From: Streptomyces sp. NBC_00683
GTDB taxonomy: Bacteria > Actinomycetota > Actinomycetes > Streptomycetales > Streptomycetaceae
DNA: 64,000 bases
Direction: 5' to 3'
NCBI RefSeq assembly: GCF_036226745.1
Contig: NZ_CP109013.1
Span: forward strand, 8,308,001-8,372,000
Part shown: piece by piece, positions 1 through 64,000 of the stretch
Position numbering within the stretch: the stretch's first letter is position 1
Layout of the letters: every line of letters starts with the position of its first letter
Made by a program: the position numbers and the translations under genes
Notes under the pieces: generated by a model
What the model was told of the DNA's origin: nothing
Database searches by the model: none
The model's input: only the letters and a program-made list of their open reading frames with translations

Positions 1-216
1 CTCATCAGGGCCGGCGTGCCCGACGGCTGGGAGGTCGGCGACAAGTCGGGAGCCGGCAGTACGTACGGCACCCGCAACGACATCGCCGTCGTGTGGCCGC
101 CGGGCTCCGCCCCGATCGTCATGGCCGTCATGTCGAACCGCACCGAGGACGGAGCGGAGTACGACGACCGCCTGATCGCGCAGGCGACATCCGTGGTCGC
201 CGGCGCACTGTCGTAG
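1..216 (+). CDS. Class A beta-lactamase, C-terminal end (5' truncated by window)
   Basis: The frame is open from the first base and ends at 216, so only about the last 71 residues are present. The segment [20 protein letters not shown] is the KTG-box region of class A serine beta-lactamases (here K-S-G), followed by the strand and terminal helix typical of the family. The enzyme hydrolyses the beta-lactam ring outside the membrane. The SxxK and SDN boxes and the signal peptide lie left of the window, so activity and substrate class cannot be judged. It lies about 60 kb from the clavulanate genes and is not part of that cluster. Confidence 0.9.
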
Positions 217-273
217 CGGGGGAGTCGCGCCGCGGGCGAACGGGGCCGGCCGGCAAGGGGCCCGACGGTGCCT

Positions 274-2838
274 TCAGCGCCGGCCCAGTGTGGCCGTGAA
301 GCTGCGGCCGTGGGCGTGACGGGTCGTGACGTCGAGGCGCGTGCCACCGACGACGCGGCGGACGCGGACGCCGTCGTCGGCCGAGAGGGCCCGCAAGGCC
401 GGTCCATGGACCGTGACCGAGACCGTGCTCCGCCGCGTCGTGGGATCGGCCACCGCGATCGAGCACGTGCCGTCGGGAGCCCGGCGAAGCATCACCGATG
501 CGGGTCCGTCGATGGTGAGGCGCTCGGCACGGTGCCTGCCGGGGGCGAAGGTGTTGGCGGCGACCATTCCCAGGCGGGTGTGCCTGACGGCCTGCAGGCG
601 GACGGTGTTGGCCAGTACGGAGATCGGGCCGTGGGCGTAGGCGGCCAACTGGCGGGCCGAGGCGTTCGGGACGAGGACATGCGCCAGGGAGGTCGGCCGC
701 TCCTCGGCAGCCTGCTCGTACGAGAGCGTGAAGACCTGCTTGGTGACCGGCGTGTCGGGATTGGTCAGCCGGACGAGGCGCCGGCTGCGGGTGACCGTGT
801 CGAGTGCGACAGCCGGCCGCGGGCCGGACAGGAAGACGTACCCGATCGCGGTCCCCTGTTCGGCATCGGCGTAGCGCAGCCAGGCCAGTGGGCCGGTCCC
901 GGTGCCTTGCCAGGGCAACCCGTCCCGGAGGCTCCCGGTGAGCGTGACGGGCGCGGAGGGAGCGGCGATACGGCTGTCGACGGTGGTGGTCACCGCGCGG
1001 TCCGCGAGTCCGGCCACTCCCGCGGCCAGGACGACTATCTCGTCGTCGAACATGAACCACGACTTGGTGGCACGGGCCCCCTGGTAGGCGACGAAGCCGT
1101 CGGGGAGCTTGCCCGCCTGCTGGGCGGTGTACGCCGCGTCGTCGGACTGGACGAGACCGGCCGCACCGTAGGGGCCGAGACGGGCGCCGCCGGAGAAGGC
1201 GTTGCTGCCGCGGGGGAAGTAGACGTAGGTGTTCTGCGACTCGGACGACGCGGTGAAGCCGCGCTCGGGGTTGTCGTACCAGAGCGTGCCGTAGAGCTCG
1301 GGGACGGTGCGGCGCGTCTCCACGGGAGCGGTGACGCCGGCCAGGCGGTACGGGGAGACGGCCGTGAAGTAGTCGATGCCGAACGCCTGCCGCTGATCCT
1401 GGCCCGAGAGATAGAGGTAGTGCGCGCCGTCGCCCTGGAACCACGGCATCAGGTTCTCGCCGCTCATGTACTCGTATTTGCTGATCCGCGCGGAACTGCG
1501 GGTCAGGGAGAACGCGTAGCCGGGCCGCCGGTGGACAGTCCTGTCCATCGCGTTGAACGCGGTGTGGGAGGCGGCCGGACCGAGGTCCCTCGCGGGCGAC
1601 GAGGACTTCAGGATGTCGGCGTAGCGGGCGATGCTGACGGGGGAGACGAAGGAGGCCGGGTCGAGGCCGGCCTTCGAGGTCTGCCCGACGTACTTGACGT
1701 AGCCCTCGAGTGCCTCGGTGTCGCTGCCGGTGGTGTACGCGGCGAGGTCGACGACGGCCTCCACGACGGCGACGACGTCGGCGTACCCCGTGCCGGTCCG
1801 CGAGACCGCGCGGCCCTTCACGATCTCCATCATCCAGCCTTCGAAGATCAGCGGGGCGAAGGCGTCGGCCACCCAGCCCTGCACGACACCGACAAGGCTG
1901 TCGCCGGGCACATAGCCGGTTCCGTCGAGGATCTTGATCGTCTGGACGATGCGGGTGAGCAGGCCCTTTCCGTACGAGCCCGTGTACGCGACGGAGCCGT
2001 GCTGGACGAAGGAACCGTCGGCGTAGAAGCCGTCGGTGACGCCGTGCCGCGGGTTGTACGGATCGATCGTCGCGAAGACGGTCAGCTGGTCGGCGACGGC
2101 CTTCCCGATGCGGACCTCGTCGCCGAGAACGGCACCCTGGAGGATCCGGTTCGTCGTGATGTCGGCGAGATTGGCGCCCGTGTGGAAGCGCGAGTCCAGA
2201 TCGACGTCGCCGTCCTTGCCGTTGCGGAGGTAGGCGTCCATGGAGGCCACATAGGCCCCGGCGAGCCCTGGCCGGTACACCGCGAGCTCGTCCCCCAGGA
2301 GGACGAGGGTCTTGCTCACGTAGGCGGGGATTCCGATCTCCCAGTGGAACCAGTTGCCGTAGTAGCCCTTCGACTGATCGCCGTAGTACGCGTCGTGAAG
2401 GTGGACCAGGCCGTCGACGACCCGTCGCCGGACCGCGCTGTTGTCGCGGAGCTCCGAGGCGCCGGTACCGGGAAGAGCGGTGGCGAGGGCGATCTCGTAC
2501 AGGTACTGGAAGGACAGGCTCAGGTTGGGGTCGCTGGTCCCGAGCGGGACGCCGGCGAAGAGCTCGCCCTGTCCGGCGCTGTCCATCGCGGCGAGCCGCG
2601 TACGAGCCGTCGCCTCCATGGCAGCGAGTTTCGGTGCGACCTCGGGGCGGGCGTTGGCCTCGGCGGTGCCGGCGAAGATCGCAACAGTGTTGCGGACCAG
2701 AGCGTCATGATCGGCCAGCTTCCGGCCGGAGACGCCCGGACCGCTCCGGACCGCCGCTCGGGCCTGGAGCGTCTGCGCCACGGCCGGCAGGGTCACCGCC
2801 GGGATCATGGACAGAACGGAACGACGAGAGAACTCCAC
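274..2838 (-). CDS. Secreted polysaccharide lyase family 8 (hyaluronate/chondroitin/xanthan lyase type)
   Basis: This 854-residue protein is a PL8 lyase that cleaves uronic-acid-containing polysaccharides by beta-elimination outside the cell. An N-terminal alpha-toroid comes first (signature NWFHWEIGIPAYVSKTLVL), then beta-sandwich domains. The conserved catalytic Asn, His and Tyr appear as about N223 (TGAN), H280 (SFVQH) and Y285 (AYTGSYG). The N-terminus FSRRSVLSMIPAVTLPAVA is a Tat signal. I chose the GTG at 2838 because GGAG lies about 9 nt upstream; an ATG 69 nt further upstream would add residues before the signal. The gene is monocistronic and divergent from the phosphatase-like gene. 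Which polymer is cut cannot be decided from sequence alone. Confidence 0.92.
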   Translation of the reverse strand: MEFSRRSVLSMIPAVTLPAVAQTLQARAAVRSGPGVSGRKLADHDALVRNTVAIFAGTAEANARPEVAPKLAAMEATARTRLAAMDSAGQGELFAGVPLGTSDPNLSLSFQYLYEIALATALPGTGASELRDNSAVRRRVVDGLVHLHDAYYGDQSKGYYGNWFHWEIGIPAYVSKTLVLLGDELAVYRPGLAGAYVASMDAYLRNGKDGDVDLDSRFHTGANLADITTNRILQGAVLGDEVRIGKAVADQLTVFATIDPYNPRHGVTDGFYADGSFVQHGSVAYTGSYGKGLLTRIVQTIKILDGTGYVPGDSLVGVVQGWVADAFAPLIFEGWMMEIVKGRAVSRTGTGYADVVAVVEAVVDLAAYTTGSDTEALEGYVKYVGQTSKAGLDPASFVSPVSIARYADILKSSSPARDLGPAASHTAFNAMDRTVHRRPGYAFSLTRSSARISKYEYMSGENLMPWFQGDGAHYLYLSGQDQRQAFGIDYFTAVSPYRLAGVTAPVETRRTVPELYGTLWYDNPERGFTASSESQNTYVYFPRGSNAFSGGARLGPYGAAGLVQSDDAAYTAQQAGKLPDGFVAYQGARATKSWFMFDDEIVVLAAGVAGLADRAVTTTVDSRIAAPSAPVTLTGSLRDGLPWQGTGTGPLAWLRYADAEQGTAIGYVFLSGPRPAVALDTVTRSRRLVRLTNPDTPVTKQVFTLSYEQAAEERPTSLAHVLVPNASARQLAAYAHGPISVLANTVRLQAVRHTRLGMVAANTFAPGRHRAERLTIDGPASVMLRRAPDGTCSIAVADPTTRRSTVSVTVHGPALRALSADDGVRVRRVVGGTRLDVTTRHAHGRSFTATLGRR

Positions 2839-3046
2839 CAGAACGCTCCAAAGTTCGACCGGAAAGCGCTTGTCCTCAGCCAAGCAACGGGTTCTCACCC
2901 ATGTCAACGGGCCGGATGGAGGGTTTCCCGCGTCGGCCGGCCTGCGGCCACGGTGCGCGGACAGACCTCAGCGGCTCCGCAACTCCCTCGCACGGTGGTG
3001 CCGTTGCCGAGCCCGGCGAACTCGATCGCGCCGGCAGGGCGGTGGA

Positions 3047-3052
3047 TACCCT
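3047..3052 (+). promoter_or_regulatory. -10 box (TACCCT) for a probably leaderless mRNA
   Basis: TACCCT matches TANNNT and ends 6 nt before the ATG at 3059. No Shine-Dalgarno sequence fits that ATG, so transcription probably starts at or next to the start codon. No clear -35 is visible. Confidence 0.45.
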
Positions 3053-3058
3053 GGCCAC

Positions 3059-3886
3059 ATGCTGATCATGGACACGGAAGACGATGCGCAACTGGCTCTG
3101 ACGGCGGCACAGGCAGGAGCGGCCGTGGTCCGCGACATGTACGGGGAATCCCTGGAGCGGTTCGCGAAGTCCGACGGCGACTTCGCGACAGGCGCCGACC
3201 TCGCGGCGGAGAAGGCGATCCTCGGCATGCTGAGAACCGCCCGCCCCCATGACGCCGTGACAGGAGAGGAGAGCGGACACAGCGGCGCGGACGGAGCGGA
3301 GCGCAGATGGCTGGTCGACCCGTTGTGCGGGACGCTGAACTACGCCGTCCACACCATGCTGGCCTCGGTGAACGTGGCCCTGCGGGTGGGGCCCGACATC
3401 ACCGTGGCCGCGGCGGCCGACCCGTTCAGCGGCGAGGTCTTCTGGACCGACGGCAGGCGCGCCCGTCTCCGAAGGGGCGACGTCGACGAAGAACTCGCGC
3501 CCTCGGCCGCATCCCGACTGGTCGACGTCAACCTCGACCCGCCCTTCCCCAACTCACCGGACTTCCGGGCAGCACACCTCATCGCCGACCCAGGGTTTCT
3601 CGACCACTTCCGGCCACGCGTCGTCTCCACGACCCTGGCCGTGGCCTGGGTCGCCGCCGGCCGAAGAGCCGCTTACGTCACTGACGGCCACCTGCGTGAC
3701 TCCGTGCATTTCGCCGCCGGGATCGCCCTGTGCGAAGCCGCCGGGTGCGTGGTGACCGGCATCCACGGCCAACCACTGCACACCGGCGCGGGAGGACTGA
3801 TTGCCGCGGCCGACCAGCGGACGCACACCACGTTGCTGGAGATGGTCCGGAACCAGGCCTCGGCTGCCCCGACCGCCACGGGCTGA
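3059..3886 (+). CDS. Inositol monophosphatase-like protein with altered metal ligands
   Basis: This 275-residue protein has the fold signatures of the IMPase/FBPase family of Mg-dependent sugar and inositol phosphatases: GEE at residues 69-71 and WLVDPLCGTLNY at 84-95. Two canonical aspartate metal ligands are replaced: DPLDGT reads DPLCGT (C90) and the WDxAAG motif reads VHFAAG (H217). The new residues can still bind metal, so it may use a different metal, or it may be a non-catalytic relative. The ATG at 3059 follows a TACCCT -10 box, suggesting a leaderless message. It converges on the SDR/hydrolase gene with only 30 nt between. Confidence 0.8.
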   Translation: MLIMDTEDDAQLALTAAQAGAAVVRDMYGESLERFAKSDGDFATGADLAAEKAILGMLRTARPHDAVTGEESGHSGADGAERRWLVDPLCGTLNYAVHTMLASVNVALRVGPDITVAAAADPFSGEVFWTDGRRARLRRGDVDEELAPSAASRLVDVNLDPPFPNSPDFRAAHLIADPGFLDHFRPRVVSTTLAVAWVAAGRRAAYVTDGHLRDSVHFAAGIALCEAAGCVVTGIHGQPLHTGAGGLIAAADQRTHTTLLEMVRNQASAAPTATG

Positions 3887-3916
3887 TCCTTCGGCGGCTG
3901 CCATCAGGAACGGGCG

Positions 3917-5602
3917 TCATCCGCCGGACACGGCGGAAGAGGCGCCGAGATAGCGGGCGACCTGGGAGGGGTGGGTCAGCTGGGGGTAGTGACCTGCCCC
4001 GTCGATCTCGACCACGGGACACGCGACGGCTGCGACCAGCGGGTCGGCCGAGCCCGCCACGATCTGGACCGGGACGGTCACTCGGTCCAACAGCGCCCGC
4101 GACCGCCCGCGTTCGGTGATGTCCGTACGCAGGGCCGCGGCTGCCCTGCGCGCCACTCCGGGGCGGCGGAGGTCAGCTACGGCGCTCTCCACCTCACCCC
4201 CCTCGGGCACGCCGAGTGCCCGAGCCAGCCGGGCGGCGGACATACGGCGCATCATCCGGACAGCCGGGCCCGAGCGGACGAACCGCGGGGCGGGTGCCTG
4301 CAGGAACGACGGCGAGACGAGGACGAGCCTGCTGATCCGGTCCGGATGGTCGACGGCGAAGCGAAGCGCGGGGCCGCAGGCAGCTGAGTGCGCCACAAGC
4401 ACCGGGCGGGTCCGTACCGGGCTCAGAAGGTCGGCCAGCCACGTGTCCACCGACCGCGATGTCGCAGCGGAGCGCCCCAGCCCCGGCAGATCGGGCGCCA
4501 GGACCGGCCCCGGGAGACGGGCGGCGAGCGGCGCCCAGAGGTCGGCGTTCATCGGCAGTCCGTGCAGCAGGACATGGCCGGGGCGGTGCCGGTCTCCGAT
4601 CACCCAGGTCCTGCTGCCCGCCACGGATTCGAAGCCGTACGCGCTGTGCCAGGGCCTCGCGGAGCCGAAGCGGGCGGCCACCAGCTCGTCGGACCACGCG
4701 CGCAACGCGTCGGCGACCGGGGGCATTTCCAGTCCCGCGGTCGCGGCGAAGGCCCGGGCGGAAGCCGTCGGGTAGCGGTCGGTCGACAGGAACGACAGCG
4801 TCTCGGGATCGGCACCGGTGAGCTTGCGCGGCAGGTGCCGCAGAAGGCCGACGGGGACGGTCCTGCGAGGTGCCCGTACGCCCGTGTGGCGGGCGATCGT
4901 TCCGATCAGCTCGGGGAGGAGGGGAGTGGAGTCGTCGAGCACCCAATAGTGCTCACCCCGGGGCGAGGTGGGGATCTCGGCCAGGAACCGTACGAGGTGG
5001 TCGACCGTGGTGACCGGCACGAAGGTGTCGGGCCCGCCGGGTGAGGCGGGCAGGCGCCCGTTCCACAGATTCTCGACGAGCGTGGCCAGACCGATGTACT
5101 GACCGGGCCCGATCACGGTGGCGGGATTGGCGATGGTCAGCGGAATCCCCAACTCATCGGCCCGGGCCCGCACCGCGATGTCACCCTCGGTCTTCGATGC
5201 CTCGTACGCTCCCAGCGCGGAGTAGTCGGGACGGCCGTCGGAGGCGCTCACCCGGTAGCCGCTGATGTGTACCAGTCTCCGCAACCGGGGCAGAGCGGCG
5301 GCCCATTCGAGGACGTTGAGCGCCCCGGTGACGTTGGTCGCCCGGGCTTCCGGCGCATCGAGGCCGAAGGCGAAGCGACCGGCGGCGTTGTAGACGTCGC
5401 TCACCTCGGGCAGTCCGGACAGCGGTCGGGTGATATCGGCAGCGACGATTTCGAGCCCGCCGGTGTCAACTCCCTGAGTGGCCAGCCAAGGAGTCAGAGT
5501 GTCGTTACGGACGGCCGCGGCCACCCGCTGACCCCGGGTGAGCAGTTCCGCGACGAGGGAGCGGCCGATGAAGCCGGTCGCGCCGAAGACAATCGCATCC
5601 AT
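3917..5602 (-). CDS. Fusion of NAD(P)-dependent epimerase-type SDR and alpha/beta hydrolase
   Basis: This 561-residue protein joins two enzymes. Residues 1-320 are an extended SDR with the nucleotide loop GATGFIG (7-13) and the catalytic YEASK (Y133, K137). Residues 335-561 are an alpha/beta hydrolase with an oxyanion segment VLLHGLP, a nucleophile elbow VAHSAACG (S406), an acid in GSADPL and a terminal GAGHYP histidine. Both active sites look intact, so a carbonyl or alcohol substrate may be oxidised or reduced and then hydrolysed, or the reverse; this is inference. GGGAG lies 5 nt before the ATG. A TetR gene lies 71 nt upstream on the same strand, and an operator-like sequence shared with the tetR promoter sits in that gap. 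Confidence 0.88.
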   Translation of the reverse strand: MDAIVFGATGFIGRSLVAELLTRGQRVAAAVRNDTLTPWLATQGVDTGGLEIVAADITRPLSGLPEVSDVYNAAGRFAFGLDAPEARATNVTGALNVLEWAAALPRLRRLVHISGYRVSASDGRPDYSALGAYEASKTEGDIAVRARADELGIPLTIANPATVIGPGQYIGLATLVENLWNGRLPASPGGPDTFVPVTTVDHLVRFLAEIPTSPRGEHYWVLDDSTPLLPELIGTIARHTGVRAPRRTVPVGLLRHLPRKLTGADPETLSFLSTDRYPTASARAFAATAGLEMPPVADALRAWSDELVAARFGSARPWHSAYGFESVAGSRTWVIGDRHRPGHVLLHGLPMNADLWAPLAARLPGPVLAPDLPGLGRSAATSRSVDTWLADLLSPVRTRPVLVAHSAACGPALRFAVDHPDRISRLVLVSPSFLQAPAPRFVRSGPAVRMMRRMSAARLARALGVPEGGEVESAVADLRRPGVARRAAAALRTDITERGRSRALLDRVTVPVQIVAGSADPLVAAVACPVVEIDGAGHYPQLTHPSQVARYLGASSAVSGG

Positions 5603-5614
5603 GAGACTCCCTAA

Positions 5615-5626
5615 TGGATCGGTCTA
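5615..5626. promoter_or_regulatory. Putative TetR operator, copy 2
   Basis: TGGATCGGTCTA lies between the tetR stop and the SDR/hydrolase start. With its flank it repeats the sequence before tetR (GATCGGTCTACATATT here, GACCGATCTACATATT at 6244-6259; 14 of 16 identical). It suggests that the second gene has its own TetR-controlled promoter. Confidence 0.6.
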
Positions 5627-5673
5627 CATATTTTTTGGCCGTTGAAGAGGCCCGCGTGATTCCGCGGGCCGTA

Positions 5674-6231
5674 TCAGCTCAACAGGACGCCGACCTGGCG
5701 GGCGACGCGTTCCAGTGGCTCCCTGCTGCGGTGCGCCCGGGCCAGCAGAAGCGCCCCCTCCACCAGGGCCAGGATCGTGACCGCGAGGTCGTCGGCGTCG
5801 GGACGGTCCGTCAGTTGTTCGCGCAGGGCGGCCTCCCAGGAGGTGTAGACCTCGGAGCATGCCTCCTGCAGAGGATCGTTGACGGCGGCCGTTTCCAGCG
5901 CGACGGTGGCCACGGGGCATCCTTTGCGCCAGCCGGACTCCTCCAGCCGGTCACCCAGGTATCGCAGCACCCCGTTGACGAGGTCGGTCACCGACGGGCC
6001 GGGGTCGGCCAGGTCGCCCAGGGCGACCCCGATCGACTGTCCGGCTCGCCGGACGGACTCGCCGACCAACTGGTCCTTGCCGCCGGGGAAGTGGAAGTAG
6101 AGCGAACCGCGGGGCGCGCCACTGGTCGCGATCACTTGGTTGAGTCCGGCGCCGTAGTAGCCCCCGGTCTCGATCAGCTCCTGCGTCGCAGCCAGCAGTC
6201 TGTCCCGTGTCTCGGTGCCCTTCTGTCCCAT
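5674..6231 (-). CDS. TetR family transcriptional regulator
   Basis: This 185-residue regulator has an N-terminal TetR DNA-binding domain (residues about 5-60, ending in the GSLYFHFPGGKDQL recognition segment) and a C-terminal ligand domain of the LmrA/YxaF type (ESGWRKGCPVATVALE). It most likely represses itself and the SDR/hydrolase gene 71 nt downstream, since the same operator-like sequence stands before both. A -10 box TAGTTT (6238-6243) ends 6 nt before the ATG with no Shine-Dalgarno sequence, so the message is probably leaderless, and the operator overlaps this -10. The inducer is unknown. Confidence 0.92.
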   Translation of the reverse strand: MGQKGTETRDRLLAATQELIETGGYYGAGLNQVIATSGAPRGSLYFHFPGGKDQLVGESVRRAGQSIGVALGDLADPGPSVTDLVNGVLRYLGDRLEESGWRKGCPVATVALETAAVNDPLQEACSEVYTSWEAALREQLTDRPDADDLAVTILALVEGALLLARAHRSREPLERVARQVGVLLS

Positions 6232-6241
6232 GGCGCCAAAC

Positions 6242-6253
6242 TAGACCGATCTA
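6242..6253. promoter_or_regulatory. Putative TetR operator, copy 1, overlapping the tetR -10 box
   Basis: TAGACCGATCTA is an imperfect palindrome (10 of 12 positions symmetric) starting inside the TAGTTT -10 box of the TetR gene. A second copy lies at 5615-5626. Short TAGACC/GGTCTA palindromes are typical operators of LmrA-type regulators, which fits this protein's C-terminal domain. Confidence 0.6.
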
Positions 6254-6359
6254 CATATTAGTTCAAGGGGTTGGGGCGTCCAGGCCGACCGGGCGCGCCA
6301 CCCGTCGGCCGCAGTCGTCGGCGGCGCGATTGTCGGAGGAGGGTGGGAGACTCCCCGGC

Positions 6360-6953
6360 ATGATCGAATCAGAGTCGAAGGCGGACCTGCTCCACTACTT
6401 GCAGGCCGCCCGTGATGCCCTGCTGTGGAAGCTCGACGGCCTCGCCGAGTACGACATCCGTCGTCCGCTGACGCCGACCGGCACGAATCTGCTGGGCCTG
6501 GTCAAGCACCTGACCGGAGTGGAACTGGGCTACTTCGGGGACACGTTCGGGCGCCCCTTCTTCGATGAGCCGCCGTCCTGGTACGGCGAGGGCGCCGAAC
6601 CGGGGGCGGACATGTGGGCCACCCCGGACGAGTCCCGCGACATGGTCGTGGGGCTGTACCGCCGGGCCTGGGAGCACGCGGACACCACGATCGCCACGCT
6701 CGGTCTCGACGCGATCGGCCGAGTCCCGTGGTGGCCGGAGGGGCGGAGCGGTGTGACGCTGCATCACGTGCTGGTGCGCGTGCTCGGTGACACCCAACGG
6801 CACGCCGGGCACGCCGACATCGTCAGGGAGCTCATCGACGGGGCCGTCGGCATGGCGAAGGGGAACGACAGCATGCCGCCCGGTGATCAGGTGTCGTGGG
6901 AGAGCTACCGCGGTCGGCTGGAGCGCGCCGCGCGGGACGCCGGTCGCAACTGA
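6360..6953 (+). CDS. DinB/DUF664 family protein
   Basis: This 197-residue four-helix-bundle protein belongs to DUF664 in the DinB superfamily, whose members include mycothiol- and bacillithiol-dependent enzymes. The metal-binding histidines appear in LLGLVKHLTGVE (about residues 46-57) and in TQRHAGHADIVRE near residue 148. The ATG at 6360 comes after GGGAGACTCCCCGGC, which offers a loosely spaced ribosome site. It stands alone, divergent from tetR. At least two more DinB proteins and a related TIGR03086 protein lie in this window. The substrate is unknown. Confidence 0.85.
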   Translation: MIESESKADLLHYLQAARDALLWKLDGLAEYDIRRPLTPTGTNLLGLVKHLTGVELGYFGDTFGRPFFDEPPSWYGEGAEPGADMWATPDESRDMVVGLYRRAWEHADTTIATLGLDAIGRVPWWPEGRSGVTLHHVLVRVLGDTQRHAGHADIVRELIDGAVGMAKGNDSMPPGDQVSWESYRGRLERAARDAGRN

Positions 6954-7153
6954 TCTCGGCCACTGGCTGCGCCGGTGCGGTGGCATCGGACTGCCGCCCG
7001 ACGGGGTCGGCTCGCTCCTCCGTGTTGGCTGAGCCTTCATCACCTCGACATCAGGTGGCGCTCGGTCCGTGTGTCGCGGGATTCAGCATGGTTGCGATGG
7101 GCATGTCAATCGTAGCCGCGTGACCCCCGCCACGCGTCGACCAGGAGGCAGCA

Positions 7154-7921
7154 GTGAAGAGCAGAGCACGAGTCCGCAGGGTGTCGCTCGTAGTGGGCAG
7201 CGCCCTGGCCATGGTCATCGCGTCCTCCGGGAGCGCGTACGCCGCCCCGCCCGGTGCTTTGCCCCTCAACGCCGACGGGATGGAGCAGTCGTTCCAGCCT
7301 GCTTACGACTACGACACGGACGGCTGCTACCCCACGCCGGCCATCGGGCCGGACGGGACCATAGCCCCCGGCCTCAACACCACCGGGGCCGTCAACGGAA
7401 GTTGCCGTGACGCCTCGGACCTGGACAACACCAACGGGTACGCCCGCTACAAGTGCAACAACGGCTGGTGCGCGATCATCTACGGGCTCTACTTCGAGAA
7501 GGACCAGGCCGTGGCCGGCAGCGGGCTCGGCGGGCACCGGCATGACTGGGAGCACGTCGTGGTGTGGGTGCAGAACAACGAGGCCCGCTACGTATCCACC
7601 TCCGCGCACGGCAACTTCGACGTCTACGGCCGCGATCAGATCCGGTGGGACGGAACGCATCCCAAGATCGTGTACCACAAGGACGGCGTGAGCACCCACT
7701 GCTTCCGCCCCGCGAACTCCAACGACGAGCCGCCCGAGAACCACTACCACGGATGGCAGTTCCCCAAGCTCGTCGGCTGGAACGGCTACCCGGCCGGTCT
7801 GCGGGACAAGCTGACCCAGGCCGACTTCGGAAGCGCCGTCTTCGGCCTCAAGGACGGCAACTTCAACAATCACCTGGAGAAGGCCAAGCCGGCCGGCATC
7901 CCGTTCGACCCGAACGCCTGA
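7154..7921 (+). CDS. Secreted NPP1 family (Nep1-like, necrosis-inducing) protein
   Basis: This 255-residue protein has a signal peptide ending near SAYA-A (residue 30) and the exact NLP hallmark heptapeptide GHRHDWE at residues 127-133, followed by the conserved VVVW strand and later WNGYP and ADFGSAVFGLKDGNF. NLPs of fungi, oomycetes and bacteria bind plant sphingolipids and lyse eudicot membranes, using Ca2+ held by the heptapeptide region. Four cysteines (C58, C84, C101, C106) could form the two disulfides typical of type 1/2 NLPs. The GTG start has a perfect AGGAGG 5 nt upstream. Whether this protein is cytolytic is untested. Confidence 0.93.
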   Translation: MKSRARVRRVSLVVGSALAMVIASSGSAYAAPPGALPLNADGMEQSFQPAYDYDTDGCYPTPAIGPDGTIAPGLNTTGAVNGSCRDASDLDNTNGYARYKCNNGWCAIIYGLYFEKDQAVAGSGLGGHRHDWEHVVVWVQNNEARYVSTSAHGNFDVYGRDQIRWDGTHPKIVYHKDGVSTHCFRPANSNDEPPENHYHGWQFPKLVGWNGYPAGLRDKLTQADFGSAVFGLKDGNFNNHLEKAKPAGIPFDPNA

Positions 7922-8120
7922 CGATCCGGTTGGTGCCGGGAGGCGGGTGTGCGGCCGGGAAGTCCGCGCGCCCGCTTCGCCCGCCCTCCGGCCCGGCGAG
8001 TTTTGCCGGGTGATGTCCTCGTCATCCGTTTCGCGTACGCCGGATCCACGCCCGCATGAAGGCTGTTCACGGGCCGGAGCGTGCGCGATGTCTTGACGTG
8101 CCCCTGGCGTGATGGCTTTA

Positions 8121-8134
8121 TGGGAGCGCTCCCA
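8121..8134. promoter_or_regulatory. CebR/CelR operator (TGGGAGCGCTCCCA)
   Basis: This is a perfect 14-bp palindrome, identical to the box bound by the LacI-family cellulose-utilisation repressors CebR (Streptomyces) and CelR (Thermobifida). It lies 44 nt before the mannanase start, so it probably overlaps the promoter and makes the gene cellobiose-responsive. No cebR gene is in the window. Confidence 0.9.
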
Positions 8135-8178
8135 CCTTTCTGGCTGATGTTTTCTGGCGCTCATCCTCTGGAGTCGTA

Positions 8179-9861
8179 GTGAGAACAACTGGAAGTACGA
8201 AACGTAAGAGCCCGGTCGCTGTCCTGCTGACCGCTCTGGCTGCCTTACTCGGGCTTGTCGTTGTCGGGATCCCGGGCCCGGCCGCCGCCCAGGCCCGGGC
8301 GCAGGCCAACGAGGCCGGCGCTCTCGCCACGGGCCTCCATATCAGCGACGGCCGTCTGCTCGAGGCCAACGGCAACGACTTCGTCATGCGCGGCGTCAAT
8401 CACGCCCACACCTGGTACCCCGGCGAGACGCAGTCGCTGGCCGACATCAAGGCCACGGGTGCCAACACGGTCCGCGTGGTCCTCTCCGACGGACACCGCT
8501 GGAGCAAGAACAGCCCGGAGGACGTTGCGAGCATCGTCGGCCAGTGCAAGGCGAACCGGCTGATCTGCGTGCTGGAGGTGCACGACACCACCGGTTACGG
8601 CGAGGACGCCGCGGCCGGAACGCTCGACCACGCCGCCGATTACTGGATCGGCCTGAAGAGCGTGCTCACCGGTGAAGAGAACTACGTCATCATCAACATC
8701 GGCAACGAGCCCTGGGGCAACACCAACCCCGAGGGCTGGACGGCGCCCACCACCTCGGCCGTCAAGAAGCTGCGCAGCGCCGGGTTCGAGCACACGATCA
8801 TGGTGGACGCGCCGAACTGGGGCCAGGACTGGCAGGGCGTCATGCGTGCCAACGCCCAGACCGTCTACGACGCCGACCCGACCGGCAACCTGATCTTCTC
8901 GATCCACATGTACAGCGTCTACAACACCGCGGACAAGGTCACCGACTACCTGAACGCGTTCGTGAACGCCGGCCTGCCGATCCTGATCGGTGAGTTCGGG
9001 GGCCCCGCCGACCAGTACGGCGACCCGGACGAGAACACCATGATGGCCACCGCCCAGCAGCTCAAGCTCGGCTACCTGGCCTGGTCCTGGAGCGGCAACA
9101 CCGACCCGATCCTCGACCTGACGATCGACTTCGACCCCACCCGGCTCAGCTCCTGGGGCGAGCGGATCTTCAACGGCGTGAACGGCATCGCCCAGACATC
9201 CCGGGAAGCCACCGTCTTCGGTGGCGGCGAACCGGGCGACACCCAGGCACCGGGAGCCCCCGGCACCCCGAGCGCCTCGGCCGTCACGGCCACCTCCGCC
9301 ACCCTCAGCTGGACGGCCGCCACCGACAACGTCGGCGTCGCGGGCTACGACGTCGTCCGCGTCAGCGGCGGATCCGAGACCACGGTCGCCGCCTCCGCGA
9401 CCAACAGCGTCACGGTGAGCGGCCTCACCGCCGAGACGGCGTACACCTTTGCCGTCTACGCCCGCGACGCGGCCGGGAACCGCTCGGCCCGCTCGGCGAC
9501 GGTGGCCCTCGTCACCGACGAGGGCACCGGCACACCCGGGGCCGGCTGCTCCGTCGGCTACCGAGTGGTCGGTGACTGGCCCGGCGGCTTCCAGGGCGAG
9601 ATCGTCATCCGCAACACCGCCACCACCGCGATCAACGGCTGGACGCTGGCCTTCTCCTTCGCCGACGGCCAGACCGTGAGCCACGCCTGGGGCGGGTCCT
9701 TCACGCAGAACGGCGGCTCGGTGAGTGTGGTCCCCGCCTCGTACACGTCCGCCATACCCGCCGGCGGCTCGGTCACGGTCGGCTTCAACGCTGCCCGAGG
9801 CACGACCAACACCGCCGCGACCGGGTTCAAGCTCAGCGGGACCGCCTGCGCCACCGCTTGA
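8179..9861 (+). CDS. manA: Secreted endo-beta-1,4-mannanase (GH5_8) with FnIII and CBM2
   Basis: This 560-residue enzyme cleaves internal beta-1,4 links of mannan. A signal peptide (to about residue 38) precedes a GH5 subfamily 8 domain with GVNHAHTWYP, acid/base E177 in NIGNEPWG and nucleophile E272 in LIGEFGG. A fibronectin type III domain (about 350-445) links it to a C-terminal family 2 cellulose-binding module (about 455-560). The GTG start has GGAG 5 nt upstream. Codon 23 is TTA (8245-8247), so translation may need the bldA tRNA. A CebR box lies upstream and a strong hairpin follows the stop. Symbol by family resemblance. Confidence 0.93.
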   Translation: MRTTGSTKRKSPVAVLLTALAALLGLVVVGIPGPAAAQARAQANEAGALATGLHISDGRLLEANGNDFVMRGVNHAHTWYPGETQSLADIKATGANTVRVVLSDGHRWSKNSPEDVASIVGQCKANRLICVLEVHDTTGYGEDAAAGTLDHAADYWIGLKSVLTGEENYVIINIGNEPWGNTNPEGWTAPTTSAVKKLRSAGFEHTIMVDAPNWGQDWQGVMRANAQTVYDADPTGNLIFSIHMYSVYNTADKVTDYLNAFVNAGLPILIGEFGGPADQYGDPDENTMMATAQQLKLGYLAWSWSGNTDPILDLTIDFDPTRLSSWGERIFNGVNGIAQTSREATVFGGGEPGDTQAPGAPGTPSASAVTATSATLSWTAATDNVGVAGYDVVRVSGGSETTVAASATNSVTVSGLTAETAYTFAVYARDAAGNRSARSATVALVTDEGTGTPGAGCSVGYRVVGDWPGGFQGEIVIRNTATTAINGWTLAFSFADGQTVSHAWGGSFTQNGGSVSVVPASYTSAIPAGGSVTVGFNAARGTTNTAATGFKLSGTACATA

Positions 9862-9881
9862 CCCGGCGTCCTGACCATCGG

Positions 9882-9916
9882 CCGGCCGGCGTGGGCACTC
9901 TGCTCACGCCGGCCGG
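9882..9916 (+). terminator. Hairpin terminator after the mannanase gene
   Basis: CCGGCCGGCGTG (9882-9893) and CACGCCGGCCGG (9905-9916) pair perfectly over 12 bp around an 11-nt loop, 20 nt past the mannanase stop. There is no U-tract, as is common in Streptomyces. It could also end transcripts of the converging kinase gene. Confidence 0.75.
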
Positions 9917-10008
9917 TGAGCGGTGGCGGGCAAGGCTGCGGACACACCTCTCACGGGACGTGATCCGCCGACGTGCCGCGCAAGGTTCTGCCCCCGGCAG
10001 CACCCACC

Positions 10009-10959
10009 TCAGCCGGGCGACGGTCCTGGTCCGCTCTCCGTGAGCAGTTTCGCCAGGTGGTCGGCGAATTCGGTGAGCCGGTCCAGTCGCGGCCCGCTGC
10101 GGGCCCTGCGGAATCCGTGGCGCCGACCCCAGAACGCGGCCTGGACGGCATGGAATTGAGCCCATCGCCGGACGCGTTCGCGATCGAGTTCCGCGGCTTC
10201 GGCGAAGACGTCCAGGGCGCGGTGGACGGCCCGTCGCAGGTCGTCCGCTCCGAGCATCGTCAGTGCGCGCGACTTGAGCAGCGTGCCGCCGTCGTATGCG
10301 GGATCTCCCGCGTACCCCTTGGGATCGACCGCCAGCCACGGCTCACGGTCGGCGCGCAGGATGTTCCCGCCGTGCAGGTCGCCGTGGACGAGGGTGTCGG
10401 GCTGGACCCGGCCCAGTTCCCGGACGGTCGCCACTGCCGCGTCCACCACGTGGGGCGACAGCGTGTGCGTCAGCTCCTCGGCATCCTTGCGCAGCCCCTC
10501 CTCCCAGGATTCGGCCTGCTCACGCAGCCGGGGCAGGCCGGGTGGCGCGGGGATCGCCAGCCGCCGGCTGATCCTTCCGGCGACGGTCACCACCTCGTCG
10601 CCGTCCTCGACCTCTGCGAGGGTCGATGCCCGGACCCTCTCCAGCAGCATGGCGAAGGACTCGTCATGCCGTTCGTGCAGCAGTACGGCCCCGCGCCCGC
10701 CCCACGCCGCGAAGGCGTCCGGCTCGTGGACGTTGCCGGGGTGAGGGAAGGACACCTTCAACACGGCGGTCCCGCCGTCCCGCCGCCGCACGGGAACGAT
10801 GATCCCGACGCCTCCGTGCATCACCTCGCCGTCCTGCACGCAGTCCCAGCGCGCAAGCAACTCGTCGACGACGGTGGGCAGGACGGCGAGCCACGCCGCT
10901 CCGGGTTCTCCCTCACGCGCGATGGTGCTCCGCGCGAACGCCTCTGGTGTCCCGATCAT
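10009..10959 (-). CDS. APH(6)-type aminoglycoside/hydroxyurea phosphotransferase
   Basis: This 316-residue kinase matches the streptomycin 6-phosphotransferase / hydroxyurea-resistance kinase family. The Brenner-like catalytic loop is VHGDLHGGN (191-199), and the metal-binding aspartate is D212 in WLAVDPKGYAGDPAYD. The family transfers phosphate from ATP to a hydroxyl of streptomycin-type aminoglycosides in the cytoplasm; the real substrate here is unproven. A TAGGGT -10 box (10966-10971 on the complement) ends 6 nt before the ATG with no Shine-Dalgarno sequence, pointing to a leaderless message. No aminoglycoside biosynthesis genes are nearby. Confidence 0.88.
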   Translation of the reverse strand: MIGTPEAFARSTIAREGEPGAAWLAVLPTVVDELLARWDCVQDGEVMHGGVGIIVPVRRRDGGTAVLKVSFPHPGNVHEPDAFAAWGGRGAVLLHERHDESFAMLLERVRASTLAEVEDGDEVVTVAGRISRRLAIPAPPGLPRLREQAESWEEGLRKDAEELTHTLSPHVVDAAVATVRELGRVQPDTLVHGDLHGGNILRADREPWLAVDPKGYAGDPAYDGGTLLKSRALTMLGADDLRRAVHRALDVFAEAAELDRERVRRWAQFHAVQAAFWGRRHGFRRARSGPRLDRLTEFADHLAKLLTESGPGPSPG

Positions 10960-11216
10960 CCAGGCACCCTATGCGTCCCGGCCGGCGCTCGGATCCGGAG
11001 TGCCCCGCCCGATCCGGAGTACCCCGCCATGAGTTGGTGACACGCCGGCAGGCCATCGAGCGTGTAGCCCCTGGCCCGCGCGTCCGGCTCGAACTGCAAC
11101 GGCGATGACCGCTCGGGCGCGGTGAACGTGCGGTATCGCCCGGCCACGAACAGGTAGGTCGGTCGGCGGCAGATCGGTGGAGCCCACAGTAATGGTTCAT
11201 GTGTTCGAATACGAGG

Positions 11217-11222
11217 TACTCT
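11217..11222 (+). promoter_or_regulatory. -10 box (TACTCT) for the AlkB-like gene
   Basis: TACTCT ends exactly 6 nt before the ATG at 11229, the spacing of a leaderless Streptomyces transcript. It supports 11229 over the ATG 30 nt upstream. Confidence 0.5.
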
Positions 11223-11228
11223 CGAGGC

Positions 11229-11858
11229 ATGGCATCGCACCAAGTCCAGGGGTCCCTGTTCGATCAGAGTGAAGACGTACGTCTACGTCCGCTGGACGGG
11301 CTGCGCAGGACCGGACTCGGCGACGGCGCCTGGATCGACCTGCTGCCCGGCTGGCTGAGTGGCGCAGACGTCCTGTTCGAACAGCTGGCCACGGATGTTC
11401 CCTGGAAGGCCGAGCGGCGGCAGATGTACGAGCGGCTCGTCGACGTCCCGCGCCTGCTCGCCTTCTACCGGTCCGGCGAGCCGCTGCCGCACCCCGTCCT
11501 CGACGAAGCGCGCCAGGCGCTTTCCGCGCACTACGCCACTGAGCTCGGTGAACCCTTTACGACAGCCGGACTGTGCCACTACCGCGACGGGCGCGACAGT
11601 GTGGCCTGGCACGGCGACCGCATCGGCCGGGGGGCGAGCGAGGACACGATGGTCGCTATCCTGTCCGTGGGGGCGCCCCGCGATCTGCTGCTGCGCCCGC
11701 GCGGCGGGGGCGATGTCGTCCGGCGCCCTCTCGGGCACGGCGACCTGATCGTGATGGGCGGTTCCTGCCAGCGGACCTGGGAGCACTCCGTTCCGAAATC
11801 CGCGCGGGCCGCGGGTGGGCGTATCAGCATCCAATTCCGGCCCCACGGGGTGCAGTGA
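11229..11858 (+). CDS. alkB: AlkB-like Fe(II)/2-oxoglutarate dioxygenase (alkylation repair)
   Basis: This 209-residue protein is an AlkB-type dioxygenase, which removes methyl groups from damaged DNA bases oxidatively. The iron triad is visible as H128 and D130 (WHGD) and H186 (WEHSVP), with 2-oxoglutarate-binding arginines R198 and R204 in GRISIQFRP. LLRPRGGG and HGDLIVMGG are also family hallmarks. The chosen ATG at 11229 lies 6 nt after a TACTCT -10 box; an in-frame ATG at 11199 is possible but lies upstream of that promoter. It stands alone, divergent from the phosphotransferase. Confidence 0.88.
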   Translation: MASHQVQGSLFDQSEDVRLRPLDGLRRTGLGDGAWIDLLPGWLSGADVLFEQLATDVPWKAERRQMYERLVDVPRLLAFYRSGEPLPHPVLDEARQALSAHYATELGEPFTTAGLCHYRDGRDSVAWHGDRIGRGASEDTMVAILSVGAPRDLLLRPRGGGDVVRRPLGHGDLIVMGGSCQRTWEHSVPKSARAAGGRISIQFRPHGVQ

Positions 11859-12005
11859 ACGGGCAGACGACGGGGGCCGGTTGGCCGGCCCTCGAGCTGC
11901 CCGCACCGCTCGGTCCCGAAGATCATCATTAGCCGGAGGTGCTGGCGGAGGCGCTTCAGGGGTCGGCTAATCTCACGCACACATGTACGAGGGGGAGGAC
12001 CCACG

Positions 12006-14153
12006 TTGCGCAAGAGCAGCAGATTCATCACCGCCGCACTGGTACCCACGCTGACCCTGGGGGTTGTCGGCCTGGGGACCACCGCCACCACGGTCCTGGC
12101 GACCGCGTCCGTGGCGGCGGCGGATCAGTCCGGGCCGTGGAGCGTGCCGACGGCATTCACCGACGCGGCGGACATCGCAGAGGTCGTCGACGTACAGACG
12201 ACGACCGACGGCACCACGGTCGCCGTCTGGTACCGCACGATCGCCACCACCCGGCAGCTGGAGCTGCGGGTCGCGGTCCGTTCCGCCGGGAGCGCCGTGT
12301 GGGGACCTGCCCAGGTCCTGGACACCCTGCCCGAGGGACGGGAGAGCGTCTCACTGGTGCCGTCGTCCGATGGTTCGGCCACCGTCACATGGGTGAACGC
12401 CACGGAGAGCAGCTCCACCCTCCGCACGGCTACCCTCGCCAAGGGTGCGGCGTCCTGGTCCGCTCCGGTGGGCATCGCGACCGCCGCCGCCATCGGCGAA
12501 GTGGCCTTCGCCGGCAGTCCTTCGGGCACGAGCGTGGCCGTGTGGCGCAAGAGCGAGGGACGCAACAGCCTGCTGTACGTCTCCGAGCGCTCGGGCACGA
12601 ACGGCGCCTGGTCGGCGCCTGCCGTGCTGGTGGCCGCGGACGCGTACTGGCCGCAGGCCGCAGTGGCCGCCGACGGCACGATCACCGTCGCCTGGGCCCA
12701 CAACGTTGCCGAAGGCACGACGGTGAACACCGTCACCAAGGCGGCCGGCGCCACCGGCTGGGCGGCCCCCAGTGCGGTCTCCGCACCCAACGAAGGCGGT
12801 GCCCCGGTGCTGTCCTCGGGGCCTGACGGGACCACTGCCGTGGCGTGGGTGGCGCACCTGGAAGGCGCCGGCGAACCCGACGTCGTCTCGGCGGTCAGGC
12901 CCGCCGGCAGCGGCCAGTGGGGTGCGCTCCACACCATCCCGTCCGCGTCCTCCGCCCAGCTCGGGTCCACGCTGGTCGGACCGAACGGTGACGTCACCCT
13001 CGTCTGGATCGACTACAGCGACACGTTCGGCGTCCGCACCGCCACCCGCTCGGCGGCGACCGACACCTGGTCCGCGGTCAAGACGCTGTCCAGCGGGTAC
13101 GTGCCCGAGCAGTTCGACGCGAACATCGGCGCCGACGGCACCGTCCAGGTGGGCTGGGCCCAGGACGACGCGACAGCCGAGGAGGGCTCCCGGGTCTTCT
13201 TCACCGCCGCCCGTGACAACGGTGTCTGGACCACGGCCACCCAACTGAGCAAGGCCCCGTCCGGCTACGCGGCCGGCGCCGTCTCGGTGGCTCCCGACGG
13301 CAACGCCACCGCCGTCTGGGCCCAGGACGACCAACTGTGGACCGCAGGTACCGGGCTGCCGACCACACCGCCGCCCACCCCGGCTCCCGCCGCACGCCGT
13401 GACTACGTCGGCGCCGACGGGTTCCCCGACCTCTACGCGCGGACGTCCACCGGCGGTCTGCTCATCTACAAGGGCAACGCGTCCCAGACCGTCTCCGCGA
13501 AGATCGAGGGCGGCACCTGGCCCACCACCTCCACGCTCGTCCCGTTCGGGGACCTCAACGGGGACGGCTGCAACGACACGCTCGTACGCGACAGCGGCGG
13601 CCAGATGCACCGCCACACCGCCCAGTGCGGCTTCCCTGTCACTCCCGAGTCCCCTTCCCTGTCCCTGGGCTCGGGCTGGAACGCCTTCGACGGCTTCGCC
13701 TACTCCGGAGACTTCAACCGTGACGGCATTCCCGACCTGATCGCCCGCCAGATCTCCTCGGGGGACCTGTACCTGTTCACCGGGACCAAGACCGGCACGC
13801 TCACCCGCGTGGGCAGGGTCGGCACCAGTTGGAAGTCCCTGACCATCGTCGGTGCCGGGGACCTCAACGGCGACAAGGTCGGCGACATCCTCGCCCGCAC
13901 CACCACCGGCGACCTCTACCGCTACTACGGAAGCGGCACCGGAACCATCGGATCCGGCGCCAAGATCGGCTCCGGCTGGGGCGGCATGGCCGACTTCGTC
14001 GGCATCGGCGACCTCACCGGTGACGGCAAGGACGACATCCTCGGCCGCACCACGACCGGCGACCTCTACCGCTACGCCGGCAACGGCACCGGCGGCGTCG
14101 GGTCCGGCGTCAAGATCGGCACCGGCTGGAAGGCCATCACCAGCGTGAGCTGA
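12006..14153 (+). CDS. Secreted FG-GAP/VCBS repeat protein
   Basis: This 715-residue exported protein begins with a TTG codon, chosen because GGAGG stands 7 nt upstream (11994-11998). A signal peptide ends near VAAA-D (residue 38). Residues about 45-455 hold WD-like beta-propeller repeats of the form DGTTVAVWY and DGTITVAWA, and residues about 460-715 hold four FG-GAP/VCBS repeats with calcium loops such as GDLNGDGCND, GDFNRDGIPD, GDLNGDKVGD and GDLTGDGKDD. Such proteins are usually extracellular binding or scaffold proteins; no catalytic motif is seen. A perfect hairpin follows the stop. Confidence 0.88.
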   Translation: MRKSSRFITAALVPTLTLGVVGLGTTATTVLATASVAAADQSGPWSVPTAFTDAADIAEVVDVQTTTDGTTVAVWYRTIATTRQLELRVAVRSAGSAVWGPAQVLDTLPEGRESVSLVPSSDGSATVTWVNATESSSTLRTATLAKGAASWSAPVGIATAAAIGEVAFAGSPSGTSVAVWRKSEGRNSLLYVSERSGTNGAWSAPAVLVAADAYWPQAAVAADGTITVAWAHNVAEGTTVNTVTKAAGATGWAAPSAVSAPNEGGAPVLSSGPDGTTAVAWVAHLEGAGEPDVVSAVRPAGSGQWGALHTIPSASSAQLGSTLVGPNGDVTLVWIDYSDTFGVRTATRSAATDTWSAVKTLSSGYVPEQFDANIGADGTVQVGWAQDDATAEEGSRVFFTAARDNGVWTTATQLSKAPSGYAAGAVSVAPDGNATAVWAQDDQLWTAGTGLPTTPPPTPAPAARRDYVGADGFPDLYARTSTGGLLIYKGNASQTVSAKIEGGTWPTTSTLVPFGDLNGDGCNDTLVRDSGGQMHRHTAQCGFPVTPESPSLSLGSGWNAFDGFAYSGDFNRDGIPDLIARQISSGDLYLFTGTKTGTLTRVGRVGTSWKSLTIVGAGDLNGDKVGDILARTTTGDLYRYYGSGTGTIGSGAKIGSGWGGMADFVGIGDLTGDGKDDILGRTTTGDLYRYAGNGTGGVGSGVKIGTGWKAITSVS

Positions 14154-14168
14154 GCCTCGCAGGCGCTG

Positions 14169-14207
14169 CTGGTTCCTGGGGCAGGACAGACCTGCCCCAG
14201 GAACCAG
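14169..14207 (+). terminator. Strong hairpin terminator after the FG-GAP gene
   Basis: CTGGTTCCTGGGGCAG (14169-14184) and CTGCCCCAGGAACCAG (14192-14207) form a perfect 16-bp stem with a 7-nt loop, 15 nt past the stop codon. Confidence 0.85.
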
Positions 14208-14404
14208 CCCGGTGCTGGTACGTGTCCTGCACGACGAAAGCGCCTCCCTTCCGGTGGACCCGCGACGTCCGCGCGGCCGGCACATCCGGGTGCCGGTTGT
14301 TCGCGTTACGCCACCGCAGATACGCGTGCAACTCCCTCCCTCGCCCTCCCCGGCGGCCGAACTATGATTCGGCCTCGGGCTTCCAAAATTCTTGGAGAGT
14401 ACGC

Positions 14405-14947
14405 ATGAGCGATGTGAGCACCGGCACCGGCAAAGTGGTCGTGAACAGGGCGATGTCGCTGGACGGCTTCATCGCCGGTCCCGGCCACGCGATGGACTGG
14501 ATCGCCGAGTACCTGACTGCGGACGTGTTCCCGGAGGTCATGGCGGCCACGGGCGCCATGCTCGTCGGCCGGGGCACGTACGAGGTAGCCAAGCGGATGG
14601 CCGACCAGGACACCACCTACGACGGGGGAGCACAGTTCGTCCTCACCCACGAGCCTCCCGACGAACCGGACCCTACCGTCACGTTCCTCACCTGTGGACT
14701 TGAGGAAGCCGTTGCCACGGCACGCAGCGCCGCGGGCGGCAAGAACCTGGAGATCCTCGGTGCCGACGTGGCCGCCCAGTGTCTGCAGCGGGGGCTCGTC
14801 GACGAGATCCTGGTGTATGTCCTACCGGTGCTACTCGGCGACGGTGTCCGCTTCTCGCCCCCAAGCCTCGACAGGATCGACCTGGAACCTTTCAGCAACA
14901 CCCAGTCGGGAGCCGTCACGATGCTCCGGTTCCGCGTGCGAAAGTAG
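14405..14947 (+). CDS. Dihydrofolate-reductase-fold (RibD C-terminal) family protein
   Basis: This 180-residue protein has the RibD C-terminal/DHFR fold: N-terminal strand and loop VVVNRAMSLDGFIAG, central MLVGRGTYEVAKRMA, and the NADPH-binding segment LEILGADVAAQCLQRGLVDEILVYVLPVLLGDG. Members reduce pteridine- or riboflavin-related substrates with NADPH, but stand-alone YyaP/YwjB-type proteins like this have no assigned reaction. GGAGAG lies about 8 nt before the ATG. It is monocistronic and unlinked to riboflavin genes. Confidence 0.88.
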   Translation: MSDVSTGTGKVVVNRAMSLDGFIAGPGHAMDWIAEYLTADVFPEVMAATGAMLVGRGTYEVAKRMADQDTTYDGGAQFVLTHEPPDEPDPTVTFLTCGLEEAVATARSAAGGKNLEILGADVAAQCLQRGLVDEILVYVLPVLLGDGVRFSPPSLDRIDLEPFSNTQSGAVTMLRFRVRK

Positions 14948-15151
14948 GCGCGGCCCTCAAGCAGCTGGTGCCGTGACCGCAAAGGTTCACCGGCTTGGGG
15001 CGTGTATCTTCCTTTGAACCGTCGCCCCCGCCGGCCGTACCTGCCCCGCTGATCCGACCTCGCGGGAACCGAGGCCGCCCCGCCGCCCCACGCACGCCCT
15101 CCTGGCGGGCTGCTTCCACCACCCGGGCCCGGTCGGCAGCTGTCTCGCCAG

Positions 15152-15157
15152 TAGCCT
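15152..15157 (+). promoter_or_regulatory. -10 box (TAGCCT) for the M20 peptidase gene
   Basis: TAGCCT ends 6 nt before the ATG at 15164, and no Shine-Dalgarno sequence is present, so the message is probably leaderless. Confidence 0.45.
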
Positions 15158-15163
15158 TGCGAA

Positions 15164-16264
15164 ATGACCATGCACAAGACCGTCGGCGCGAGCGTCGACG
15201 CGATGATCGAGGACCTCAGGACACTCGTCGAGATCGAGTCGCCATCGCGCGATGTCGACGCCCTGCGGGCATCGGCCAAAGCTGTCGCCGCGGTCCTCGA
15301 GAGCCGCCTCGGTGGCCATGCCGTCCTTGTCGAGAGCGTGGCGGGGCCGCACGTCCACTGGTCGGCCGGCGGCGATCCGAGGGTCCTGATCCTCGGTCAC
15401 CACGACACCGTGTTCCCGCTCGGCACCCTTGAGCGCCGCCCGTTCGCGGTCCAGGACGGGCATGCGACCGGGCCCGGGGTCTTTGACATGCTCGGCGGCC
15501 TGGTGCAGGCCGTTCACGGCGTGGCGACGCTCGACGACAGGTCAGGCGTCGAGATCCTGGTGACCGCCGACGAAGAGGTCGGCTCCCTCTCCTCCCGATC
15601 CCTCATCGAGGAACGAGCCCTGGCTTGCGGCGCTGTCCTGGTCGTCGAAGGCGCCGCCGACGGGGGAGGCCTGAAGACCGGCCGCAAGGGCTGCGGAACG
15701 TTCCAGGTCTCCGTCACGGGCCGGGCGTCGCACGCAGGTCTTGAGCCCGCAGCCGGAGTCAACGCCCTGATCGAGGCAGCACACCAGGTGCTGGACATCG
15801 CGGCGCTCGGCCGACCCGAAATCGGCACGACCGTGACGCCGACCGTCGCCTCCGCAGGGACCCTCGACAACGTCGTTCCCGCAGAGGCGACCGTCATCGT
15901 CGACGTACGGGTCGAGTCGGCCGACGAGAAGGAACGCATCGAATCCGCGTTCGCAGCACTGGCTCCGCATCTCGACGAGGCGGAGATCTCGGTTCAGGGG
16001 GCTGTCGGCCGACCCCCGATGCCCGAGTCGACATCGACCGAGCTCTTCGCCGTGGCGCAGCGGCTCCTTCCCGGCATCGAAGGCAAGTCGGTCGGCGGCG
16101 GAAGCGACGGCAACTTCACCGCCGCACTGGGGGTACCGACACTCGACGGCCTCGGTGCAGTCGGGGGCGGTGCCCACGCGGACCACGAGTACCTGGTGAT
16201 CGACGCCATGACGGAGAGGGCGAACCTGATTGCCGGACTGGTGCACGCGATTCAGAACGCGTAG
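15164..16264 (+). CDS. M20 family zinc peptidase (carboxypeptidase G2-like)
   Basis: This 366-residue protein is an M20 metallopeptidase/deacylase. Zinc ligands and catalytic residues are visible: H80 and D81 in LGHHDTVFP, D108 in GPGVFDMLGG, E137/E138 in TADEEVG, and a C-terminal histidine in GAHADHEYL. The inserted dimerisation domain runs from about residue 175 to 285 (GRASHAGLEPAAGVNAL). It has no signal peptide, so it is probably cytoplasmic, removing an acyl or amino-acid group such as glutamate from small molecules. The usual DMKGG reads DMLGG. The substrate is unknown. Confidence 0.9.
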   Translation: MTMHKTVGASVDAMIEDLRTLVEIESPSRDVDALRASAKAVAAVLESRLGGHAVLVESVAGPHVHWSAGGDPRVLILGHHDTVFPLGTLERRPFAVQDGHATGPGVFDMLGGLVQAVHGVATLDDRSGVEILVTADEEVGSLSSRSLIEERALACGAVLVVEGAADGGGLKTGRKGCGTFQVSVTGRASHAGLEPAAGVNALIEAAHQVLDIAALGRPEIGTTVTPTVASAGTLDNVVPAEATVIVDVRVESADEKERIESAFAALAPHLDEAEISVQGAVGRPPMPESTSTELFAVAQRLLPGIEGKSVGGGSDGNFTAALGVPTLDGLGAVGGGAHADHEYLVIDAMTERANLIAGLVHAIQNA

Positions 16265-16506
16265 GAGAACGGGGAGAGGGGACGCGCGCCCTCGCGAACG
16301 AGCACGCAGGATCGCCTTCTGCCGTTGCCTTCTCCGGCGAGTCTCCCGTACCGCAGTAACAGGGCCTCCCCGTAACCGGCACGCACCCCGATGCGCGGGG
16401 GTTCGCGGCGCGCTCCTCGAACTTGACGACGGAGTCCGGGCAGTCTTCGGCGAGTTCGAGGAGCGCGGTGAGAAAATGAGAGCGCTCGGGGGAGGGGCCC
16501 CGGACA

Positions 16507-17475
16507 ATGATCGTCATGACGCTCCTGCACTCCAACCCACTCTTCACCCGGCTCGCCGATGCCGAACGGATCCTTGTCGCGGGTGCGGGCGGGGGTTTCG
16601 ACATCTACTCCGGCCTGCCATTGGCTCTCTCCCTCCTGCATCAAGGCAAGCAGGTGTATCTTGCGAACCTTTCATTCAGTGCACTGGCCGGTCTCCCGCT
16701 CGAAGACTGGGTCGTTCCTGATCTGGCCGCTGTCACCCCCGACTCCGGTTTGCACCAGAGCTATTTCCCGGAACGGACCCTCTCCCAGTGGCTGCGTCAG
16801 CACGGCTACCCCTCCACCGTGTACGCCTTCCCCCAGACCGGGGTACGCCCTCTGCGTGCCGCCTACGAGGCGCTGATCGCGTTGCACGGTGTCGACGCTG
16901 TGGTGTTGGTGGACGGCGGCACCGACATTCTGATGCGCGGTGACGAAGCCGGGCTCGGGACTCCGGAGGAGGACCTGACGAGCGTGGCGGCGCTGGCCGC
17001 CCTGAACGAGATACCGACAAGGCTCGTCGTGTCGGTCGGCTTCGGTGTGGACGCCTACCACGGGGTGAATCACGTGCAGGTATTGGAGAACATCGCCGCT
17101 TTGGACCGCGACGGTGCGTACCTCGGCGCGTTTTCGATACCGCGCGCCACGCGTGAGGGCGCCCTCTATCTCGACGCGGTGGCGCACGCTCAGCACCACA
17201 CCCCGGAGCATCCCAGTATCGTGAACGGTTCCATCGCGGCAGCCGTGCGGGGCTCGTTCGGCGATGTCCGGTTCACTGACCGCACCCGGGGCAGCGAGTT
17301 GTTCGTGAACCCGCTGATGTCCCTGTACTTCGCCTTCGACCTCCAGGGCCTGGCTGACCGCTGCCTCTACCTGGATCGCATCGAGGACACGCACCTGATG
17401 CGCCAAGTCCACTCGCGGATTGCTGAGTTCCGAGAGTCCGTAGTGACTCGCCCGCCCCGCCGCTTCCCGCACTGA
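16507..17475 (+). CDS. DUF1152 family protein
   Basis: This 322-residue protein matches DUF1152, found in actinobacteria and archaea with no assigned function. The N-terminus ILVAGAGGGFDIYSGLPLAL is a glycine-rich nucleotide-type loop, and VDGGTDILMRGDEAGLGTPEED resembles an acidic active-site segment of a Rossmann-like fold. GGGAGGGG lies about 10 nt upstream of the ATG; a second ATG at 16516 is possible. It stands alone. The 242 nt before it hold no gene I can recognise. Confidence 0.8.
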   Translation: MIVMTLLHSNPLFTRLADAERILVAGAGGGFDIYSGLPLALSLLHQGKQVYLANLSFSALAGLPLEDWVVPDLAAVTPDSGLHQSYFPERTLSQWLRQHGYPSTVYAFPQTGVRPLRAAYEALIALHGVDAVVLVDGGTDILMRGDEAGLGTPEEDLTSVAALAALNEIPTRLVVSVGFGVDAYHGVNHVQVLENIAALDRDGAYLGAFSIPRATREGALYLDAVAHAQHHTPEHPSIVNGSIAAAVRGSFGDVRFTDRTRGSELFVNPLMSLYFAFDLQGLADRCLYLDRIEDTHLMRQVHSRIAEFRESVVTRPPRRFPH

Positions 17476-17612
17476 GGGCTGTCCCACAGCTGCCGGCCAC
17501 CGATGAAGGGGTCCAGGCGGCCTCTTCGCCAGGTTGCGCCCACACCCGGGCGGTGCCTGCAACGCAGCGAAACCACTGGTGCCGGCGGACTGGTTCGGAC
17601 AAGCTGCGGCAC

Positions 17613-18092
17613 ATGAACTGGATGCCTCTGATCTCCACACTGGCCGGCGCCGTCATCGGCATCTCGGCCACTCTGATCGCGGATCGTAATCGGTGGCGGC
17701 GGGAGGAAGCCAGGCACGCGCTGGATGTACGGCGCGAGGTGTACAGCGAGTTCGTTTCCGCCCTCAAAACCGCAGGTGAAGAGATACGCGCCGTTGCCTT
17801 GGGTGATCACATGTCCGACTCGGCGCGTGATGCCGCCGTGCGGGAAGCCTTCCGTGGCACCGGGATCTACACAGCAAGTGAGCGCCTCTGGCTCGTGGGT
17901 CCGCCCCAGGTCGTGGCGGCAGGGAACGAGGCGTTTCACAGCTGGCGCGCAGTACGTGACGCCTACGCCCAGGGGATGGCGGTCGGATCCGCCGAGGAAG
18001 CACCCCTGATAGCGCAGCGGCGCACGGCCATGGCTCAGATGCGTCATCGCATGCGTGAGGATCTGGGCATCGGGCCGCTCGCGATTGAGTGA
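17613..18092 (+). CDS. Small membrane-anchored helical protein, unknown function
   Basis: This 159-residue protein begins with one hydrophobic helix (residues 3-21, MPLISTLAGAVIGISATLIA), followed by a charged amphipathic helical region (RNRWRREEARHALDVRREVYSEFV) that should face the cytoplasm. This layout is common in streptomycete proteins of unknown function. I chose the ATG at 17613 because it places the hydrophobic helix at the start; an earlier in-frame ATG at 17553 would add 20 polar residues. It converges on the next gene with 16 nt between. Confidence 0.6.
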   Translation: MNWMPLISTLAGAVIGISATLIADRNRWRREEARHALDVRREVYSEFVSALKTAGEEIRAVALGDHMSDSARDAAVREAFRGTGIYTASERLWLVGPPQVVAAGNEAFHSWRAVRDAYAQGMAVGSAEEAPLIAQRRTAMAQMRHRMREDLGIGPLAIE

Positions 18093-18108
18093 CCCCCGGG
18101 TGGCGGGG

Positions 18109-18690
18109 CTACCGAGATGCTAGACGCGTCGGGGGCGCCTGTCCGGGCAGGCGGCCCAGCACGGACCGGAACCTCTCCCGCCCTGCCGTGACGCTCGCGT
18201 CCCACAGACCTGAGGCGTCACCGCTCAGCGAGAACGACTGGAGCCGTTGCTCCTCCGCGAGATGGCCGGCACCCGCCACGTTCTGGTCCAGCATCCCCAT
18301 CGCGGTGAGCGCCACATGGCCGCAGGACACCGCGTCATCAGCGCTTCCCGACCCGTGGGCCGGCAAGGCGTACCGAAGGCAGAGGGCAGCGAAGAAGGCG
18401 TAGGTGTCGGCGACATCAGTGATCCCCTCCTCGTTCGGCTGAAGCTCCGGGAACCGTTCCAGCAGGCGTACGCGCTCGGCGGCGTCGGCGAGCGGCCGGT
18501 CGGCGCACCAGAGATCCCGCACGGACTCCGCAAAGAAGTCCAGGTCGGCTTCCCGCCCTGGCGCGTCCGCCCGCAGGCCCACGAACAGTGGCGCCATGCG
18601 TTCTGCGCAGGTGGAGACGTACAGGCGAATTGCCTCGCTGCCTCCGTCACGAAGCGCCTTCGCGACGGCCTCCTCCACCAAGGTCTGCAC
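18109..18690 (-). CDS. Hypothetical protein, mostly alpha-helical
   Basis: This 193-residue soluble protein is not one I recognise. It looks helical, with no signal peptide and no clear catalytic motif; CAERMAPLFVGLRADAPGREADLDFFAE and DTYAFFAALCLRYALPAH are the most distinctive stretches. The start is a GTG with GAGGGTGA 3-10 nt upstream. It could be a tail-to-tail partner of the membrane protein at 17613, but nothing links the two in function. Confidence 0.55.
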   Translation of the reverse strand: MQTLVEEAVAKALRDGGSEAIRLYVSTCAERMAPLFVGLRADAPGREADLDFFAESVRDLWCADRPLADAAERVRLLERFPELQPNEEGITDVADTYAFFAALCLRYALPAHGSGSADDAVSCGHVALTAMGMLDQNVAGAGHLAEEQRLQSFSLSGDASGLWDASVTAGRERFRSVLGRLPGQAPPTRLASR

Positions 18691-18915
18691 GTCTCACCCT
18701 CATCCCGTTCGAACAGGGCGACAGGCTACACAGCGGCCCAACGACCACAGCTTGGGTGAGGGCCCTGAGGTGCCTGGACAGGCCCATACCCCGGGCTGAG
18801 CCCGCGCCGCCTCGGAAGGCTGGTGGCCGCCATGCGCTGCGAAGGCGCGGACCGGTCCCCAGGGTCGGCAGTGAACATGATGAGGGCCCGACATTCCGCA
18901 CGAGGTGCCTGCGGT

Positions 18916-19467
18916 TCACCTCGGCGGGTCTTCGCCCGTGAGGCCGTCGACGGATTCGCGGATGAGGTCGGCGTGACCCGCGTGGCGGGCGTACTCCTCG
19001 ATGAGGTCCAGGAGGATACGACGGAGATTGGGGCGTTCGCCGCTACGGGTGGTGTAGGCACCGAGCTGGTCCAGGCCGCCCGCGCCGAGTGCCTTGTCGA
19101 CGATTGCACGGGAGCGGGCTACTGATTCCTGCCAGAGAGCGAGCAGCCGCTCGGGAGTGTCCTCGGCAGCGGAGCGGTAGTCCCAGTCGGGGGTACTTTC
19201 CCAGTCGACGGTGTCCCAGGGAGGACCGGCGGCGGATGCGAGCCACAATCGGGCGAAGTGGCTGTCCTCCACGTGCGCCAGGTGTTTGAGCAGGCCGCCG
19301 AGAGTGATGGTCGATGCGCCGACCGTGGCTTGAAGGCCTGAAGTATCCAGGCCGGAGCACTTCCAGGCCAGCGTTGCCCGCTGGCGTTCAAGGGCGCCGA
19401 GGATCGCCTCTGCCTCGGTTCCGGCAAGTGGAGGTTCCGGCCATGCTTCGGCTGATATCCCAGTCAT
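18916..19467 (-). CDS. DinB/DUF664 family protein
   Basis: This 183-residue DinB-type helical bundle carries the metal histidines in LLKHLAHVEDSHFA and in EEYARHAGHADLIRES, with the family's late LRRILLDLIEEYARH helix. Family members act as thiol-dependent transferases or have unknown roles. I chose the ATG at 19467: a TAAGGT -10 box (19476-19481 on the complement) ends 8 nt before it, so the message may be leaderless. An in-frame ATG 165 nt upstream would add a low-complexity leader without homology. Second of three DinB genes in the window. Confidence 0.85.
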   Translation of the reverse strand: MTGISAEAWPEPPLAGTEAEAILGALERQRATLAWKCSGLDTSGLQATVGASTITLGGLLKHLAHVEDSHFARLWLASAAGPPWDTVDWESTPDWDYRSAAEDTPERLLALWQESVARSRAIVDKALGAGGLDQLGAYTTRSGERPNLRRILLDLIEEYARHAGHADLIRESVDGLTGEDPPR

Positions 19468-19559
19468 GGTCGCAGACCTTAGCGAACGGGAGCTGATTCC
19501 CTGAGTGCCTGCGGACCGCCTTCGCGGGCCCGTGGCCGGTGGAGACGGTCCGCCGCAGG

Positions 19560-20729
19560 TCAGTTCCGAGACGTTTCCTGGACGATGCGGGCGATGATGG
19601 CAGCGGCCTGTTCCGGGTGTTGGGCCAGCCATGTGCCCAGGTGCTCCCGGACCGCTTGCTCGACGCAGTCGTGCACGGTGGCTCCGCCGCCAAGCCTGGC
19701 GCGGGTGGCGCCCTGGTATTCGGGACTGTCCAGTTTCACTGAGACCACCGCTGTCAGGCCCCTGCTGATTCGGTCGGTGGTGAGGTCGGGATCCGACATC
19801 TTCACCAGCCTTCGCTGACGCGCGTGTGTGTTGACGGCAGCCGTCACCCCGGTGCGGAAACCGTCCGCGTGCGTGCCGCCCTCAAGGGTGGGCACACTGT
19901 TGGCGAAGGAACGGACCTCTTCGTCACGCCGACCGCACCAGCTCAGGGCCACCTCCACGGTTCCCGCCATCCGCGCATCCTCCCGCTCGAAGGCGATGAT
20001 GTCCGGGGCAACCTGCGCTCCGGTTTCGGCGTCGAGGAAGGCTACGAAATCCCTTGGTCCGTCGGGGTACTGAAAGCGCACCGACCGGACTCCGCCCGGT
20101 GGGCGTTCGTCGGTCAGTGAGATGCTCAGGCCCCGGTTCAACAGGGCCACCTCCCGGAAGCGCTTGGCCAGCACGCCGAATGAGCAGTCGGTCGTGTCGA
20201 AGATGTCGGCGTCGGGCCAGAAGGCGATGGAGGTCCCGCTGCCGGTCGCCGGTCCCGTGGCTGCGGGCGGGGCGACAGCGGCGCCGCGCGAGTACTCCTG
20301 GATCCAGAGTGTCTGCCCGCGCCGCACCTCGGCCGTGAGGCGGCGCGACAGGGCATTGGTGACACATGGGCCCATGCCGCAGACGCTCCAACTCACCCTG
20401 TGGCGGTCGCCAGGCCCGGCCCCGGGCTGCGTGCGGGTCAGGAGGGTTTCGAGGCAGGCGTTGCTGGTGTCCCCGGCCGCTTCGACGGGGACACCTGGAC
20501 CGTCGTCGGTGACACGGACGCCGCCGTCGCGCATGAGGGTGACGTCGACACAGCCGCCTCCGTCGGCCAGTACGTCGTTCACCGACCTCCCGATGACTTC
20601 GAACAACACCTGGTGCAGGCCGCGGATGCCGGTCGAGCCGACGTACATCCCCGGCCTCTTCCGAATGGCCTCACGTCCCTCCAGCACTGTGATGTTCGTG
20701 GCGTCGTATCCGCTGGCATTCTCACTCAC
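19560..20729 (-). CDS. Stand-alone GyrB/ParE ATPase-domain protein with degenerate active site
   Basis: This 389-residue protein aligns with the N-terminal half of GyrB/ParE: GHKL ATPase domain (residues 10-220, NITVLEGREAIRKRPGMYVGST) and transducer domain (220-389, FANSVPTLEGGTHADGF). It ends just before the TOPRIM domain, so it has no metal/DNA-cleavage module. Key ATPase residues differ: the Mg-binding Asn of DNAIDE is R48, the ATP-lid GGLHGVG reads WSVCGMG (114-120), and the QTK lysine loop reads ATR. The catalytic-base Glu (E44) remains. It may be a non-hydrolysing partner or decoy of gyrase or topo IV. The GTG start follows AGGAGGGGG. Confidence 0.88.
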   Translation of the reverse strand: MSENASGYDATNITVLEGREAIRKRPGMYVGSTGIRGLHQVLFEVIGRSVNDVLADGGGCVDVTLMRDGGVRVTDDGPGVPVEAAGDTSNACLETLLTRTQPGAGPGDRHRVSWSVCGMGPCVTNALSRRLTAEVRRGQTLWIQEYSRGAAVAPPAATGPATGSGTSIAFWPDADIFDTTDCSFGVLAKRFREVALLNRGLSISLTDERPPGGVRSVRFQYPDGPRDFVAFLDAETGAQVAPDIIAFEREDARMAGTVEVALSWCGRRDEEVRSFANSVPTLEGGTHADGFRTGVTAAVNTHARQRRLVKMSDPDLTTDRISRGLTAVVSVKLDSPEYQGATRARLGGGATVHDCVEQAVREHLGTWLAQHPEQAAAIIARIVQETSRN

Positions 20730-21051
20730 GGAGTCCCCCTCCTCTGGTGCCCGGCAGGACTCTCCACGCTACGTGAATCTTCGAAAAACACCAGGTCAGA
20801 GCAAGTTTACTGAGGGTTGGGGCAGGGGTGTGAGAGCCCGCCCCCAAGCAGTTGACCGGAGACGTCGCGGGCGGCCTCCGAAGTGCACCAGGGGCCCCGC
20901 CGAGGCTGTGGGCGACCCTGCTCCGGGCCGAGCCGAGGTCTCCAATTCCTGGGCGTCCAGCCACCATCGACAGCGTCCCGCCGAGGCTTCGACATGGAGC
21001 GTGCGGGCGCCCGAGGCCGGCTGACCGGCAGGCGAACGGGATGATGCCGTC
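20730..21051. other. Intergenic region between divergent genes
   Basis: These 322 nt separate the GyrB-like gene (minus) from the DUF6000-like gene (plus). The minus-strand ribosome site AGGAGGGGG lies next to the GyrB-like GTG. I see no convincing -35/-10 pair, hairpin or further gene. Confidence 0.5.
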
Positions 21052-21654
21052 ATGCGCTTTCCTCGTTCCTCGGACCCCGAACTGCTCGACGTCATCAATC
21101 GCTACGTCAATCCCACGATCAACGGCACCGGGCGCTACCTCCGTCTGCTCCACGGCAACTTCCTGCACGACGACGAGAGCGAACGCGCACCCTTCCTGCA
21201 GTCCCTGCGTGCAGCCGCCCGGGCGATCACCGACGAGGAACTCGAGATCCTCTTGGAGAGCGAGTGGCGCTCCCGCCTCACGGCTGCCTGGCTGATCGGC
21301 GTGAGCCGCCGTGAGCACTTCCGAGATGTGCTCGGGGACATGCTTCTGGCCAGCCAGTTGTGCTTCTCCGGTCAGGGCTACTGCTTCGCTCTCGCACGCT
21401 TCGGCACGGAGGAAGACGCCCTGTACCTGGCCGCCTACCTGGAACGCTATCTCCAGCGGCCTGACTGCCAGTACGACCAGCACTGGGCCATCAGCGCGCT
21501 CCTCCACATCGACAGCCGGGCCGGAACCGAATACGCCACCCGCTTCCTCACCCCAGGAGGCATGTGGCAACAGTGGAGCGAAGCTCAGTTCAAGCCCTCT
21601 GTGCCGAGCCGGTTCATCGATGAGCTGTGCGCATGGGCGGACTCGCCCAGGTAG
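21052..21654 (+). CDS. Hypothetical protein, probably DUF6000 family
   Basis: This 200-residue soluble protein resembles the actinobacterial DUF6000 family. Its core WRSRLTAAWLIGVSRREHFRD, followed by SGQGYCFALARFGTEEDALYLAAYLERYL and YDQHWAISALLHID, suggests HEAT-like helical repeats. The function is unknown; related proteins often lie near immunity or toxin loci, but none is seen here. The ATG has a GATGAT sequence 6 nt upstream that may act as a -10 for a leaderless message. A hairpin lies about 120 nt past the stop. Confidence 0.65.
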   Translation: MRFPRSSDPELLDVINRYVNPTINGTGRYLRLLHGNFLHDDESERAPFLQSLRAAARAITDEELEILLESEWRSRLTAAWLIGVSRREHFRDVLGDMLLASQLCFSGQGYCFALARFGTEEDALYLAAYLERYLQRPDCQYDQHWAISALLHIDSRAGTEYATRFLTPGGMWQQWSEAQFKPSVPSRFIDELCAWADSPR

Positions 21655-21773
21655 GTGTCAAAGGTACGTTCCGTTGTACGCCGACACGAGCAACTGAACG
21701 TGCACGTGCTGTGCGGCTTTCTGCGGTCGCCATCGCCCGGCTGATCCGCCGCCAGTCCCGTCGCGTACGCACG

Positions 21774-21802
21774 GCAACCCCTCACGTCCCGGGAGGGGTT
21801 GC
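21774..21802 (+). terminator. Hairpin, possible terminator
   Basis: GCAACCCCTC (21774-21783) and GAGGGGTTGC (21793-21802) pair perfectly over 10 bp with a 9-nt loop, between the DUF6000-like gene and the PadR gene. Confidence 0.5.
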
Positions 21803-21877
21803 TGCGGGCACCCGCAACTCCACACTGTGGGCCAACGGATCTGCGCCCCCACTTTCCCAATTACTTGCCCCACCAGG

Positions 21878-21883
21878 TATCTT
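21878..21883 (+). promoter_or_regulatory. -10 box (TATCTT) of the padR-HAAS operon
   Basis: TATCTT ends 7 nt before the padR ATG in the context GGTATCTTGCATCGCATGG. PadR regulators paired with HAAS proteins often bind such TATCTTG-containing sites over their own promoter, so this may be both promoter and operator. Confidence 0.5.
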
Positions 21884-21890
21884 GCATCGC

Positions 21891-22265
21891 ATGGAACCAG
21901 GTGATTCGGCCAGGCAGGCCCGGGCGGCCGCCCAGCTGCGCAAGGGTGTCCTGGAGTACTGCGTACTCGCTCTGATGAGGGACCGCCCCCGCTACGGCGT
22001 GGAACTCCTCCACGCGCTGCAGGACTCCGGTGCCCTGGCCACCAGCCAGGGCACGGTCTATCCGCTGCTCTCCCGGCTCCGCCGCGACGACCTGGTCACC
22101 ACCACCTGGCAGGAGTCCGCATCCGGACCACCCCGCCGCTACTACGCGCTCACCGACAGCGGCCGGGCCGCACTCGACGAGTTCACCCGCGTCTGGCCCG
22201 GCTTCCGCGACGCCGTCGACGCCTTTCTGACCACACCGCACCCCTCCACCGGAGAACCCGAATGA
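21891..22265 (+). CDS. PadR family transcriptional regulator
   Basis: This 124-residue winged-helix repressor carries the PadR signature LRKGVLEYCVLALMRDRPRYGVELLHAL and the wing SQGTVYPLLSRLRRDDLVTTTW. It overlaps the downstream HAAS-domain gene by 4 nt (ATGA at 22262-22265), so the two are translated together. The promoter TATCTT lies 7 nt before the ATG; leaderless and probably autoregulated. PadR-HAAS pairs usually control a small membrane or signalling protein; the inducer here is unknown. Confidence 0.92.
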   Translation: MEPGDSARQARAAAQLRKGVLEYCVLALMRDRPRYGVELLHALQDSGALATSQGTVYPLLSRLRRDDLVTTTWQESASGPPRRYYALTDSGRAALDEFTRVWPGFRDAVDAFLTTPHPSTGEPE

Positions 22266-22858
22266 AGACCTCTGCCGACCCCGTACGCGACTACCTCTCC
22301 GCCGTCGAGCGCGAAGCCTCCGCGCTCCCTGCCGACCGTCGCCAGGAACTCCTCGCCGACCTTGCCGAGCACATCGAGGTGACGCGCGCCGAACGCCCCG
22401 ACGCTCCCATCGGCGAGGTCCTGGCGGAGCTGGGAGACCCCCGCACGATCGCGGCGACTGCGCTGGCCGAGGCGGGGAACGGGGCCGCCGGGGAATCGGC
22501 CCGGGTCGGCGTCGGTACGCCTGCCCGGCGTGGCAAGGTGCACCCCCTGGTCCCGCTCCTGATGCTCACCCTCTCGCTGCCCTTCATGATGGTCTTCCCC
22601 GACCTCCCTGGGCCGGTGGTCGGCGTCCTGTTCCGCATCACTGGCGCGGTACTTCTGTGTACCTCGGTGCACTGGACCGCCGTCCAGAAGACCACAGGCG
22701 TATTGCTTGCCGCCGTCGTGCCGAGTGCCCTCATAGTCACCTGGAACCTGTCCAACGGTGGACCCTCGGGCGACGGTCCAGCCCTCCTGGCCAACCTGGC
22801 GATGGTCGTTCTGCTGGCCGGCACGGCAGCATGGCTCTGGCGGGTCCGCCGCGCCTGA
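22262..22858 (+). CDS. HAAS-domain (DUF1700-type) membrane protein
   Basis: This 198-residue protein has an N-terminal cytoplasmic HAAS helical domain (residues 5-70, YLSAVEREASALPADRRQELLADLAEHI ... GEVLAELGDPRTIAATAL) and about four transmembrane helices from residue 95 onward (VPLLMLTLSLPFMMVF, VVGVLFRITGAVLLC, TTGVLLAAVVPSALIV, ALLANLAMVVLLAGTAAWLW). Its start overlaps the PadR stop. HAAS proteins next to PadR are thought to connect the regulator with the membrane; no transporter or enzyme is attached here. A hairpin follows about 140 nt downstream. Confidence 0.88.
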   Translation: MKTSADPVRDYLSAVEREASALPADRRQELLADLAEHIEVTRAERPDAPIGEVLAELGDPRTIAATALAEAGNGAAGESARVGVGTPARRGKVHPLVPLLMLTLSLPFMMVFPDLPGPVVGVLFRITGAVLLCTSVHWTAVQKTTGVLLAAVVPSALIVTWNLSNGGPSGDGPALLANLAMVVLLAGTAAWLWRVRRA

Positions 22859-22994
22859 GACGTCGCTTCCGATCTGATGACTTGTCATGAGCCTTCGAAA
22901 GAGGACCGGTGCGGTGACGGAGGCAGCCGGTCGGGCGGGTGGCCATCACAGGTGAGGAACCTGCGCCCAACTGAGTAGCGGCACATCGAGGGGG

Positions 22995-23015
22995 CTCCCC
23001 GCAGTGGGCGGGGAG
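22995..23015 (+). terminator. Hairpin, likely terminator of the padR-HAAS operon
   Basis: CTCCCCGC (22995-23002) and GCGGGGAG (23008-23015) form an 8-bp stem with a 5-nt loop, 137 nt past the HAAS gene. Confidence 0.5.
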
Positions 23016-23038
23016 TCGCTCGATCCGTGGTTCATCTC

Positions 23039-23242
23039 CTACGCTCGCAGTTTGTGTTTGCTGGAGGCGGAGCCGCGTGTGGTTCTGGCTCCAGCCAAAG
23101 CGAAGCTGCCCAGACGCTCGGCGTCGGCGTGGACGAGAGGGCGGAATACGACCTCCGAACCGCCACTCAATCTCAGCCGGTGCGTCAGGATCAGCGGGTC
23201 GTCGGCGATCTCCGTCAGCGTGAGCAACTCAGTAACTCCCAA
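23039..23242 (-). pseudogene. Probable remnant of a GNAT acetyltransferase N-terminus
   Basis: A 67-codon frame reads LTHRLRLSGGSEVVFRPLVHADAERLGSF, the first strand and helix of a GNAT domain, then degenerates into unrelated sequence (ARTTRGSASSKHKLRA) and stops. The acetyl-CoA-binding motif is absent, so it is a broken 5' fragment. It lies in the 488 nt between the HAAS gene and the next GNAT gene, on the opposite strand from both. Confidence 0.4.
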
Positions 23243-23334
23243 CTGCTCAGACTTCGATGAACAGTGTGCCGACTTCCAACCTCTCGGTAAACGGGGCGCA
23301 GTATTCGATCCCGGCCGGTCCTGCCTCGGGCCAC

Positions 23335-23340
23335 TATGAT
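23335..23340 (+). promoter_or_regulatory. -10 box (TATGAT) fixing the GNAT start
   Basis: TATGAT, a near-consensus -10, ends 6 nt before the GTG at 23347. It lies inside the longer open frame starting at 23257, which argues that the shorter leaderless GTG start is the real one. Confidence 0.6.
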
Positions 23341-23346
23341 CCGGGC

Positions 23347-23742
23347 GTGGCGATCACCTATGAGTGGCGGGGCGATTTCGATGACTCATCCCTCGACGAG
23401 TTGCACGCCGACGGCTTCGGCTCCCCGGTCACTCGGACCGACTGGCGAGCACGACTTGAGCGCCACAGCCTCGGCTGGGTCTGCGCGTGGGAAGAGGGCT
23501 CTCTGATCGGATTCGTCAACGTTGTCTGGGACGGCGGAGCACACGCCTTCATTCTGGACACGGTGGTCGCCCGGCACCTTCGGTCGAGAGGGGTTGGCGC
23601 CGCGCTTGTCGCAGCTGCGGCCAACGAGGCCCGGGCCGCGAAGTGCGAGTGGCTTCATGTCGACTTCGAGGAGCACCTGCGTTCCTTCTATGTCGATGCC
23701 TGTGGCTTCCGGGAGACACCAGCAGGGCTGATCGCTCTCTGA
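23347..23742 (+). CDS. GNAT family N-acetyltransferase
   Basis: This 131-residue protein is a compact GNAT acetyltransferase: acceptor-side strands in GWVCAWEEGSLIGFVNVVWDG, and the acetyl-CoA motif VVARHLRSRGVGAALVAAAANEAR near residues 77-100. The final FYVDACGFRETPAGLI is the usual GNAT end. I chose the GTG at 23347 because a TATGAT -10 box ends 6 nt before it; the ATG at 23257 would add a 30-residue extension with no homology that spans the promoter. The acceptor is unknown. Confidence 0.85.
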   Translation: MAITYEWRGDFDDSSLDELHADGFGSPVTRTDWRARLERHSLGWVCAWEEGSLIGFVNVVWDGGAHAFILDTVVARHLRSRGVGAALVAAAANEARAAKCEWLHVDFEEHLRSFYVDACGFRETPAGLIAL

Positions 23743-23761
23743 ACACGAAGCCCTCGTCCTG

Positions 23762-24579
23762 GTGCACTCCGCTGCAGCCATCCTGCTAACCCTCGCCCTG
23801 TCCGTCCCGCTCCTGGGCGCCGCACCCGCCGCGTCCGCCCAGAGCGCGCAGACTCCCTCCCAAGTTCCGTACACGAGCGGGTTGGCCCTGCCGCTTCCCA
23901 CCGGTCCGTACACGGTGGGCCGCCACGCCCTGCACTTGGTCGACAGGCACCGCACTGACCCGTGGGTCCCGACGGCGGGAAACCGGAAGCTGATGGCGTC
24001 GGTGTCCTACCCGGCGCGCGGGACGAGCGGTTCCCCAGCGGCATACACGACCGCTGACGAGGCACAGCTCCTCCTGGAGGCCAGAGGGCTCGGCGGCGTG
24101 GTGCCGGCCGCAACGGTCGCAGAGGCGCGTACTCATGCTCAGGAACGTGTACGCCCTGCGCCGGGGTGATACTCGATGCCGCGCACCACACTCACAGCGG
24201 TCGCCGACGATCTCGCGAGTCGCGGCTATGTCGTTGCCTCCGTGGACCACGCGTACGAATCCGTTGGTACGGCCTTTCCTGGGGGCCGAATGCTGACCTG
24301 TGCGGTCTGCGAGCAGGTCAGCACGTCCCAGGAAAGGCAGCCGTCGTGCGCGGCCGGGCCAAGGATCTGACTGGTCAGCTGGGTCTGTCGGACCCCACCG
24401 CGCCGCTCTCCGGAGAACGCGGCTGGTACATAATCCGCGACTATGCGGCAGCCTTCTTCGACCTTCACCTGCGGGCATACCGCAGCCGATCCTCGATGGG
24501 CCCGTGGCCGCGCATCCTGAAGTTGTACTCCGGCAGGGGTGAGGTGGCTGACAAGGCGGCCCGTCTCAGTGAACTGTGA
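23762..24579 (+). pseudogene. Decayed secreted lipase/PAF-acetylhydrolase-like gene
   Basis: The remains of an exported alpha/beta hydrolase lie in several frames. The first frame (23762-24169) has a good signal peptide and mature N-terminus ending VRPAPG, then an in-frame TGA. The same frame resumes as PRTTLTAVADDLASRGYVVASVDHAYESVG with about ten residues missing at the junction. Frame 1 then carries AAVVRGRAKDL and, after a large gap, GWYIIRDYAAAFFDLHLR, and frame 3 carries the tail PILDGPVAAHPEV. The whole region with the nucleophile GHSxGG is deleted. A stop, two frameshifts and the deletion make it inactive. Confidence 0.8.
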
Positions 24580-24585
24580 GCGATC

Positions 24586-26043
24586 TCAGGTTAGTTCGAC
24601 CGGTGCCGGGCCGAGTAGGCAGTGCAGGCCCGGCTCGATGTCCGGGGCGCTGATCGAGCCGTAACCGAAGACGAGGCCCGGGCGCGCGGAGCGGTTCGCG
24701 GCGACCTCCGCCAGGGTGTGGACCGCCACGCCGGATGCCCGGGCCCGGACAGCCCGGTCCGCGAGGGCGTCGGGCTCGGCGAGATGGCCTTGGGCGAATG
24801 TGGTCACGTGCAGTCCCGCGGCAGACGGCACCAGCTCGGCCAGGTCCGCGAAGTGGCGGGTGAGCGCGCGGGTGATGGCTTGGTGTCGGGTCGCGTACGT
24901 GTGCTGCATCCGGCGGATGTGCCGGGCGAGCAACCCGTCGTCGACGAAGCGGGCGAGCGCTGCCTGCGTGGGGACCGCTGTGTGCCAGTCGGCGGTGTAC
25001 TTGGCGGTGCGCAGCGCTGTACGCAGCGGGGCGGGCGCCACCAGGAAGCCGACGCGCAGGGAGGGCAGCATCACCTTCGAGAACGACCCCACGTAGATGA
25101 CGTGTCCGTCCCGGTCCAGACTCTGCAGCGTCTCGACCGGCCGCCCGCCGAACCGGAATTCGCTGTCGTAGTCGTCCTCGATCACGGCCGCGCCGTGCCG
25201 CCGCGCCCATCGCAGCAGCGCCGTTCTGCGCCGCAGGGACATCGGCATGCCGAGCGGGAACTGGTGGGCGGGGGTGACGTACACGGCGCGGGTGCCCGGC
25301 GGGATGGCGTCCACCAGCAGGCCCTCGGCGTCCACCGGTACGCCTGTGACCTCGGCGCCCTGCGCCAGGAACGCCAGCCGGGCCGGTGGGTAGCCGGGCT
25401 CTTCGACGGCCACCCGGTCGCCCGGTTCGAGCAGCACCCGCCCGATGAGGTCCAGGGCCTGCTGCGTGCCGGTGGTCACCAGCACATCGTCCGGGCCGGC
25501 CCGCACGCCGCGAGAGAGCCCGATGTGCCGGGCGAGTGCGGCCCGCAGTCCGGCGTGGCCGGCCGGATCGCCGTATCCGACCGCCCCCGCTGCCGAAGGG
25601 CGTAGTTCCCGGGCGATCAGGGGACGCCAGGCGTCGTACGGGAAGAGCCGGGCGTCCGGCAGGCCGACCCGGAAGTCATGGGCCGCCGTGGTCGGCCCGG
25701 TGGTCTTCGGGGCTGCCCATGGGGACAAGCCCGCCCACAGGGCGCGCGGGCGCAGTCCCGAGCCGGTGGTGTCGGTGGCGGTCGCGGCCTCGCGCGTGGG
25801 CAGGCCCGTCGTACGCACATAGGTTCCGGAGCCAACTCTGCTGTCCGCGTAGCCCTCGGCGACGATCCGTTCGTAGGCGACGCCGACGGTGTTGCGGGCC
25901 ACCGCCAGGCGGCGGGCCAACTCCCGGGTCGGGGGCAGCGGATCGCCGGGCCGTAGCAGCCCGTCGTGGATCGCGGTGCGCAGCTGGCGGTAGATCTGGC
26001 CGGACAGGTCGCGCTGCCCGTCGAGCCTGACGTGAACGTCCAT
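24586..26043 (-). CDS. MocR family regulator (GntR HTH + aminotransferase-like domain)
   Basis: This 485-residue regulator has a GntR winged helix (residues 10-77: LSGQIYRQLRTAIHDGLLRPGDPLPPTRELA) fused to a fold-type I aminotransferase-like domain (about 120-485). The PLP-binding lysine is K323 in VYVGSFSKVMLPS (the printed sequence has IYVGSFSK), with IEDDYDSEF as the preceding Asp-box. MocR proteins sense PLP or PLP-amino-acid adducts. It is divergent from the TIGR03086 gene, and three TTGGCNN repeats lie between the two, suggesting that it controls that gene and itself. It is not next to pdxST, so it may not regulate vitamin B6. Confidence 0.92.
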   Translation of the reverse strand: MDVHVRLDGQRDLSGQIYRQLRTAIHDGLLRPGDPLPPTRELARRLAVARNTVGVAYERIVAEGYADSRVGSGTYVRTTGLPTREAATATDTTGSGLRPRALWAGLSPWAAPKTTGPTTAAHDFRVGLPDARLFPYDAWRPLIARELRPSAAGAVGYGDPAGHAGLRAALARHIGLSRGVRAGPDDVLVTTGTQQALDLIGRVLLEPGDRVAVEEPGYPPARLAFLAQGAEVTGVPVDAEGLLVDAIPPGTRAVYVTPAHQFPLGMPMSLRRRTALLRWARRHGAAVIEDDYDSEFRFGGRPVETLQSLDRDGHVIYVGSFSKVMLPSLRVGFLVAPAPLRTALRTAKYTADWHTAVPTQAALARFVDDGLLARHIRRMQHTYATRHQAITRALTRHFADLAELVPSAAGLHVTTFAQGHLAEPDALADRAVRARASGVAVHTLAEVAANRSARPGLVFGYGSISAPDIEPGLHCLLGPAPVELT

Positions 26044-26092
26044 CCCGGCTTTCCGTTCTCGGATCGGCTGTTGTCGGCTGTCAGCCCGGCAA

Positions 26093-26123
26093 TTGGCTCA
26101 ATCACTTGGCAGCTTATTGGCTC
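26093..26123. promoter_or_regulatory. Three direct repeats in the mocR/TIGR03086 intergenic region
   Basis: TTGGCTC (26093), TTGGCAG (26106) and TTGGCTC (26117) follow each other at 13 and 11 bp on the same strand. The outer two extend to ATTGGCTC. MocR regulators usually bind two or more direct repeats near divergent promoters, so this is the likely operator. Confidence 0.55.
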
Positions 26124-26159
26124 TGGAGATGAACCGCTGTGCGACTTTACTCTCAGGCC

Positions 26160-26753
26160 ATGGACATACGACGACTGGACCGCCATGCGCTGTTACTGAC
26201 CGGGGAGGTGGTCTCCCGGGTGAAGACCGACCACTTGACGTTGGCGACGCCGTGCGCGGACTGGACCCTGCAGGGCCTGCTTCGCCATCTGGTCAGCCAG
26301 AACGAGGGGTTCGCCGCCTCCGCCCGCGGTGCGGGTGAGCGGTGGGCCGTGTGGCGCGACGGCGACCTCGGCGACGACCCGGTAGGAGCGTATGAGGCAT
26401 CGGTCGGCAAGGTCACCGCGGCGTTCGCGGAAGACGACGTGCTGGAGCGGCGGTTCGCGCTGCCGGAGGTGGGTGAGGGCTTCGCTGTCCCCGGACGGAT
26501 AGCGATCGGCTTCCACCTGCTCGACTACGTGGTGCACGCCTGGGACGTCGCGGTGACGATCGGCGCCCCGTGGGAGCCCGCCGCCGAACTCACCACCGCC
26601 GCGCTGCGCGTCGCAGCCAATGTCCCGGACGAGGGCCGCGGGGCCGGTGCCGCGTTCCGCCGGCAGATCTCCGTTCCCGACGATGCCTCGCCGGGCGACC
26701 GGTTGCTCACCCTGCTCGGCCGCGACCCGTCCTGGACGCCGGGGCCATGCTGA
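26160..26753 (+). CDS. TIGR03086 family metal-binding protein (mycothiol/maleylpyruvate isomerase-like)
   Basis: This 197-residue DinB-superfamily protein matches TIGR03086, with TPCADWTLQGLLRHLVSQNEGF holding the first metal histidine and IGFHLLDYVVHAWDVAVTIG the others. Such proteins are thought to be mycothiol-dependent isomerases or transferases. The ATG at 26160 follows a TACTCT -10 box (26148-26153) by 6 nt; a GTG at 26139 would lie upstream of that promoter. Codon 12 is TTA (26193-26195), so translation may depend on bldA. Its stop overlaps the next gene's start (ATGCTGA), and MocR diverges from it. Confidence 0.85.
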   Translation: MDIRRLDRHALLLTGEVVSRVKTDHLTLATPCADWTLQGLLRHLVSQNEGFAASARGAGERWAVWRDGDLGDDPVGAYEASVGKVTAAFAEDDVLERRFALPEVGEGFAVPGRIAIGFHLLDYVVHAWDVAVTIGAPWEPAAELTTAALRVAANVPDEGRGAGAAFRRQISVPDDASPGDRLLTLLGRDPSWTPGPC

Positions 26754-27226
26754 GGAGCCGCTGGTGCCAGGGCCCGGCCGGGGACTTCCTCGGCGACCGC
26801 GCCGCGGCGAACGGCGTCGACAGCTGCATGCACGGTCGCCGGAGCGGCCCGCTGATCGTCAGCGTCACCGACTTCACCAGCGACGCATACCGAGACTTGC
26901 CCGGCATCGCGCGTCGCGGCTTCGAGCTGCGGCGCCGCTGGCCGCATCTCGACGGAGCGGTCGGCATGTGGCTATGGGGCGCGCCCCTGGCCCGGCGCTG
27001 CGGATCCGTCTCGGTGTGGACCGGACGGCGAGCCCTGGCGGGGTTCGTACGCCTGCCGGAGCATGTCGCGATCATGGACGAGTACCGCGAGCGAGGCACG
27101 ATCAGGTCGGTGATCCGGGAGTACGACAGCTTCGACGCGCCGCGGATCCGGCGCGACGCGGAGGCATGGCTGATGCCGGACGATCCCGGCCGTGGCGCGC
27201 GGGGGGCGCCACGGCCGGGCGGCTGA
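26747..27226 (+). CDS. Hypothetical protein coupled to the TIGR03086 gene
   Basis: This 159-residue protein begins inside the end of the previous gene (ATGCTGA at 26747), which implies coupled translation. The conserved-looking core SVTDFTSDAYRDLPGIARRGFELRR, VGMWLWGAPLARRCGSVSVW and LAGFVRLPEHVAIMDEYRERG resembles dimeric alpha/beta-barrel monooxygenase-like proteins such as the spheroidene-monooxygenase fold. No catalytic residue can be named. It probably works with the TIGR03086 protein under MocR control; this is inference from position. Confidence 0.65.
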   Translation: MLRSRWCQGPAGDFLGDRAAANGVDSCMHGRRSGPLIVSVTDFTSDAYRDLPGIARRGFELRRRWPHLDGAVGMWLWGAPLARRCGSVSVWTGRRALAGFVRLPEHVAIMDEYRERGTIRSVIREYDSFDAPRIRRDAEAWLMPDDPGRGARGAPRPGG

Positions 27227-27247
27227 CAACGGCTTCCCCTTCATGGA

Positions 27248-27371
27248 GGAGGTGTCCGCGCCCACAGGCCGTCTGCCACGAAACGTACTCGGGTGGCAGA
27301 TCCCGCCACCGAGCACCAGTCCGCACCCGCCAACGAACCCCGTCGATCAACCGCCGTCGGCCGAGCGAACG
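27248..27371 (-). pseudogene. Fragment of an IS5-family transposase N-terminus
   Basis: The minus strand encodes RRRLIDGVRWRVRTGARWRDLPPEY, then SWQTACGR, which is the start of IS5-family transposases (usual form GxxxRVRTGxxWRDLPxxxGPWxTVYxR). Only about 40 residues remain, without the DDE catalytic core. It sits just past the end of the adenylate kinase gene and about 0.9 kb from the inverted-repeat element at 28244. Confidence 0.65.
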
Positions 27372-27382
27372 GCCTGGGGGCA

Positions 27383-28060
27383 TCACATCGACGTATCGGC
27401 GGCGTCGGCCTGGCCTTGGCCGATTGCGTCCAGCGCGCGGTGCAGGACTTCCTGGACTCGGCCGTGTGCCGAGATCGTGGTCACCAGGCCCTGCGCCTGG
27501 TAGAGGTCGACGACCGACGCCGTCTCGGTGCGGTAGACCTCCAGTCGCTGACGAACGGTTGCCTCGCGGTCGTCTTCGCGCTGGTACAGCTCACCGCCGC
27601 AGACGTCGCAGACTCCTGCCTCTTGAGGAGGGCTGTAGTCGACGTGAAAGATGTGTTCACGGTCCTGACGGCACAAACGTCGTCCAGCGATCCGTCTGAC
27701 CACCTGGCCCTCGGCAATCGCCAGGTCGAGGACGGCGTCCAGCCTCAACTCGGAGTCGGCCAGGATGCCGTCCAGCGCTTGCGCCTGGGCAAGATTGCGA
27801 GGGAAGCCGTCCAGCAGGAATCCGCGCTCGGTGTCTGGGCGGGTGAGGCGCTCTTTGATCACCCCGATCGTGACCTCGTCCGGTACCAGGAGGCCGGCGT
27901 GTATGTGCGTGCGGGCGGTCCGGCCGAGCTCGGTGCCCTGGTCGATGTGCTCGCGAAACAGGTCACCGGTGGAAATGTGCGGGATCGACAGATGCGCGGC
28001 AAGGCGCACTGCTTGCGTGCCCTTGCCGGCCCCGGGCGGCCCGATCAGGAGGATGCGCAT
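27383..28060 (-). CDS. adk: Adenylate kinase, probable second copy
   Basis: This 225-residue enzyme interconverts ATP + AMP and 2 ADP in the cytoplasm. The P-loop GPPGAGKGTQ lies at residues 6-15, AMP-binding residues in STGDLFRE and GFLLDGFPRN, and a long LID with the zinc-type residues LCRQDREHIFHVDYSPP and CDVCGGEL. The usual streptomycete adk lies in the secY ribosomal operon; this one is isolated, so it is probably a paralogue. I chose the ATG at 28060; an ATG 21 nt upstream is also possible. The transposase scrap lies directly at its 3' end. Confidence 0.9.
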   Translation of the reverse strand: MRILLIGPPGAGKGTQAVRLAAHLSIPHISTGDLFREHIDQGTELGRTARTHIHAGLLVPDEVTIGVIKERLTRPDTERGFLLDGFPRNLAQAQALDGILADSELRLDAVLDLAIAEGQVVRRIAGRRLCRQDREHIFHVDYSPPQEAGVCDVCGGELYQREDDREATVRQRLEVYRTETASVVDLYQAQGLVTTISAHGRVQEVLHRALDAIGQGQADAADTSM

Positions 28061-28243
28061 CGATGAGGGACCCTTCGTCATGTGTGGCCCGGGATTCGCA
28101 GCCGTGACTGAACGCTAGTGCCGTTCCCCACCAGGGCGCGATCCGGCGCACCCCAAGACCGGAGCTGGGGATAACCCTCCAGCGTGAGCCTTCACCTTTC
28201 CGGGACGGCCCACCCAGCACACCAGCAACTTCTAAGACACGGC

Positions 28244-28265
28244 CTAGGGCGTTTCTTTTGGATCA
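28244..28265. repeat. Left terminal inverted repeat of a small mobile element
   Basis: This 22-bp repeat starts CTAGGGCGTTTCTTTTGG. Its reverse complement recurs at 28704-28725 with one mismatch (21 of 22). The CTAG at the outer end is itself palindromic, so the exact end and any target duplication cannot be fixed. Confidence 0.8.
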
Positions 28266-28292
28266 TCTGGAAACGGCCCGCGCTGTTGCATG

Positions 28293-28613
28293 TCAGGCCA
28301 GCTGGAAGCCGCTCCGGAAGACACCGCCGTACTCCCCAGGCGTCTCCCAGCAGGTGTAATGGCGGCCAAGGAGATCGGGCAGGTCGATCCCCAGTTGTAT
28401 CGCCAAGTCGGCGGCACCGGTCTGGCGGGTCCGAGAGGGGTCATCGGCAGCTTGAAACAGGGCCGAGGCGCCGCGCAGTTCGACTACCACGTATTCCACA
28501 CGCTTGCCCGTGCCGACTACGGGTTCCTCGTGGTGCTGCTCATGCCGGGGATTCACAGCCTGCCCGCAGAGCCCGCAGCGCAGGTCGTCCTGTGATGTAT
28601 CCACGGCAGGCAT
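28293..28613 (-). CDS. Small hypothetical protein inside the mobile element
   Basis: This 106-residue protein starts MPAVDTSQDDLRCGLCGQAV and continues with NPRHEQHHEEP, a CxxC plus His pattern that could bind zinc. Its middle, KRVEYVVVELRGASALFQAADDPSRTRQTGAADLAIQLGIDL, reads like a real folded protein rather than random code. It fills most of the space between the inverted repeats. The family and role are unknown; it is not a transposase. Confidence 0.55.
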   Translation of the reverse strand: MPAVDTSQDDLRCGLCGQAVNPRHEQHHEEPVVGTGKRVEYVVVELRGASALFQAADDPSRTRQTGAADLAIQLGIDLPDLLGRHYTCWETPGEYGGVFRSGFQLA

Positions 28614-28703
28614 CGTACAGCTCGCTCGAACACGCGTGGCCACCAGTCATCCTCACCCCAGAACGCCCGGGCATCGGCTCGCCGAACGCCCCACTCCCAT
28701 CAC

Positions 28704-28725
28704 TGATCCGAAAGAAACGCCCTAG
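28704..28725. repeat. Right terminal inverted repeat of the mobile element
   Basis: TGATCCGAAAGAAACGCC followed by CTAG is the reverse complement of the left repeat at 28244-28265, except at one position. Its last bases supply the TAG stop of the minus-strand DinB gene. Confidence 0.8.
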
Positions 28726-29228
28726 CCGCCGGTCGTGCCGTCGAGCATCTCGCGCAGGATGTCCAGGTGGCCGTTGTGACGGGCTGTCTCCTCGGTGAGG
28801 TGGAGGAGGATCCAGCGCAGGTCGACGTGGAGGCCGTTGCGGATGGCCCGCTCGGCCTGTGTCCCCAGGCTGTTCCCGGCGACCAGTTCGCGATAGCGGG
28901 CGCTCTGTTCGGCGTACTCGTCGAGCAACTGCGTGAGCGGGAAGTCGACGGCGATACGCATCTCGCGGTCGGGGTCCTCATCCGTCATGGGGGCCCGGTC
29001 TTCCTCGCCGAGGAAGACCACCTGGAACCAGTAGTACTCGACCCAGCGGAGATGGTTGATCACTCCGCTCATGGTCATCAGCGGTGAGCCCGGCAGGAGT
29101 GCCTTGTGGGCGTTCTCCGCTGAGACGCCCTCGCACTTGGCGCGGGCGGTGTCACGTGTGTAGTCGAGGAACGTGGTGATCTGGGTGCGCTCGTCCCAGG
29201 CAGGCGGTGTGTCTTCGATTCTGGTCAT
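28722..29228 (-). CDS. DinB/DUF664 family protein
   Basis: This 168-residue DUF664 protein has the histidines in GVINHLRWVEYYWFQ and in EETARHNGHLDILREMLDG, and the typical LRWILLHLTEETARH helix. It is closer to the DUF664 type with the N-terminal TFLDYTRDTARAKCEGVSAE than to the two DinB proteins further left. Its TAG stop is formed by the outermost bases of the mobile element's right repeat, so the C-terminus was probably set or altered by the insertion. No clear ribosome site is seen. Confidence 0.88.
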   Translation of the reverse strand: MTRIEDTPPAWDERTQITTFLDYTRDTARAKCEGVSAENAHKALLPGSPLMTMSGVINHLRWVEYYWFQVVFLGEEDRAPMTDEDPDREMRIAVDFPLTQLLDEYAEQSARYRELVAGNSLGTQAERAIRNGLHVDLRWILLHLTEETARHNGHLDILREMLDGTTGG

Positions 29229-29299
29229 CGCGCGAAGCGTCCCCGATCACCACGACTGATGTCGAGGCGTTTATCGACGGGGCCAACCAGTTCCACCCC

Positions 29300-29827
29300 C
29301 TAGTCGCTGAGGATCCGCTCCCACAGCAGTCCGTCCCGCCAGCTCCCATCGAGAAAGATCGAGGAGTGCGCGACGCCGTACGGACTGAAACCGTTGCGGC
29401 GCAGCACCCGCTGCGACGGCAGATTCTCCAGGTTGGTGGACGCCTCGGCGCGGTGCAACCCGAGTTCGTCCGTCATCACCCGGAGCGCAAGTCCGACGGC
29501 GTGCCCGGCGTGCCCCTGATTCTGGGCGGTGCTGGCGATCCAGTATCCGACGGAGCCGCGGCGCAGGTGCGGCTGGGGGAGGATGCCTCCGACGGTGACC
29601 TGCCCGATCACCTGGTCGTCGGCGAGCACCACACCCGGCCAGACCGTACCGGCCCGGTATCCGGCCAGCAGGCTGTCGATGCGCGCCGCCTGGCCCTCCG
29701 GGGTGAAGAAGTCGGCCGATTGGGCCGGTTCCCACGGCCGGAATGCCTCGAAGTCCCGCACCCGATGCGCAGCGATCGGGGTGGCGTCCGTGGGCTCGAT
29801 CAGACGGATCCTGGTGCTGCTGCCCAT
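29300..29827 (-). CDS. GNAT acetyltransferase, RimJ/RimL type
   Basis: This 175-residue acetyltransferase has the RimJ/RimL pattern: IRLIEPTDATPIAAHRVRD at the start, GQVTVGGILPQPHLRRGSVGYWI, an acetyl-CoA motif QNQGHAGHAVGLALRVMTDELGLHRAEAST, and RVLRRNGFSPYGVAHSSIFLDG at the end. Relatives acetylate ribosomal protein N-termini or small molecules. The ATG at 29827 has AAGGAA about 9 nt upstream; an ATG 117 nt further upstream would add residues without homology. Confidence 0.88.
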   Translation of the reverse strand: MGSSTRIRLIEPTDATPIAAHRVRDFEAFRPWEPAQSADFFTPEGQAARIDSLLAGYRAGTVWPGVVLADDQVIGQVTVGGILPQPHLRRGSVGYWIASTAQNQGHAGHAVGLALRVMTDELGLHRAEASTNLENLPSQRVLRRNGFSPYGVAHSSIFLDGSWRDGLLWERILSD

Positions 29828-29971
29828 GGGCTGAATTCCTTGTCGTGGTACGTCGGATGGGACAGTCAGCCTATGCGGGGCCGTGCCGCCGCTGCCTACG
29901 CCCGATGGGTCATCGAGCGGACCTCGGTCTGGGCGCTCCTTCAACTCCGCTCGATCCCAGCACGATCAAGA

Positions 29972-31510
29972 TCAGAACGAGAAGCCCTGGGGCAGTAGAT
30001 CCGCCATCACAGCAGGCGGCAGCGACGGGTTGGCCGCCGCCGCTTCGGCCACCTGACCGTTCGGGTCGGTGAGGAGCTCTGCGACAACCAGCGGCGGGAG
30101 TGCCGGATGACCGGCGGCTATGGGCCGCGCCTGATGGTCCGCCAAGCAGGCGAGCAGCGCCGGGGCCGTCGCGTTGGGGTGCCGGGCGATCACGCGGAAT
30201 GCTTTCTGTACCGGTGGCTCGTGCCGGGTCAGGTACTCCAGCAGTGCCGGAGTCGCGTCCGGGTTGGCCGCCACCTTGGCGATGACCCTGACTCCGTGCC
30301 GGTCGACCATGGCGCGCAGCTGCGATTCCGGCAGACCGGGGTGCGGAGCGACGGACTTGACCACTTTCGCGTCGGGGTCGGCGGCCAGCGCGTCGCGGAT
30401 CCCGGCCGGCAGATCCCGTCGTTGGGCCACGAGCATCCGCGCGGCCGGGTTCGGTGACTGAGCCAGCTCCCTGACCTCGGAGGGGGAGGCGGACGCGATC
30501 CGCGGCAGGAGGGTGGAGCCGACTTTGGTCATGCCGGCCAGCCGGGTCAGCACGTCGAGCGGCACGTGCGGGTTGTGCGCGAGCTGTCGCCGCACATCGT
30601 GGCCAGCGTCGTCGGCCAGTGCACGGATCACCGCGTCGTCGATCGAGGGATTCGCGGCGAGGTCGGCGCGGACACCGGGAGCGGGATCTACGGCGATCCG
30701 AGCGCACACCTCGGGAGGCAGGTCGGGACGGGCCGCGAGCGCCCAGCGCAGCAGAATCGAAGGATGGTCGGCGAAGCCGACGACGGCTTCCAACGGTGTG
30801 GCCGGGTTCTGCAGTGCCGCATGCAGCACGTTGTGCACGGTGGATTCGTGGGAGCCGTCACAGGAGGCGCCCAGCAGTAGATCGCAGTCCAGCCGTGAGC
30901 AGTGCGGATCGTGCACGAACGGCGGATCTTCGCGGTCGCAGACCAGGCACCGCTGCGCGGGAGGCAGCCCTTCGCCGCTGATGAGCGCCGCCAGTACGGT
31001 CGGGGGCGTCGCCTCGTTGGCCGCCACACTGCGGCGGACCTCGGCATGCGGATGCCTCGCAAGCCTGGCGGCCACATCGCGCGTGGTCCACAAGGCGAAC
31101 TCCGCGACCACGCGTACGTCCGAGTCCGTGGCAAGCATCTCCACCACATCGGGCGGGAGGCCGGGGCAGGAGGCCAGCTTCTCCCGGTGTTCGACGACGG
31201 GATCGGCCGCAAGGAGGCGAGCCCACTCCGGGTTGCCGGCACCTTCTTCGAGCAGGGCGACGGCGGCGCGAGGCTGTGTCGCGGGATCAACGTCGGCGGC
31301 GGTCAACCGGCCCTCGTACGCAAGCTGAAGAGCACTCTCTTCGACGCGCGAGGCCAACGCAACCGCCTGCGCACGGCTGAGGTCCGCGCGCCCGGCGAGG
31401 TCCAGGGCGATGCCGTCGTCCGCGACCGCGATCAGCCGGTCGACCAGTTCGGACGGCAGAGCCGGATTGGCGGCGAGTCCGCACAGGACATGGTTCACAG
31501 AGGGCATCAT
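29972..31510 (-). CDS. Leucine-rich repeat variant (LRV) protein with Cys/His insert
   Basis: This 512-residue protein consists largely of about 24-residue LRV repeats of the form NPSLPPxVxxxLAxDPxxxVRxxLA, such as NPATPLEAVVGFADHPSILLRWALA. LRV proteins form right-handed superhelices and probably bind partner proteins. Near residues 185-225 the repeats are interrupted by CLVCDREDPPFVHDPHC and following cysteines, a possible zinc or iron-sulphur site. I chose ATG 31510; another ATG follows at 31507, and GAGGTCC lies upstream. It is divergent from the LysE gene. No enzyme motif is seen. Confidence 0.8.
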   Translation of the reverse strand: MMPSVNHVLCGLAANPALPSELVDRLIAVADDGIALDLAGRADLSRAQAVALASRVEESALQLAYEGRLTAADVDPATQPRAAVALLEEGAGNPEWARLLAADPVVEHREKLASCPGLPPDVVEMLATDSDVRVVAEFALWTTRDVAARLARHPHAEVRRSVAANEATPPTVLAALISGEGLPPAQRCLVCDREDPPFVHDPHCSRLDCDLLLGASCDGSHESTVHNVLHAALQNPATPLEAVVGFADHPSILLRWALAARPDLPPEVCARIAVDPAPGVRADLAANPSIDDAVIRALADDAGHDVRRQLAHNPHVPLDVLTRLAGMTKVGSTLLPRIASASPSEVRELAQSPNPAARMLVAQRRDLPAGIRDALAADPDAKVVKSVAPHPGLPESQLRAMVDRHGVRVIAKVAANPDATPALLEYLTRHEPPVQKAFRVIARHPNATAPALLACLADHQARPIAAGHPALPPLVVAELLTDPNGQVAEAAAANPSLPPAVMADLLPQGFSF

Positions 31511-31766
31511 GCCTGGACCTCGACCGGATGGCTCGTGGATTTCGGCGTAACAAGTGGACGGCACCTCTCCTCGTAGGAGGTCACTGTTTGCCGCGGTCGT
31601 GGCTCCGGCTGGGAAGAAGGGAAAATGATTTGAAAGACCGCCCGCGCTGCCGACAACATCCGCCCATGACTACGACCACCGCCGCCACGCTTCTGACCTC
31701 CGCCGTCCGATCGGTGCGAGTCCAGCAGCAGCCGGGCCGACTGCGAAGGCCCACGTTCCCGCACTC

Positions 31767-32399
31767 GTGAGCGCCGTTCTGGTCGCGGGGCTTCTCGCCG
31801 GCTACGGCATTGCCATGCCGGTGGGAGCGGTCGCGGCATACCTGGTGGCCCTGACAGCCCGGACGTCTCCCAAGATCGGTGCGTTCGCCGCACTGGGGGT
31901 CGCGACCGCTGACGGCCTCTATGCGTTGATCGCTGTGGTCGGGGGCTCCACGATCACTCCCCTCATCGAGCCGGTGATGCTCCCCCTGCGATGGGCGTCC
32001 GCCGCGGTCCTCATCGTGCTGGCCCTCTGGGGCGGCGCCACAGGCATCCGCCAGTACCGCAAACGGCACACGGTGACCCGAACGGATACGCGGCCTCTCA
32101 CTCCTGCGCGGGCGTATGCGGCGTTGCTGGCGATCACGATGATGAACCCCATGACCGTGATCTATTTCGCGGCGCTCGTGCTCGGCAGCGATATCGCGGC
32201 GGCTGCCCACCACCTGGAACAGGCAGCATTCGTCCTTGCCGCGTTCGCCGCCTCCACCAGCTGGCAGTTGTTGCTGGTCGGCGGCGGAGCTCTGCTGGGC
32301 CGAACGCTGACCGGCAGCCGCGGGCGGCTCATCACCACTTTGGTCTCCAGCAGCCTGATCACCGCACTCGCCACTCACCTCGTCATCTCGGCGTCCTGA
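31767..32399 (+). CDS. LysE/RhtB family amino-acid exporter
   Basis: This 210-residue inner-membrane protein has six predicted hydrophobic helices and the LysE signature at the start (GLLAGYGIAMPVGAVAAYLV; family form GxxxxxxPGPxxxxv). It also has the conserved MNPMTVIYFAALV segment of the family. Such carriers export amino acids or derivatives by proton exchange. The start is a GTG with no strong ribosome site, so the precise start is uncertain. It is monocistronic, convergent with the MFS gene 26 nt away. Confidence 0.88.
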   Translation: MSAVLVAGLLAGYGIAMPVGAVAAYLVALTARTSPKIGAFAALGVATADGLYALIAVVGGSTITPLIEPVMLPLRWASAAVLIVLALWGGATGIRQYRKRHTVTRTDTRPLTPARAYAALLAITMMNPMTVIYFAALVLGSDIAAAAHHLEQAAFVLAAFAASTSWQLLLVGGGALLGRTLTGSRGRLITTLVSSSLITALATHLVISAS

Positions 32400-32425
32400 G
32401 ACAACTCGACCGCCGGGAACACCAC

Positions 32426-33705
32426 TCACCGTGTCGTGGCCACGTCGTCGGCAGCCAGGGAGTGGATGCGCGGTATGGGCGAAGAGAGCAGCCAGAGCAG
32501 CGACAACGCTCCGCCGACGGCCCCGACGAGCAGAGCCGCACGCAGGCCGAAAGCGGTGGCGAGCAGGCCGCCGACGAGGGCTCCGACAGGGCGTACGCCG
32601 TAGTTGAGCGTGCTGTACGCGCCCGCCACGCGGCTGCGCATGCCGTCGGGGATCACGCTGGTCTGCAGGGAGTTGAGATTGACGTCGAAGAGCATGACGC
32701 CGACTCCGGAGAGGAACTCCGCCGCGGCCAGCGCTCCGGCACGCGCCCAGAGCGGGCCTCCCGCGCACGCTGCGATGGCGATGGGCGCCGGGAACAGCAC
32801 GGCTCCCACAACGATGCTGCGGCCCACACCGATACGTCGCGAGACCCCCGGGCGATGACGGCACCGAGGAGAGCGCCGGTCGAGCCGATGCCTAGCGCCA
32901 GGCCGATGACTCCGGCGGACAGTCCGAGCACGCGGCTGGCGAACAGCACCATCAGCCCACTGCCCGCAACAAAGGTGAAGAAGTTGACGGTCGCCGCGCA
33001 GCAGAGCCCAGCACGCAGTACCGGGTGCCGCCCCACGAAGGCCATCCCCTCCCGGGCACGCCGGAGCAGGGGAGGAACCGCGTCCTCCTCGGTGGCGGCG
33101 CGATGTTCACCGAGCGGGATCCGCCCGATCAGGAACGCGGACGCCAGATACGACAGGGCATCGAGGACGACAGCGACCGGAGCGGTCAACGCCTGCACGA
33201 GACCGCCGCCGACCGCAGGCCCGACCACGTACGACACCGACCGGCTGGTACTGAGTTTGCTGTTGGCCTCGACATAGGAGGAGCGAGGCACCAGCTGGAC
33301 GAAGAAGGGCGGATACGCGGTGCTGAACAACACGGCTGCCGCGCCGGTCAGCAACGCCACGGCGTACAGCTGACCAAGGCTCACCGCATCGAGCAGGTAG
33401 GCGACGGGCAGGCTGAGCAGCACCGCACCGCGCACCAGATCGGCGAGAACCATCAGGCGCCGTTTGTGGACGCGTCGGTCGACCCAGGCCCCCAGGAAGA
33501 TCCCGAGAAGGTTCGGGGTCCAGATGAGCGCGGTCAGCCACGCCACCTGGTTGGCCGAGGCGCTCAGCACTGTCACAGCGATCAACGGCACCGCCAGTTC
33601 GGTGATCCGGTCACCGAACTCCGATATCGACTGTCCCGCCCAGAACCGGCGGAAGCGCGGGTTACGCCACAGGGATATGGGGGCGTCCGTCGCCGGGGCG
33701 CTCAC
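32426..33705 (-). pseudogene. MFS transporter gene with a -1 frameshift in a G-run
   Basis: Starting at the GTG 33705, a 12-helix MFS exporter (SLWRNPRFRRFWAGQSISEFGDRITELAVPLIAVTVL) reads in frame to about 32850, then shifts. The C-terminal part (RIGVGRSIVVGAVLFPAPIAIAAC to residue end 32426) continues in another frame. One extra G in the five-G run at 32845-32849 (minus strand) would restore a single 426-residue frame. The break falls near helix 8. It may be a real mutation, a slippage site or a sequencing error. The start overlaps the ArsR-type regulator stop (GTGA), so the pair forms an operon. Confidence 0.8.
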
Positions 33706-34301
33706 AGAGGACCGTCCGTCTGTCCCTCGTCCTGTTCCGGCAGTGCGTAGCGCATCAGCCGTACGCCACGGCTTCCCGCCGGACGCTCGGCAGGGTCGCG
33801 TGTCACGTAAGGCGCGAGCAACCGCTCGATCCCGTCCTGAATCGCCGCGAGTTCCTCCGCGGAAACGACCACACGGGTGTTGGCCAGTCCACCTGCCCTC
33901 TGCCACGCGGGCTCCAGGCCGGGCTCTACCTCGGTCAGCCACCTGTCCGGCAGATCCCCGTAGCGCGCGAACATCTCCCGGGACAGGACCTGCGCGGCCG
34001 ACCTGCCCTCCTCGTCCTCCGGCGCCTCGAACCGGAAACCACGGGCTGCCGCCTCCCACCGCCGTTGCCGGCGGTCCGCCCCGGCCTCGGCGTCACGGAC
34101 CAGCCCAAAACCCGCCAGGTGCCGCAGATGCCAACTGGTCACCGAGGGAGTGGCTCCCACCTCGGGTGCGAGTTGTGTAGCTGTCGCCGGACCGTGCCGT
34201 AGGAGGCGGTCGAGGATCGCCAGCCTCACGGGATGCGCCAGCGCCCGCATCGCCTGCGGATCGGTGATCTCGATGTCGCCCAGCCGGTTCCTGGAATCCA
34301 T
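33702..34301 (-). CDS. ArsR/HTH_20 family transcriptional regulator
   Basis: This 199-residue winged-helix regulator has the ArsR-type HTH near the N-terminus (QAMRALAHPVRLAILDRLLRHGPATATQLAPEV, then SVTSWHLRHLAGFGLV). The C-terminal half (LTEVEPGLEPAWQRAGGLA, VVVSAEELAAIQDGIERLLAPYV) is typical of the actinobacterial regulators that sit before MFS exporters. It overlaps the MFS gene by 4 nt, so it probably controls that exporter. Two perfect palindromes lie directly upstream of the ATG at 34301 and are the likely operators. No metal-binding cysteine pair is seen. Confidence 0.88.
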   Translation of the reverse strand: MDSRNRLGDIEITDPQAMRALAHPVRLAILDRLLRHGPATATQLAPEVGATPSVTSWHLRHLAGFGLVRDAEAGADRRQRRWEAAARGFRFEAPEDEEGRSAAQVLSREMFARYGDLPDRWLTEVEPGLEPAWQRAGGLANTRVVVSAEELAAIQDGIERLLAPYVTRDPAERPAGSRGVRLMRYALPEQDEGQTDGPL

Positions 34302-34304
34302 AAC

Positions 34305-34344
34305 GTGAGAGTCTCCTCTCACATTATGTGAGAGTCAACTCTCA
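34305..34344. promoter_or_regulatory. Double palindromic operator before the ArsR-type regulator
   Basis: GTGAGAG-TCTC-CTCTCAC (34305-34322) and TGAGAGT-CA-ACTCTCA (34329-34344) are two perfect 7-bp-arm inverted repeats sharing GAGAG/CTCTC cores, centred 23 bp apart. The minus strand also carries TTGACT (-35-like) within the second one. They fit two repressor dimers over one promoter. Confidence 0.75.
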
Positions 34345-34425
34345 TATCCACGTGTGTTCAGGCGGAGCAAAGGCCTGTGCCCCCGAAGGTGGCCTCTGCC
34401 CCCGAGGTGGCCCTTGTCCCGAAAG

Positions 34426-35400
34426 TCAGGACACGCTCTTCGGTGCCGCCGCGAAAGCATCGACGCCCGTGAGGTCGGCCGACAGCGCCCACAGGCGCGC
34501 GGCCTGCTCGGGGTCGGTCGCGTGTGCGTGCACGCCGCCCTCCGACCCGTCCGCGGCCGGCTCGGCCACGTCGCAGTCCTCGCAGTACACGCCGCCCAGG
34601 CCCGCCAGTTGGGGAGAGGTCGCCGCCCACACCTGCGTCGCCGCGCCCTGCTCGGGCGTCTTGAAGGTGGGATCGGCCAGGTTGCCGTCCTCGTCGATCC
34701 AGCCCGCGTCGACCATCTCCGACTTCGCGAGGTGGCGCTGCAGCGGGGTGAGGATGCTGCCCGGATGCAGGGCGAACGCCCTGACTCCGGAGTCGCGGCC
34801 GAGCGCATCGAGATGCACGGCGAACAGAACGTTCGCCGCCTTCGCCTGCCCGTACGCCTGCCACCTGTCGTAGCCGCGCTCGAACTGCACGTCGTCCCAG
34901 CGCACGCCGGTGATGCCGTGGGCGCCGGAGGACACGGCGATGACACGCGCGCCACCGCGGGCGATCGCCGGCCAGAGATGGTTGATCAGCGCGAAGTGGC
35001 CGAGGTGGTTGGTGGCGAACTGGGCCTCCCACCCCGGGCCGACACGCGTCTCGGGGCAGGCCATGACCCCGGCGTTGTTGATCACGATGTCGACCTCGCG
35101 ACCGGAGGCCAGGAACCGCTCGGCGAAACCGCGGACGCTTTCGAGGTCGGACAGGTCGAGGTCGTCGGTCTCGACACCGTCGATGTCCTTGACCGCCTCC
35201 TGTGCGGCCGCCCGTCGCCGGGCGGGGACGATGACGCGGGCTCCGGCACCCGCCAGGGCGCGGGTCGTCTCCAGGCCGAGTCCCGAGTAGCCACCGGTGA
35301 CGATCGCGGTACTGCCTGACAGGTCGATCCCGCTCAGTACGTCGTCCGCGGTGCTCCGGGCGCCGAAGCCCGATCCGATCTTGTGCTGAGGTGTCGTCAT
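34426..35400 (-). CDS. Short-chain dehydrogenase/reductase (retinol dehydrogenase-like)
   Basis: This 324-residue NAD(P)-dependent oxidoreductase has GYSGLG (TGGYSGLG at about 36-43), NNAG near 106-109, an active-site Ser in VIAVSSGAHG and the catalytic Tyr-x3-Lys in YGQAKAAN. The long C-terminus (GVYCEDCDVAEP) is typical of the WW-oxidoreductase/retinol dehydrogenase-like SDRs. The ATG at 35400 follows, after 7 nt, the -10 box of a promoter with MerR-type spacing. The LLM gene lies upstream on the same strand (81 nt gap). Confidence 0.9.
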   Translation of the reverse strand: MTTPQHKIGSGFGARSTADDVLSGIDLSGSTAIVTGGYSGLGLETTRALAGAGARVIVPARRRAAAQEAVKDIDGVETDDLDLSDLESVRGFAERFLASGREVDIVINNAGVMACPETRVGPGWEAQFATNHLGHFALINHLWPAIARGGARVIAVSSGAHGITGVRWDDVQFERGYDRWQAYGQAKAANVLFAVHLDALGRDSGVRAFALHPGSILTPLQRHLAKSEMVDAGWIDEDGNLADPTFKTPEQGAATQVWAATSPQLAGLGGVYCEDCDVAEPAADGSEGGVHAHATDPEQAARLWALSADLTGVDAFAAAPKSVS

Positions 35401-35407
35401 GACGGAG

Positions 35408-35438
35408 ACGCTAGGTGCTGGAGAGCACTCCAAGTCAA
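35408..35438 (-). promoter_or_regulatory. MerR-type promoter (19-bp spacer with palindrome)
   Basis: On the minus strand TTGACT (35433-35438) and TAGCGT (35408-35413) are separated by 19 bp, longer than the usual 17. The spacer holds TGGAG-TGCT-CTCCA (35419-35432), a near-perfect inverted repeat. MerR-family activators bind such overlong spacers and untwist them. The -10 ends 7 nt before the SDR ATG. Confidence 0.7.
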
Positions 35439-35481
35439 GGGCCGGTGACGATCAGCCACGTCGAGCGGACCCAGGAATCAT

Positions 35482-36405
35482 CTACTCCGCAAGCTCGCCG
35501 AGCAGATCCCAGGTGCGGCGGCGGTCGGTGTCCCCAGCGATGTCCGTCCCCGAGAACACCACCTCCGTGGCCCCGGCGTCCCGGTAGCGCCGCACCTCGT
35601 CGGCGACGGTGCGCTCGTCGCCGATCACCGCCACGTCGACGGCCCGTTTGCCGCCGGAGAGTTCGATGGCCCGTGCATAGGACGGGAACTGCTCGTAGAA
35701 CGCGAGCTGTTCGGATGCCTTCGCACGTACGGCGTCGGCATCGTCGGTGACCACGCCGTACACCAGAGCCACGATTCTGGGCGCGGGGCGGCCCGCGGCC
35801 TCCGCCGCCGCGGTCACGGCCGGCACGATGTGCTCGGACAGGGCACGAGGCCCGGCGAGGTAGGGAAGGATCCCGTCCGCCAACTCGCCACTGACGCGCA
35901 GCGCCTGAGGCCCCATCGCCGCGACCAGGATCGGCACACCGCCTTCCGCTCCCGGAACGCGTGCCGGGAACGGCGTCGTGGCGGTGAGCAGTTCGCCGTG
36001 GAAGTCGGCAGTGCCGGTCTCGGTCAACTGCCGCAGAGCGGTGAGGAACTCACGCAGGCGGGCAATCGGCCGTTCGTAGGGAATGCCGAAACCCACCTCG
36101 GTCAGAAGCTTGGTCCCGAGCGCCAGCCCGAGGTGGTAGCGGCCGTGAGTCGCCGCCTGCGCGGTCTGGGCCTGGCTGGAGACGAGCAACGGATGGCGCC
36201 CGAAGACGGGGATCGCGGACGTGCCCACCTGGAGGTCCGGTACCTCACGCCCGACGATCGCCGCGAGCTGCGGCGAATCGGCGCCGAAGGTCTGCCCGAA
36301 CCACGCGGAGCGGAGCCCGGCGGCCGCCGCTTCCGCGGCAAGCCGCACGGTGGCATCGATCTGGTTGTCGGGGCCGGATGCTTGGAGTGCTACTCCTACA
36401 GTCAT
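35482..36405 (-). CDS. F420-dependent LLM-class oxidoreductase
   Basis: This 307-residue protein is a luciferase-like (LLM) TIM-barrel oxidoreductase of the F420-dependent type, with AWFGQTFGADSPQLAAIVGREVP at the start, RYHLGLALGTKLL, and GVPILVAAMGPQALRVSGELADGILPYLAGP in the centre. Members use F420H2 to reduce or oxidise secondary metabolites or xenobiotics. The start is not certain: the ATG at 36405 has no strong ribosome site, and an in-frame start 33 nt upstream exists. It may share function with the SDR downstream. Confidence 0.88.
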   Translation of the reverse strand: MTVGVALQASGPDNQIDATVRLAAEAAAAGLRSAWFGQTFGADSPQLAAIVGREVPDLQVGTSAIPVFGRHPLLVSSQAQTAQAATHGRYHLGLALGTKLLTEVGFGIPYERPIARLREFLTALRQLTETGTADFHGELLTATTPFPARVPGAEGGVPILVAAMGPQALRVSGELADGILPYLAGPRALSEHIVPAVTAAAEAAGRPAPRIVALVYGVVTDDADAVRAKASEQLAFYEQFPSYARAIELSGGKRAVDVAVIGDERTVADEVRRYRDAGATEVVFSGTDIAGDTDRRRTWDLLGELAE

Positions 36406-36502
36406 GTCAGTTCGAACCCGATGCCGCCGGACACGCATTCCGGTTCCTGTGTGACAACTTCTTGTCCGCTGTGTGTACGCGCTCTCCGTGGCCGGGCCGG
36501 TG

Positions 36503-38842
36503 CTACCGCCGGGTGCCGCTCGACGGCGCCGTCACATGGAGGCGGGCGCCGCGGGTCCGGTCCGAGGACGGGCCCGTCTCGATCGCGAACTCTCCCGGCT
36601 CCACAGCACGTTCCCAGGACCGGGTGACGGAGGCCAGGGTCCGCTCCTCCACCGGGAAGGAGACCTCCGCCCGCTCCCCGGGCCCCAGCGCGACCCGGGC
36701 GAAGCCGCGCAGCTCCCGTGCACGCGGCCACGACGTGCCGCCGACCACGCGGCGAACGTACAACTGCACCGTCTCCCGCGTGGAACGGTCGCCCGTGTTG
36801 TGGAGCTCGACCGTGCACAGGAGCGGCTCCGCGGTCCCGGGAAGTGCGTCCCCCGCGAACTCCGCCACCGCGGCGGACGTGCGGGACAGCCGCGGTTCGC
36901 CGTACTCGACCGACGTATAGGACAGGCCGTGGCCGAACGCATGGCGCGCCAGGGCGGGCTGGTCGACATAGCCGCGGTAACCGTGGTCCTTCCCGTTGTA
37001 GAACACGGGCAGCTGCGCCGCCGACCGGGGCACCGAGACGGGCAGCCGGCCCAGGGGTTCCGCAGCGCCGAACAGCACGTCCGCCACCGCGCGCCCGCCC
37101 CACGGGCCGGGGTACCAGGCGCTCAGCACCGCCCCGGCCCGGTCGGAGAGATCCGGCAGCGCATGGGGACGGCCCTGGACCAGTACCACGACAACCGGGG
37201 TCCCTGTCGCAGCGACCGCGTCGAGCAGGGCCGACTGCCCTGTGGGAAGACCGAGTTCGGCCAGGTCCACCCCCTCCCCGCAGGTCATCTCCACGGGGTT
37301 GCCGGAGGTGACGACCGCCGCTCCGTTGGCGTCGAAGTGCGTCCCCGACGCCCGCGCGCTCGAACCGCCGAGCACCACCACCGCCACATCCGCCCCGGCG
37401 GCGAGAGCGACCGCCTCGGGTACGGCCGACAGATCACCGCCGACGAGATCGCTGCCCCGGCCGTACGTGACGTCCGTGCCGGCCGGGGCCGCGGCCCTGA
37501 GACCGTCGAGGACGCTGATGCCCGTGTCCGGCCGCTGCGGCGCGGTGTAGTCGCCGATCTGCTGCGGTACGGAGTCGGCGTTCGGGCCGATGACGGCGAT
37601 CCGCCGGACGTGGCCGGTGAGCGGGAGCGTCTCGCCGTCGTGCGCGAGCAGAGTGACGGATTCCCGGGCGATGCGCTCGCTCAGCAGCTCCGGCCCCGGA
37701 GCCGGCGTGCGCGCCCCGGTGTACGGGCGCTCGAAGAGGCCGAGCCGGAACTTCAGTGAGAGGACCCTCCCGACGGCGGTGTCGAGGGTGCCTTCGTCGA
37801 CCAGGCCGTCTTGCACGGCCTGCTCCAGCCGGGGGAAGCAGTCGTCCCACAGACTCAGGTCGGTACCTGCCTCCAGTGCCAGCGCGCCGGCCGCCACCGG
37901 GTCCCCGGCCAGCCGCACCAGACGGTCGACCGCGAGCCCGTCGGCCATCACCAGGCCGGTGAACCCCCACCGTTCGCGCAGGATCCCGGTCAGCAACTCC
38001 CGGTTCGCCGCACACGGGATGCCGTCGAACTCGTTGTACGCCGCCATGACGCCCGCCGCCCCGGCGCGGACCCCCGCCAGAGCGGCCTCCAGATGGATCT
38101 CGTGCAACTCGCGGGCGCCCAGTTCGGTGGCCGCGCTGTTGCGCCCGCCGACCGTGGCCCCCTGCCCGGCGAAGTGCTTGAGCACGACAGCGGCACGGTC
38201 CGGCCCGAATCGGTCCTCCGGCGGCCCCTGAACACCCCGCACCAGGGCTTCGGTGAACCGTGCCGCCAGGTACGGGTCCTCGCCGAAGCACTCCTCGGCG
38301 CGACCCCAGCGCGGATCCCGCACCAGATCGAGCGCGGACACCAGCGCCACATGCCCGCCGCGCGACCGGAGCTGCGCGGCGGCAAGGGCGGCGGCCTCCT
38401 CGTACAGCTCAGGATTCCAGGTCGCACCGACCGCGAGGTTGACCGGCAGCAGGGTGCCGTCCAGCGCCTGCAGGCCGTGCGGCATCTCCTCGACCAGCAG
38501 GACGGGAATACCCAGCCGGGTGTTCTCCACGACGTGCCGCTGCACGGCGTCGGAGACCCGCGCACCGTCCGACGCGCCGATGCCCGTGGCCGCCGTGACA
38601 CCCGACCAGGGGTCGGCCCGCTGCAACCCGTAGAGCGCACCCATCCCGCCGTACGCGGCCACCTCCTCGCGGAACGCCTCGGTCAGCCGGTGGCCCGAGG
38701 ACGTACGCTCGTACGCGTCCCACCCGTACATCCGCTGGTTGACCTGGCCCACCTTCTCGGTGAGTGTCATCCGGGCCAACAGGTCACGCACCCGGTCGGC
38801 GACGGGTGCCGCGGGGTCTCGGAAGAGCGGCTCGGACGACAT
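36503..38842 (-). CDS. Glycoside hydrolase family 3 (beta-glucosidase/xylosidase type)
   Basis: This 779-residue enzyme removes terminal beta-linked sugars from oligosaccharides. It has the GH3 TIM barrel (DPRWGRAEECFGEDP, VVLKHFAGQGATVGGRNSA), the catalytic nucleophile in GLVMADGLAV (about D301), then the alpha/beta sandwich with IAVIGPNADSVPQQIGDY and a C-terminal FnIII-like domain. No signal peptide is seen, so it acts inside the cell on imported oligosaccharides. I chose ATG 38842; a GTG at 38860 has no better ribosome site. It is the last gene of the sugar operon. Confidence 0.9.
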   Translation of the reverse strand: MSSEPLFRDPAAPVADRVRDLLARMTLTEKVGQVNQRMYGWDAYERTSSGHRLTEAFREEVAAYGGMGALYGLQRADPWSGVTAATGIGASDGARVSDAVQRHVVENTRLGIPVLLVEEMPHGLQALDGTLLPVNLAVGATWNPELYEEAAALAAAQLRSRGGHVALVSALDLVRDPRWGRAEECFGEDPYLAARFTEALVRGVQGPPEDRFGPDRAAVVLKHFAGQGATVGGRNSAATELGARELHEIHLEAALAGVRAGAAGVMAAYNEFDGIPCAANRELLTGILRERWGFTGLVMADGLAVDRLVRLAGDPVAAGALALEAGTDLSLWDDCFPRLEQAVQDGLVDEGTLDTAVGRVLSLKFRLGLFERPYTGARTPAPGPELLSERIARESVTLLAHDGETLPLTGHVRRIAVIGPNADSVPQQIGDYTAPQRPDTGISVLDGLRAAAPAGTDVTYGRGSDLVGGDLSAVPEAVALAAGADVAVVVLGGSSARASGTHFDANGAAVVTSGNPVEMTCGEGVDLAELGLPTGQSALLDAVAATGTPVVVVLVQGRPHALPDLSDRAGAVLSAWYPGPWGGRAVADVLFGAAEPLGRLPVSVPRSAAQLPVFYNGKDHGYRGYVDQPALARHAFGHGLSYTSVEYGEPRLSRTSAAVAEFAGDALPGTAEPLLCTVELHNTGDRSTRETVQLYVRRVVGGTSWPRARELRGFARVALGPGERAEVSFPVEERTLASVTRSWERAVEPGEFAIETGPSSDRTRGARLHVTAPSSGTRR

Positions 38843-38905
38843 CGGGTGGCTCACTTTCACGGAACTGGCGGGACAGCCAGGGCAGGAGAGGGGTGGGTAG
38901 GCCGG

Positions 38906-40840
38906 TCAGCGCAGTTCGAGGACGCGCACCCCGTACGGGGCGATCACCACGTCCCGCACCGGCTCCCCGCCCGTCAGCTCGCGCAGCTCCCCGTCCGCGG
39001 ACGGGCGCACGGTCAGCTCCTCCGCCGACTGGCTCACCAGCCACACGTAGCGGGTACCGTCCTCGCGGACCAGGGTGTCGGCGGCGACGAACGGCGTGTC
39101 GACCGTCACCGGCCTTGCCGCGCCCGCGAGTTCGGCGAGCGCCGCGTACAGCCGGTGCGTCTGCTCCGGATTGGCGCGGGCGGTGCGAGCGGCCATGTGC
39201 TCCAGCGGGTAGGTGGCCAGGACCGTACGCCCCTCGCCCGTCTCGTGGCACAGCAGCGCCGGGCGGCCGTGCGCGTCGGTGGCGACGACCCGCGCACCGG
39301 CCGGGACGACCGGCAGGTACGCGCGGCTGTCCTCGTTGCCGGCGACCGGGAAGGTCAGGGTCTCGCCCGCCGCGATGGAGCCGAAGTCCTCGGCGAACGT
39401 CATCTCCAGGACGTCGTCCTCGATCGGCTCCGCGACACCGTAGGAAAGCTGGAGCTCCACACCGAACAGACCGTCCAGGTCGTGGAACCACGGACCGCGT
39501 GTCGCCGGGTGCTCGCCCGAGCAGAACGACAGGTAGACCGTGGCGCCCTCGCGGGCACGACGCTCCAGATCCCGCCTCGTTCGAGTGGTCAGCTGCCGCG
39601 TCGACGGAAGCAGATACAGCGCCGCGTCCTCCGGCAGCCCGTCCGCCTCCCGGGCGAACGCCACGGGCAGGTCGGCGCCGCGCGCGGCCACGTACCCCTG
39701 GTGCAGCGAAGTGAAGATGAGCGGCCGGTCGGCGGGGCGGCTGTAGGGGTAGCCGCGCTCCAGGAAGGCGGGCACGACCAGGGCGGTGTCCGCGTCCGTC
39801 CGACGGCAGCGGGCGAAGTCGATCCGCTTCAACACCTCAGCGAAATCGGCCAGTTCCCGCAGCGGCTCCTTCGGCCGGCCGGTGTGGTCGGTGATCCCGA
39901 AGTGCATCTCGAAGGGGTGGTGGTCGTACGGCGACTGCTCCCACAGCTCGTCGTAGTCCGTGTTGTTCCAGGCGATCCAGCCGGTGGCCCCGCCGAGCAG
40001 CGAGTTGTGCAGGGTCTGCCGGTAGAACACGCCCGCGTTCGCAGCCGAGACGGTGTCGGTCGAGAGCCCGAACTCCTCCAGCACGACCGGCTGTCCGGTC
40101 ACGGCGGCGAGTTCGCACTCGAACGCGGCGCGGTAGTGCTGGCGCGGTCGGTCCGTGTCCGAGCGGTAGACGTGCGGCCCCACGAAGTCCACGTACTCGG
40201 CGGTGTCCCGCAGCGAGAAGCCGTTGTCGCGGCCCGTCACCTCGATGCCCCACGCGCCGTCCCCGAGCGAAACGGGCTGGGTGCCGCCCGCCGCGCGCAC
40301 CGCGTCGCACATGAACTGCGCCCAGGCGGTGACGACATCACTGGACGGCGGGTCGACCTGGTAGATCCGGCCGTAGCCCGGCATCTCGTTGGTGATCAGC
40401 CAGCCGGTGACCGCCGGATGGTCCTTGAAGCGCCGGGTCATCTGGGAGACGAACCACGCCTGCCGCCCGACCAGCCACACGTCCTCGTACAGATCGCGGT
40501 CCCCACGCCAGGCCGGGTCCCAGTTCTCGCCCGACATGTGGCCGACGATGAAGGTGGGCACCGTCCCCATCCCCGCCTCGGTGTGGGCGTCCAGGAAGTC
40601 ACGGAAGCGGTCGCACAGCTCCTCGTCGATCCGCCCGGGCTCCGGGTGGAAATCGGGCCAGTAGAAGAAGGACCGGGTCATGTTCAGCCCGTGGTCCCGC
40701 AGGACGGTCAACTCCTCGCGGACCGTCTTCGGCTCGTAGTTCCGCCACATCAGCGGACCACCGGTGCGGGACCAGAAGTTGGCGCCGAGCCAGGGGAGAA
40801 CGGCGGAGTCATGGGTGAGCTGGGCGCTGTGGCGTCGCAT
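38906..40840 (-). CDS. GH5/GH42-like beta-glycosidase, cytoplasmic
   Basis: This 644-residue protein has an N-terminal (beta/alpha)8 clan GH-A domain with the acid/base E152 (WLITNEMPGYG) and the nucleophile E256 (VVLEEFG). A second half (about 360-600) with LYLLPSTRQLTTRTRRDLERRAREG and LPVVPAGARVV resembles the GATase-like middle domain of GH42 beta-galactosidases. It has no signal peptide, so it should act on sugars brought in by the ABC transporter of this operon. The bond cut (beta-mannosyl or beta-galactosyl) cannot be decided. It lies between lacI and the GH3 gene. Confidence 0.85.
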   Translation of the reverse strand: MRRHSAQLTHDSAVLPWLGANFWSRTGGPLMWRNYEPKTVREELTVLRDHGLNMTRSFFYWPDFHPEPGRIDEELCDRFRDFLDAHTEAGMGTVPTFIVGHMSGENWDPAWRGDRDLYEDVWLVGRQAWFVSQMTRRFKDHPAVTGWLITNEMPGYGRIYQVDPPSSDVVTAWAQFMCDAVRAAGGTQPVSLGDGAWGIEVTGRDNGFSLRDTAEYVDFVGPHVYRSDTDRPRQHYRAAFECELAAVTGQPVVLEEFGLSTDTVSAANAGVFYRQTLHNSLLGGATGWIAWNNTDYDELWEQSPYDHHPFEMHFGITDHTGRPKEPLRELADFAEVLKRIDFARCRRTDADTALVVPAFLERGYPYSRPADRPLIFTSLHQGYVAARGADLPVAFAREADGLPEDAALYLLPSTRQLTTRTRRDLERRAREGATVYLSFCSGEHPATRGPWFHDLDGLFGVELQLSYGVAEPIEDDVLEMTFAEDFGSIAAGETLTFPVAGNEDSRAYLPVVPAGARVVATDAHGRPALLCHETGEGRTVLATYPLEHMAARTARANPEQTHRLYAALAELAGAARPVTVDTPFVAADTLVREDGTRYVWLVSQSAEELTVRPSADGELRELTGGEPVRDVVIAPYGVRVLELR

Positions 40841-40982
40841 GGTCTGTCTCTGACCTCTTCGAAGTACGGGGGTGGGGCGGGTGCGGCAGGCGTCGGGCCG
40901 TACGGGCCGGGCCGGCGGGCCGCGGGACGAGGCGGGGGAGCCCCGGTGGGCCGCGTGCGGCAAGGGGCAGCGGGCCCATGGT

Positions 40983-42101
40983 TCAGTGCGCGGACGGTGC
41001 GGGACCGGTGGACTCCCGTACGACCAGGCTCGGGCGTCCGTCGAGGACCGGCGGGGGCACGTCCTCGCCGCACCGGACGAGCAGCTCGCGGGCGGCGGCC
41101 GCACCGACCCGTTGCACCTGCTGGTCCACGGTCGTGAGCCGGGGGTGCAGCCAGCGGCCGAGCGGCAGGTTGTCGTACCCCACCACCGACACGTCTTCGG
41201 GCACCCGGAGCCCGCCGCGCTGGGCCGTACCGATACCGCACACGGCCATGGAGTCGTTGGTGAACACCAGCGCGGTCGGCCGGTCGGGGAGCGCGAGCAG
41301 TTCCTCGGTGACGGCGACGGCCGCCCGCTCCGTGAAATCGGTGTGCCGTACGGCGACGGGCCGCAGCCCCGCTTCGGCGAGGGCGCTCTCGAACGCGGCC
41401 CGGCGCAGCCCGGTGTGCACCAGCTCGGCCGGACCCGCGACGTACGCGAAACGCCGGTGGCCGAGCTCCAGCAGGTGCGCGACCGCCTCACGGACACCGG
41501 CATCCTGCTGCCCGAGGCCGACGCCGGGCACCGGCGACGAGGGATCCGGCGTGCCGAGCAGGACGGCGGGCAGCCCGAGGCCCCGCAGCAGTTGGGGGCG
41601 CGGGTCGTCCGCCCGCGCGTCGGTCAGCACCGCACCGTCGATCCGGCCTTCCGCGACCAGTCGTTCGTACAGCGCGCTCTCCTGGGCCATGTCGGCGACC
41701 AGGTGGAGCAGCAGACCGTAGCCCCGGGGGGCCAGTTCGCCCTCCAGACCGGTGATCAGCTCGCTGAAGTGCGGGTCGGCGCCGAGCACGTCCGTGGGGC
41801 GGCGGACGACGAGCGCGATCGTACGGGTACGGGCCCGGCGCAGCGCGGACGCCGACGCGCTGGGCGACCAGCCCAGTTCGGCGGCCGCGGCCAGAACCCG
41901 GCGGCGGGTCGCCTCCGAGATCCGGCCGGTGCCGTTGACGGCCTGGGACACCGCGGCGGTGGAGACCCCGGCCGCGGCGGCCACAGCCTTGATCGTGGGA
42001 CGGGCCGCTCCCTCGGTTCCCGCGGCACCGCGCCGGGAACCGGGTGCCGCGCCCGTGGGCTGTCCGGCGTCCTCGGGACGCTCCTCGGTACGTACCTTCA
42101 C
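40983..42101 (-). CDS. LacI family transcriptional repressor of the sugar operon
   Basis: This 372-residue repressor has an N-terminal LacI HTH preceded by a 35-residue Gly/Ala-rich extension: TIKAVAAAAGVSTAAVSQAVNGTGRISEATRRRV with hinge ALRRARTRTIALVVRRP. A periplasmic-binding-protein-like sugar domain follows. The GTG start overlaps the permease stop (GTGA at 42098-42101). It sits inside the operon between transporter and hydrolases, so it is produced together with them, giving feedback control. The likely operator is the 16-bp palindrome at 45230. Confidence 0.92.
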   Translation of the reverse strand: MKVRTEERPEDAGQPTGAAPGSRRGAAGTEGAARPTIKAVAAAAGVSTAAVSQAVNGTGRISEATRRRVLAAAAELGWSPSASASALRRARTRTIALVVRRPTDVLGADPHFSELITGLEGELAPRGYGLLLHLVADMAQESALYERLVAEGRIDGAVLTDARADDPRPQLLRGLGLPAVLLGTPDPSSPVPGVGLGQQDAGVREAVAHLLELGHRRFAYVAGPAELVHTGLRRAAFESALAEAGLRPVAVRHTDFTERAAVAVTEELLALPDRPTALVFTNDSMAVCGIGTAQRGGLRVPEDVSVVGYDNLPLGRWLHPRLTTVDQQVQRVGAAAARELLVRCGEDVPPPVLDGRPSLVVRESTGPAPSAH

Positions 42102-42925
42102 ATCTTCACCGCCCCGCTGACGAGAGCCTGCTGCATGCGCTTCTGGAGCAGGGTGTACACCACCCAGACCGGGACCAGGGTCAGTACCGTGCCCGCGGTC
42201 AGGATGCCGTAGTCGGTGCCGGTGAGGGACTTCAGGGTGGGCAGGGCCACCTGAACGGTGCGCTGCTCGGGGTCCGGACCGATGATGACGAGCGAGTACA
42301 GGTACTCGTTCCAGAAGGTCAGGAAGTTGAGCAGGAGGATGGTGGCGATCCCAGGCATGCACATCGGCGTGTACACGTGCCGCAGGACAGCGAAGGTGGA
42401 CGCGCCGTCCAGGCGTGCCGCCTCCTCCATCTCGTGCGGGATCGTCCGCATGAACTGCACCAGGATCACCACCGAGAGCGGCATCGCCGTGGCAGGCAGG
42501 AACAGCACCATGAAGGCGCGGGTGTGGAACAGCCCGGTCGCCGCGGCGAGCAGGAAGGTGGGGAAGAGCGCCGCGAACGTCGGAACGAGGAATCCCAGCG
42601 AGAACACCCGCTCCACGAACGCCCCGAGCCGTCCCTCCGTACGGGCGATGGCGAAGGCCGCAGGAATGGCGAGCCCCAGGGTGAGAGCCAGCGCCAGCAC
42701 CGTGACCAGCACGGAGTTGACGACGGCCGGTCCCAGGTCCGCGGAGGAGAAGGCCTCCCCGAAATTGTGCAGGGAGAACGAGGTCGGCAGGGAGAACGGG
42801 CTCCCGAAGATCTGGTCGTTCGTCTTGAACGCCGAGACCAGCAGGTAGTAGAGGGGGACCACCAGCAGCGCCGCGTACAGCCACGCGAGGACGTGGGCCG
42901 GCAGCCAGGACCTTCCGAACTTCAT
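42098..42925 (-). CDS. Sugar ABC transporter permease (MalG type)
   Basis: This 275-residue inner-membrane protein has six helices and the MalG-type EAA loop EMEEAARLDGASTFAVLRHVYTPM that docks the ATPase. It imports oligosaccharides together with the MalF-type partner and the binding protein. GGAG lies 8 nt before the ATG, and 13 nt separate it from malF. No ATPase gene is in the operon, so it probably uses the general MsiK ATPase, as is usual in Streptomyces. Confidence 0.92.
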   Translation of the reverse strand: MKFGRSWLPAHVLAWLYAALLVVPLYYLLVSAFKTNDQIFGSPFSLPTSFSLHNFGEAFSSADLGPAVVNSVLVTVLALALTLGLAIPAAFAIARTEGRLGAFVERVFSLGFLVPTFAALFPTFLLAAATGLFHTRAFMVLFLPATAMPLSVVILVQFMRTIPHEMEEAARLDGASTFAVLRHVYTPMCMPGIATILLLNFLTFWNEYLYSLVIIGPDPEQRTVQVALPTLKSLTGTDYGILTAGTVLTLVPVWVVYTLLQKRMQQALVSGAVKM

Positions 42926-42938
42926 GGAACCGCTCCGA

Positions 42939-43880
42939 TCAGTAGTTCTGGCGGAAGACGCGACGGATGGTCAGCAGCCCGGCCAGACCGACCAGGAACA
43001 GGACCACACCGACGGTCTGGCTGTATCCCAGGTCGGCCGCGATGAACGCCTTCTGGTACACGAGGAAGGACAACGTTGTCGACGAGCTTCCCGGGCCGCC
43101 CTGGGTGAGCAGCAGCACGTTCTGCGCGGAGCCGAAGAGTGTCCACAGGAACTGAAGCATCGTCACGACACCGACGAAGTCACGGATGACGGGGAAGTGG
43201 ATGCGCCACATGGCACGCCAGTGTCCGGCGCCGTCGAGCTGGGCGGCCTCACCGATCTCGTCCGGCACACTGCCCAGCCGGGCGGCGAACAGCACGGCGG
43301 TGAAACCGATGCCGCTCCACACGTCCAGGACGATCAGGCAGTAGAGGGCGGTGGACGGCGAGGCGAGCCACGCGTCGGCCATCGACCCCAGACCGACCTT
43401 GTCCAGACCGCCGTTGAGCAGGCCGTCAGGCGACAGGACCGCGTAGAACACCATGGCCTTGGCCGGGGTGGAGATCAGGCCGGGAATGAAGAGCAGGTAC
43501 CGCAGGACGCGGTGGCCGGGCGGCTTCTGGGCGACGTAGTACCCCAGCATGTACGCGCACACGATCATCACGGGCAGTGCGACGACGAGCTGGACGGCGG
43601 TGTTGCCCACCGCGTCCCAGAAGACCGGGTCGTCGAGGACGGCGCGCACGTTGCCGAGACCGGCGAAGGAGACCGGCTGGAGCATGCCGGGCCAGTGCAG
43701 GGCGGCGATGACGAAGATGGCGACCAGCGGGCCGACCATGAAGACGAGGTACCAGACCAGCGCCGGTACGGCGAGGACGACCCCGCCCTGCTTGCGGCGG
43801 GAAGTCGTGGCGGGGGACGGCGACGGCGGATCCGGCCGGCGGACCGAGGCGCCGCCCGGGGCGGACGAGAGCAACGTCAT
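42939..43880 (-). CDS. Sugar ABC transporter permease (MalF type)
   Basis: This 313-residue inner-membrane protein has a polar N-terminal stretch of 35 residues, six or seven helices (VLAVPALVWYLVFMVGPLVAIFVIAAL first) and the EAA loop IGEAAQLDGAGHWRAMWRIHFPVI. It pairs with the MalG-type permease directly downstream, and the binding protein lies 32 nt upstream. Confidence 0.92.
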   Translation of the reverse strand: MTLLSSAPGGASVRRPDPPSPSPATTSRRKQGGVVLAVPALVWYLVFMVGPLVAIFVIAALHWPGMLQPVSFAGLGNVRAVLDDPVFWDAVGNTAVQLVVALPVMIVCAYMLGYYVAQKPPGHRVLRYLLFIPGLISTPAKAMVFYAVLSPDGLLNGGLDKVGLGSMADAWLASPSTALYCLIVLDVWSGIGFTAVLFAARLGSVPDEIGEAAQLDGAGHWRAMWRIHFPVIRDFVGVVTMLQFLWTLFGSAQNVLLLTQGGPGSSSTTLSFLVYQKAFIAADLGYSQTVGVVLFLVGLAGLLTIRRVFRQNY

Positions 43881-43912
43881 GAGGGGACTCGCAGAGGGCT
43901 CGGGCGCGCGGA

Positions 43913-45205
43913 TCAGGCCGTGCGGTAGGCGGATTCCAGGGCGGAGCGCACGGCGGCCGCGCTCGTCCCCCTGGTGAATGCGGTGCTGGTCGCCGTGATC
44001 AGTGGCTGGGTGGCCGTCGGAGGTACGTACAGGTCGGGCAGGAGGACCTGGCCGACCCGGTCACCGAGCTGCTGGGCCTTGGCCACCAGTGGGAAGTCCT
44101 TGCTGACCGTGTCCGTCACCAGAGCCATGTCCCGCCCGCTCTCGGTGATGAAGCGCGAGACCACCTCGGGCCGGTACATGAAGCGCAGGAACTTCTCGAC
44201 CGAGGACAGCTTCTTGACGCCGTTGGGGCTGATCCAGAAGCCGATGAGGGTGTACGAGCGCAGGATCGTCGGCTTGCTGTGCGAGGCGCCGGGGGCGAGC
44301 GGCCAGCCGCCGACCTCGGTGTGCCCCGCCGGCTTCGGGGCGACCTTCGCGAGTGCCGAGGACATCGCGGACTGGATGGCCGCCGCCTCGGTGTTGTACT
44401 GCGTGGTCATCGTGTCGGAGGTCAGCCCCTGCGCCTTGTCGGCGAAGACACCGGCGTCGCGCAGCTGGACGAAGTAGTCGATGCCCTCGCGGGCACCCCT
44501 GCTGCCGCTGAAGTCGCCGGTCGTGTAGACCTTCCTGGCCTCGTCGGGCGTGAGGAAGGTCTGGATGATCTGGGCCAGCAGCTTCTGACCGGTCCAGTCG
44601 TTGCCGCCGACGGTGACCGGGGCTATGCCCTTGGCGCGCAGCCTGCGCGCGGCGCCGATCAGCTGGTCCCCGGTGGTGGGGACGGAGCCGACGCCGGCCC
44701 GGTCCAGCAGGGCGGTGTTGTAGGCGACGGGCCAGTTGGTGGCGAAGTAGGGGAAGGCACGCAGCCTGCCCTTGCTGTCGGTCCACTCCTCCAGGGCGGC
44801 GGGCAGGACGCGCTCCCGCAGCCCCCAGTCGTCGAGATACCCCTTCACGTCGACGGTGGCGCCGACATCGGTCCAGGCCAGCGTCTTGTCGTAGAGATTG
44901 ACCATGACCACGTCCGGCTCCTTGCGGGCCAGCCGGGAGGTCTCGTACACCTGGGGAAGATCGTCGCCGTTGACGAGGTTCTTGACCCGGAGGCCGGGGT
45001 TCTCGTCCTCGAAGGTCTTTACGACGGCCTTGTAGGTGGGGGAGCCCGGTGCGGTGGTGCCGAGCTGGGTGTGCACGAGCAGGGTGCCGGGGTCGGAATC
45101 GGCCGAGGTGAGTGTGGAACAGCCGGACAGAGCGGGAATTGCGGTAGCGGCGGCGAGGCCGGAGCCTGCTGCGAGGAAACCGCGCCGACTCAGGGATGAG
45201 CGCAC
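43913..45205 (-). CDS. Sugar ABC transporter substrate-binding lipoprotein
   Basis: This 430-residue family 1 binding protein delivers oligosaccharides to the MalF/MalG permeases. The signal SRRGFLAAGSGLAAATAIPALSGC is a Tat lipoprotein signal, with the lipobox LSGC (Cys 29) to be acylated. The mature part, LLVHTQLGTTAPGSPTYKAVVKTFEDENPGLRV, is typical of the cluster. The start is a GTG with GGAG about 10 nt upstream. It is the first gene of the operon, with the palindrome 45230-45245 just before it. The specific sugar is unknown. Confidence 0.92.
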   Translation of the reverse strand: MRSSLSRRGFLAAGSGLAAATAIPALSGCSTLTSADSDPGTLLVHTQLGTTAPGSPTYKAVVKTFEDENPGLRVKNLVNGDDLPQVYETSRLARKEPDVVMVNLYDKTLAWTDVGATVDVKGYLDDWGLRERVLPAALEEWTDSKGRLRAFPYFATNWPVAYNTALLDRAGVGSVPTTGDQLIGAARRLRAKGIAPVTVGGNDWTGQKLLAQIIQTFLTPDEARKVYTTGDFSGSRGAREGIDYFVQLRDAGVFADKAQGLTSDTMTTQYNTEAAAIQSAMSSALAKVAPKPAGHTEVGGWPLAPGASHSKPTILRSYTLIGFWISPNGVKKLSSVEKFLRFMYRPEVVSRFITESGRDMALVTDTVSKDFPLVAKAQQLGDRVGQVLLPDLYVPPTATQPLITATSTAFTRGTSAAAVRSALESAYRTA

Positions 45206-45229
45206 AGCGGGATGTCTCCAACCAGGACG

Positions 45230-45245
45230 TTAACCATGTGGTTAA
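45230..45245. promoter_or_regulatory. Palindromic LacI-type operator before the sugar operon
   Basis: TTAACCA-TG-TGGTTAA is a perfect 7-bp-arm inverted repeat, 25 nt upstream of the binding-protein start. It is AT-rich in a GC-rich region. It is the best candidate for binding by the LacI regulator encoded within the operon. Confidence 0.7.
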
Positions 45246-45464
45246 TCGATGTACCAGTGGGCTGCGAGAAACCTAAGGGCGCTTGATGGAATGGTCAACC
45301 CCCGGTTGCGCATGCTGAATATACGGACATATTGGGCAAGTTGAGGGTCGGTGTCCTGGGGTTCCTGTGGGCGGGGAGGGGGGTGCGCGGTCGGAGGGCC
45401 CGTGCCCTCGAGAGCCTCCTCGGGGCGGTCCGTCAGGCCCCGGAGGTTCTCGATCCCTACATGC

Positions 45465-46571
45465 TCACCCTCGACCGAGAGCGTTGATCGCCGCACGTAC
45501 CGGACCTTGTTGTCCGATAAAGTCCGTGTTGTCCGCCCACTGATCCACGCTCCCGGACAGCGGCATGCCCCGCAGAGCCTGATCAGTGATCGTCCGTTCC
45601 AGAGCCTGCGCGAAACGTTCGGCATGCAGCACCAGGAACGGGCGGCTGTGGTACCGCCGCCGCGTCGGGTCCACGTACTCGGCGAGCCCCGTGTCGTTCT
45701 GCAGAGCGGCCACGATCTCGTAGGCGTCACAGAGGTGCTGCTCGCGCGCCGGGTAACCCGTTGCCGTCACCGCTCCCCGCAGCGACGGCATCAGGTCCTC
45801 GGCGACCGGCAGCCGAGCGAACGCACTCCCGAGCCACTTGCCGTAGGGCGCGTACCGTCGGCCGAGGAGCAGGCACAATCGCATCAGGTCACGCACCAGC
45901 CGCCCGGCGACCACGGCCGATCCGAGATCGTCCCCCACCTCGGCGCACCGCCCGACGAATGCTTCCTCCTGGGAGATCTGCTGCCACTGGCAGGCCAGCA
46001 GGTACCGCCACACCTCATCGGGGTACCAGGCCAGCCTCCGCCGAGCTGCTGTGAGCGTGCCGAGCCCGTCGTGGAACACTGCGCCGCCGGTGGCCTCGGC
46101 GAGCCTCTGCTGCGGCATCGCCAGCCAGTCACCCACCGTCGGTTCGCCGGACGCCGTACCGGGACCGAGCCGGCCGGTCAGCCACGTGTCGACGTCGTTC
46201 ACCGCGACACGGTGGTTCACCGGGCCGTCCGTGCGCTCCATGAGACCGATCGGGTCGGCCGGGTCACCATGACGGAAGTGGGTCGGCCAGCCCCGCACGT
46301 CCTTCGGTAGCCGTTCCCCCAGGAGCGTGTGCAGGTCGGCCCCGAGACCGGCAGCCTCCTTCGGCGCGAGGAAGAGATCCAGGCGCGGGCCCCACTCGTG
46401 ATCCGCCGACCGCGCGGTGTCGAAACCGAGCACCTCTGATCCGGCACCGACCCTCGCGGCTGCGTACTGAAGCCCCGGATACGCCTCATCGAGGATCGGC
46501 CGCACCGCCTCCTCGTAGAGGATCCGCGACAGCTCAAGACCGGGAAGGAACTCGGGAGCGGGATGCGTCAT
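45465..46571 (-). CDS. DUF4037 (nucleotidyltransferase-like) family protein
   Basis: This 368-residue protein matches DUF4037, a nucleotidyltransferase-like family. The N-terminal half holds GSEVLGFDTARSADHEWGPRLDLFL, a Gly-Ser plus Asp-x-Asp pattern as in the nucleotidyltransferase fold, and the C-terminal half a helical substrate domain ending LRGMPLSGSVDQWADNTDFIG. The biological role is not established; some relatives are linked to antibiotic modification. The ATG at 46571 has no close ribosome site. It is divergent from the TOPRIM gene. Confidence 0.8.
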   Translation of the reverse strand: MTHPAPEFLPGLELSRILYEEAVRPILDEAYPGLQYAAARVGAGSEVLGFDTARSADHEWGPRLDLFLAPKEAAGLGADLHTLLGERLPKDVRGWPTHFRHGDPADPIGLMERTDGPVNHRVAVNDVDTWLTGRLGPGTASGEPTVGDWLAMPQQRLAEATGGAVFHDGLGTLTAARRRLAWYPDEVWRYLLACQWQQISQEEAFVGRCAEVGDDLGSAVVAGRLVRDLMRLCLLLGRRYAPYGKWLGSAFARLPVAEDLMPSLRGAVTATGYPAREQHLCDAYEIVAALQNDTGLAEYVDPTRRRYHSRPFLVLHAERFAQALERTITDQALRGMPLSGSVDQWADNTDFIGQQGPVRAAINALGRG

Positions 46572-47007
46572 GCGATCACTCTGCGATGCAAGGGCCGCGA
46601 AAGCCACCGGATATCGCCGTCCGCCCCTGCGCTCGGGAAGCGCCGACCTGGGGGAGTGCCGTGAGGGTGACCCGGCGGGGCGGGGGCGGGGGAGCGGGGG
46701 AGTGGCGAGACCTGAGCGCCGTGACCGCCGGCACACGCCCCTGCCCGAAGCTGCGACTGCTGCCGTGGCACCGTCACCGGCTCGGACCGGCGGCTGCCCG
46801 GCCTCCTGGCCGCACTTGATGCCGTCCTCGCCACTGGTGGCCCCCACGGAGTCCTGAGGCGCGGAGAGACCACTGTCCGGACCGACCGGACCTCATGGGC
46901 GGCCCGCGCCCCTGCCCCCCGTCGGCCGTGCCCGGATGCCCGCCGCCGACCGGCGCGCCGACAGAAATTCCCTACCGTGGCAGCCGGAAAGGACGGAGAC
47001 TCCTCCC
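46572..47007. other. Intergenic region between DUF4037 and TOPRIM genes
   Basis: These 436 nt between two divergent genes contain no gene, repeat or hairpin that I can support. Only the plus-strand GGAG at 46995-46998 before the TOPRIM ATG is evident. Confidence 0.5.
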
Positions 47008-47625
47008 ATGGCTGACATGGAATTGTTCCGGGAGGCGGTCACCGCGTGGGCGGCCGGTGGCCCCGGCGACCCCGCGCGGGAACTCGCCACGGGACTGGCC
47101 GTCCGGGCAGTCGTCCTGCTCGAAGGGCCGAGCGACGTCGCAGCGGTCAGCGCGCTGGCCGCGAGCCGCGGCCGGGACCTGGAGGCCGAAGGCGTCTGCG
47201 TACTGTCGATGGGCGGCGCGATGAGCGTCGGGCGCTTCGCACACATCCTCGGGCCACCTGGCCTGGGCCTCCGCCTCACCGGGCTGTGCGACGAGGCGGA
47301 GACCCGCTACTACACGCGCGGCTTGGAGCGGGCCGGGGCGGCCCAGCAGGAATTCTTCGTCTGCGCGGCTGATCTGGAGGACGAACTCATCCGCGCACTG
47401 GGTGTGGCACGAGTGGAGGAACTCGTCCAGGCGGAGGGCGACTTGCGCGCCCTGCAGACCTTCCGGCACCAGCCCGCACAGCAGGGCCGAACCCCGCAGC
47501 AGCAGTTCCGGCGCTTCCTCGGCACGAAGAAGGGGCGCAAGATCCGCTACGGCCACGTCCTCGTCGAGGCCCTTGAGCCCGACCGTGTACCCGCCCCGCT
47601 CGACGACCTGCTCACCAGCCTCTGA
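47008..47625 (+). CDS. OLD-type TOPRIM domain protein without an ATPase
   Basis: This 205-residue protein consists of an OLD-family TOPRIM nuclease-like domain: VVLLEGPSDVAAVSALAASRGR (glutamate motif), MGGAMSVGRFAHILGP, LTGLCDEAE (acidic motif) and VCAADLEDELIRALG. It lacks the ABC-type ATPase that precedes TOPRIM in full-length OLD nucleases. Such stand-alone TOPRIM proteins are common in actinobacteria, with unknown role, perhaps metal-dependent nucleotidyl hydrolysis. The ATG has GGAG 9 nt upstream. A hairpin lies 31 nt past the stop. Confidence 0.85.
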   Translation: MADMELFREAVTAWAAGGPGDPARELATGLAVRAVVLLEGPSDVAAVSALAASRGRDLEAEGVCVLSMGGAMSVGRFAHILGPPGLGLRLTGLCDEAETRYYTRGLERAGAAQQEFFVCAADLEDELIRALGVARVEELVQAEGDLRALQTFRHQPAQQGRTPQQQFRRFLGTKKGRKIRYGHVLVEALEPDRVPAPLDDLLTSL

Positions 47626-47656
47626 CCGCTGGGCAGTCAGGGGATGCCTGCGTCGC

Positions 47657-47689
47657 CCGCCGGAACAAGGCTCGTGACTCGTCCGGCGG
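47657..47689. terminator. Hairpin between convergent genes
   Basis: CCGCCGGA (47657-47664) and TCCGGCGG (47682-47689) pair over 8 bp with a 17-nt loop, just past the TOPRIM stop and before the end of the GNAT gene. It could end transcripts from either side. Confidence 0.45.
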
Positions 47690-47777
47690 TCGCGAGCAGC
47701 TCTACGATCCCCGCCGCGACGGACAGCTGCCCTTATCGCGAGGTGAGATGGTCTGTTGAGCCTGTCGGACGTTCATG

Positions 47778-48251
47778 TCAGGGGCGAGCAGCGGCCGGTT
47801 CCCGCGGGCAGAGGTAGAACAGTTCGGGGTCGCCGTCGTCCAGGCCGTGGAGCAGGCCGACCGGGCTCCACCCCGCACGCTGGAGCAGCCGCTGCATCGG
47901 CTGGTTGGACACGTTCGTCGAGGTGAACAGCTTCGGGGTGGTGCGTGATGCCGCCGCGTGGTCCAGCAGGCGGGCACCCACGCCCCGGCCACGGGCCTCG
48001 GGTGCCACCATGAGCATTGTGACAAACCCTTGCTCGAAGAACGTGTACTCCACCACGCAGTAGCCCAGGGCTCCCGACGCGTCCTCGACCATGGCGACAA
48101 GGCCCTGTCGGCACCACCGCCGGATTCTCATGTGCCGTTCGTCGCTGCCCTCCGCTGCCACCGAGTCGGTCTGCAGCAGCGCGTCCGCATCCCACTCACT
48201 CGCGCGGCGCACGGCGAATGTCCCGAGATCCTCTGCAGCCATGAGGGCCAT
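47778..48251 (-). CDS. GNAT family N-acetyltransferase
   Basis: This 157-residue acetyltransferase has the acetyl-CoA-binding motif VAPEARGRGVGARLLDHAAAS (residues about 82-102), preceded by GYCVVEYTFFEQGFVTMLM and followed by NVSNQPMQRLLQRAGWSPVGLLHGLDDGDPELFYL. The acceptor is unknown. Two ATG codons (48251 and 48242) could start it, and neither has a clear ribosome site. It converges on the TOPRIM gene. Confidence 0.88.
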   Translation of the reverse strand: MALMAAEDLGTFAVRRASEWDADALLQTDSVAAEGSDERHMRIRRWCRQGLVAMVEDASGALGYCVVEYTFFEQGFVTMLMVAPEARGRGVGARLLDHAAASRTTPKLFTSTNVSNQPMQRLLQRAGWSPVGLLHGLDDGDPELFYLCPREPAAARP

Positions 48252-48296
48252 GCTGTCAGCCGATGCGTACGTTTGCGCACCGCCCGGTGGGCCCCG

Positions 48297-49184
48297 TCAG
48301 ATTGCGGAGTTCTGCTTCAGGACCGACACAGCGGCTACGGTCCGGTATCCGCGCCACTCGAGGGCGGCTGCCGGCGAGTAGCTTGCGAAATCGACCAACC
48401 AGCCGCCGTCGTCCTGCTGTTCGGCAGCCAGACGACTCAGCTCGGTGGCGAGGACGTCCGCGTCGTACAGAGTGCGTGCCGGACGACCTGGAGTGGGGGC
48501 GATGTCGAGTGGCCGGATCACCTCGTCGACGGAACCGCCCGCGACGGGCAACAGGCCGCCGGCGGGGATGAACCGGCGCAGGCCGTCGAGCAGGGCTCCC
48601 GCCTCCTGGCGGGTCTCGGACGCGGCGTCGAGGAAACGGATCGCGAACGACAACTCGACCGCGTGGGGGCTGTCGCCGATCGCTTCGATGGCGGTCAGGC
48701 AGTACTGCGTCGCCCGGTCGAGCCAGGGATGGGCGGCGACGGCGGAGTCGAACGCGGCCACCCGCAGGGCCGCGCCGACTGCGAACGACGTGCTCTGCAG
48801 GGTGGAGACCTTCGGGTCGGCCTGCGCCCAGAACGGTGCGCAACCACGTGCGTCCTTGACCGGCAGTGCCAAGGGCAGGCCACCGTCGGGCAGGGAGACC
48901 GACGCGAGCCAGTCGCACAGTTGCACCGCACGGGGTGTCGTGACAGGAGCGATGTCCCGGAACACCTCGAACGCGTGCAGCGCGCCTGCGGGCTGGCTCT
49001 CGGGCGCACGCAGGTCCGGTTCGAGCCCCCAGCCGTATCCGCCGTCCGGATTGCGGTAGCCGTCCACGGCGGCGAGTGCGGAGTCGGCGTCGGCTTCGCC
49101 GAGGAGAAGCTCGAACCGTCGACGATCGAGTACGCGGGCGTGCATGGCCATGAACGAGGAGGCCGCGGAGAGGTCTGCAGTCAT
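48297..49184 (-). CDS. Prenyltransferase/squalene-cyclase-like alpha-barrel protein
   Basis: This 295-residue protein has repeats of the terpene-cyclase/prenyltransferase alpha/alpha barrel, such as GYRNPDGGYGWGLEPDLRAPES, LCDWLASVSLPDGGLPLALP and LAAEQQDDGGWLVDFASYSPAAALEWRG. The DxDD catalytic motif of class II cyclases is not seen, so an enzymatic role is doubtful. Such short actinobacterial barrels have no assigned function. GGTGG lies upstream of the ATG at 49184. It is divergent from the secreted protease-like gene. Confidence 0.75.
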   Translation of the reverse strand: MTADLSAASSFMAMHARVLDRRRFELLLGEADADSALAAVDGYRNPDGGYGWGLEPDLRAPESQPAGALHAFEVFRDIAPVTTPRAVQLCDWLASVSLPDGGLPLALPVKDARGCAPFWAQADPKVSTLQSTSFAVGAALRVAAFDSAVAAHPWLDRATQYCLTAIEAIGDSPHAVELSFAIRFLDAASETRQEAGALLDGLRRFIPAGGLLPVAGGSVDEVIRPLDIAPTPGRPARTLYDADVLATELSRLAAEQQDDGGWLVDFASYSPAAALEWRGYRTVAAVSVLKQNSAI

Positions 49185-49406
49185 GGATCCACCATGGCAC
49201 CGTCGGCGGCGTTCGGCTCGAACGCTCGGACACACCTCGCTTCGGCAGCCCGGACGGGCTACCGAAGCCGTGGTCTGTCCGCTTCCCTCCGCTTTCCGTC
49301 CCGGTCCGGGCAGGTCGAATGGCGCCTTTCTGACTGACGGAACCTTCCCCGAAAGCTCACAATGGCGGGTGCATGACATGACGTTGTCGCGCCACGGGGA
49401 GGGAAC

Positions 49407-50150
49407 ATGAATTCGCACCGGACCGACAGACCATTCCTCGGGGCGTTCCGCGCAGCCATCTCGGCGGTCGCCGCGATGACCCTGCTGCTCGGCTGGTTCA
49501 CCGTCACCGCACCGGCGGCGTACGCGCAGGAGTCGGGCGGCACGGCCACGCGGGCGGTCGGCAATGCCCTCGAGGTACGTGGCGGCGACGTCATCTACAG
49601 CAACGCCGGAACGCGCTGCACCGTCGGCTTCAACGCCCGTAGCGGCAGCACCCTCTACGGGCTGGTGACGGGGCGCTGTGCCCAGGGTGCCACCAACTGG
49701 TACGCGGACGCGGGCCTGAGCGTGTTCGTCGGCACCACCGCGAGCGCGAGCTTCCCCGGTGACGACTACGCGCTCGTCCGCTACTCGAGTTCGTCGGTGG
49801 TCTTCCCCGGCGAGGTCTCGCTCGGCACCGCCGGCCGGGTGCAGGACATCACGGGCGCCGCAAGTCCGACGGTCGGTCAGTCCGTCTGCCACGTCGGCCG
49901 GGTGACCGGATACCGCTGCGGCACGGTCACGGCCGTGAACGTCACGGTCAGCTACCCCGAGGGCGTTGTGAGCGGACTGTTCCGCTCCAACATCTGCTCC
50001 GAGCCCGGCGACGTGGGTGGCCCCGCGTTTGCCGGTAGCACCGCACTCGGGGTCATCGTCGCGGTCACAGGAAACTGTGCGGCAGGAGGCGCCACCTACT
50101 ACCAGCCGGTCGTGGAGTGGCTGTCGGTGTACGGCCTGTCCCTCTACTAG
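49407..50150 (+). CDS. Secreted chymotrypsin-fold (S1, streptogrisin-like) protein without catalytic His and Ser
   Basis: This 247-residue protein has a signal peptide ending near AYA-Q (residue 40) and an S1-type beta-barrel with conserved disulfide cysteines (C71-C91, C161-C171, C197 with a later Cys). The usual TAGHC reads TGRC, so the catalytic His is R90, and GDSGGP reads GDVGGP, so the catalytic Ser is V203. Only the Asp (D120 in GDDYALVRY) is kept. It should be inactive as a protease and may act by binding, for example as a decoy or inhibitor. The ATG has GGGAGGG close upstream. Confidence 0.88.
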   Translation: MNSHRTDRPFLGAFRAAISAVAAMTLLLGWFTVTAPAAYAQESGGTATRAVGNALEVRGGDVIYSNAGTRCTVGFNARSGSTLYGLVTGRCAQGATNWYADAGLSVFVGTTASASFPGDDYALVRYSSSSVVFPGEVSLGTAGRVQDITGAASPTVGQSVCHVGRVTGYRCGTVTAVNVTVSYPEGVVSGLFRSNICSEPGDVGGPAFAGSTALGVIVAVTGNCAAGGATYYQPVVEWLSVYGLSLY

Positions 50151-50225
50151 GACCCGTCCGCGCGATCATCCGTCCCGGCGCCGCGATGATATTTTGACCG
50201 GAATCGTGGAAGGGCGGCGGAGCGA

Positions 50226-50666
50226 GTGGACGTTGACCTGCGGCGCGCGGCTGTCGAGGCGCTTGCCGAACTCGGGCGAAGCGATGACTGGCGTGACAGG
50301 GCGGACGCCGGTCACAGCCTGGCCGGGTTCGCCGAGATGGCGGAGGCAGTGGAGCCGCTGCTGGGCCTTGTGCTCGACCCTGGTGACACCTTCGTCACCC
50401 GGCGGACCGCGGAGGGTTTGCTTCGGCGAAAGGACAGGGCCGGACTGACGATCGTCGCCTCCGCACTGGCAGTCGCCAACGACAACTACGCCGATTGGAT
50501 CCACACCGCAGTCGTCGATGTCTTCAGCATCTTCTCGGACGATCTGGACGAGGCGCTACGGATCTACGAGGAGATGGCGGGCGACGAGGACGATCGTGTT
50601 GCCCGGGGGGCCCGTCGGTTGCACGAGAGCCTGACACGGATCGATCCCGTTCTTCGCCCTTCATAG
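50226..50666 (+). CDS. HEAT-repeat protein
   Basis: This 146-residue helical protein shows HEAT-like repeats: DLRRAAVEALAELGRSDDWRDRADAGHSLAGFAEMAEAVEPLLGLVLDPGDTFVTRRTAEGLLRRKD. It has no enzyme motif and probably mediates protein contacts. The start is a GTG with GGAG about 5 nt upstream. It is 75 nt downstream of the protease-like gene on the same strand, so the two might be co-transcribed. Confidence 0.75.
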   Translation: MDVDLRRAAVEALAELGRSDDWRDRADAGHSLAGFAEMAEAVEPLLGLVLDPGDTFVTRRTAEGLLRRKDRAGLTIVASALAVANDNYADWIHTAVVDVFSIFSDDLDEALRIYEEMAGDEDDRVARGARRLHESLTRIDPVLRPS

Positions 50667-50752
50667 CGGGGTTCGACGGCCTGGAAGCCCTGGCTGCGTC
50701 CAGCCCCGGGAGCCGGCCGCCGAGCCGTTCGCAGCGCTCAGTCGCATCGGCA

Positions 50753-51148
50753 TCAGTGAGGTGTGTGTCCGGTGCGATCTCCGCTCCGGCACCCGGCACC
50801 GCCGATGTAATAGGCGTTGAGGTAGTTCGGGCCGGCGCCTGGAAGTTGCGTAGGTCCGGGGCTGACGCAGAGATGGTAGTCGTTCCCGCTGCCGCCCCCT
50901 CTGACATCGACATGGACCAACACCGTGGTCTCGCCGCAGTGGTTGTAGGCGGCGAACTGGGACTCTCGGACGCTGTACCGGAAGAAGCCGCACTGCGGGG
51001 CAGAGCTCGCACCTGCCTGTTGCACTTCCGGACCACGGACGGATTCGGCAAAGGTCGGACCCGCGGACGTCGCCATCGCAGTGGCGATGAGCGCGCTTGA
51101 CGCCAGTGCGACGGCGACTCGAGGAGAATTGGTCAGGGAGAGCTTCAC
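50753..51148 (-). CDS. Small secreted cysteine-containing protein (DUF6355-like)
   Basis: This 131-residue protein has a signal peptide (MKLSLTNSPRVAVALASSAL to about PTFA) and a small mature domain with CGFFRYSVRESQFAAYNHCG, LCVSPGPTQLPG and NAYYIGGAGC; four cysteines could form two disulfides. The pattern resembles DUF6355 proteins reported beside natural-product genes. AAGGA lies exactly 6 nt before the GTG at 51148 but touches the ATG at 51154, so the GTG is the better start. The function is unknown. Confidence 0.72.
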   Translation of the reverse strand: MKLSLTNSPRVAVALASSALIATAMATSAGPTFAESVRGPEVQQAGASSAPQCGFFRYSVRESQFAAYNHCGETTVLVHVDVRGGGSGNDYHLCVSPGPTQLPGAGPNYLNAYYIGGAGCRSGDRTGHTPH

Positions 51149-51362
51149 GAACATTCCTTACGGCGAGCCATAACGATGGACGACGAGCTGATTGCATTCG
51201 GCGGCGCCACGACACCGATTGCGCAGGCACTCACCGACAGAATCACCATAACTCTACGTGTGCACGCTGTGGCTTTATGTCACTGAATCGAGTGGTGGGG
51301 CAATATCAAACTTCAAAGGGCGAGATCGTCGGGATGATTCTGCCGATCGCAGCCGTCGAACC

Positions 51363-52406
51363 TCACGGAGTGATGGTGATCTTCCCTACGTGTGTGCCGC
51401 GCCGAAATTCCTCCTGGGCGGCGTGGAGTTCGGTCAGCCGGTAGTTCCCTGCGATACGCGGCCGTACAGTGCCGGCCCGAGCCAGGTCGGCCAAGGAGGC
51501 GAAGTGGGCGCGGGTATGCATCGAGGAGCCGATGAGGCTGAGGTTGTGCAGGTACAGGCGGCGTAGGTCGAAGGTGACGACGGGTCCGGCGACAGCTCCG
51601 GCGATGACCCAGCGAGCACCGTCGCGCAGCGCGGGCAGGAGCTGCTCGAGCCACGGCCCGCCGGCCACGTCCGCGACGGCGTCCAGTCCCTCGGGCGCCA
51701 ACTCCCTCAGCCGGCGTTGCAGCTCCACGGGGTCCGCCTCCCGAGAGAGGACAGCCGCGGCGCCTGCCTCCTGCAGCGCGGCCGCTTTGGACGCACTGGT
51801 GAGCGCCACCACCCGTGCGCCGCGTGCGGCGCCGAGCTGGACGAGCGCAAGTCCGACGCCACCCGAAGCACCGGTCACCAGCACCGTCTCCCCGCTCCTG
51901 ATGTGGGAGCGTTCCAGCATGCCCAGTGCCGTGCCGTAGGCCACCGGAAGGGCGGCGAGTTCCTGGTCCGAGAGCGGGGAGGCACTCATGTCGTGGACGC
52001 GGGCGGCATCGACCGCGACGTAGGAGGCGAAGCCGCCGTCCGCTTCGCTGCCGAGCAGTCCGACAGGCACGGCGTCGTCGCGCGCATCGGCGTAGAAGGC
52101 GGGATCGACGAGAACCCGGCGACCCACCCACGCGTCGGGCACGTCCTGGGCTGTTGCGCTGATGACGCCCGCGATGTCGCCGCCCTGGATGCGGGGGAAG
52201 TCCAGAGTTCCGCGCCAGCCGGCCTTCGCCTCGGGACGACCAGGAAGCCCGTAGGCACCCTCCCTGGTCCACACGTCAGTGTTGTTGACAGCCGCCGCGC
52301 CCACGCGCACGAGCACCTGCCCAGGCCCCACGCCGGGCAGCGGCCAGTCAGCCCGGAGCTCGAGTGCCTCCGGGCCTCCGTGCCGGAACAGAACGGCGGC
52401 AGTCAT
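51363..52406 (-). CDS. Quinone oxidoreductase-like (medium-chain) dehydrogenase
   Basis: This 347-residue NADPH-dependent oxidoreductase belongs to the zinc-independent quinone oxidoreductase branch of the MDR family: VLFRHGGPEALELR and VRVGAAAVNNTDVWTREGAYG at the start, then the nucleotide motif VLVTGASGGVGLALVQLGAARGARVVAL. It lacks the catalytic-zinc cysteines of classical alcohol dehydrogenases. It is the first gene outside the clavulanate block on the gcaS side, and it points away from it. An upstream in-frame GTG is also possible. Confidence 0.88.
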   Translation of the reverse strand: MTAAVLFRHGGPEALELRADWPLPGVGPGQVLVRVGAAAVNNTDVWTREGAYGLPGRPEAKAGWRGTLDFPRIQGGDIAGVISATAQDVPDAWVGRRVLVDPAFYADARDDAVPVGLLGSEADGGFASYVAVDAARVHDMSASPLSDQELAALPVAYGTALGMLERSHIRSGETVLVTGASGGVGLALVQLGAARGARVVALTSASKAAALQEAGAAAVLSREADPVELQRRLRELAPEGLDAVADVAGGPWLEQLLPALRDGARWVIAGAVAGPVVTFDLRRLYLHNLSLIGSSMHTRAHFASLADLARAGTVRPRIAGNYRLTELHAAQEEFRRGTHVGKITITP

Positions 52407-52726
52407 CACGGTTTCGTCCACCCGCTCATTCTGCGGGCAAGGATCACGCCCAGCGAGGGTTGAACGAGCGGGTGTCGTTCGTCGCGCCGGCGAGCACTTC
52501 CTGCCACGGCGCCGGGGCTGCCAGGGAGCAGACGCTGCCAGGGCGTCGTGCCCCGGCACCTGGCCGCACCCCACGTCATGAGCGCCCCGGCCCTTCCTAT
52601 GCGCCTCGCCCGCCGCCTATGCGTCCTGCCGCCCGAGACATGGCACCGCCCGGCCGGAGGCGGTTCAACTGAACCCAGAGAACCCGGAACCGGTCGATTG
52701 CACATCACCCACACGGGAGGCGTCCG
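52407..52726. other. Intergenic region at the clavulanate-cluster edge
   Basis: These 320 nt lie between the divergent oxidoreductase gene and gcaS. They hold a direct repeat CCTATGCG at 52596-52603 and 52616-52623 (20 bp apart) and the gcaS ribosome site GGGAGG at 52711. I see no gene and no clear -35/-10 pair. Confidence 0.55.
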
Positions 52727-54016
52727 ATGACAACACCTCTGGCCGACTACGCGCAGTTCGCCGGAAAGCGGATCGCGATCGTCGAGCACATGCAGAACCA
52801 CCCCTTCGTCCTGGGTCTGAAGCAGGCTCAGGAACACGGCCTCGAAGTGTGGCTGCTGACGGGTGACCGGTCCTGGTACACCCATGGACACGACTGGGAC
52901 ACCCACCCGCTGTCCATCGTGGACCGGGTGATCGACGTCGACACCACCGACCTCGACGCCGTTCTGGCCGCGACCACCGGCGAGGACGGTGCGCCCCTGG
53001 TGGACGGCCTCACCTCGTTCTCCGACTACCACACCGAGCTTGCGGCGCACGCCGCGCGCCGCCTCGGCCTGCCGGGGCCCGACCCGGACGCCGTGCGCAC
53101 CGCCAACATCAAGGACCACCTGCGGATCGCGCTCGGCGACCAGCCGTTCAACATCCCCCATGTGCTGGTCAGCCATCGGGGCCAGCTCGACGAGGCGGCC
53201 CGCCGGCTCGGCTTCCCGATGATCGCCAAGCCCCCGGCCGAAGCGATCAGTTACGGGGTGCGCAGGGTCGACGACCTCGCCGGGCTCATCGAGGCGTGGG
53301 AGGAGCTCTCCACCGTCCGGCACAGCCTCCGCGGCCAGCCCCGCTCCGGTGACGTCCTGCTGGAGCAGTACGTCGAGGGCGAGGAGGTCAGCGTCGAGAC
53401 GATGACCGTGGACGGGCACACCCACGTCTTCGGCGTCACCTCCAAGGACCTCTTCGGCGACCCCGCGTACATCGAGTGCGGGCACACCTTTCCCGTACCG
53501 CTCCCCGACGACGAGCGTGACGAGCTGTACAGGGTGGTCCGCACGACCCTGGAGATGATCGGTTACCGGCACGGTCCCTGCCACACCGAGGTCCGGCGCA
53601 CCGAGTCCGGCTGGCGGATCATCGAGGCCAACCCGCGCACCCCGTCCAGCTGCATGACCATGCTGGTGACCGACGTCACCGGCCGCAGCCCGATCCTGGA
53701 CGCCTGGCTGCTCACCATCGGCGTCACCCCGCCGATCGAGCCTGTCGTCCACCGCGGCGGTGCCGCGGTCCGCATGATCTACCCCACCCGGCGCGGGACC
53801 CTCGCACGCATCGACGGGCTGGATGCCGCGGCGGCCGTGGCGGACGTCCAGGTGCTGCTGCACGTCGAGAAGGGCGACCACCTGCTCCAGCGCATGGACA
53901 ACTCCTCGTGCGTCGGTTTCACCTACTGCAACGGCCCCGACCGGGTGGCCGCCCAGGAACTCGCGGACAAGGCCGCCGCTCTGCTGGACTTCGTCGTCGA
54001 GGAAGAGCTTCGGTGA
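52727..54016 (+). CDS. gcaS: N-glycyl-clavaminic acid synthetase (ATP-grasp ligase)
   Basis: This 429-residue ATP-grasp enzyme corresponds to Orf17/GcaS of clavulanic-acid clusters, which joins glycine to clavaminic acid. Typical elements are FPMIAKPPAEAISYGVRRVDD (ATP lysine), VLLEQYVEGEEVSVETMTVDG and the metal-binding ECGHTFP and WRIIEANPRTPSSCM. GGGAGG precedes the ATG. It is the first gene of a four-gene run (gcaS-orf16-oppA2-orf14), and its stop overlaps the next start (GTGA at 54013). Assignment rests on family plus the colinear gene order through claR. Confidence 0.88.
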   Translation: MTTPLADYAQFAGKRIAIVEHMQNHPFVLGLKQAQEHGLEVWLLTGDRSWYTHGHDWDTHPLSIVDRVIDVDTTDLDAVLAATTGEDGAPLVDGLTSFSDYHTELAAHAARRLGLPGPDPDAVRTANIKDHLRIALGDQPFNIPHVLVSHRGQLDEAARRLGFPMIAKPPAEAISYGVRRVDDLAGLIEAWEELSTVRHSLRGQPRSGDVLLEQYVEGEEVSVETMTVDGHTHVFGVTSKDLFGDPAYIECGHTFPVPLPDDERDELYRVVRTTLEMIGYRHGPCHTEVRRTESGWRIIEANPRTPSSCMTMLVTDVTGRSPILDAWLLTIGVTPPIEPVVHRGGAAVRMIYPTRRGTLARIDGLDAAAAVADVQVLLHVEKGDHLLQRMDNSSCVGFTYCNGPDRVAAQELADKAAALLDFVVEEELR

Positions 54017-55191
54017 GCCCGTATACCGAACCCGTCGCACCGGCGGGCCCGGACGGCGTACGCGCGGTCGCGAACGCCGCAGGGCTGGAGGCGGCGGGCT
54101 GGAACTCCCTGCTGGGCGCGGAGGACTTCTTCCAGACCCCCCGGTGGCTCACCGTGCAGGAGCACAACTCCGGTACGGCGATGGACTTCCTCGTGCGCGA
54201 CCGGGGCGGCATCCCGGTCGCCGGGCTGGTGACCGCATGGGCCGACACCTCCGTCGCCTGGCTCCTCGCCCGGCCGGACGCCATGCTGAAGCGCGCCCTG
54301 GAGCAGGACGTTCCGGAGGCCGTCGGCGTGCTTCGCGACGTCGCCGCGGGTGACCCGGACACCCTGCTGCCCTCTTTGGTGTGCGGAGGACGACACCTGG
54401 GCCGCACCCGGACGCTCGCTTCCGCCGACGCCACGGAGCAGGACCTCGCAGCCCTGCTGGAGAAGGCCGAGACGATGGCGGCGGACCGGAACGCGGCCAC
54501 CGTCTGCTTCCCGCACGTCGACGTACGCGACACGCCTCTGGTCGCCCTGCTGGAGCGCCGCGGCTACAGCAACCACCCCTCCGACCACTACGCCTGGCTG
54601 GACATCCCGCCGGGCGGCTTCGAGCAGTTCGTCGAGGAGATGAGCGCCCACCGCCGCCGCCGGGTGCGCCTGGAACGCCGGGCGCTCACCGAGGCAGGCG
54701 TCGAGGTGAACGTCGAGCCGCTGACCCAGGCGCTCTGCCCCCGCCTCGGACAGCTCGACGCCAACCTCCTGCGCAAGTACGGGAATCCGGCCAGCGACGA
54801 GGGCTCTGCCCGCATGATCGGACGGATCGCCGAGATCATGGGCGACGACGTCCTGGTGTCCGTGGCGCGCCAGCGCGGCAGCATCATCGGCTTCGGCATG
54901 GTGCTGCGGTCCCGGGCCCGCGGCGAGGAGCAGTGGTACGGACACCGCGCCGGGTTCGACTACGAGGCCCAGGGCAAGCTGCCGCTCTACTACGACGTCC
55001 TGTACTACCAGGTGCTGGACGCCGCCGCCAAGGAGGGCGCCACCGTCCTGCACGCCGGGATCGGCAGCGTCAAGGCGAAGCTCGCCCGGGGCTGCCAGGC
55101 CAGCGAGCAGCGCTCCTACCTGCTGCCGATACCCCGCACCGAAGGCACCGCGGGCGCGCCCGCCGACGACCGGGAGACGACCACACGATGA
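54013..55191 (+). CDS. orf16: Clavulanate-cluster Orf16, FemAB/GNAT-like protein
   Basis: This 392-residue protein has a FemAB/GNAT-like (COG3146-type) fold: WNSLLGAEDFFQTPRWLTVQEHNSG at the start, SDHYAWLDIPPGGFEQFVEEMSAHRRRRVRLERRALTEAGVEV in the middle, and a GNAT-like end with WYGHRAGFDYEAQGKLPLYYDVLYYQVLD. It occupies the position of orf16 in the S. clavuligerus cluster, whose function is unresolved. A role in aminoacyl or acyl transfer to a clavam intermediate would fit the fold. The GTG start overlaps gcaS, and its stop overlaps the oppA2 start. Confidence 0.82.
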   Translation: MSPYTEPVAPAGPDGVRAVANAAGLEAAGWNSLLGAEDFFQTPRWLTVQEHNSGTAMDFLVRDRGGIPVAGLVTAWADTSVAWLLARPDAMLKRALEQDVPEAVGVLRDVAAGDPDTLLPSLVCGGRHLGRTRTLASADATEQDLAALLEKAETMAADRNAATVCFPHVDVRDTPLVALLERRGYSNHPSDHYAWLDIPPGGFEQFVEEMSAHRRRRVRLERRALTEAGVEVNVEPLTQALCPRLGQLDANLLRKYGNPASDEGSARMIGRIAEIMGDDVLVSVARQRGSIIGFGMVLRSRARGEEQWYGHRAGFDYEAQGKLPLYYDVLYYQVLDAAAKEGATVLHAGIGSVKAKLARGCQASEQRSYLLPIPRTEGTAGAPADDRETTTR

Positions 55192-56894
55192 GCGCCGACA
55201 CCGACCTCCAGGAAGGCGGCGGCTGGAACGCCGCCGTCGGAGCGAGCGTCAGCCCCTCCGGCCGTCGCGGGGGCACCCTGCGGCTGGTGTCCTCCGCCGA
55301 CGTCGACTCCCTCGACCCCGCGCGCACCTATTACGTCTGGGTATGGCTGCTGCAACGCCTGCTCAACCGCACCCTGATGGCCTACCCCACCGACCCGGGG
55401 CCGGCAGGCCTCGTCCCCGTACCCGACCTCGCCGAGGCGCCGGGGGTACCGAGCGACGGCAACCGGACCTGGACCTACCGGCTCCGCGAAGGCGTCCGCT
55501 TCGACGACGGCACCCCGGTGACCTCGGCCGACGTACGCTATGCCGTCCAGCGGATCTTCGCCCAGGACGTGCTCCCCGGCGGCCCGACCTACCTGGTGCC
55601 GCTCCTGGACGACCCGGACCGCCCGTACGCCGGGCCCTACCGCGACGACGCCGAGGACGGCCTGCCCGCCGTGCTCACCCCCGACCCGCGCACGATCGTC
55701 TTCCGGCTGCGCACCCCGTTCTCCGACTTCGACCATCTGATGGCCCAGCCCTGCGTCTCCCCGGTGCCCCGGCAGGCCGACACCGGCGCCCTCTACGGCG
55801 ACGACCCGCGCTGCACCGGTCCCTACCGTGTGGCCGGTCACCGGCCGGGCAGCAGACTCCTGCTGGAACGCAACCCCCACTGGGACCGGACCACCGACCC
55901 GGTGCGGCCCGCACTCCCGGACCGGGTGGACGTGACCATCGGCCTCGACCCCGACGAGATGGACGAGCGGCTGACGGCGGGGGAGTTCGACATCAACCTG
56001 GAGGGCCGCGGCCTCCAGCACGCCGCCCAGCACCGCCTGGCCGATGACCCCGTGCTGCGCTCACGCACCGACAACCCGAAAACGAGCTTCCTGCACTTCG
56101 TCTCGCTCCAGCCCCACATACCGCCCTTCGACAACGTGCACGTACGCCGGGCCGTGCACTACGCGGCCGACAAGATCCTGCTCCAGGAAGCACGCGGCGG
56201 GCCGGTCACCGGAGGCGATCTGACCACCGCGCTCTTCCCTCCGAGGCTCGCCGCCCACCAGCCGCTGGACCGTTACCCGACCGGCCCGGATCTGCGCGGC
56301 GACCTCGACGCCGCCCGTGCCGAACTCCGGGCCGCCGGACTGCCCGACGGTTTCGACGCGGTCATCGGCACCCAGCGCGGAAAGTTCCGGCTGGTCGCCG
56401 ACGCGGTCGTGGAGTCCGTCGCCCGGGTCGGCATCCGGCTGACCGTCAAGGAACTCGACGTCGCCACCTACTTCAGCCAGGGCGCGGGTTCACCGGAGAC
56501 CATCCGCAAGCACGGGCTCGGCCTGATCGTCACCGACTGGGGCGCCGACTTCCCCACCGAGTACGGCTTCCTGGCACCTCTGGTGGACGGCCGGCTGATC
56601 CGTCCCGGCGGCGGCAACTGGAACATCGCCGAACTCGACGACCCGAAGATCAACGAACTGATCGACACGGGGCTGCACACCGCCGACCCCGCCTCCCGCG
56701 CCGAACTGTGGCGCGAGGTGGAGCGCCGGGTCATGGACCATGCGGTCATCCTCCCGCTGGTCCACGACAAGACCCTGCACTACCGGGGCCCCCGCGCCAC
56801 CAACGTCTATGTGCACCCCGCCTTCGGCCTGTACGACATCCAGGCCATGGGCGTCACCGATACCCGCACCGACCGGGAGACCGACACCGTATGA
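55188..56894 (+). CDS. oppA2: OppA2-type family 5 peptide-binding protein of the clavulanate cluster
   Basis: This 568-residue protein is an extracytoplasmic-type family 5 (oligopeptide) binding protein: GGTLRLVSSADVDSLDPARTYY at the start, GVRFDDGTPVTSADVRYAVQRIFAQD, CTGPYRVAGHRPGSRLLLERNPHW and the long C-terminal lobe. Such OppA proteins are needed for late clavulanate formation without acting as ordinary transport receptors. No typical signal peptide or lipobox is visible after the ATG at 55188, which overlaps the orf16 stop (ATGA), so it may stay in the cytoplasm. Fits position orf15/oppA2. Confidence 0.87.
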   Translation: MSADTDLQEGGGWNAAVGASVSPSGRRGGTLRLVSSADVDSLDPARTYYVWVWLLQRLLNRTLMAYPTDPGPAGLVPVPDLAEAPGVPSDGNRTWTYRLREGVRFDDGTPVTSADVRYAVQRIFAQDVLPGGPTYLVPLLDDPDRPYAGPYRDDAEDGLPAVLTPDPRTIVFRLRTPFSDFDHLMAQPCVSPVPRQADTGALYGDDPRCTGPYRVAGHRPGSRLLLERNPHWDRTTDPVRPALPDRVDVTIGLDPDEMDERLTAGEFDINLEGRGLQHAAQHRLADDPVLRSRTDNPKTSFLHFVSLQPHIPPFDNVHVRRAVHYAADKILLQEARGGPVTGGDLTTALFPPRLAAHQPLDRYPTGPDLRGDLDAARAELRAAGLPDGFDAVIGTQRGKFRLVADAVVESVARVGIRLTVKELDVATYFSQGAGSPETIRKHGLGLIVTDWGADFPTEYGFLAPLVDGRLIRPGGGNWNIAELDDPKINELIDTGLHTADPASRAELWREVERRVMDHAVILPLVHDKTLHYRGPRATNVYVHPAFGLYDIQAMGVTDTRTDRETDTV

Positions 56895-57922
56895 ACAACG
56901 CAGCAGCGGATCTCCGCTTCGTCCCGCTGGACGCCGGTGACACGGCCACGCTCGACGCCTGGGTCCGGCTGACCACGGACAGCGCCGAGGACGTCCCGCT
57001 GTCCGCCGCACCGCCCTGCGCGGCGGACCTGACCGGGTCGGTGCGCTTCGCACCGCCGGACACCACCCTGGCCGGCGAGGTCGCCCTCCTCGGCGGCCAG
57101 GCCGTCGGCGCGCTGCGCCTCGTGCTCCCGGACGGGGCGCCCGTCGCCGTCGTCGACCAGCTGCTGACCGCACCGAAGGAGCGCCGCCAGGGGATCGGGA
57201 CCGCCCTGTTCCGGCGGGCCCGTGCCCTGGCCGAACAGCACGGCCGAACGCTCCTGGTCGCCGATCTGCTCCAGGCGCTGCACGGCGGGCCGCCCCGGGA
57301 CGAGGGCCCCGCCGTGTTCGCGGCGGCGCTGGGCGCCACCCCGTCCGACGGCCCGGAGGGCGTCCACCAGTGGCTCGACCTGGACGCGCACGACCCGCTG
57401 GCCGACGGCATCCCCGAGGTCCCGGCCGGCTACCGGATCCAGCGGTGGGGGACCGTCACACCCGACGCGTTCGCGATCGCCGTGTCCGAACTCGGCCGGT
57501 CCCTCGGCGAGGCGGGCCCGGACACCTGGGACCGGGGGCCCGAGGCGATCCGCACCAGTCATGTGCGGCGCTTCGAGCGCATGCGGGTGGGCCGCGGGCG
57601 GCGCGCCTACCACGTGGGCGCCGTCCACGAGGCGACAGGCGAACTGGCCGGCTTCACCAGCGTCTCCAAGACCACGGGCAACCCGGAGCACGCCCTCCAG
57701 GGCATGACGGTGGTGGCCTCCGCCCACCGGGGCCACCACCTGGGTCTGCTGCTCAAGCTCGCCAACCTCGCCCATGTACGGGAGTACGAGCCCCGGGTAC
57801 GGCTGATCGAGACGGCCAACGCCGACGACAACCATCCGATGATCGCCCTCAACGAGGCCATGGGTTTCATCCCTCAGGAACGATGGGTCTCCTGGGAGGC
57901 GCCGGCCGCCCCGGCCGGCTGA
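56891..57922 (+). CDS. orf14: Clavulanate-cluster Orf14, tandem GNAT acetyltransferase
   Basis: This 343-residue protein has two GNAT domains. The first (1-150) carries LLTAPKERRQGIGTALFRRARALAEQHG, and the second (170-343) VSKTTGNPEHALQGMTVVASAHRGHHLGLLLKLANLAHVREYE with [16 protein letters not shown]. Orf14 of S. clavuligerus is likewise a double GNAT protein that binds acetyl-CoA; its acceptor is unclear. The ATG overlaps the oppA2 stop (ATGA at 56891). The last 49 nt overlap the 3' end of orf13 on the other strand. Confidence 0.87.
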   Translation: MNNAAADLRFVPLDAGDTATLDAWVRLTTDSAEDVPLSAAPPCAADLTGSVRFAPPDTTLAGEVALLGGQAVGALRLVLPDGAPVAVVDQLLTAPKERRQGIGTALFRRARALAEQHGRTLLVADLLQALHGGPPRDEGPAVFAAALGATPSDGPEGVHQWLDLDAHDPLADGIPEVPAGYRIQRWGTVTPDAFAIAVSELGRSLGEAGPDTWDRGPEAIRTSHVRRFERMRVGRGRRAYHVGAVHEATGELAGFTSVSKTTGNPEHALQGMTVVASAHRGHHLGLLLKLANLAHVREYEPRVRLIETANADDNHPMIALNEAMGFIPQERWVSWEAPAAPAG

Positions 57923-58863
57923 CCGTCCGCCGGCTGCCCGCCGCCCCCCTCGGGGACGCGGGGGGCAGCCGCAGCGCCCGTACGCTCGCGCAGGAAGCGC
58001 GGCAGCCAGCCCGTTCCGAGCAACACCCCGGCGACCACGGCCACTCCGCCGGCCACCGCCCATCCGGTGGGCCGCTCGTGCAGCGCAAGCCAGGCACCCG
58101 CCATGCCGACCACCGGCACCAGCATCGAGAACGGCGCCACCACACCGGCCGGGTAGCGCTTGAGCAGCGCCGTCCAGATCCCGGATCCCACGACGCTGCC
58201 CAGCACCGCGATGTAGACGAGGGCGACCAGGCCAGGCCAGCCGTCGGGGCCGAACGCCGACCCCAAGGCCCGCCATCCCGTGCCGGGCCCCTCCATCACG
58301 GCCGACAGCGCCAGCAGCGGCAGCGGCGGGATCACCGCCATCCACAAAGCGAAACGCAAGGGGTACCGGGGCTTCGCCCGGCGGCTCGCCAGATTGCCGA
58401 CCGCCCAGCCGAGCGCCGCGAGCACGGTCAGCACCAGCGGCAGCAGCGGCGCCGTCCGCGCCCGGTCCACCGCGATCACGGCCATCCCCAGCACCGCGAG
58501 ACCGATGCCGGCCAGCTGCCGCCCGGAGACCCGCTCGCGCAGCAGCAGCGCCCCCAGCAGTACGGTGAACGGTGCCGACGCCTGCACCACCACGGACGCC
58601 AGACCCGACGGCATTCCCTGCTCGATGGCGAGGAACAGCAGCCCGAACTGGGCGACGCCGAAGCCCAGTCCGTACCCGAGCAGCCAGCGCAGCGGCACCC
58701 CGGGACGCGGCACGAACAGGACCACGGGCACGGCCAGCACCAGATAGCGCAGCGCTGCCAGGAAGAACGGCGGGAAGTGGTCGAGGCCGACCCGTACCGC
58801 AAGGAAGTTCAGTCCCCAGAGCACGGCCACCAGCACGGCCAGCGAGCGGTCCCGGGGGGTCAC
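57874..58863 (-). CDS. orf13: Clavulanate-cluster Orf13, EamA/DMT family transporter
   Basis: This 329-residue inner-membrane protein has ten hydrophobic helices in two EamA halves (first half [34 protein letters not shown], second half from about residue 140). The C-terminal 45 residues are a polar Gly/Ala tail. Such DMT carriers export small metabolites, and Orf13 may export clavulanic acid or move an intermediate. The GTG start overlaps the orf12 stop (GTGA at 58860-58863). Its 3' end runs 49 nt into orf14. Confidence 0.87.
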
Positions 58864-60164
58864 CGGGAGGTACCGGAGAGCAGGCCGGATTCGATGACGC
58901 GGCCGCCCATGCCCCGCAGGAACTGCCCGTCGCCGATGAGCTTCTGGTCGTCGGCACACTGCTGGAGCACGACCGTGTACCGGACGCCGCCGGTGTCCTC
59001 CAGCAGCCAGCAGAACATCATCACCCCGGGGCACGAACCGCCCTTGAACACCGCGCGGGGCCAGCGGTCCGAGTCGATCGGGACTCCTGGGTACGCCGTC
59101 AGGATGTCATCGACGATCCCGCTCGCGTCCCGTATCCCGTCCTCCACCAGTGCGTCCAGGACCCGTGCCACGTCCCAGGCGCTCATGTGCCAGTCCAGCC
59201 CCAACCGGTGCACGGCAGGCCCGAGATCGGAACCGCGCACGGTCATCGGGCCGGCGATCCGCTCCAGCAGTCGCCTGCGGCCCGCCTCGCCGGAGCCGAC
59301 CCACTCGGCCCGCAGCTCCGGTGTGCCCCAGCCGATCTCGAAGACCTCATGGCTCGTCAGGAACGGCCGCAGCAACGACGGATCGCTGTGCGCGGCGTCC
59401 CGCACGGCCCGCTCCACCGCGTCCCGGCCCAGCAGGTCCTGAATCAGGTCGGCGGCGGTGTTGTCGCTCATCGCGATCATCTTGTACGCCGTCTCGCGCA
59501 CCGACACCCGGGAGCCGTCCGGCAGCTCCTGCATGTCACCGGTGGGCAGGCTGCGCAGGGCGGGGGAGACCGTCACCTCGTCGTCCCACCGCACGGTGCC
59601 GGCGGCCACCGCCTTGGCCAGTGCCCGCATCAGATACAGCTTGTACGAGGAGCCGTTGGGCATCGGCCGGTCCGCGTCCTTGGCGTACAGGGTCTCGGTC
59701 ACCCCGCCGGCCACCCGGGTCACCAGCGCCGACCAGGTCACCCCTGGTTGCTCCAGTGCCCGCGCCAGGTCGCCCCACGCGGACACCGGCGGTGTCACCA
59801 CCTCCGGGCCCAGATGCAGGACACGGATCAGCCCCGTGGAGTCGAGCGTCAGCGACAGAGTGGAGCGGACCCCCGGCGGACCTTCCAGGGTCACCCACGA
59901 CTTGTGGGCCACGGGCTGATAGTCGACGACCGTGAACGGGCCCATGTCGCGCCACTGTTCGAGCGTCGCGGCGAAGCCCTGCGGATGCCGCGCCAGGAAC
60001 ACCGGGACGAAGCTCTCGGACAGGTCCTCGTCCCGGGGCGCCCCAGGGGCGGTGAGCAGCTCCACCGCCCAGCGGCTGCGGCGTCCGAGCGGGGTGTCGT
60101 CCCCGTCGAGCGCCGCCTGCGCATGGGGGCGTACGGAGCCGTCGGAACCGGGCAGATCGATCAT
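58860..60164 (-). CDS. orf12: Clavulanate-cluster Orf12, beta-lactamase-like protein
   Basis: This 434-residue protein has an N-terminal steroid-isomerase-like domain (about 30-130) and a C-terminal class A beta-lactamase-fold domain. The expected boxes are present: SxxK as SSYK (S172-K175), SDN as SDN near S233, and KTG as KGG in FKGGSCPG. Orf12 of S. clavuligerus has weak esterase activity and is needed for clavulanate formation. The ATG at 60164 has AGGAG 5 nt upstream (another ATG directly before it). It lies 35 nt after fd and overlaps orf13. Confidence 0.9.
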
Positions 60165-60199
60165 CATCGCTCCTCGACGGCCGTTGCCGACCGGTGGTG

Positions 60200-60412
60200 T
60201 CAGTCCTCGGTGACTGTGATGGCCGTGCAGGGGCAGAGTTCGGCGCACAGCCGGACCGTCTCGTGCAGTTCGGGCTGTGGCTCGGCCACCAGCAGGACCA
60301 CGGTGCCGGTGTCCGGATCCTGGTCGAAGACCTGCGGTTCCGTCGCCGCGCAGCGGCCCATCGCACAGCAGGCGTCCGTGTCCACGGCCACGGTCAGCCG
60401 ACCGGCGCTCAC
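60200..60412 (-). CDS. fd: [3Fe-4S] ferredoxin partner of the cluster P450
   Basis: This 70-residue ferredoxin has the spaced cysteines of P450-associated [3Fe-4S] types: [18 protein letters not shown] and AELCPCTAI. It should pass electrons to the cytochrome P450 encoded immediately upstream. Its GTG start overlaps the cyp stop (GTGA at 60409-60412), which supports 1:1 co-translation. It matches orf11/fd of clavulanate clusters. Confidence 0.92.
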
Positions 60413-61641
60413 CAGGTCACCGGCAGCGCGCCGAGCCCGTAACTGGACACCTCGTGCCTGAAGTCCAGTTCGTCGAACGGGACGGCGAGCCGGGCGCCGG
60501 GCATCCAGCGCAGCACGGCGGCCAGCATCTCCTCCAGCTCCACCTTGGCCAGCCACTGGCCGAGGCACTGGTGGATGCCGTGGCCGAAGGCCAGGTGGCG
60601 GCGGGCGTCCCGGTGCGGGTCCAGGGTGTCGGGGTCGGGGAAGAGCGACTCGTCGCGGTTGCCGGCCGACAGGGACACGACCACGCCCTCGCCCGCCCGG
60701 ATCGTCACGTCGCCGAGTTCCACGTCCTCCAGCGCGGCGCGGGCGAGGCCGTTCTGCACGATGGAGTGGTACCGCAGCAGTTCCTCGACCGCCTTCGGCA
60801 GCAGCTCGGGGTCCTTGGCCAGCGCCTCGGCCAGGCCCTGGTCGGTGACCAGGCTCAGCAGGCCGAGACTCGCCTGGCTGGTCGTCGTACCGTGCCCGGC
60901 GACCAGCAGCAGCCGGCACATCGGGACCATCTCCTCGACGGTCAGTCTGCCCTTGCGCACCTGGTCGACGACGAGCCGGCTCAGCAGGTCCTCGCCCGGC
61001 TCGGGCATCCGCATGCGCTCCTCGACCACGTCGCGCAGCAGGCCGTCCAGCTCGTCGCGGGCGGCGGCGACCTGCTCCGGCCGGTACCCGCGGTCTATGA
61101 GAATTCCGGCGCGGTTCTCGATCAGTTCGCGCTGCTCGTCGGAGACACCGAAGAGCAGCGCGATCACACGGGAGGGGACGGGGATCGTCAGCCCGCGCAC
61201 CAGGTCCACCGGGCGCTCGCCCCCGACCAGTTCGCCGAGCATGCCGTCCAGGTGCTCCCGCAGCACGGGCCGCATCGCCTCGGCCCTGCCGTGCAGGAAG
61301 TCACGGGTGAGCATGGACCGCAGCCTCGTGTGGTCGGGGTCGTCCATGCGGATGAACGAAGCGGTGTGCGGCTTGTCCCGCACCAGGACGGACGTGGTGG
61401 TCATCATCGGGAAGCCGGGGGCGCTGGTCACCGCGGTGAACCTGCGGTCCGCGAGAACCGCGCGGACGTGCGGATGGGCCGTCACCAGCCACACCTGGCT
61501 GCCGTCCCACATCGTGATGCGGCTGGCGGCGGGGCCGGACCTCAGGAGGGCGAGCGGAGGCGGCGGATCGATCGGGGAGACGCGCTCCATCGGGTAGGAC
61601 GGCGCGGCCGTCACCTTCGGGGATGCTGCGTCCTGCGTCAT
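60409..61641 (-). CDS. cyp: Cytochrome P450 of the clavulanate cluster
   Basis: This 410-residue bacterial class I P450 has the I-helix AGHGTT (248-253), the K-helix ExxR at 287-290 (EELLR) and the haem loop [10 protein letters not shown] with the cysteine ligand C359. It corresponds to orf10/cyp, a late-step oxidase thought to act between N-glycyl-clavaminic acid and clavaldehyde; the exact reaction is not certain. The ATG at 61641 has AGGTGG about 6 nt upstream. It heads a four-gene run cyp-fd-orf12-orf13 with short or overlapping joints and diverges from cad. Confidence 0.92.
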
Positions 61642-61764
61642 GGGTCCCACCTATCGCTGCACGGGCATGCCGACATGAAGTAGCGGCCCCATCCTCACCG
61701 CCCGCCCCGCGACCTCCCCTACGGGGCGGACCGACCCGCATAGCCAGCCACGAACGCACATAAC

Positions 61765-61784
61765 AACGGCCCCCGGAGGCCGTT
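61765..61784. promoter_or_regulatory. Inverted repeat in the cyp/cad divergent promoter region
   Basis: AACGGCC (61765-61771) and GGCCGTT (61778-61784) form a perfect 7-bp inverted repeat with a 6-nt centre, about midway between the cyp and cad starts. It could be a regulator-binding site, for example for ClaR, which controls late clavulanate genes. Confidence 0.45.
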
Positions 61785-61886
61785 CACCGGGCGTCGGCCC
61801 ACTGGTACCGTCGGCGCGCCGCACCGTCGGACGCCCCTTTCGGCCGGATTGCCGGTCCGGCCCACCACCCCGAGAACGAGGACCAC

Positions 61887-62630
61887 ATGAGTTCATCGCT
61901 ACAGGGACAAGTCGCACTCGTCACAGGTGCCAGCTCGGGAATCGGCCGGGCCACCGCACGCGCCCTCGCCGCAGCCGGAGCCTCGGTCGCTCTCGCCGCC
62001 CGCCGCGTCGACCGCCTCGAAGCGCTGCGCGGCGAACTGGAGGCGGAAGGCGCCGTGGTCCAGGTGCTCGACCTGGACATCACCGACGAGCAGGCCGTGG
62101 CCGCCGCCGTACGCTCCACCGTCGACACGCTCGGCCGACTCGACATCCTGGTGAACAACGCCGGGCTGATGCTGCTGGGACCGGTGGAGAACGCCGACAC
62201 CACCGACTGGGTCCGGATGATGGACACCAACGTCATGGGCCTGATGTACATGACGCACGCGGCCCTCCCGGAACTGATCAGGAACCAGGGCACAGTCGTC
62301 CAGATCTCGTCCATCGCCGCCCGCGTCGTCGGACGCGGCAGTGCCGTCTACAACGCCAGCAAGTTCGCCGTCAACGGCTTCAGCGAGGGGCTGCGCCAGG
62401 AGGTCACCGAGCGCGGAGTACGCGTGGTGGTCATCGAGCCGGGCACCGTGGAGACCGAACTGCGCGACCACATCACGCACGCCCCCTCCAAGGCGGCGAT
62501 CGCCGAACGAGTGGCCAAAATACGACAGTTGCAGAGCGAGGACATAGCCGACGCGGTCCTGTACGCCGTCACCGCGCCCCCGCACGCCACCGTCAACGAG
62601 ATCTTCATTCGCCCCACCGACCAGGCCTGA
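61887..62630 (+). CDS. cad: Clavulanic acid dehydrogenase (clavaldehyde reductase, SDR)
   Basis: This 247-residue classical SDR performs the last step, NADPH-dependent reduction of clavaldehyde to clavulanic acid. It has TGASSGIG (13-20), NNAG, the active-site Ser in VVQISSIAARV and the catalytic YNASK, and its ending VNEIFIRPTDQA closely resembles S. clavuligerus Cad, which is also 247 residues. GAGGA lies 5 nt before the ATG. It is divergent from cyp and lies 168 nt upstream of claR, the order described for S. clavuligerus. Confidence 0.93.
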   Translation: MSSSLQGQVALVTGASSGIGRATARALAAAGASVALAARRVDRLEALRGELEAEGAVVQVLDLDITDEQAVAAAVRSTVDTLGRLDILVNNAGLMLLGPVENADTTDWVRMMDTNVMGLMYMTHAALPELIRNQGTVVQISSIAARVVGRGSAVYNASKFAVNGFSEGLRQEVTERGVRVVVIEPGTVETELRDHITHAPSKAAIAERVAKIRQLQSEDIADAVLYAVTAPPHATVNEIFIRPTDQA

Positions 62631-62643
62631 ACCACGCTCCTCC

Positions 62644-62674
62644 CGGCGGGCGCCGCACTGCGCGGTGCCCGCCG
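62644..62674 (+). terminator. Hairpin between cad and claR
   Basis: CGGCGGGC (62644-62651) and GCCCGCCG (62667-62674) pair over 8 bp, with further inner pairing of CCGC with GCGG. It may end part of the cad transcript, which would fit separate and joint cad/claR messages. Confidence 0.5.
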
Positions 62675-62798
62675 CCGTGCTGTCCGGGGCCGCTTGCGGT
62701 GAGGGGAGCGAGAGGAGAGAACGCCTGCCTAACGTGAGCCGCAACAGGCCGTCACAGGTGAAGAAGAGGCGTCATCCATAACCGTAAGGAAGCCGTCC

Positions 62799-64000
62799 GT
62801 GCCTTCTGCGATACACGTGCCCTCCGTTCCCGACCGGTTGACGCGGTTGCCCCTCTCGCGTTCGGATCTGCGGCTGCTGGACGCGATCGGGCAGTGCGGT
62901 GACCTCCCCGAAGCCGCCCGCAGGGCGGGGCTGAGAGCGGCAGCCGCCCAGCGCCGGCTCGACCGGCTGGACCAGGCCACCGGCCTGGGACTGACGCTGC
63001 GCGGCGCGCGTACCGCACGGCTGAGCCCGGACGGCGCCCGCGTGCTCGTAGCCGGCCGGCGGTTCTTCCGCCAGGTCGACCAGGCCGTACAGACCGAGAT
63101 CTACGGGCGCGGCAGCGAGGCGCTGAACGCACCCCGCATCCTGAACATCGCCACCGCCGAACCGCTCATGGAGGACCTGGTCGAGGACGCGGCCGACACG
63201 CTGGGCATCCTCCTCTCCGTCAGCCACGACACACCGCACCAGGTGCTCCGCCAGCTCGCCGGGTACCGGGTGGACGCCGCGCACACCTGGGGCCTGAACG
63301 CCCTCTCCGACGCGGTCGACCGCACCGTGCGCACGTACGAAGTCCTGGACGACCCGCTCTGGGTGACGCTGCCCCTCGGACACCCGCTGGCGGGCCGTGA
63401 CACGGTCTCCCTCGCCGATCTGCGGGACGACAACTGGGTGTCCGAGGCCGGGCCCCAGGCCGAGGTCCTGGTGAGCCGCGTCTACCAACTGGCGGGTCTC
63501 ACCCCGCCCGCCCGCATCCAGGTCACCGGGGCGTCGGTGGCCCGGGGGATGCTGCGGCGCGGAGACGCCATCGGCCTCGGCTCCCCGGCCTGCCCCGCCG
63601 TGTTCGCCCCCTCGCTGGTCCGACGCTCGCTGGTCGAGCGGCCCCGGCGGGCCGCCGGACTCCTGGTCGATCCCACCGTCGTCCCCGGCGCCCTCGCCCA
63701 GCAGCTGGCCGCGCTGCTCACCGCCCGCTGCCTGAGCCGGTTCACCCGGCACCACGGGGACATGCTGGGCGATCCGTGGTGGGCCGAATGGCTACGCGGG
63801 CAGCGAGCGGGGCTGGAGCGGCGCACCGAAGCCGCACGCAGCCTCCAGGCCCCGCCGGCGCTGCCCGACGAGTCGATCCAGGTCGATGTGGAGGACCTCC
63901 ATCTGCTGCGCGCGGTGTCCGCCCACGGCAGCATCAACCGTGCCGCGACCGTTCTGTCCATCAGCCAGTCGGCTCTCACCCGTCGTATCCACCGACTCGA
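62799..64000 (+). CDS. claR: ClaR pathway regulator, two HTH domains (3' truncated by window)
   Basis: The open frame runs from a GTG (AAGGA 8 nt upstream) to the window end, giving 400 residues. It has a LysR-like HTH at the N-terminus (LSRSDLRLLDAIGQCGDLPEAARRAGL), a substrate-binding-like middle and a second LysR-type HTH near the end (LLRAVSAHGSINRAATVLSISQSALTRRIHRLE). Two HTH regions, one at each end, are characteristic of ClaR, the activator of late clavulanate genes. It follows cad in the same direction. Its last residues lie outside the window. Confidence 0.88.
   Translation, partial: MPSAIHVPSVPDRLTRLPLSRSDLRLLDAIGQCGDLPEAARRAGLRAAAAQRRLDRLDQATGLGLTLRGARTARLSPDGARVLVAGRRFFRQVDQAVQTEIYGRGSEALNAPRILNIATAEPLMEDLVEDAADTLGILLSVSHDTPHQVLRQLAGYRVDAAHTWGLNALSDAVDRTVRTYEVLDDPLWVTLPLGHPLAGRDTVSLADLRDDNWVSEAGPQAEVLVSRVYQLAGLTPPARIQVTGASVARGMLRRGDAIGLGSPACPAVFAPSLVRRSLVERPRRAAGLLVDPTVVPGALAQQLAALLTARCLSRFTRHHGDMLGDPWWAEWLRGQRAGLERRTEAARSLQAPPALPDESIQVDVEDLHLLRAVSAHGSINRAATVLSISQSALTRRIHRL

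Follow-up and report, generated by a model that had tools for sequence, protein, structure and literature searches.

Results

The right-hand end of the window (the 64,000-nucleotide stretch of contig NZ_CP109013.1 of Streptomyces sp. NBC_00683 analysed here, whose coordinates are used throughout) carries ten genes with open frames and no internal stops. Their order, gcaS-orf16-oppA2-orf14-orf13-orf12-fd-cyp-cad-claR, is as the initial annotation had read it. On the plus strand, a gcaS-like gene (52727..54016) encodes an ATP-grasp ligase of 429 aa homologous to N-glycyl-clavaminate synthetase (Pfam ATP-grasp_4 and LAL_C2; 84% identical to the S. jumonjinensis copy). It is followed by the orf16 homologue (54013..55191; FemAB/GNAT-like, 392 aa, Pfam FemAB_like; 71% to S. 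jumonjinensis), by oppA2 (55188..56894; oligopeptide-binding protein, 568 aa, Pfam SBP_bac_5; 81% to S. jumonjinensis) and by orf14 (56891..57922; 343 aa). The minus strand then bears orf13 (57874..58863), encoding an EamA-type exporter of 329 aa with two Pfam EamA stretches; orf12/cpe (58860..60167; 435 aa); fd (60200..60391), for a ferredoxin of 63 aa (Pfam Fer4_13); and cyp (60409..61641), for a cytochrome P450 of 410 aa (Pfam p450) in which a haem motif of 10 residues was read by eye. Back on the plus strand are cad/car (61887..62630), encoding a clavaldehyde dehydrogenase homologue of 247 aa, and claR (62817..64000 in the window), a LysR-type regulator gene that starts with GTG at 62817 or 62799 and extends 265 bases beyond the window, to 64265.

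The features that had been singled out as diagnostic are indeed present. Orf14 is a double GNAT protein with two Pfam Acetyltransf_1 stretches, and its best structure match is PDB 2wpw (ORF14; E 7.8e-130). Orf12 has two domains (Pfam ORF_12_N and Beta-lactamase2), SxxK (GSSYK), SDN and KGG motifs, and a best match to 2xep (ORF12; E 1.3e-166). Cad, whose ending had been given as RPTDQ, has the C-terminus RPTDQA, keeps YxxxK in the alignment and best matches 2jah (E 2.9e-106). ClaR has two HTHs, seen as two Pfam HTH_1 stretches. The structure table gives molecule names only; we take these three structures to be from S. clavuligerus. For the nine proteins wholly within the window and ClaR, no curated NCBIfam cut-off was passed among the matches listed (the best 25 of 232 for Cad and the best 25 of 42 for ClaR). 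A megablast of 11.3 kb of the region against a plasmid collection returned short P450, SDR or unannotated matches, each 1-2% of the query, in five records.

The initial annotation had taken these genes for the late half of a cluster and had placed the early genes to the right, with ceaS2, bls2 and cas2 within about 15 kb. The early genes are indeed there, in the same contig: oppA1 (64318-66012), oat2 (73247-74425), ceaS2 (74639-76354), bls2 (76357-77886), pah2 (77941-78891) and cas2 (78888-79862), the last straddling the 15-kb mark and reaching 15.9 kb beyond the window. Rather than half a cluster, the contig contains a complete 29-kb unit, through which the edge of the window runs. A nocE-like gene, a SARP activator gene and an MBL-fold gene between oppA1 and oat2, and a pcbR-like PBP gene after cas2, had not been foreseen; the last is the final gene of the cluster, whose part outside the window spans 64318-81723. 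A PADLOC scan assigned the nocE-like protein to no family. The core clavulanic acid (CA) set from ceaS2 to gcaS, as proposed in an excerpt of PMC6856088, is complete. None of the 20 cluster genes has a broken frame, Cas2 scores 568 bits against the NCBIfam clavaminate synthase cut-off of 450, and in the comparison of eight cluster proteins with solved structures the CA-pathway protein ranked first every time.

The layout, the KGG motif of Cpe and the accessory genes together assign the cluster to the S. pratensis type. It has two gene blocks with the MBL and SARP genes between them, together with nocE and pcbR. According to published descriptions, of which excerpts are used here, S. pratensis (flavogriseus) ATCC 33331 likewise has two blocks, oppA1-gcaS and oat2-cas2, separated by blaB1 and ccaR; its cluster includes nocE and pcbR, and it lacks a cephamycin cluster. 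The 29.1-kb layout also agrees with that of the third strain block in an excerpt of PMC9146315, and the description of pcbR, orf11 and nocE in that of PMC6856088 fits. All four relatives in which the cluster lies on one unbroken contig (S. papulosa NRRL B-16504, S. clavifer JCM 5059, G086 and G265) share the order of all 20 genes, and two more, S. silvae and Streptomyces sp. SM10, agree across two contigs each. The S. clavuligerus and S. jumonjinensis clusters also contain all core genes from ceaS2 to gcaS, and protein identity to S. jumonjinensis is 59-88% for 17 of the 18 genes compared. In the present cluster, however, the early operon is inverted and set apart, LAT is absent, Cpe has KGG rather than KAG, and the SARP is only 43% identical to its S. 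jumonjinensis counterpart. Streptomyces sp. M41 and S. albiflavescens carry the CA-like set with nocE-like, MBL, SARP and PBP genes, but in a supercluster-like order, with KAG in Cpe and a SARP within the CcaR clade.

In the three known CA producers the cluster lies beside cephamycin genes (PMC6856088, excerpt). No adjacent cephamycin cluster was found here as judged by LAT, the sole marker used, which gave no match over the cut-off anywhere in the genome. ATCC 33331 differs in having an MM 4550-like carbapenem cluster (PMC12482188, excerpt); in this genome a carbapenam synthetase-like query matched only the cluster's own Bls2 (31%), and the same query found a copy in G086 and G105. We conclude, with a probability of about 0.85, that this is a complete and intact CA-like cluster of the S. 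pratensis type with no cephamycin or carbapenem partner detectable by these single markers.

The collinear block begins within the window (52584..64000) and is 29.1 kb in all, reaching about 81727. Its edges are sharp: homology to the four relatives starts at 52584-52595 and stops at 81702-81727, and no flanking sequence is shared with them. Because the block sits at a different chromosomal site than in its relatives, has sharp edges and shows low synonymous divergence, the sequence comparison suggests horizontal movement. No transposase or integrase was named among the ten flank proteins scanned, four of which had no Pfam match. The layout itself had already been published; the site, the edges and the low divergence are new here. 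dN/dS is low for all 20 genes (0.05-0.35 against six relatives). Against G265, the median dN/dS is 0.145 for late genes (n=9) and 0.122 for early genes (n=5); the cluster median of 0.131 compares with 0.183, 0.086 and 0.134 for three core regions. The late half therefore does not have the look of decay.

Few of the shared enzymes have diverged as far as Cpe (59% identity to the S. jumonjinensis protein and 63% to that of M41), yet it is constrained (dN/dS 0.20-0.27). It carries KGG, the non-producer motif, and not the producer motif KAG (PMC6478378, excerpt). KGG occurs in 10 of 18 Cpe-bearing clusters, across three layouts. The idea that KAG marks cephamycin genomes was rejected, since three of the eight clusters with KAG come from genomes in which LAT did not exceed the cut-off (G010, G018 and G241).

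The cluster SARP is 60% identical to a SARP of S. cattleya, which we take to be ThnU of the thienamycin cluster, versus 43% to CcaR, represented by the SARP of the S. jumonjinensis supercluster and identified by position. The tree places it on the S. cattleya side (support 99/95) and outside the CcaR clade of the S. jumonjinensis supercluster SARP; the AU test against joining it with CcaR gave p 0.039, with long branches present. The S. cattleya cluster resembles the present one also in an MBL frame before the SARP and a nocE-like frame (33%) nearby, but among the 20 proteins only SARP, MBL (40%) and nocE were matched within the 18.8 kb examined. The published name of the S. pratensis-type SARP is ccaR. 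A TTA codon in the SARP gene was rejected as a mark of the S. pratensis type because two of seven S. pratensis-type SARPs carry one, in different places. A recent loan of the SARP from an MM 4550-like cluster in these genomes is likewise unsupported, because at E 1e-40 G086 and G105 each have a single SARP match, and it lies inside the CA-like cluster.

Discussion

Clavulanate is a clinical beta-lactamase inhibitor. In its pathway, CeaS2, Bls2, Cas2 and Pah2 join glyceraldehyde-3-phosphate and arginine and close the beta-lactam ring, giving (deoxy)guanidinoproclavaminate and then later clavam intermediates. The late and regulatory set consists of ClaR, the SARP, OppA1/2, GcaS, Orf12-16, Cyp/Fd and Cad. 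Self-protection of the producer is the probable role of the PBP and the exporter.

Gene content, order, intact frames, closest relatives, type and place are direct observations on this genome; the published functional data come from other strains. Excerpts of PMC12482188 count three known natural clavulanate producers and report that neither S. pratensis nor any of 10 related isolates gave detectable clavulanate. They also report LC-MS features in S. pratensis and JAC18 predicted to be (deoxy)guanidinoproclavaminate, monocyclic beta-lactam precursors; beta-lactamase inhibition with the tested members of the type; and silence of cyp, cpe, orf13, orf14 and oppA2 in S. pratensis. The S. flavogriseus/S. 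pratensis Cpe did not complement an S. clavuligerus cpe mutant (PMC6478378, excerpt). By analogy with these relatives, mainly the early half would run in culture, yielding monocyclic beta-lactam inhibitors and not clavulanate. The initial annotation had credited the strain with coding capacity for late clavulanate steps. The full set of homologues is present, but the cluster is of the S. pratensis type; given the undetected clavulanate in that type, and the reported silence of the late genes and the non-complementing Cpe in S. pratensis, late-gene homologues are no proof of those steps, which are only partly supported in this strain.

A working CA cluster, with the strain making clavulanate, would account for the full homologue set, the kept SxxK, SDN and YxxxK motifs and the low dN/dS of the late genes, and under some condition the late pathway might conceivably run in full, even as far as clavulanate. 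We nevertheless consider it improbable, given the published failures to detect clavulanate and to complement with Cpe, and the pairing with cephamycin genes in the three producers, since LAT is absent here. The same late-gene silence and Cpe result in S. pratensis could instead point to a cluster that is dying out, being silent and in part defective; that reading is disfavoured, and we hold it to be very improbable, as every frame is intact and dN/dS is low against all six relatives and lies, in the median, beside that of the core regions. It is also possible, if unlikely, that diverged late enzymes and an adapted KGG Cpe lead to another clavam. This is compatible with the S. pratensis-type reading and was raised in PMC12482188 (excerpt); the divergence of Cpe under constraint and the spread of KGG across layouts speak for it, but no product has been seen and the late genes of S. 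pratensis are reported to be silent.

Under the preferred reading, of an intact S. pratensis-type cluster, this genome adds a single-contig member to a silent type, at a different chromosomal site and with no detected beta-lactam partner. Judging from the sequence, a SARP that is ThnU-like rather than CcaR-like might explain the silent late genes. More tentatively, and as something we think rather unlikely as a whole, the S. pratensis-type cluster would be a horizontally mobile, self-contained unit controlled not by CcaR but by a SARP of the ThnU type that came from a carbapenem-like context. This regulator swap, and not gene decay, would be what keeps the late operons inactive under laboratory conditions; the signal to which they respond would be one that no CcaR-type activator provides, and the product may be a non-clavulanate clavam. 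With such a regulator mismatch, late-gene silence would reduce to the question of which activator the late promoters answer to.

Gene content and kind of cluster

The initial annotation had read the end of the window as a run of ten late clavulanic acid (CA) genes, from gcaS to claR, and this reading is borne out. Ten open frames at 52727-64265 match, in order, gcaS, orf16, oppA2, orf14, orf13, orf12/cpe, fd, cyp, cad and claR, and all ten names are consistent with the Pfam domains found. For the three late proteins compared with solved structures, Cad, Orf12 and Orf14, a CA-pathway protein is the top match by a wide margin; we take these structures to be of S. clavuligerus origin. No NCBIfam model passed for the ten proteins, among the matches listed. 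To the left of the block, the minus strand at 36503-45076 appears by eye to encode glycoside hydrolases, a LacI-type regulator, two sugar ABC permeases and a binding protein, and 47008-47625 encodes a 205-residue protein with an OLD-like TOPRIM domain.

The early genes, predicted to lie just right of the window, are all present on the same contig of 8,519,659 bases, of which the window occupies 8308001-8372000: oppA1 (64318-66012, minus strand), oat2 (73247-74425, minus), ceaS2 (74639-76354, plus), bls2 (76357-77886, plus), pah2 (77941-78891, plus) and cas2 (78888-79862, plus). The best solved relative of each of the last five products is a CA-pathway enzyme, and Cas2 also lies above the NCBIfam clavaminate synthase cut-off. 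Among and beyond these genes are a nocE-like gene (66264-70286, plus; 1340 residues, with a Golvesin_C domain and a GDSL lipase match below Pfam's cut-off), a small frame (70345-70635), a SARP regulator gene (70692-71480, minus; 262 residues), a metallo-beta-lactamase (MBL)-fold gene (72136-73146, minus; 336 residues, with an RR-type signal by eye) and a gene for a PBP with MecA_N/transpeptidase domains (80134-81723, plus). The names nocE, blaB1/orf11 and pcbR are borrowed by position and domain from three papers (PMC6856088, PMC9146315, PMC12482188).

We used CeaS2 as the query for a scan of named genomes, which gave 35 loci among 80 pattern-matching stretches; S. clavuligerus was absent from the list. 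The gene order of the NBC_00683 cluster recurs within 10 kb of CeaS2 in SM10, S. clavifer, S. papulosa and S. silvae, the last ending early at a contig end. Other loci have the order of S. jumonjinensis/M41, S. fulvorobeus or Kibdelosporangium, or are clavam clusters in which no late CA set was in view. At loci L030-L033, which hold clavam-type clusters, the oppA, orf14, orf16 and gcaS homologues are distant and the SARPs are 48-50% identical to that of NBC_00683. Cpe, the orf12 product, was found at E < 1e-100 in 12 of the 34 scanned genomes (of 35) that were covered in full, and at E <= 1e-60 in 12 of 392 evenly drawn Streptomyces genomes, NBC_00683 among them. This arrangement is described in earlier papers: the S. 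pratensis form, which has pcbR, orf11 and nocE and lacks cephamycin genes, is common to many organisms (PMC6856088); it consists of two blocks with blaB1 and ccaR in between (PMC9146315); and the type is counted in 21 organisms, of which 12 also have an MM 4550-like carbapenem cluster (PMC12482188). The NBC_00683 cluster is real, complete and of an already known kind. What is new is modest and testable: the block lies at a different site, has no detected partner, keeps its late genes under constraint and carries a ThnU-like SARP.

Chromosomal position

Homology to four relatives runs, in one to three pieces, from 52584-52595 to 81702-81727. The gcaS-side flank is common to three compared genomes (G027, G086 and G265) and not to NBC_00683; that of S. 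clavifer has 156 bases in common with G265 only. In G265 the core stretch breaks at 860263 and restarts at 900293, and these ends map to 1193816 and 1194527 in NBC_00683, which implies that the 40 kb including the block are absent at that place there. A 3.6-kb part of the 40 kb (864768-868384) is found at 3.99 Mb in NBC_00683. In this genome the block itself stops some 130 kb short of the end of the contig.

Median dS against G265 was 0.313 for 19 cluster genes versus 0.463 for 54 core genes (Mann-Whitney p 4e-5), and the cluster differed from each of three core regions separately (p 2e-5, 0.024 and 2e-4). The comparison excluded fd, which is too short, and the core set comprised those 54 genes, of 70 called in the three regions, whose matches reached 60% length and 50% identity. 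The lower cluster dS would be consistent with transfer after the hosts split, and codon bias could contribute. Gain in NBC_00683, gain in G265 or a move within the genome would all fit, with no direction favoured.

Partner clusters

LAT is the entry enzyme of the cephamycin pathway. Of the 18 Cpe genomes, 6 have it above its curated cut-off; it adjoins the CA cluster in S. jumonjinensis only, and in the other LAT genomes is on a different contig or at a distance of over 1.7 Mb. Nowhere in the NBC_00683 genome was LAT, as one cephamycin marker, above the cut-off. With Bls2 as query (E 1e-5), the single NBC_00683 match was Bls2 itself, and G265, G086, G105 and G003 gave additional weaker matches. 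A 459-residue G086 protein, flanked by eye by radical-SAM-like and AMP-ligase-like frames, was taken for a putative carbapenam synthetase; G105 has a 91% near copy. The best match to this protein in NBC_00683 and four other S. pratensis-type genomes is Bls2, at 31-32%, so the putative synthetase occurs in two of seven genomes of the type. Neither a cephamycin nor a carbapenem partner was detected in NBC_00683 with a single marker for each, a search that could miss partial clusters.

Cpe and the late genes

According to PMC12482188, S. pratensis has ceaS2 and cas2 transcripts and no detected cpe transcript; deletion of ceaS-bls abolishes a beta-lactamase-inhibitory activity, together with features predicted as deoxyguanidinoproclavaminate and guanidinoproclavaminate; and neither in S. 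pratensis nor in any of 10 isolates was clavulanate detected. Three JAC isolates retained the activity after ceaS-bls deletion alone, and the authors attribute this to the carbapenem cluster. As reported in PMC6478378, an S. clavuligerus cpe mutant was not complemented by Cpe of S. flavogriseus (that is, S. pratensis), and a Cpe motif is KAG in producers and KGG in non-producers.

The window's Cpe has the motifs GSSYK, SDN and KGG. Among 18 Cpe-bearing clusters, some of them near-copies of one another, 10 have KGG and 8 KAG. Because KAG is found in three genomes without LAT over the cut-off (G010, G018 and G241), it tracks layout and kinship, and KAG as a mark of a cephamycin partner is ruled out. 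A published suggestion is that Cpe is defective in non-producers. Across 20 genes and six relatives, dN/dS was 0.05-0.35 (Nei-Gojobori; 119 of 120 cells, one partial match being omitted), and that of Cpe was 0.20-0.27, a level of constraint that does not favour a defect. Median dN/dS did not differ detectably between nine late and five early genes (0.145 versus 0.122, p 0.19). Judged from this constraint, a different role or partner for Cpe would fit better than a defect.

The SARP regulator

The SARP is named ccaR and read as a preserved CcaR in two papers (PMC9146315, PMC12482188). It has 43% identity to each of two SARPs, the one next to the S. jumonjinensis cluster and the one of M41, and these two share 75% identity; 17 other NBC_00683 genes are 59-88% identical to M41, with fd and nocE outside the comparison. 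In the best 120 of 1238 matches to the SARP protein, beyond the type itself, three SARPs at 66-68% are followed by an S. cattleya SARP at 61%. The latter is encoded on pSCAT, where neighbouring frames look ThnN-like, radical-SAM and MBL by eye (the record is unannotated), and from this gene order it is presumably ThnU. ThnU, though outside the cephamycin cluster, is described in PMC3992018 as activating cephamycin genes.

A tree of 45 rows places the S. pratensis-type SARPs with the S. cattleya SARP (99/95; the S. cattleya row is flagged as long), and CcaR forms a separate clade on a long stem. Constraining the S. pratensis type together with CcaR was weakly rejected (AU p 0.039, with groups chosen after the first tree). 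A swap of regulators would agree with these results; this reading falls if CcaR merely evolved fast on its stem. Unlike the SARP, the MBL gene is 57-61% identical to those of other Streptomyces CA-type clusters and 40% to the S. cattleya MBL. Among the matches listed, and within their available text, the literature on ThnU with CcaR, thienamycin or clavulanic acid, and on the S. pratensis and S. cattleya SARPs, did not yield the point that the SARP is ThnU-like.

The S. cattleya locus (L183, pSCAT 917727-936506) also has, at 13787-16492, a nocE-like frame (33% over 996 residues) near the ThnU-type SARP, and the association of SARP, MBL and nocE thus recurs outside clavam clusters. Elsewhere in the NBC_00683 genome, outside the window, G000:C1:7329760-7508459 has open frames between 1,612 and 11,319 residues long whose matches to Cad are SDR/KR-like; the locus probably encodes a very large modular polyketide synthase.
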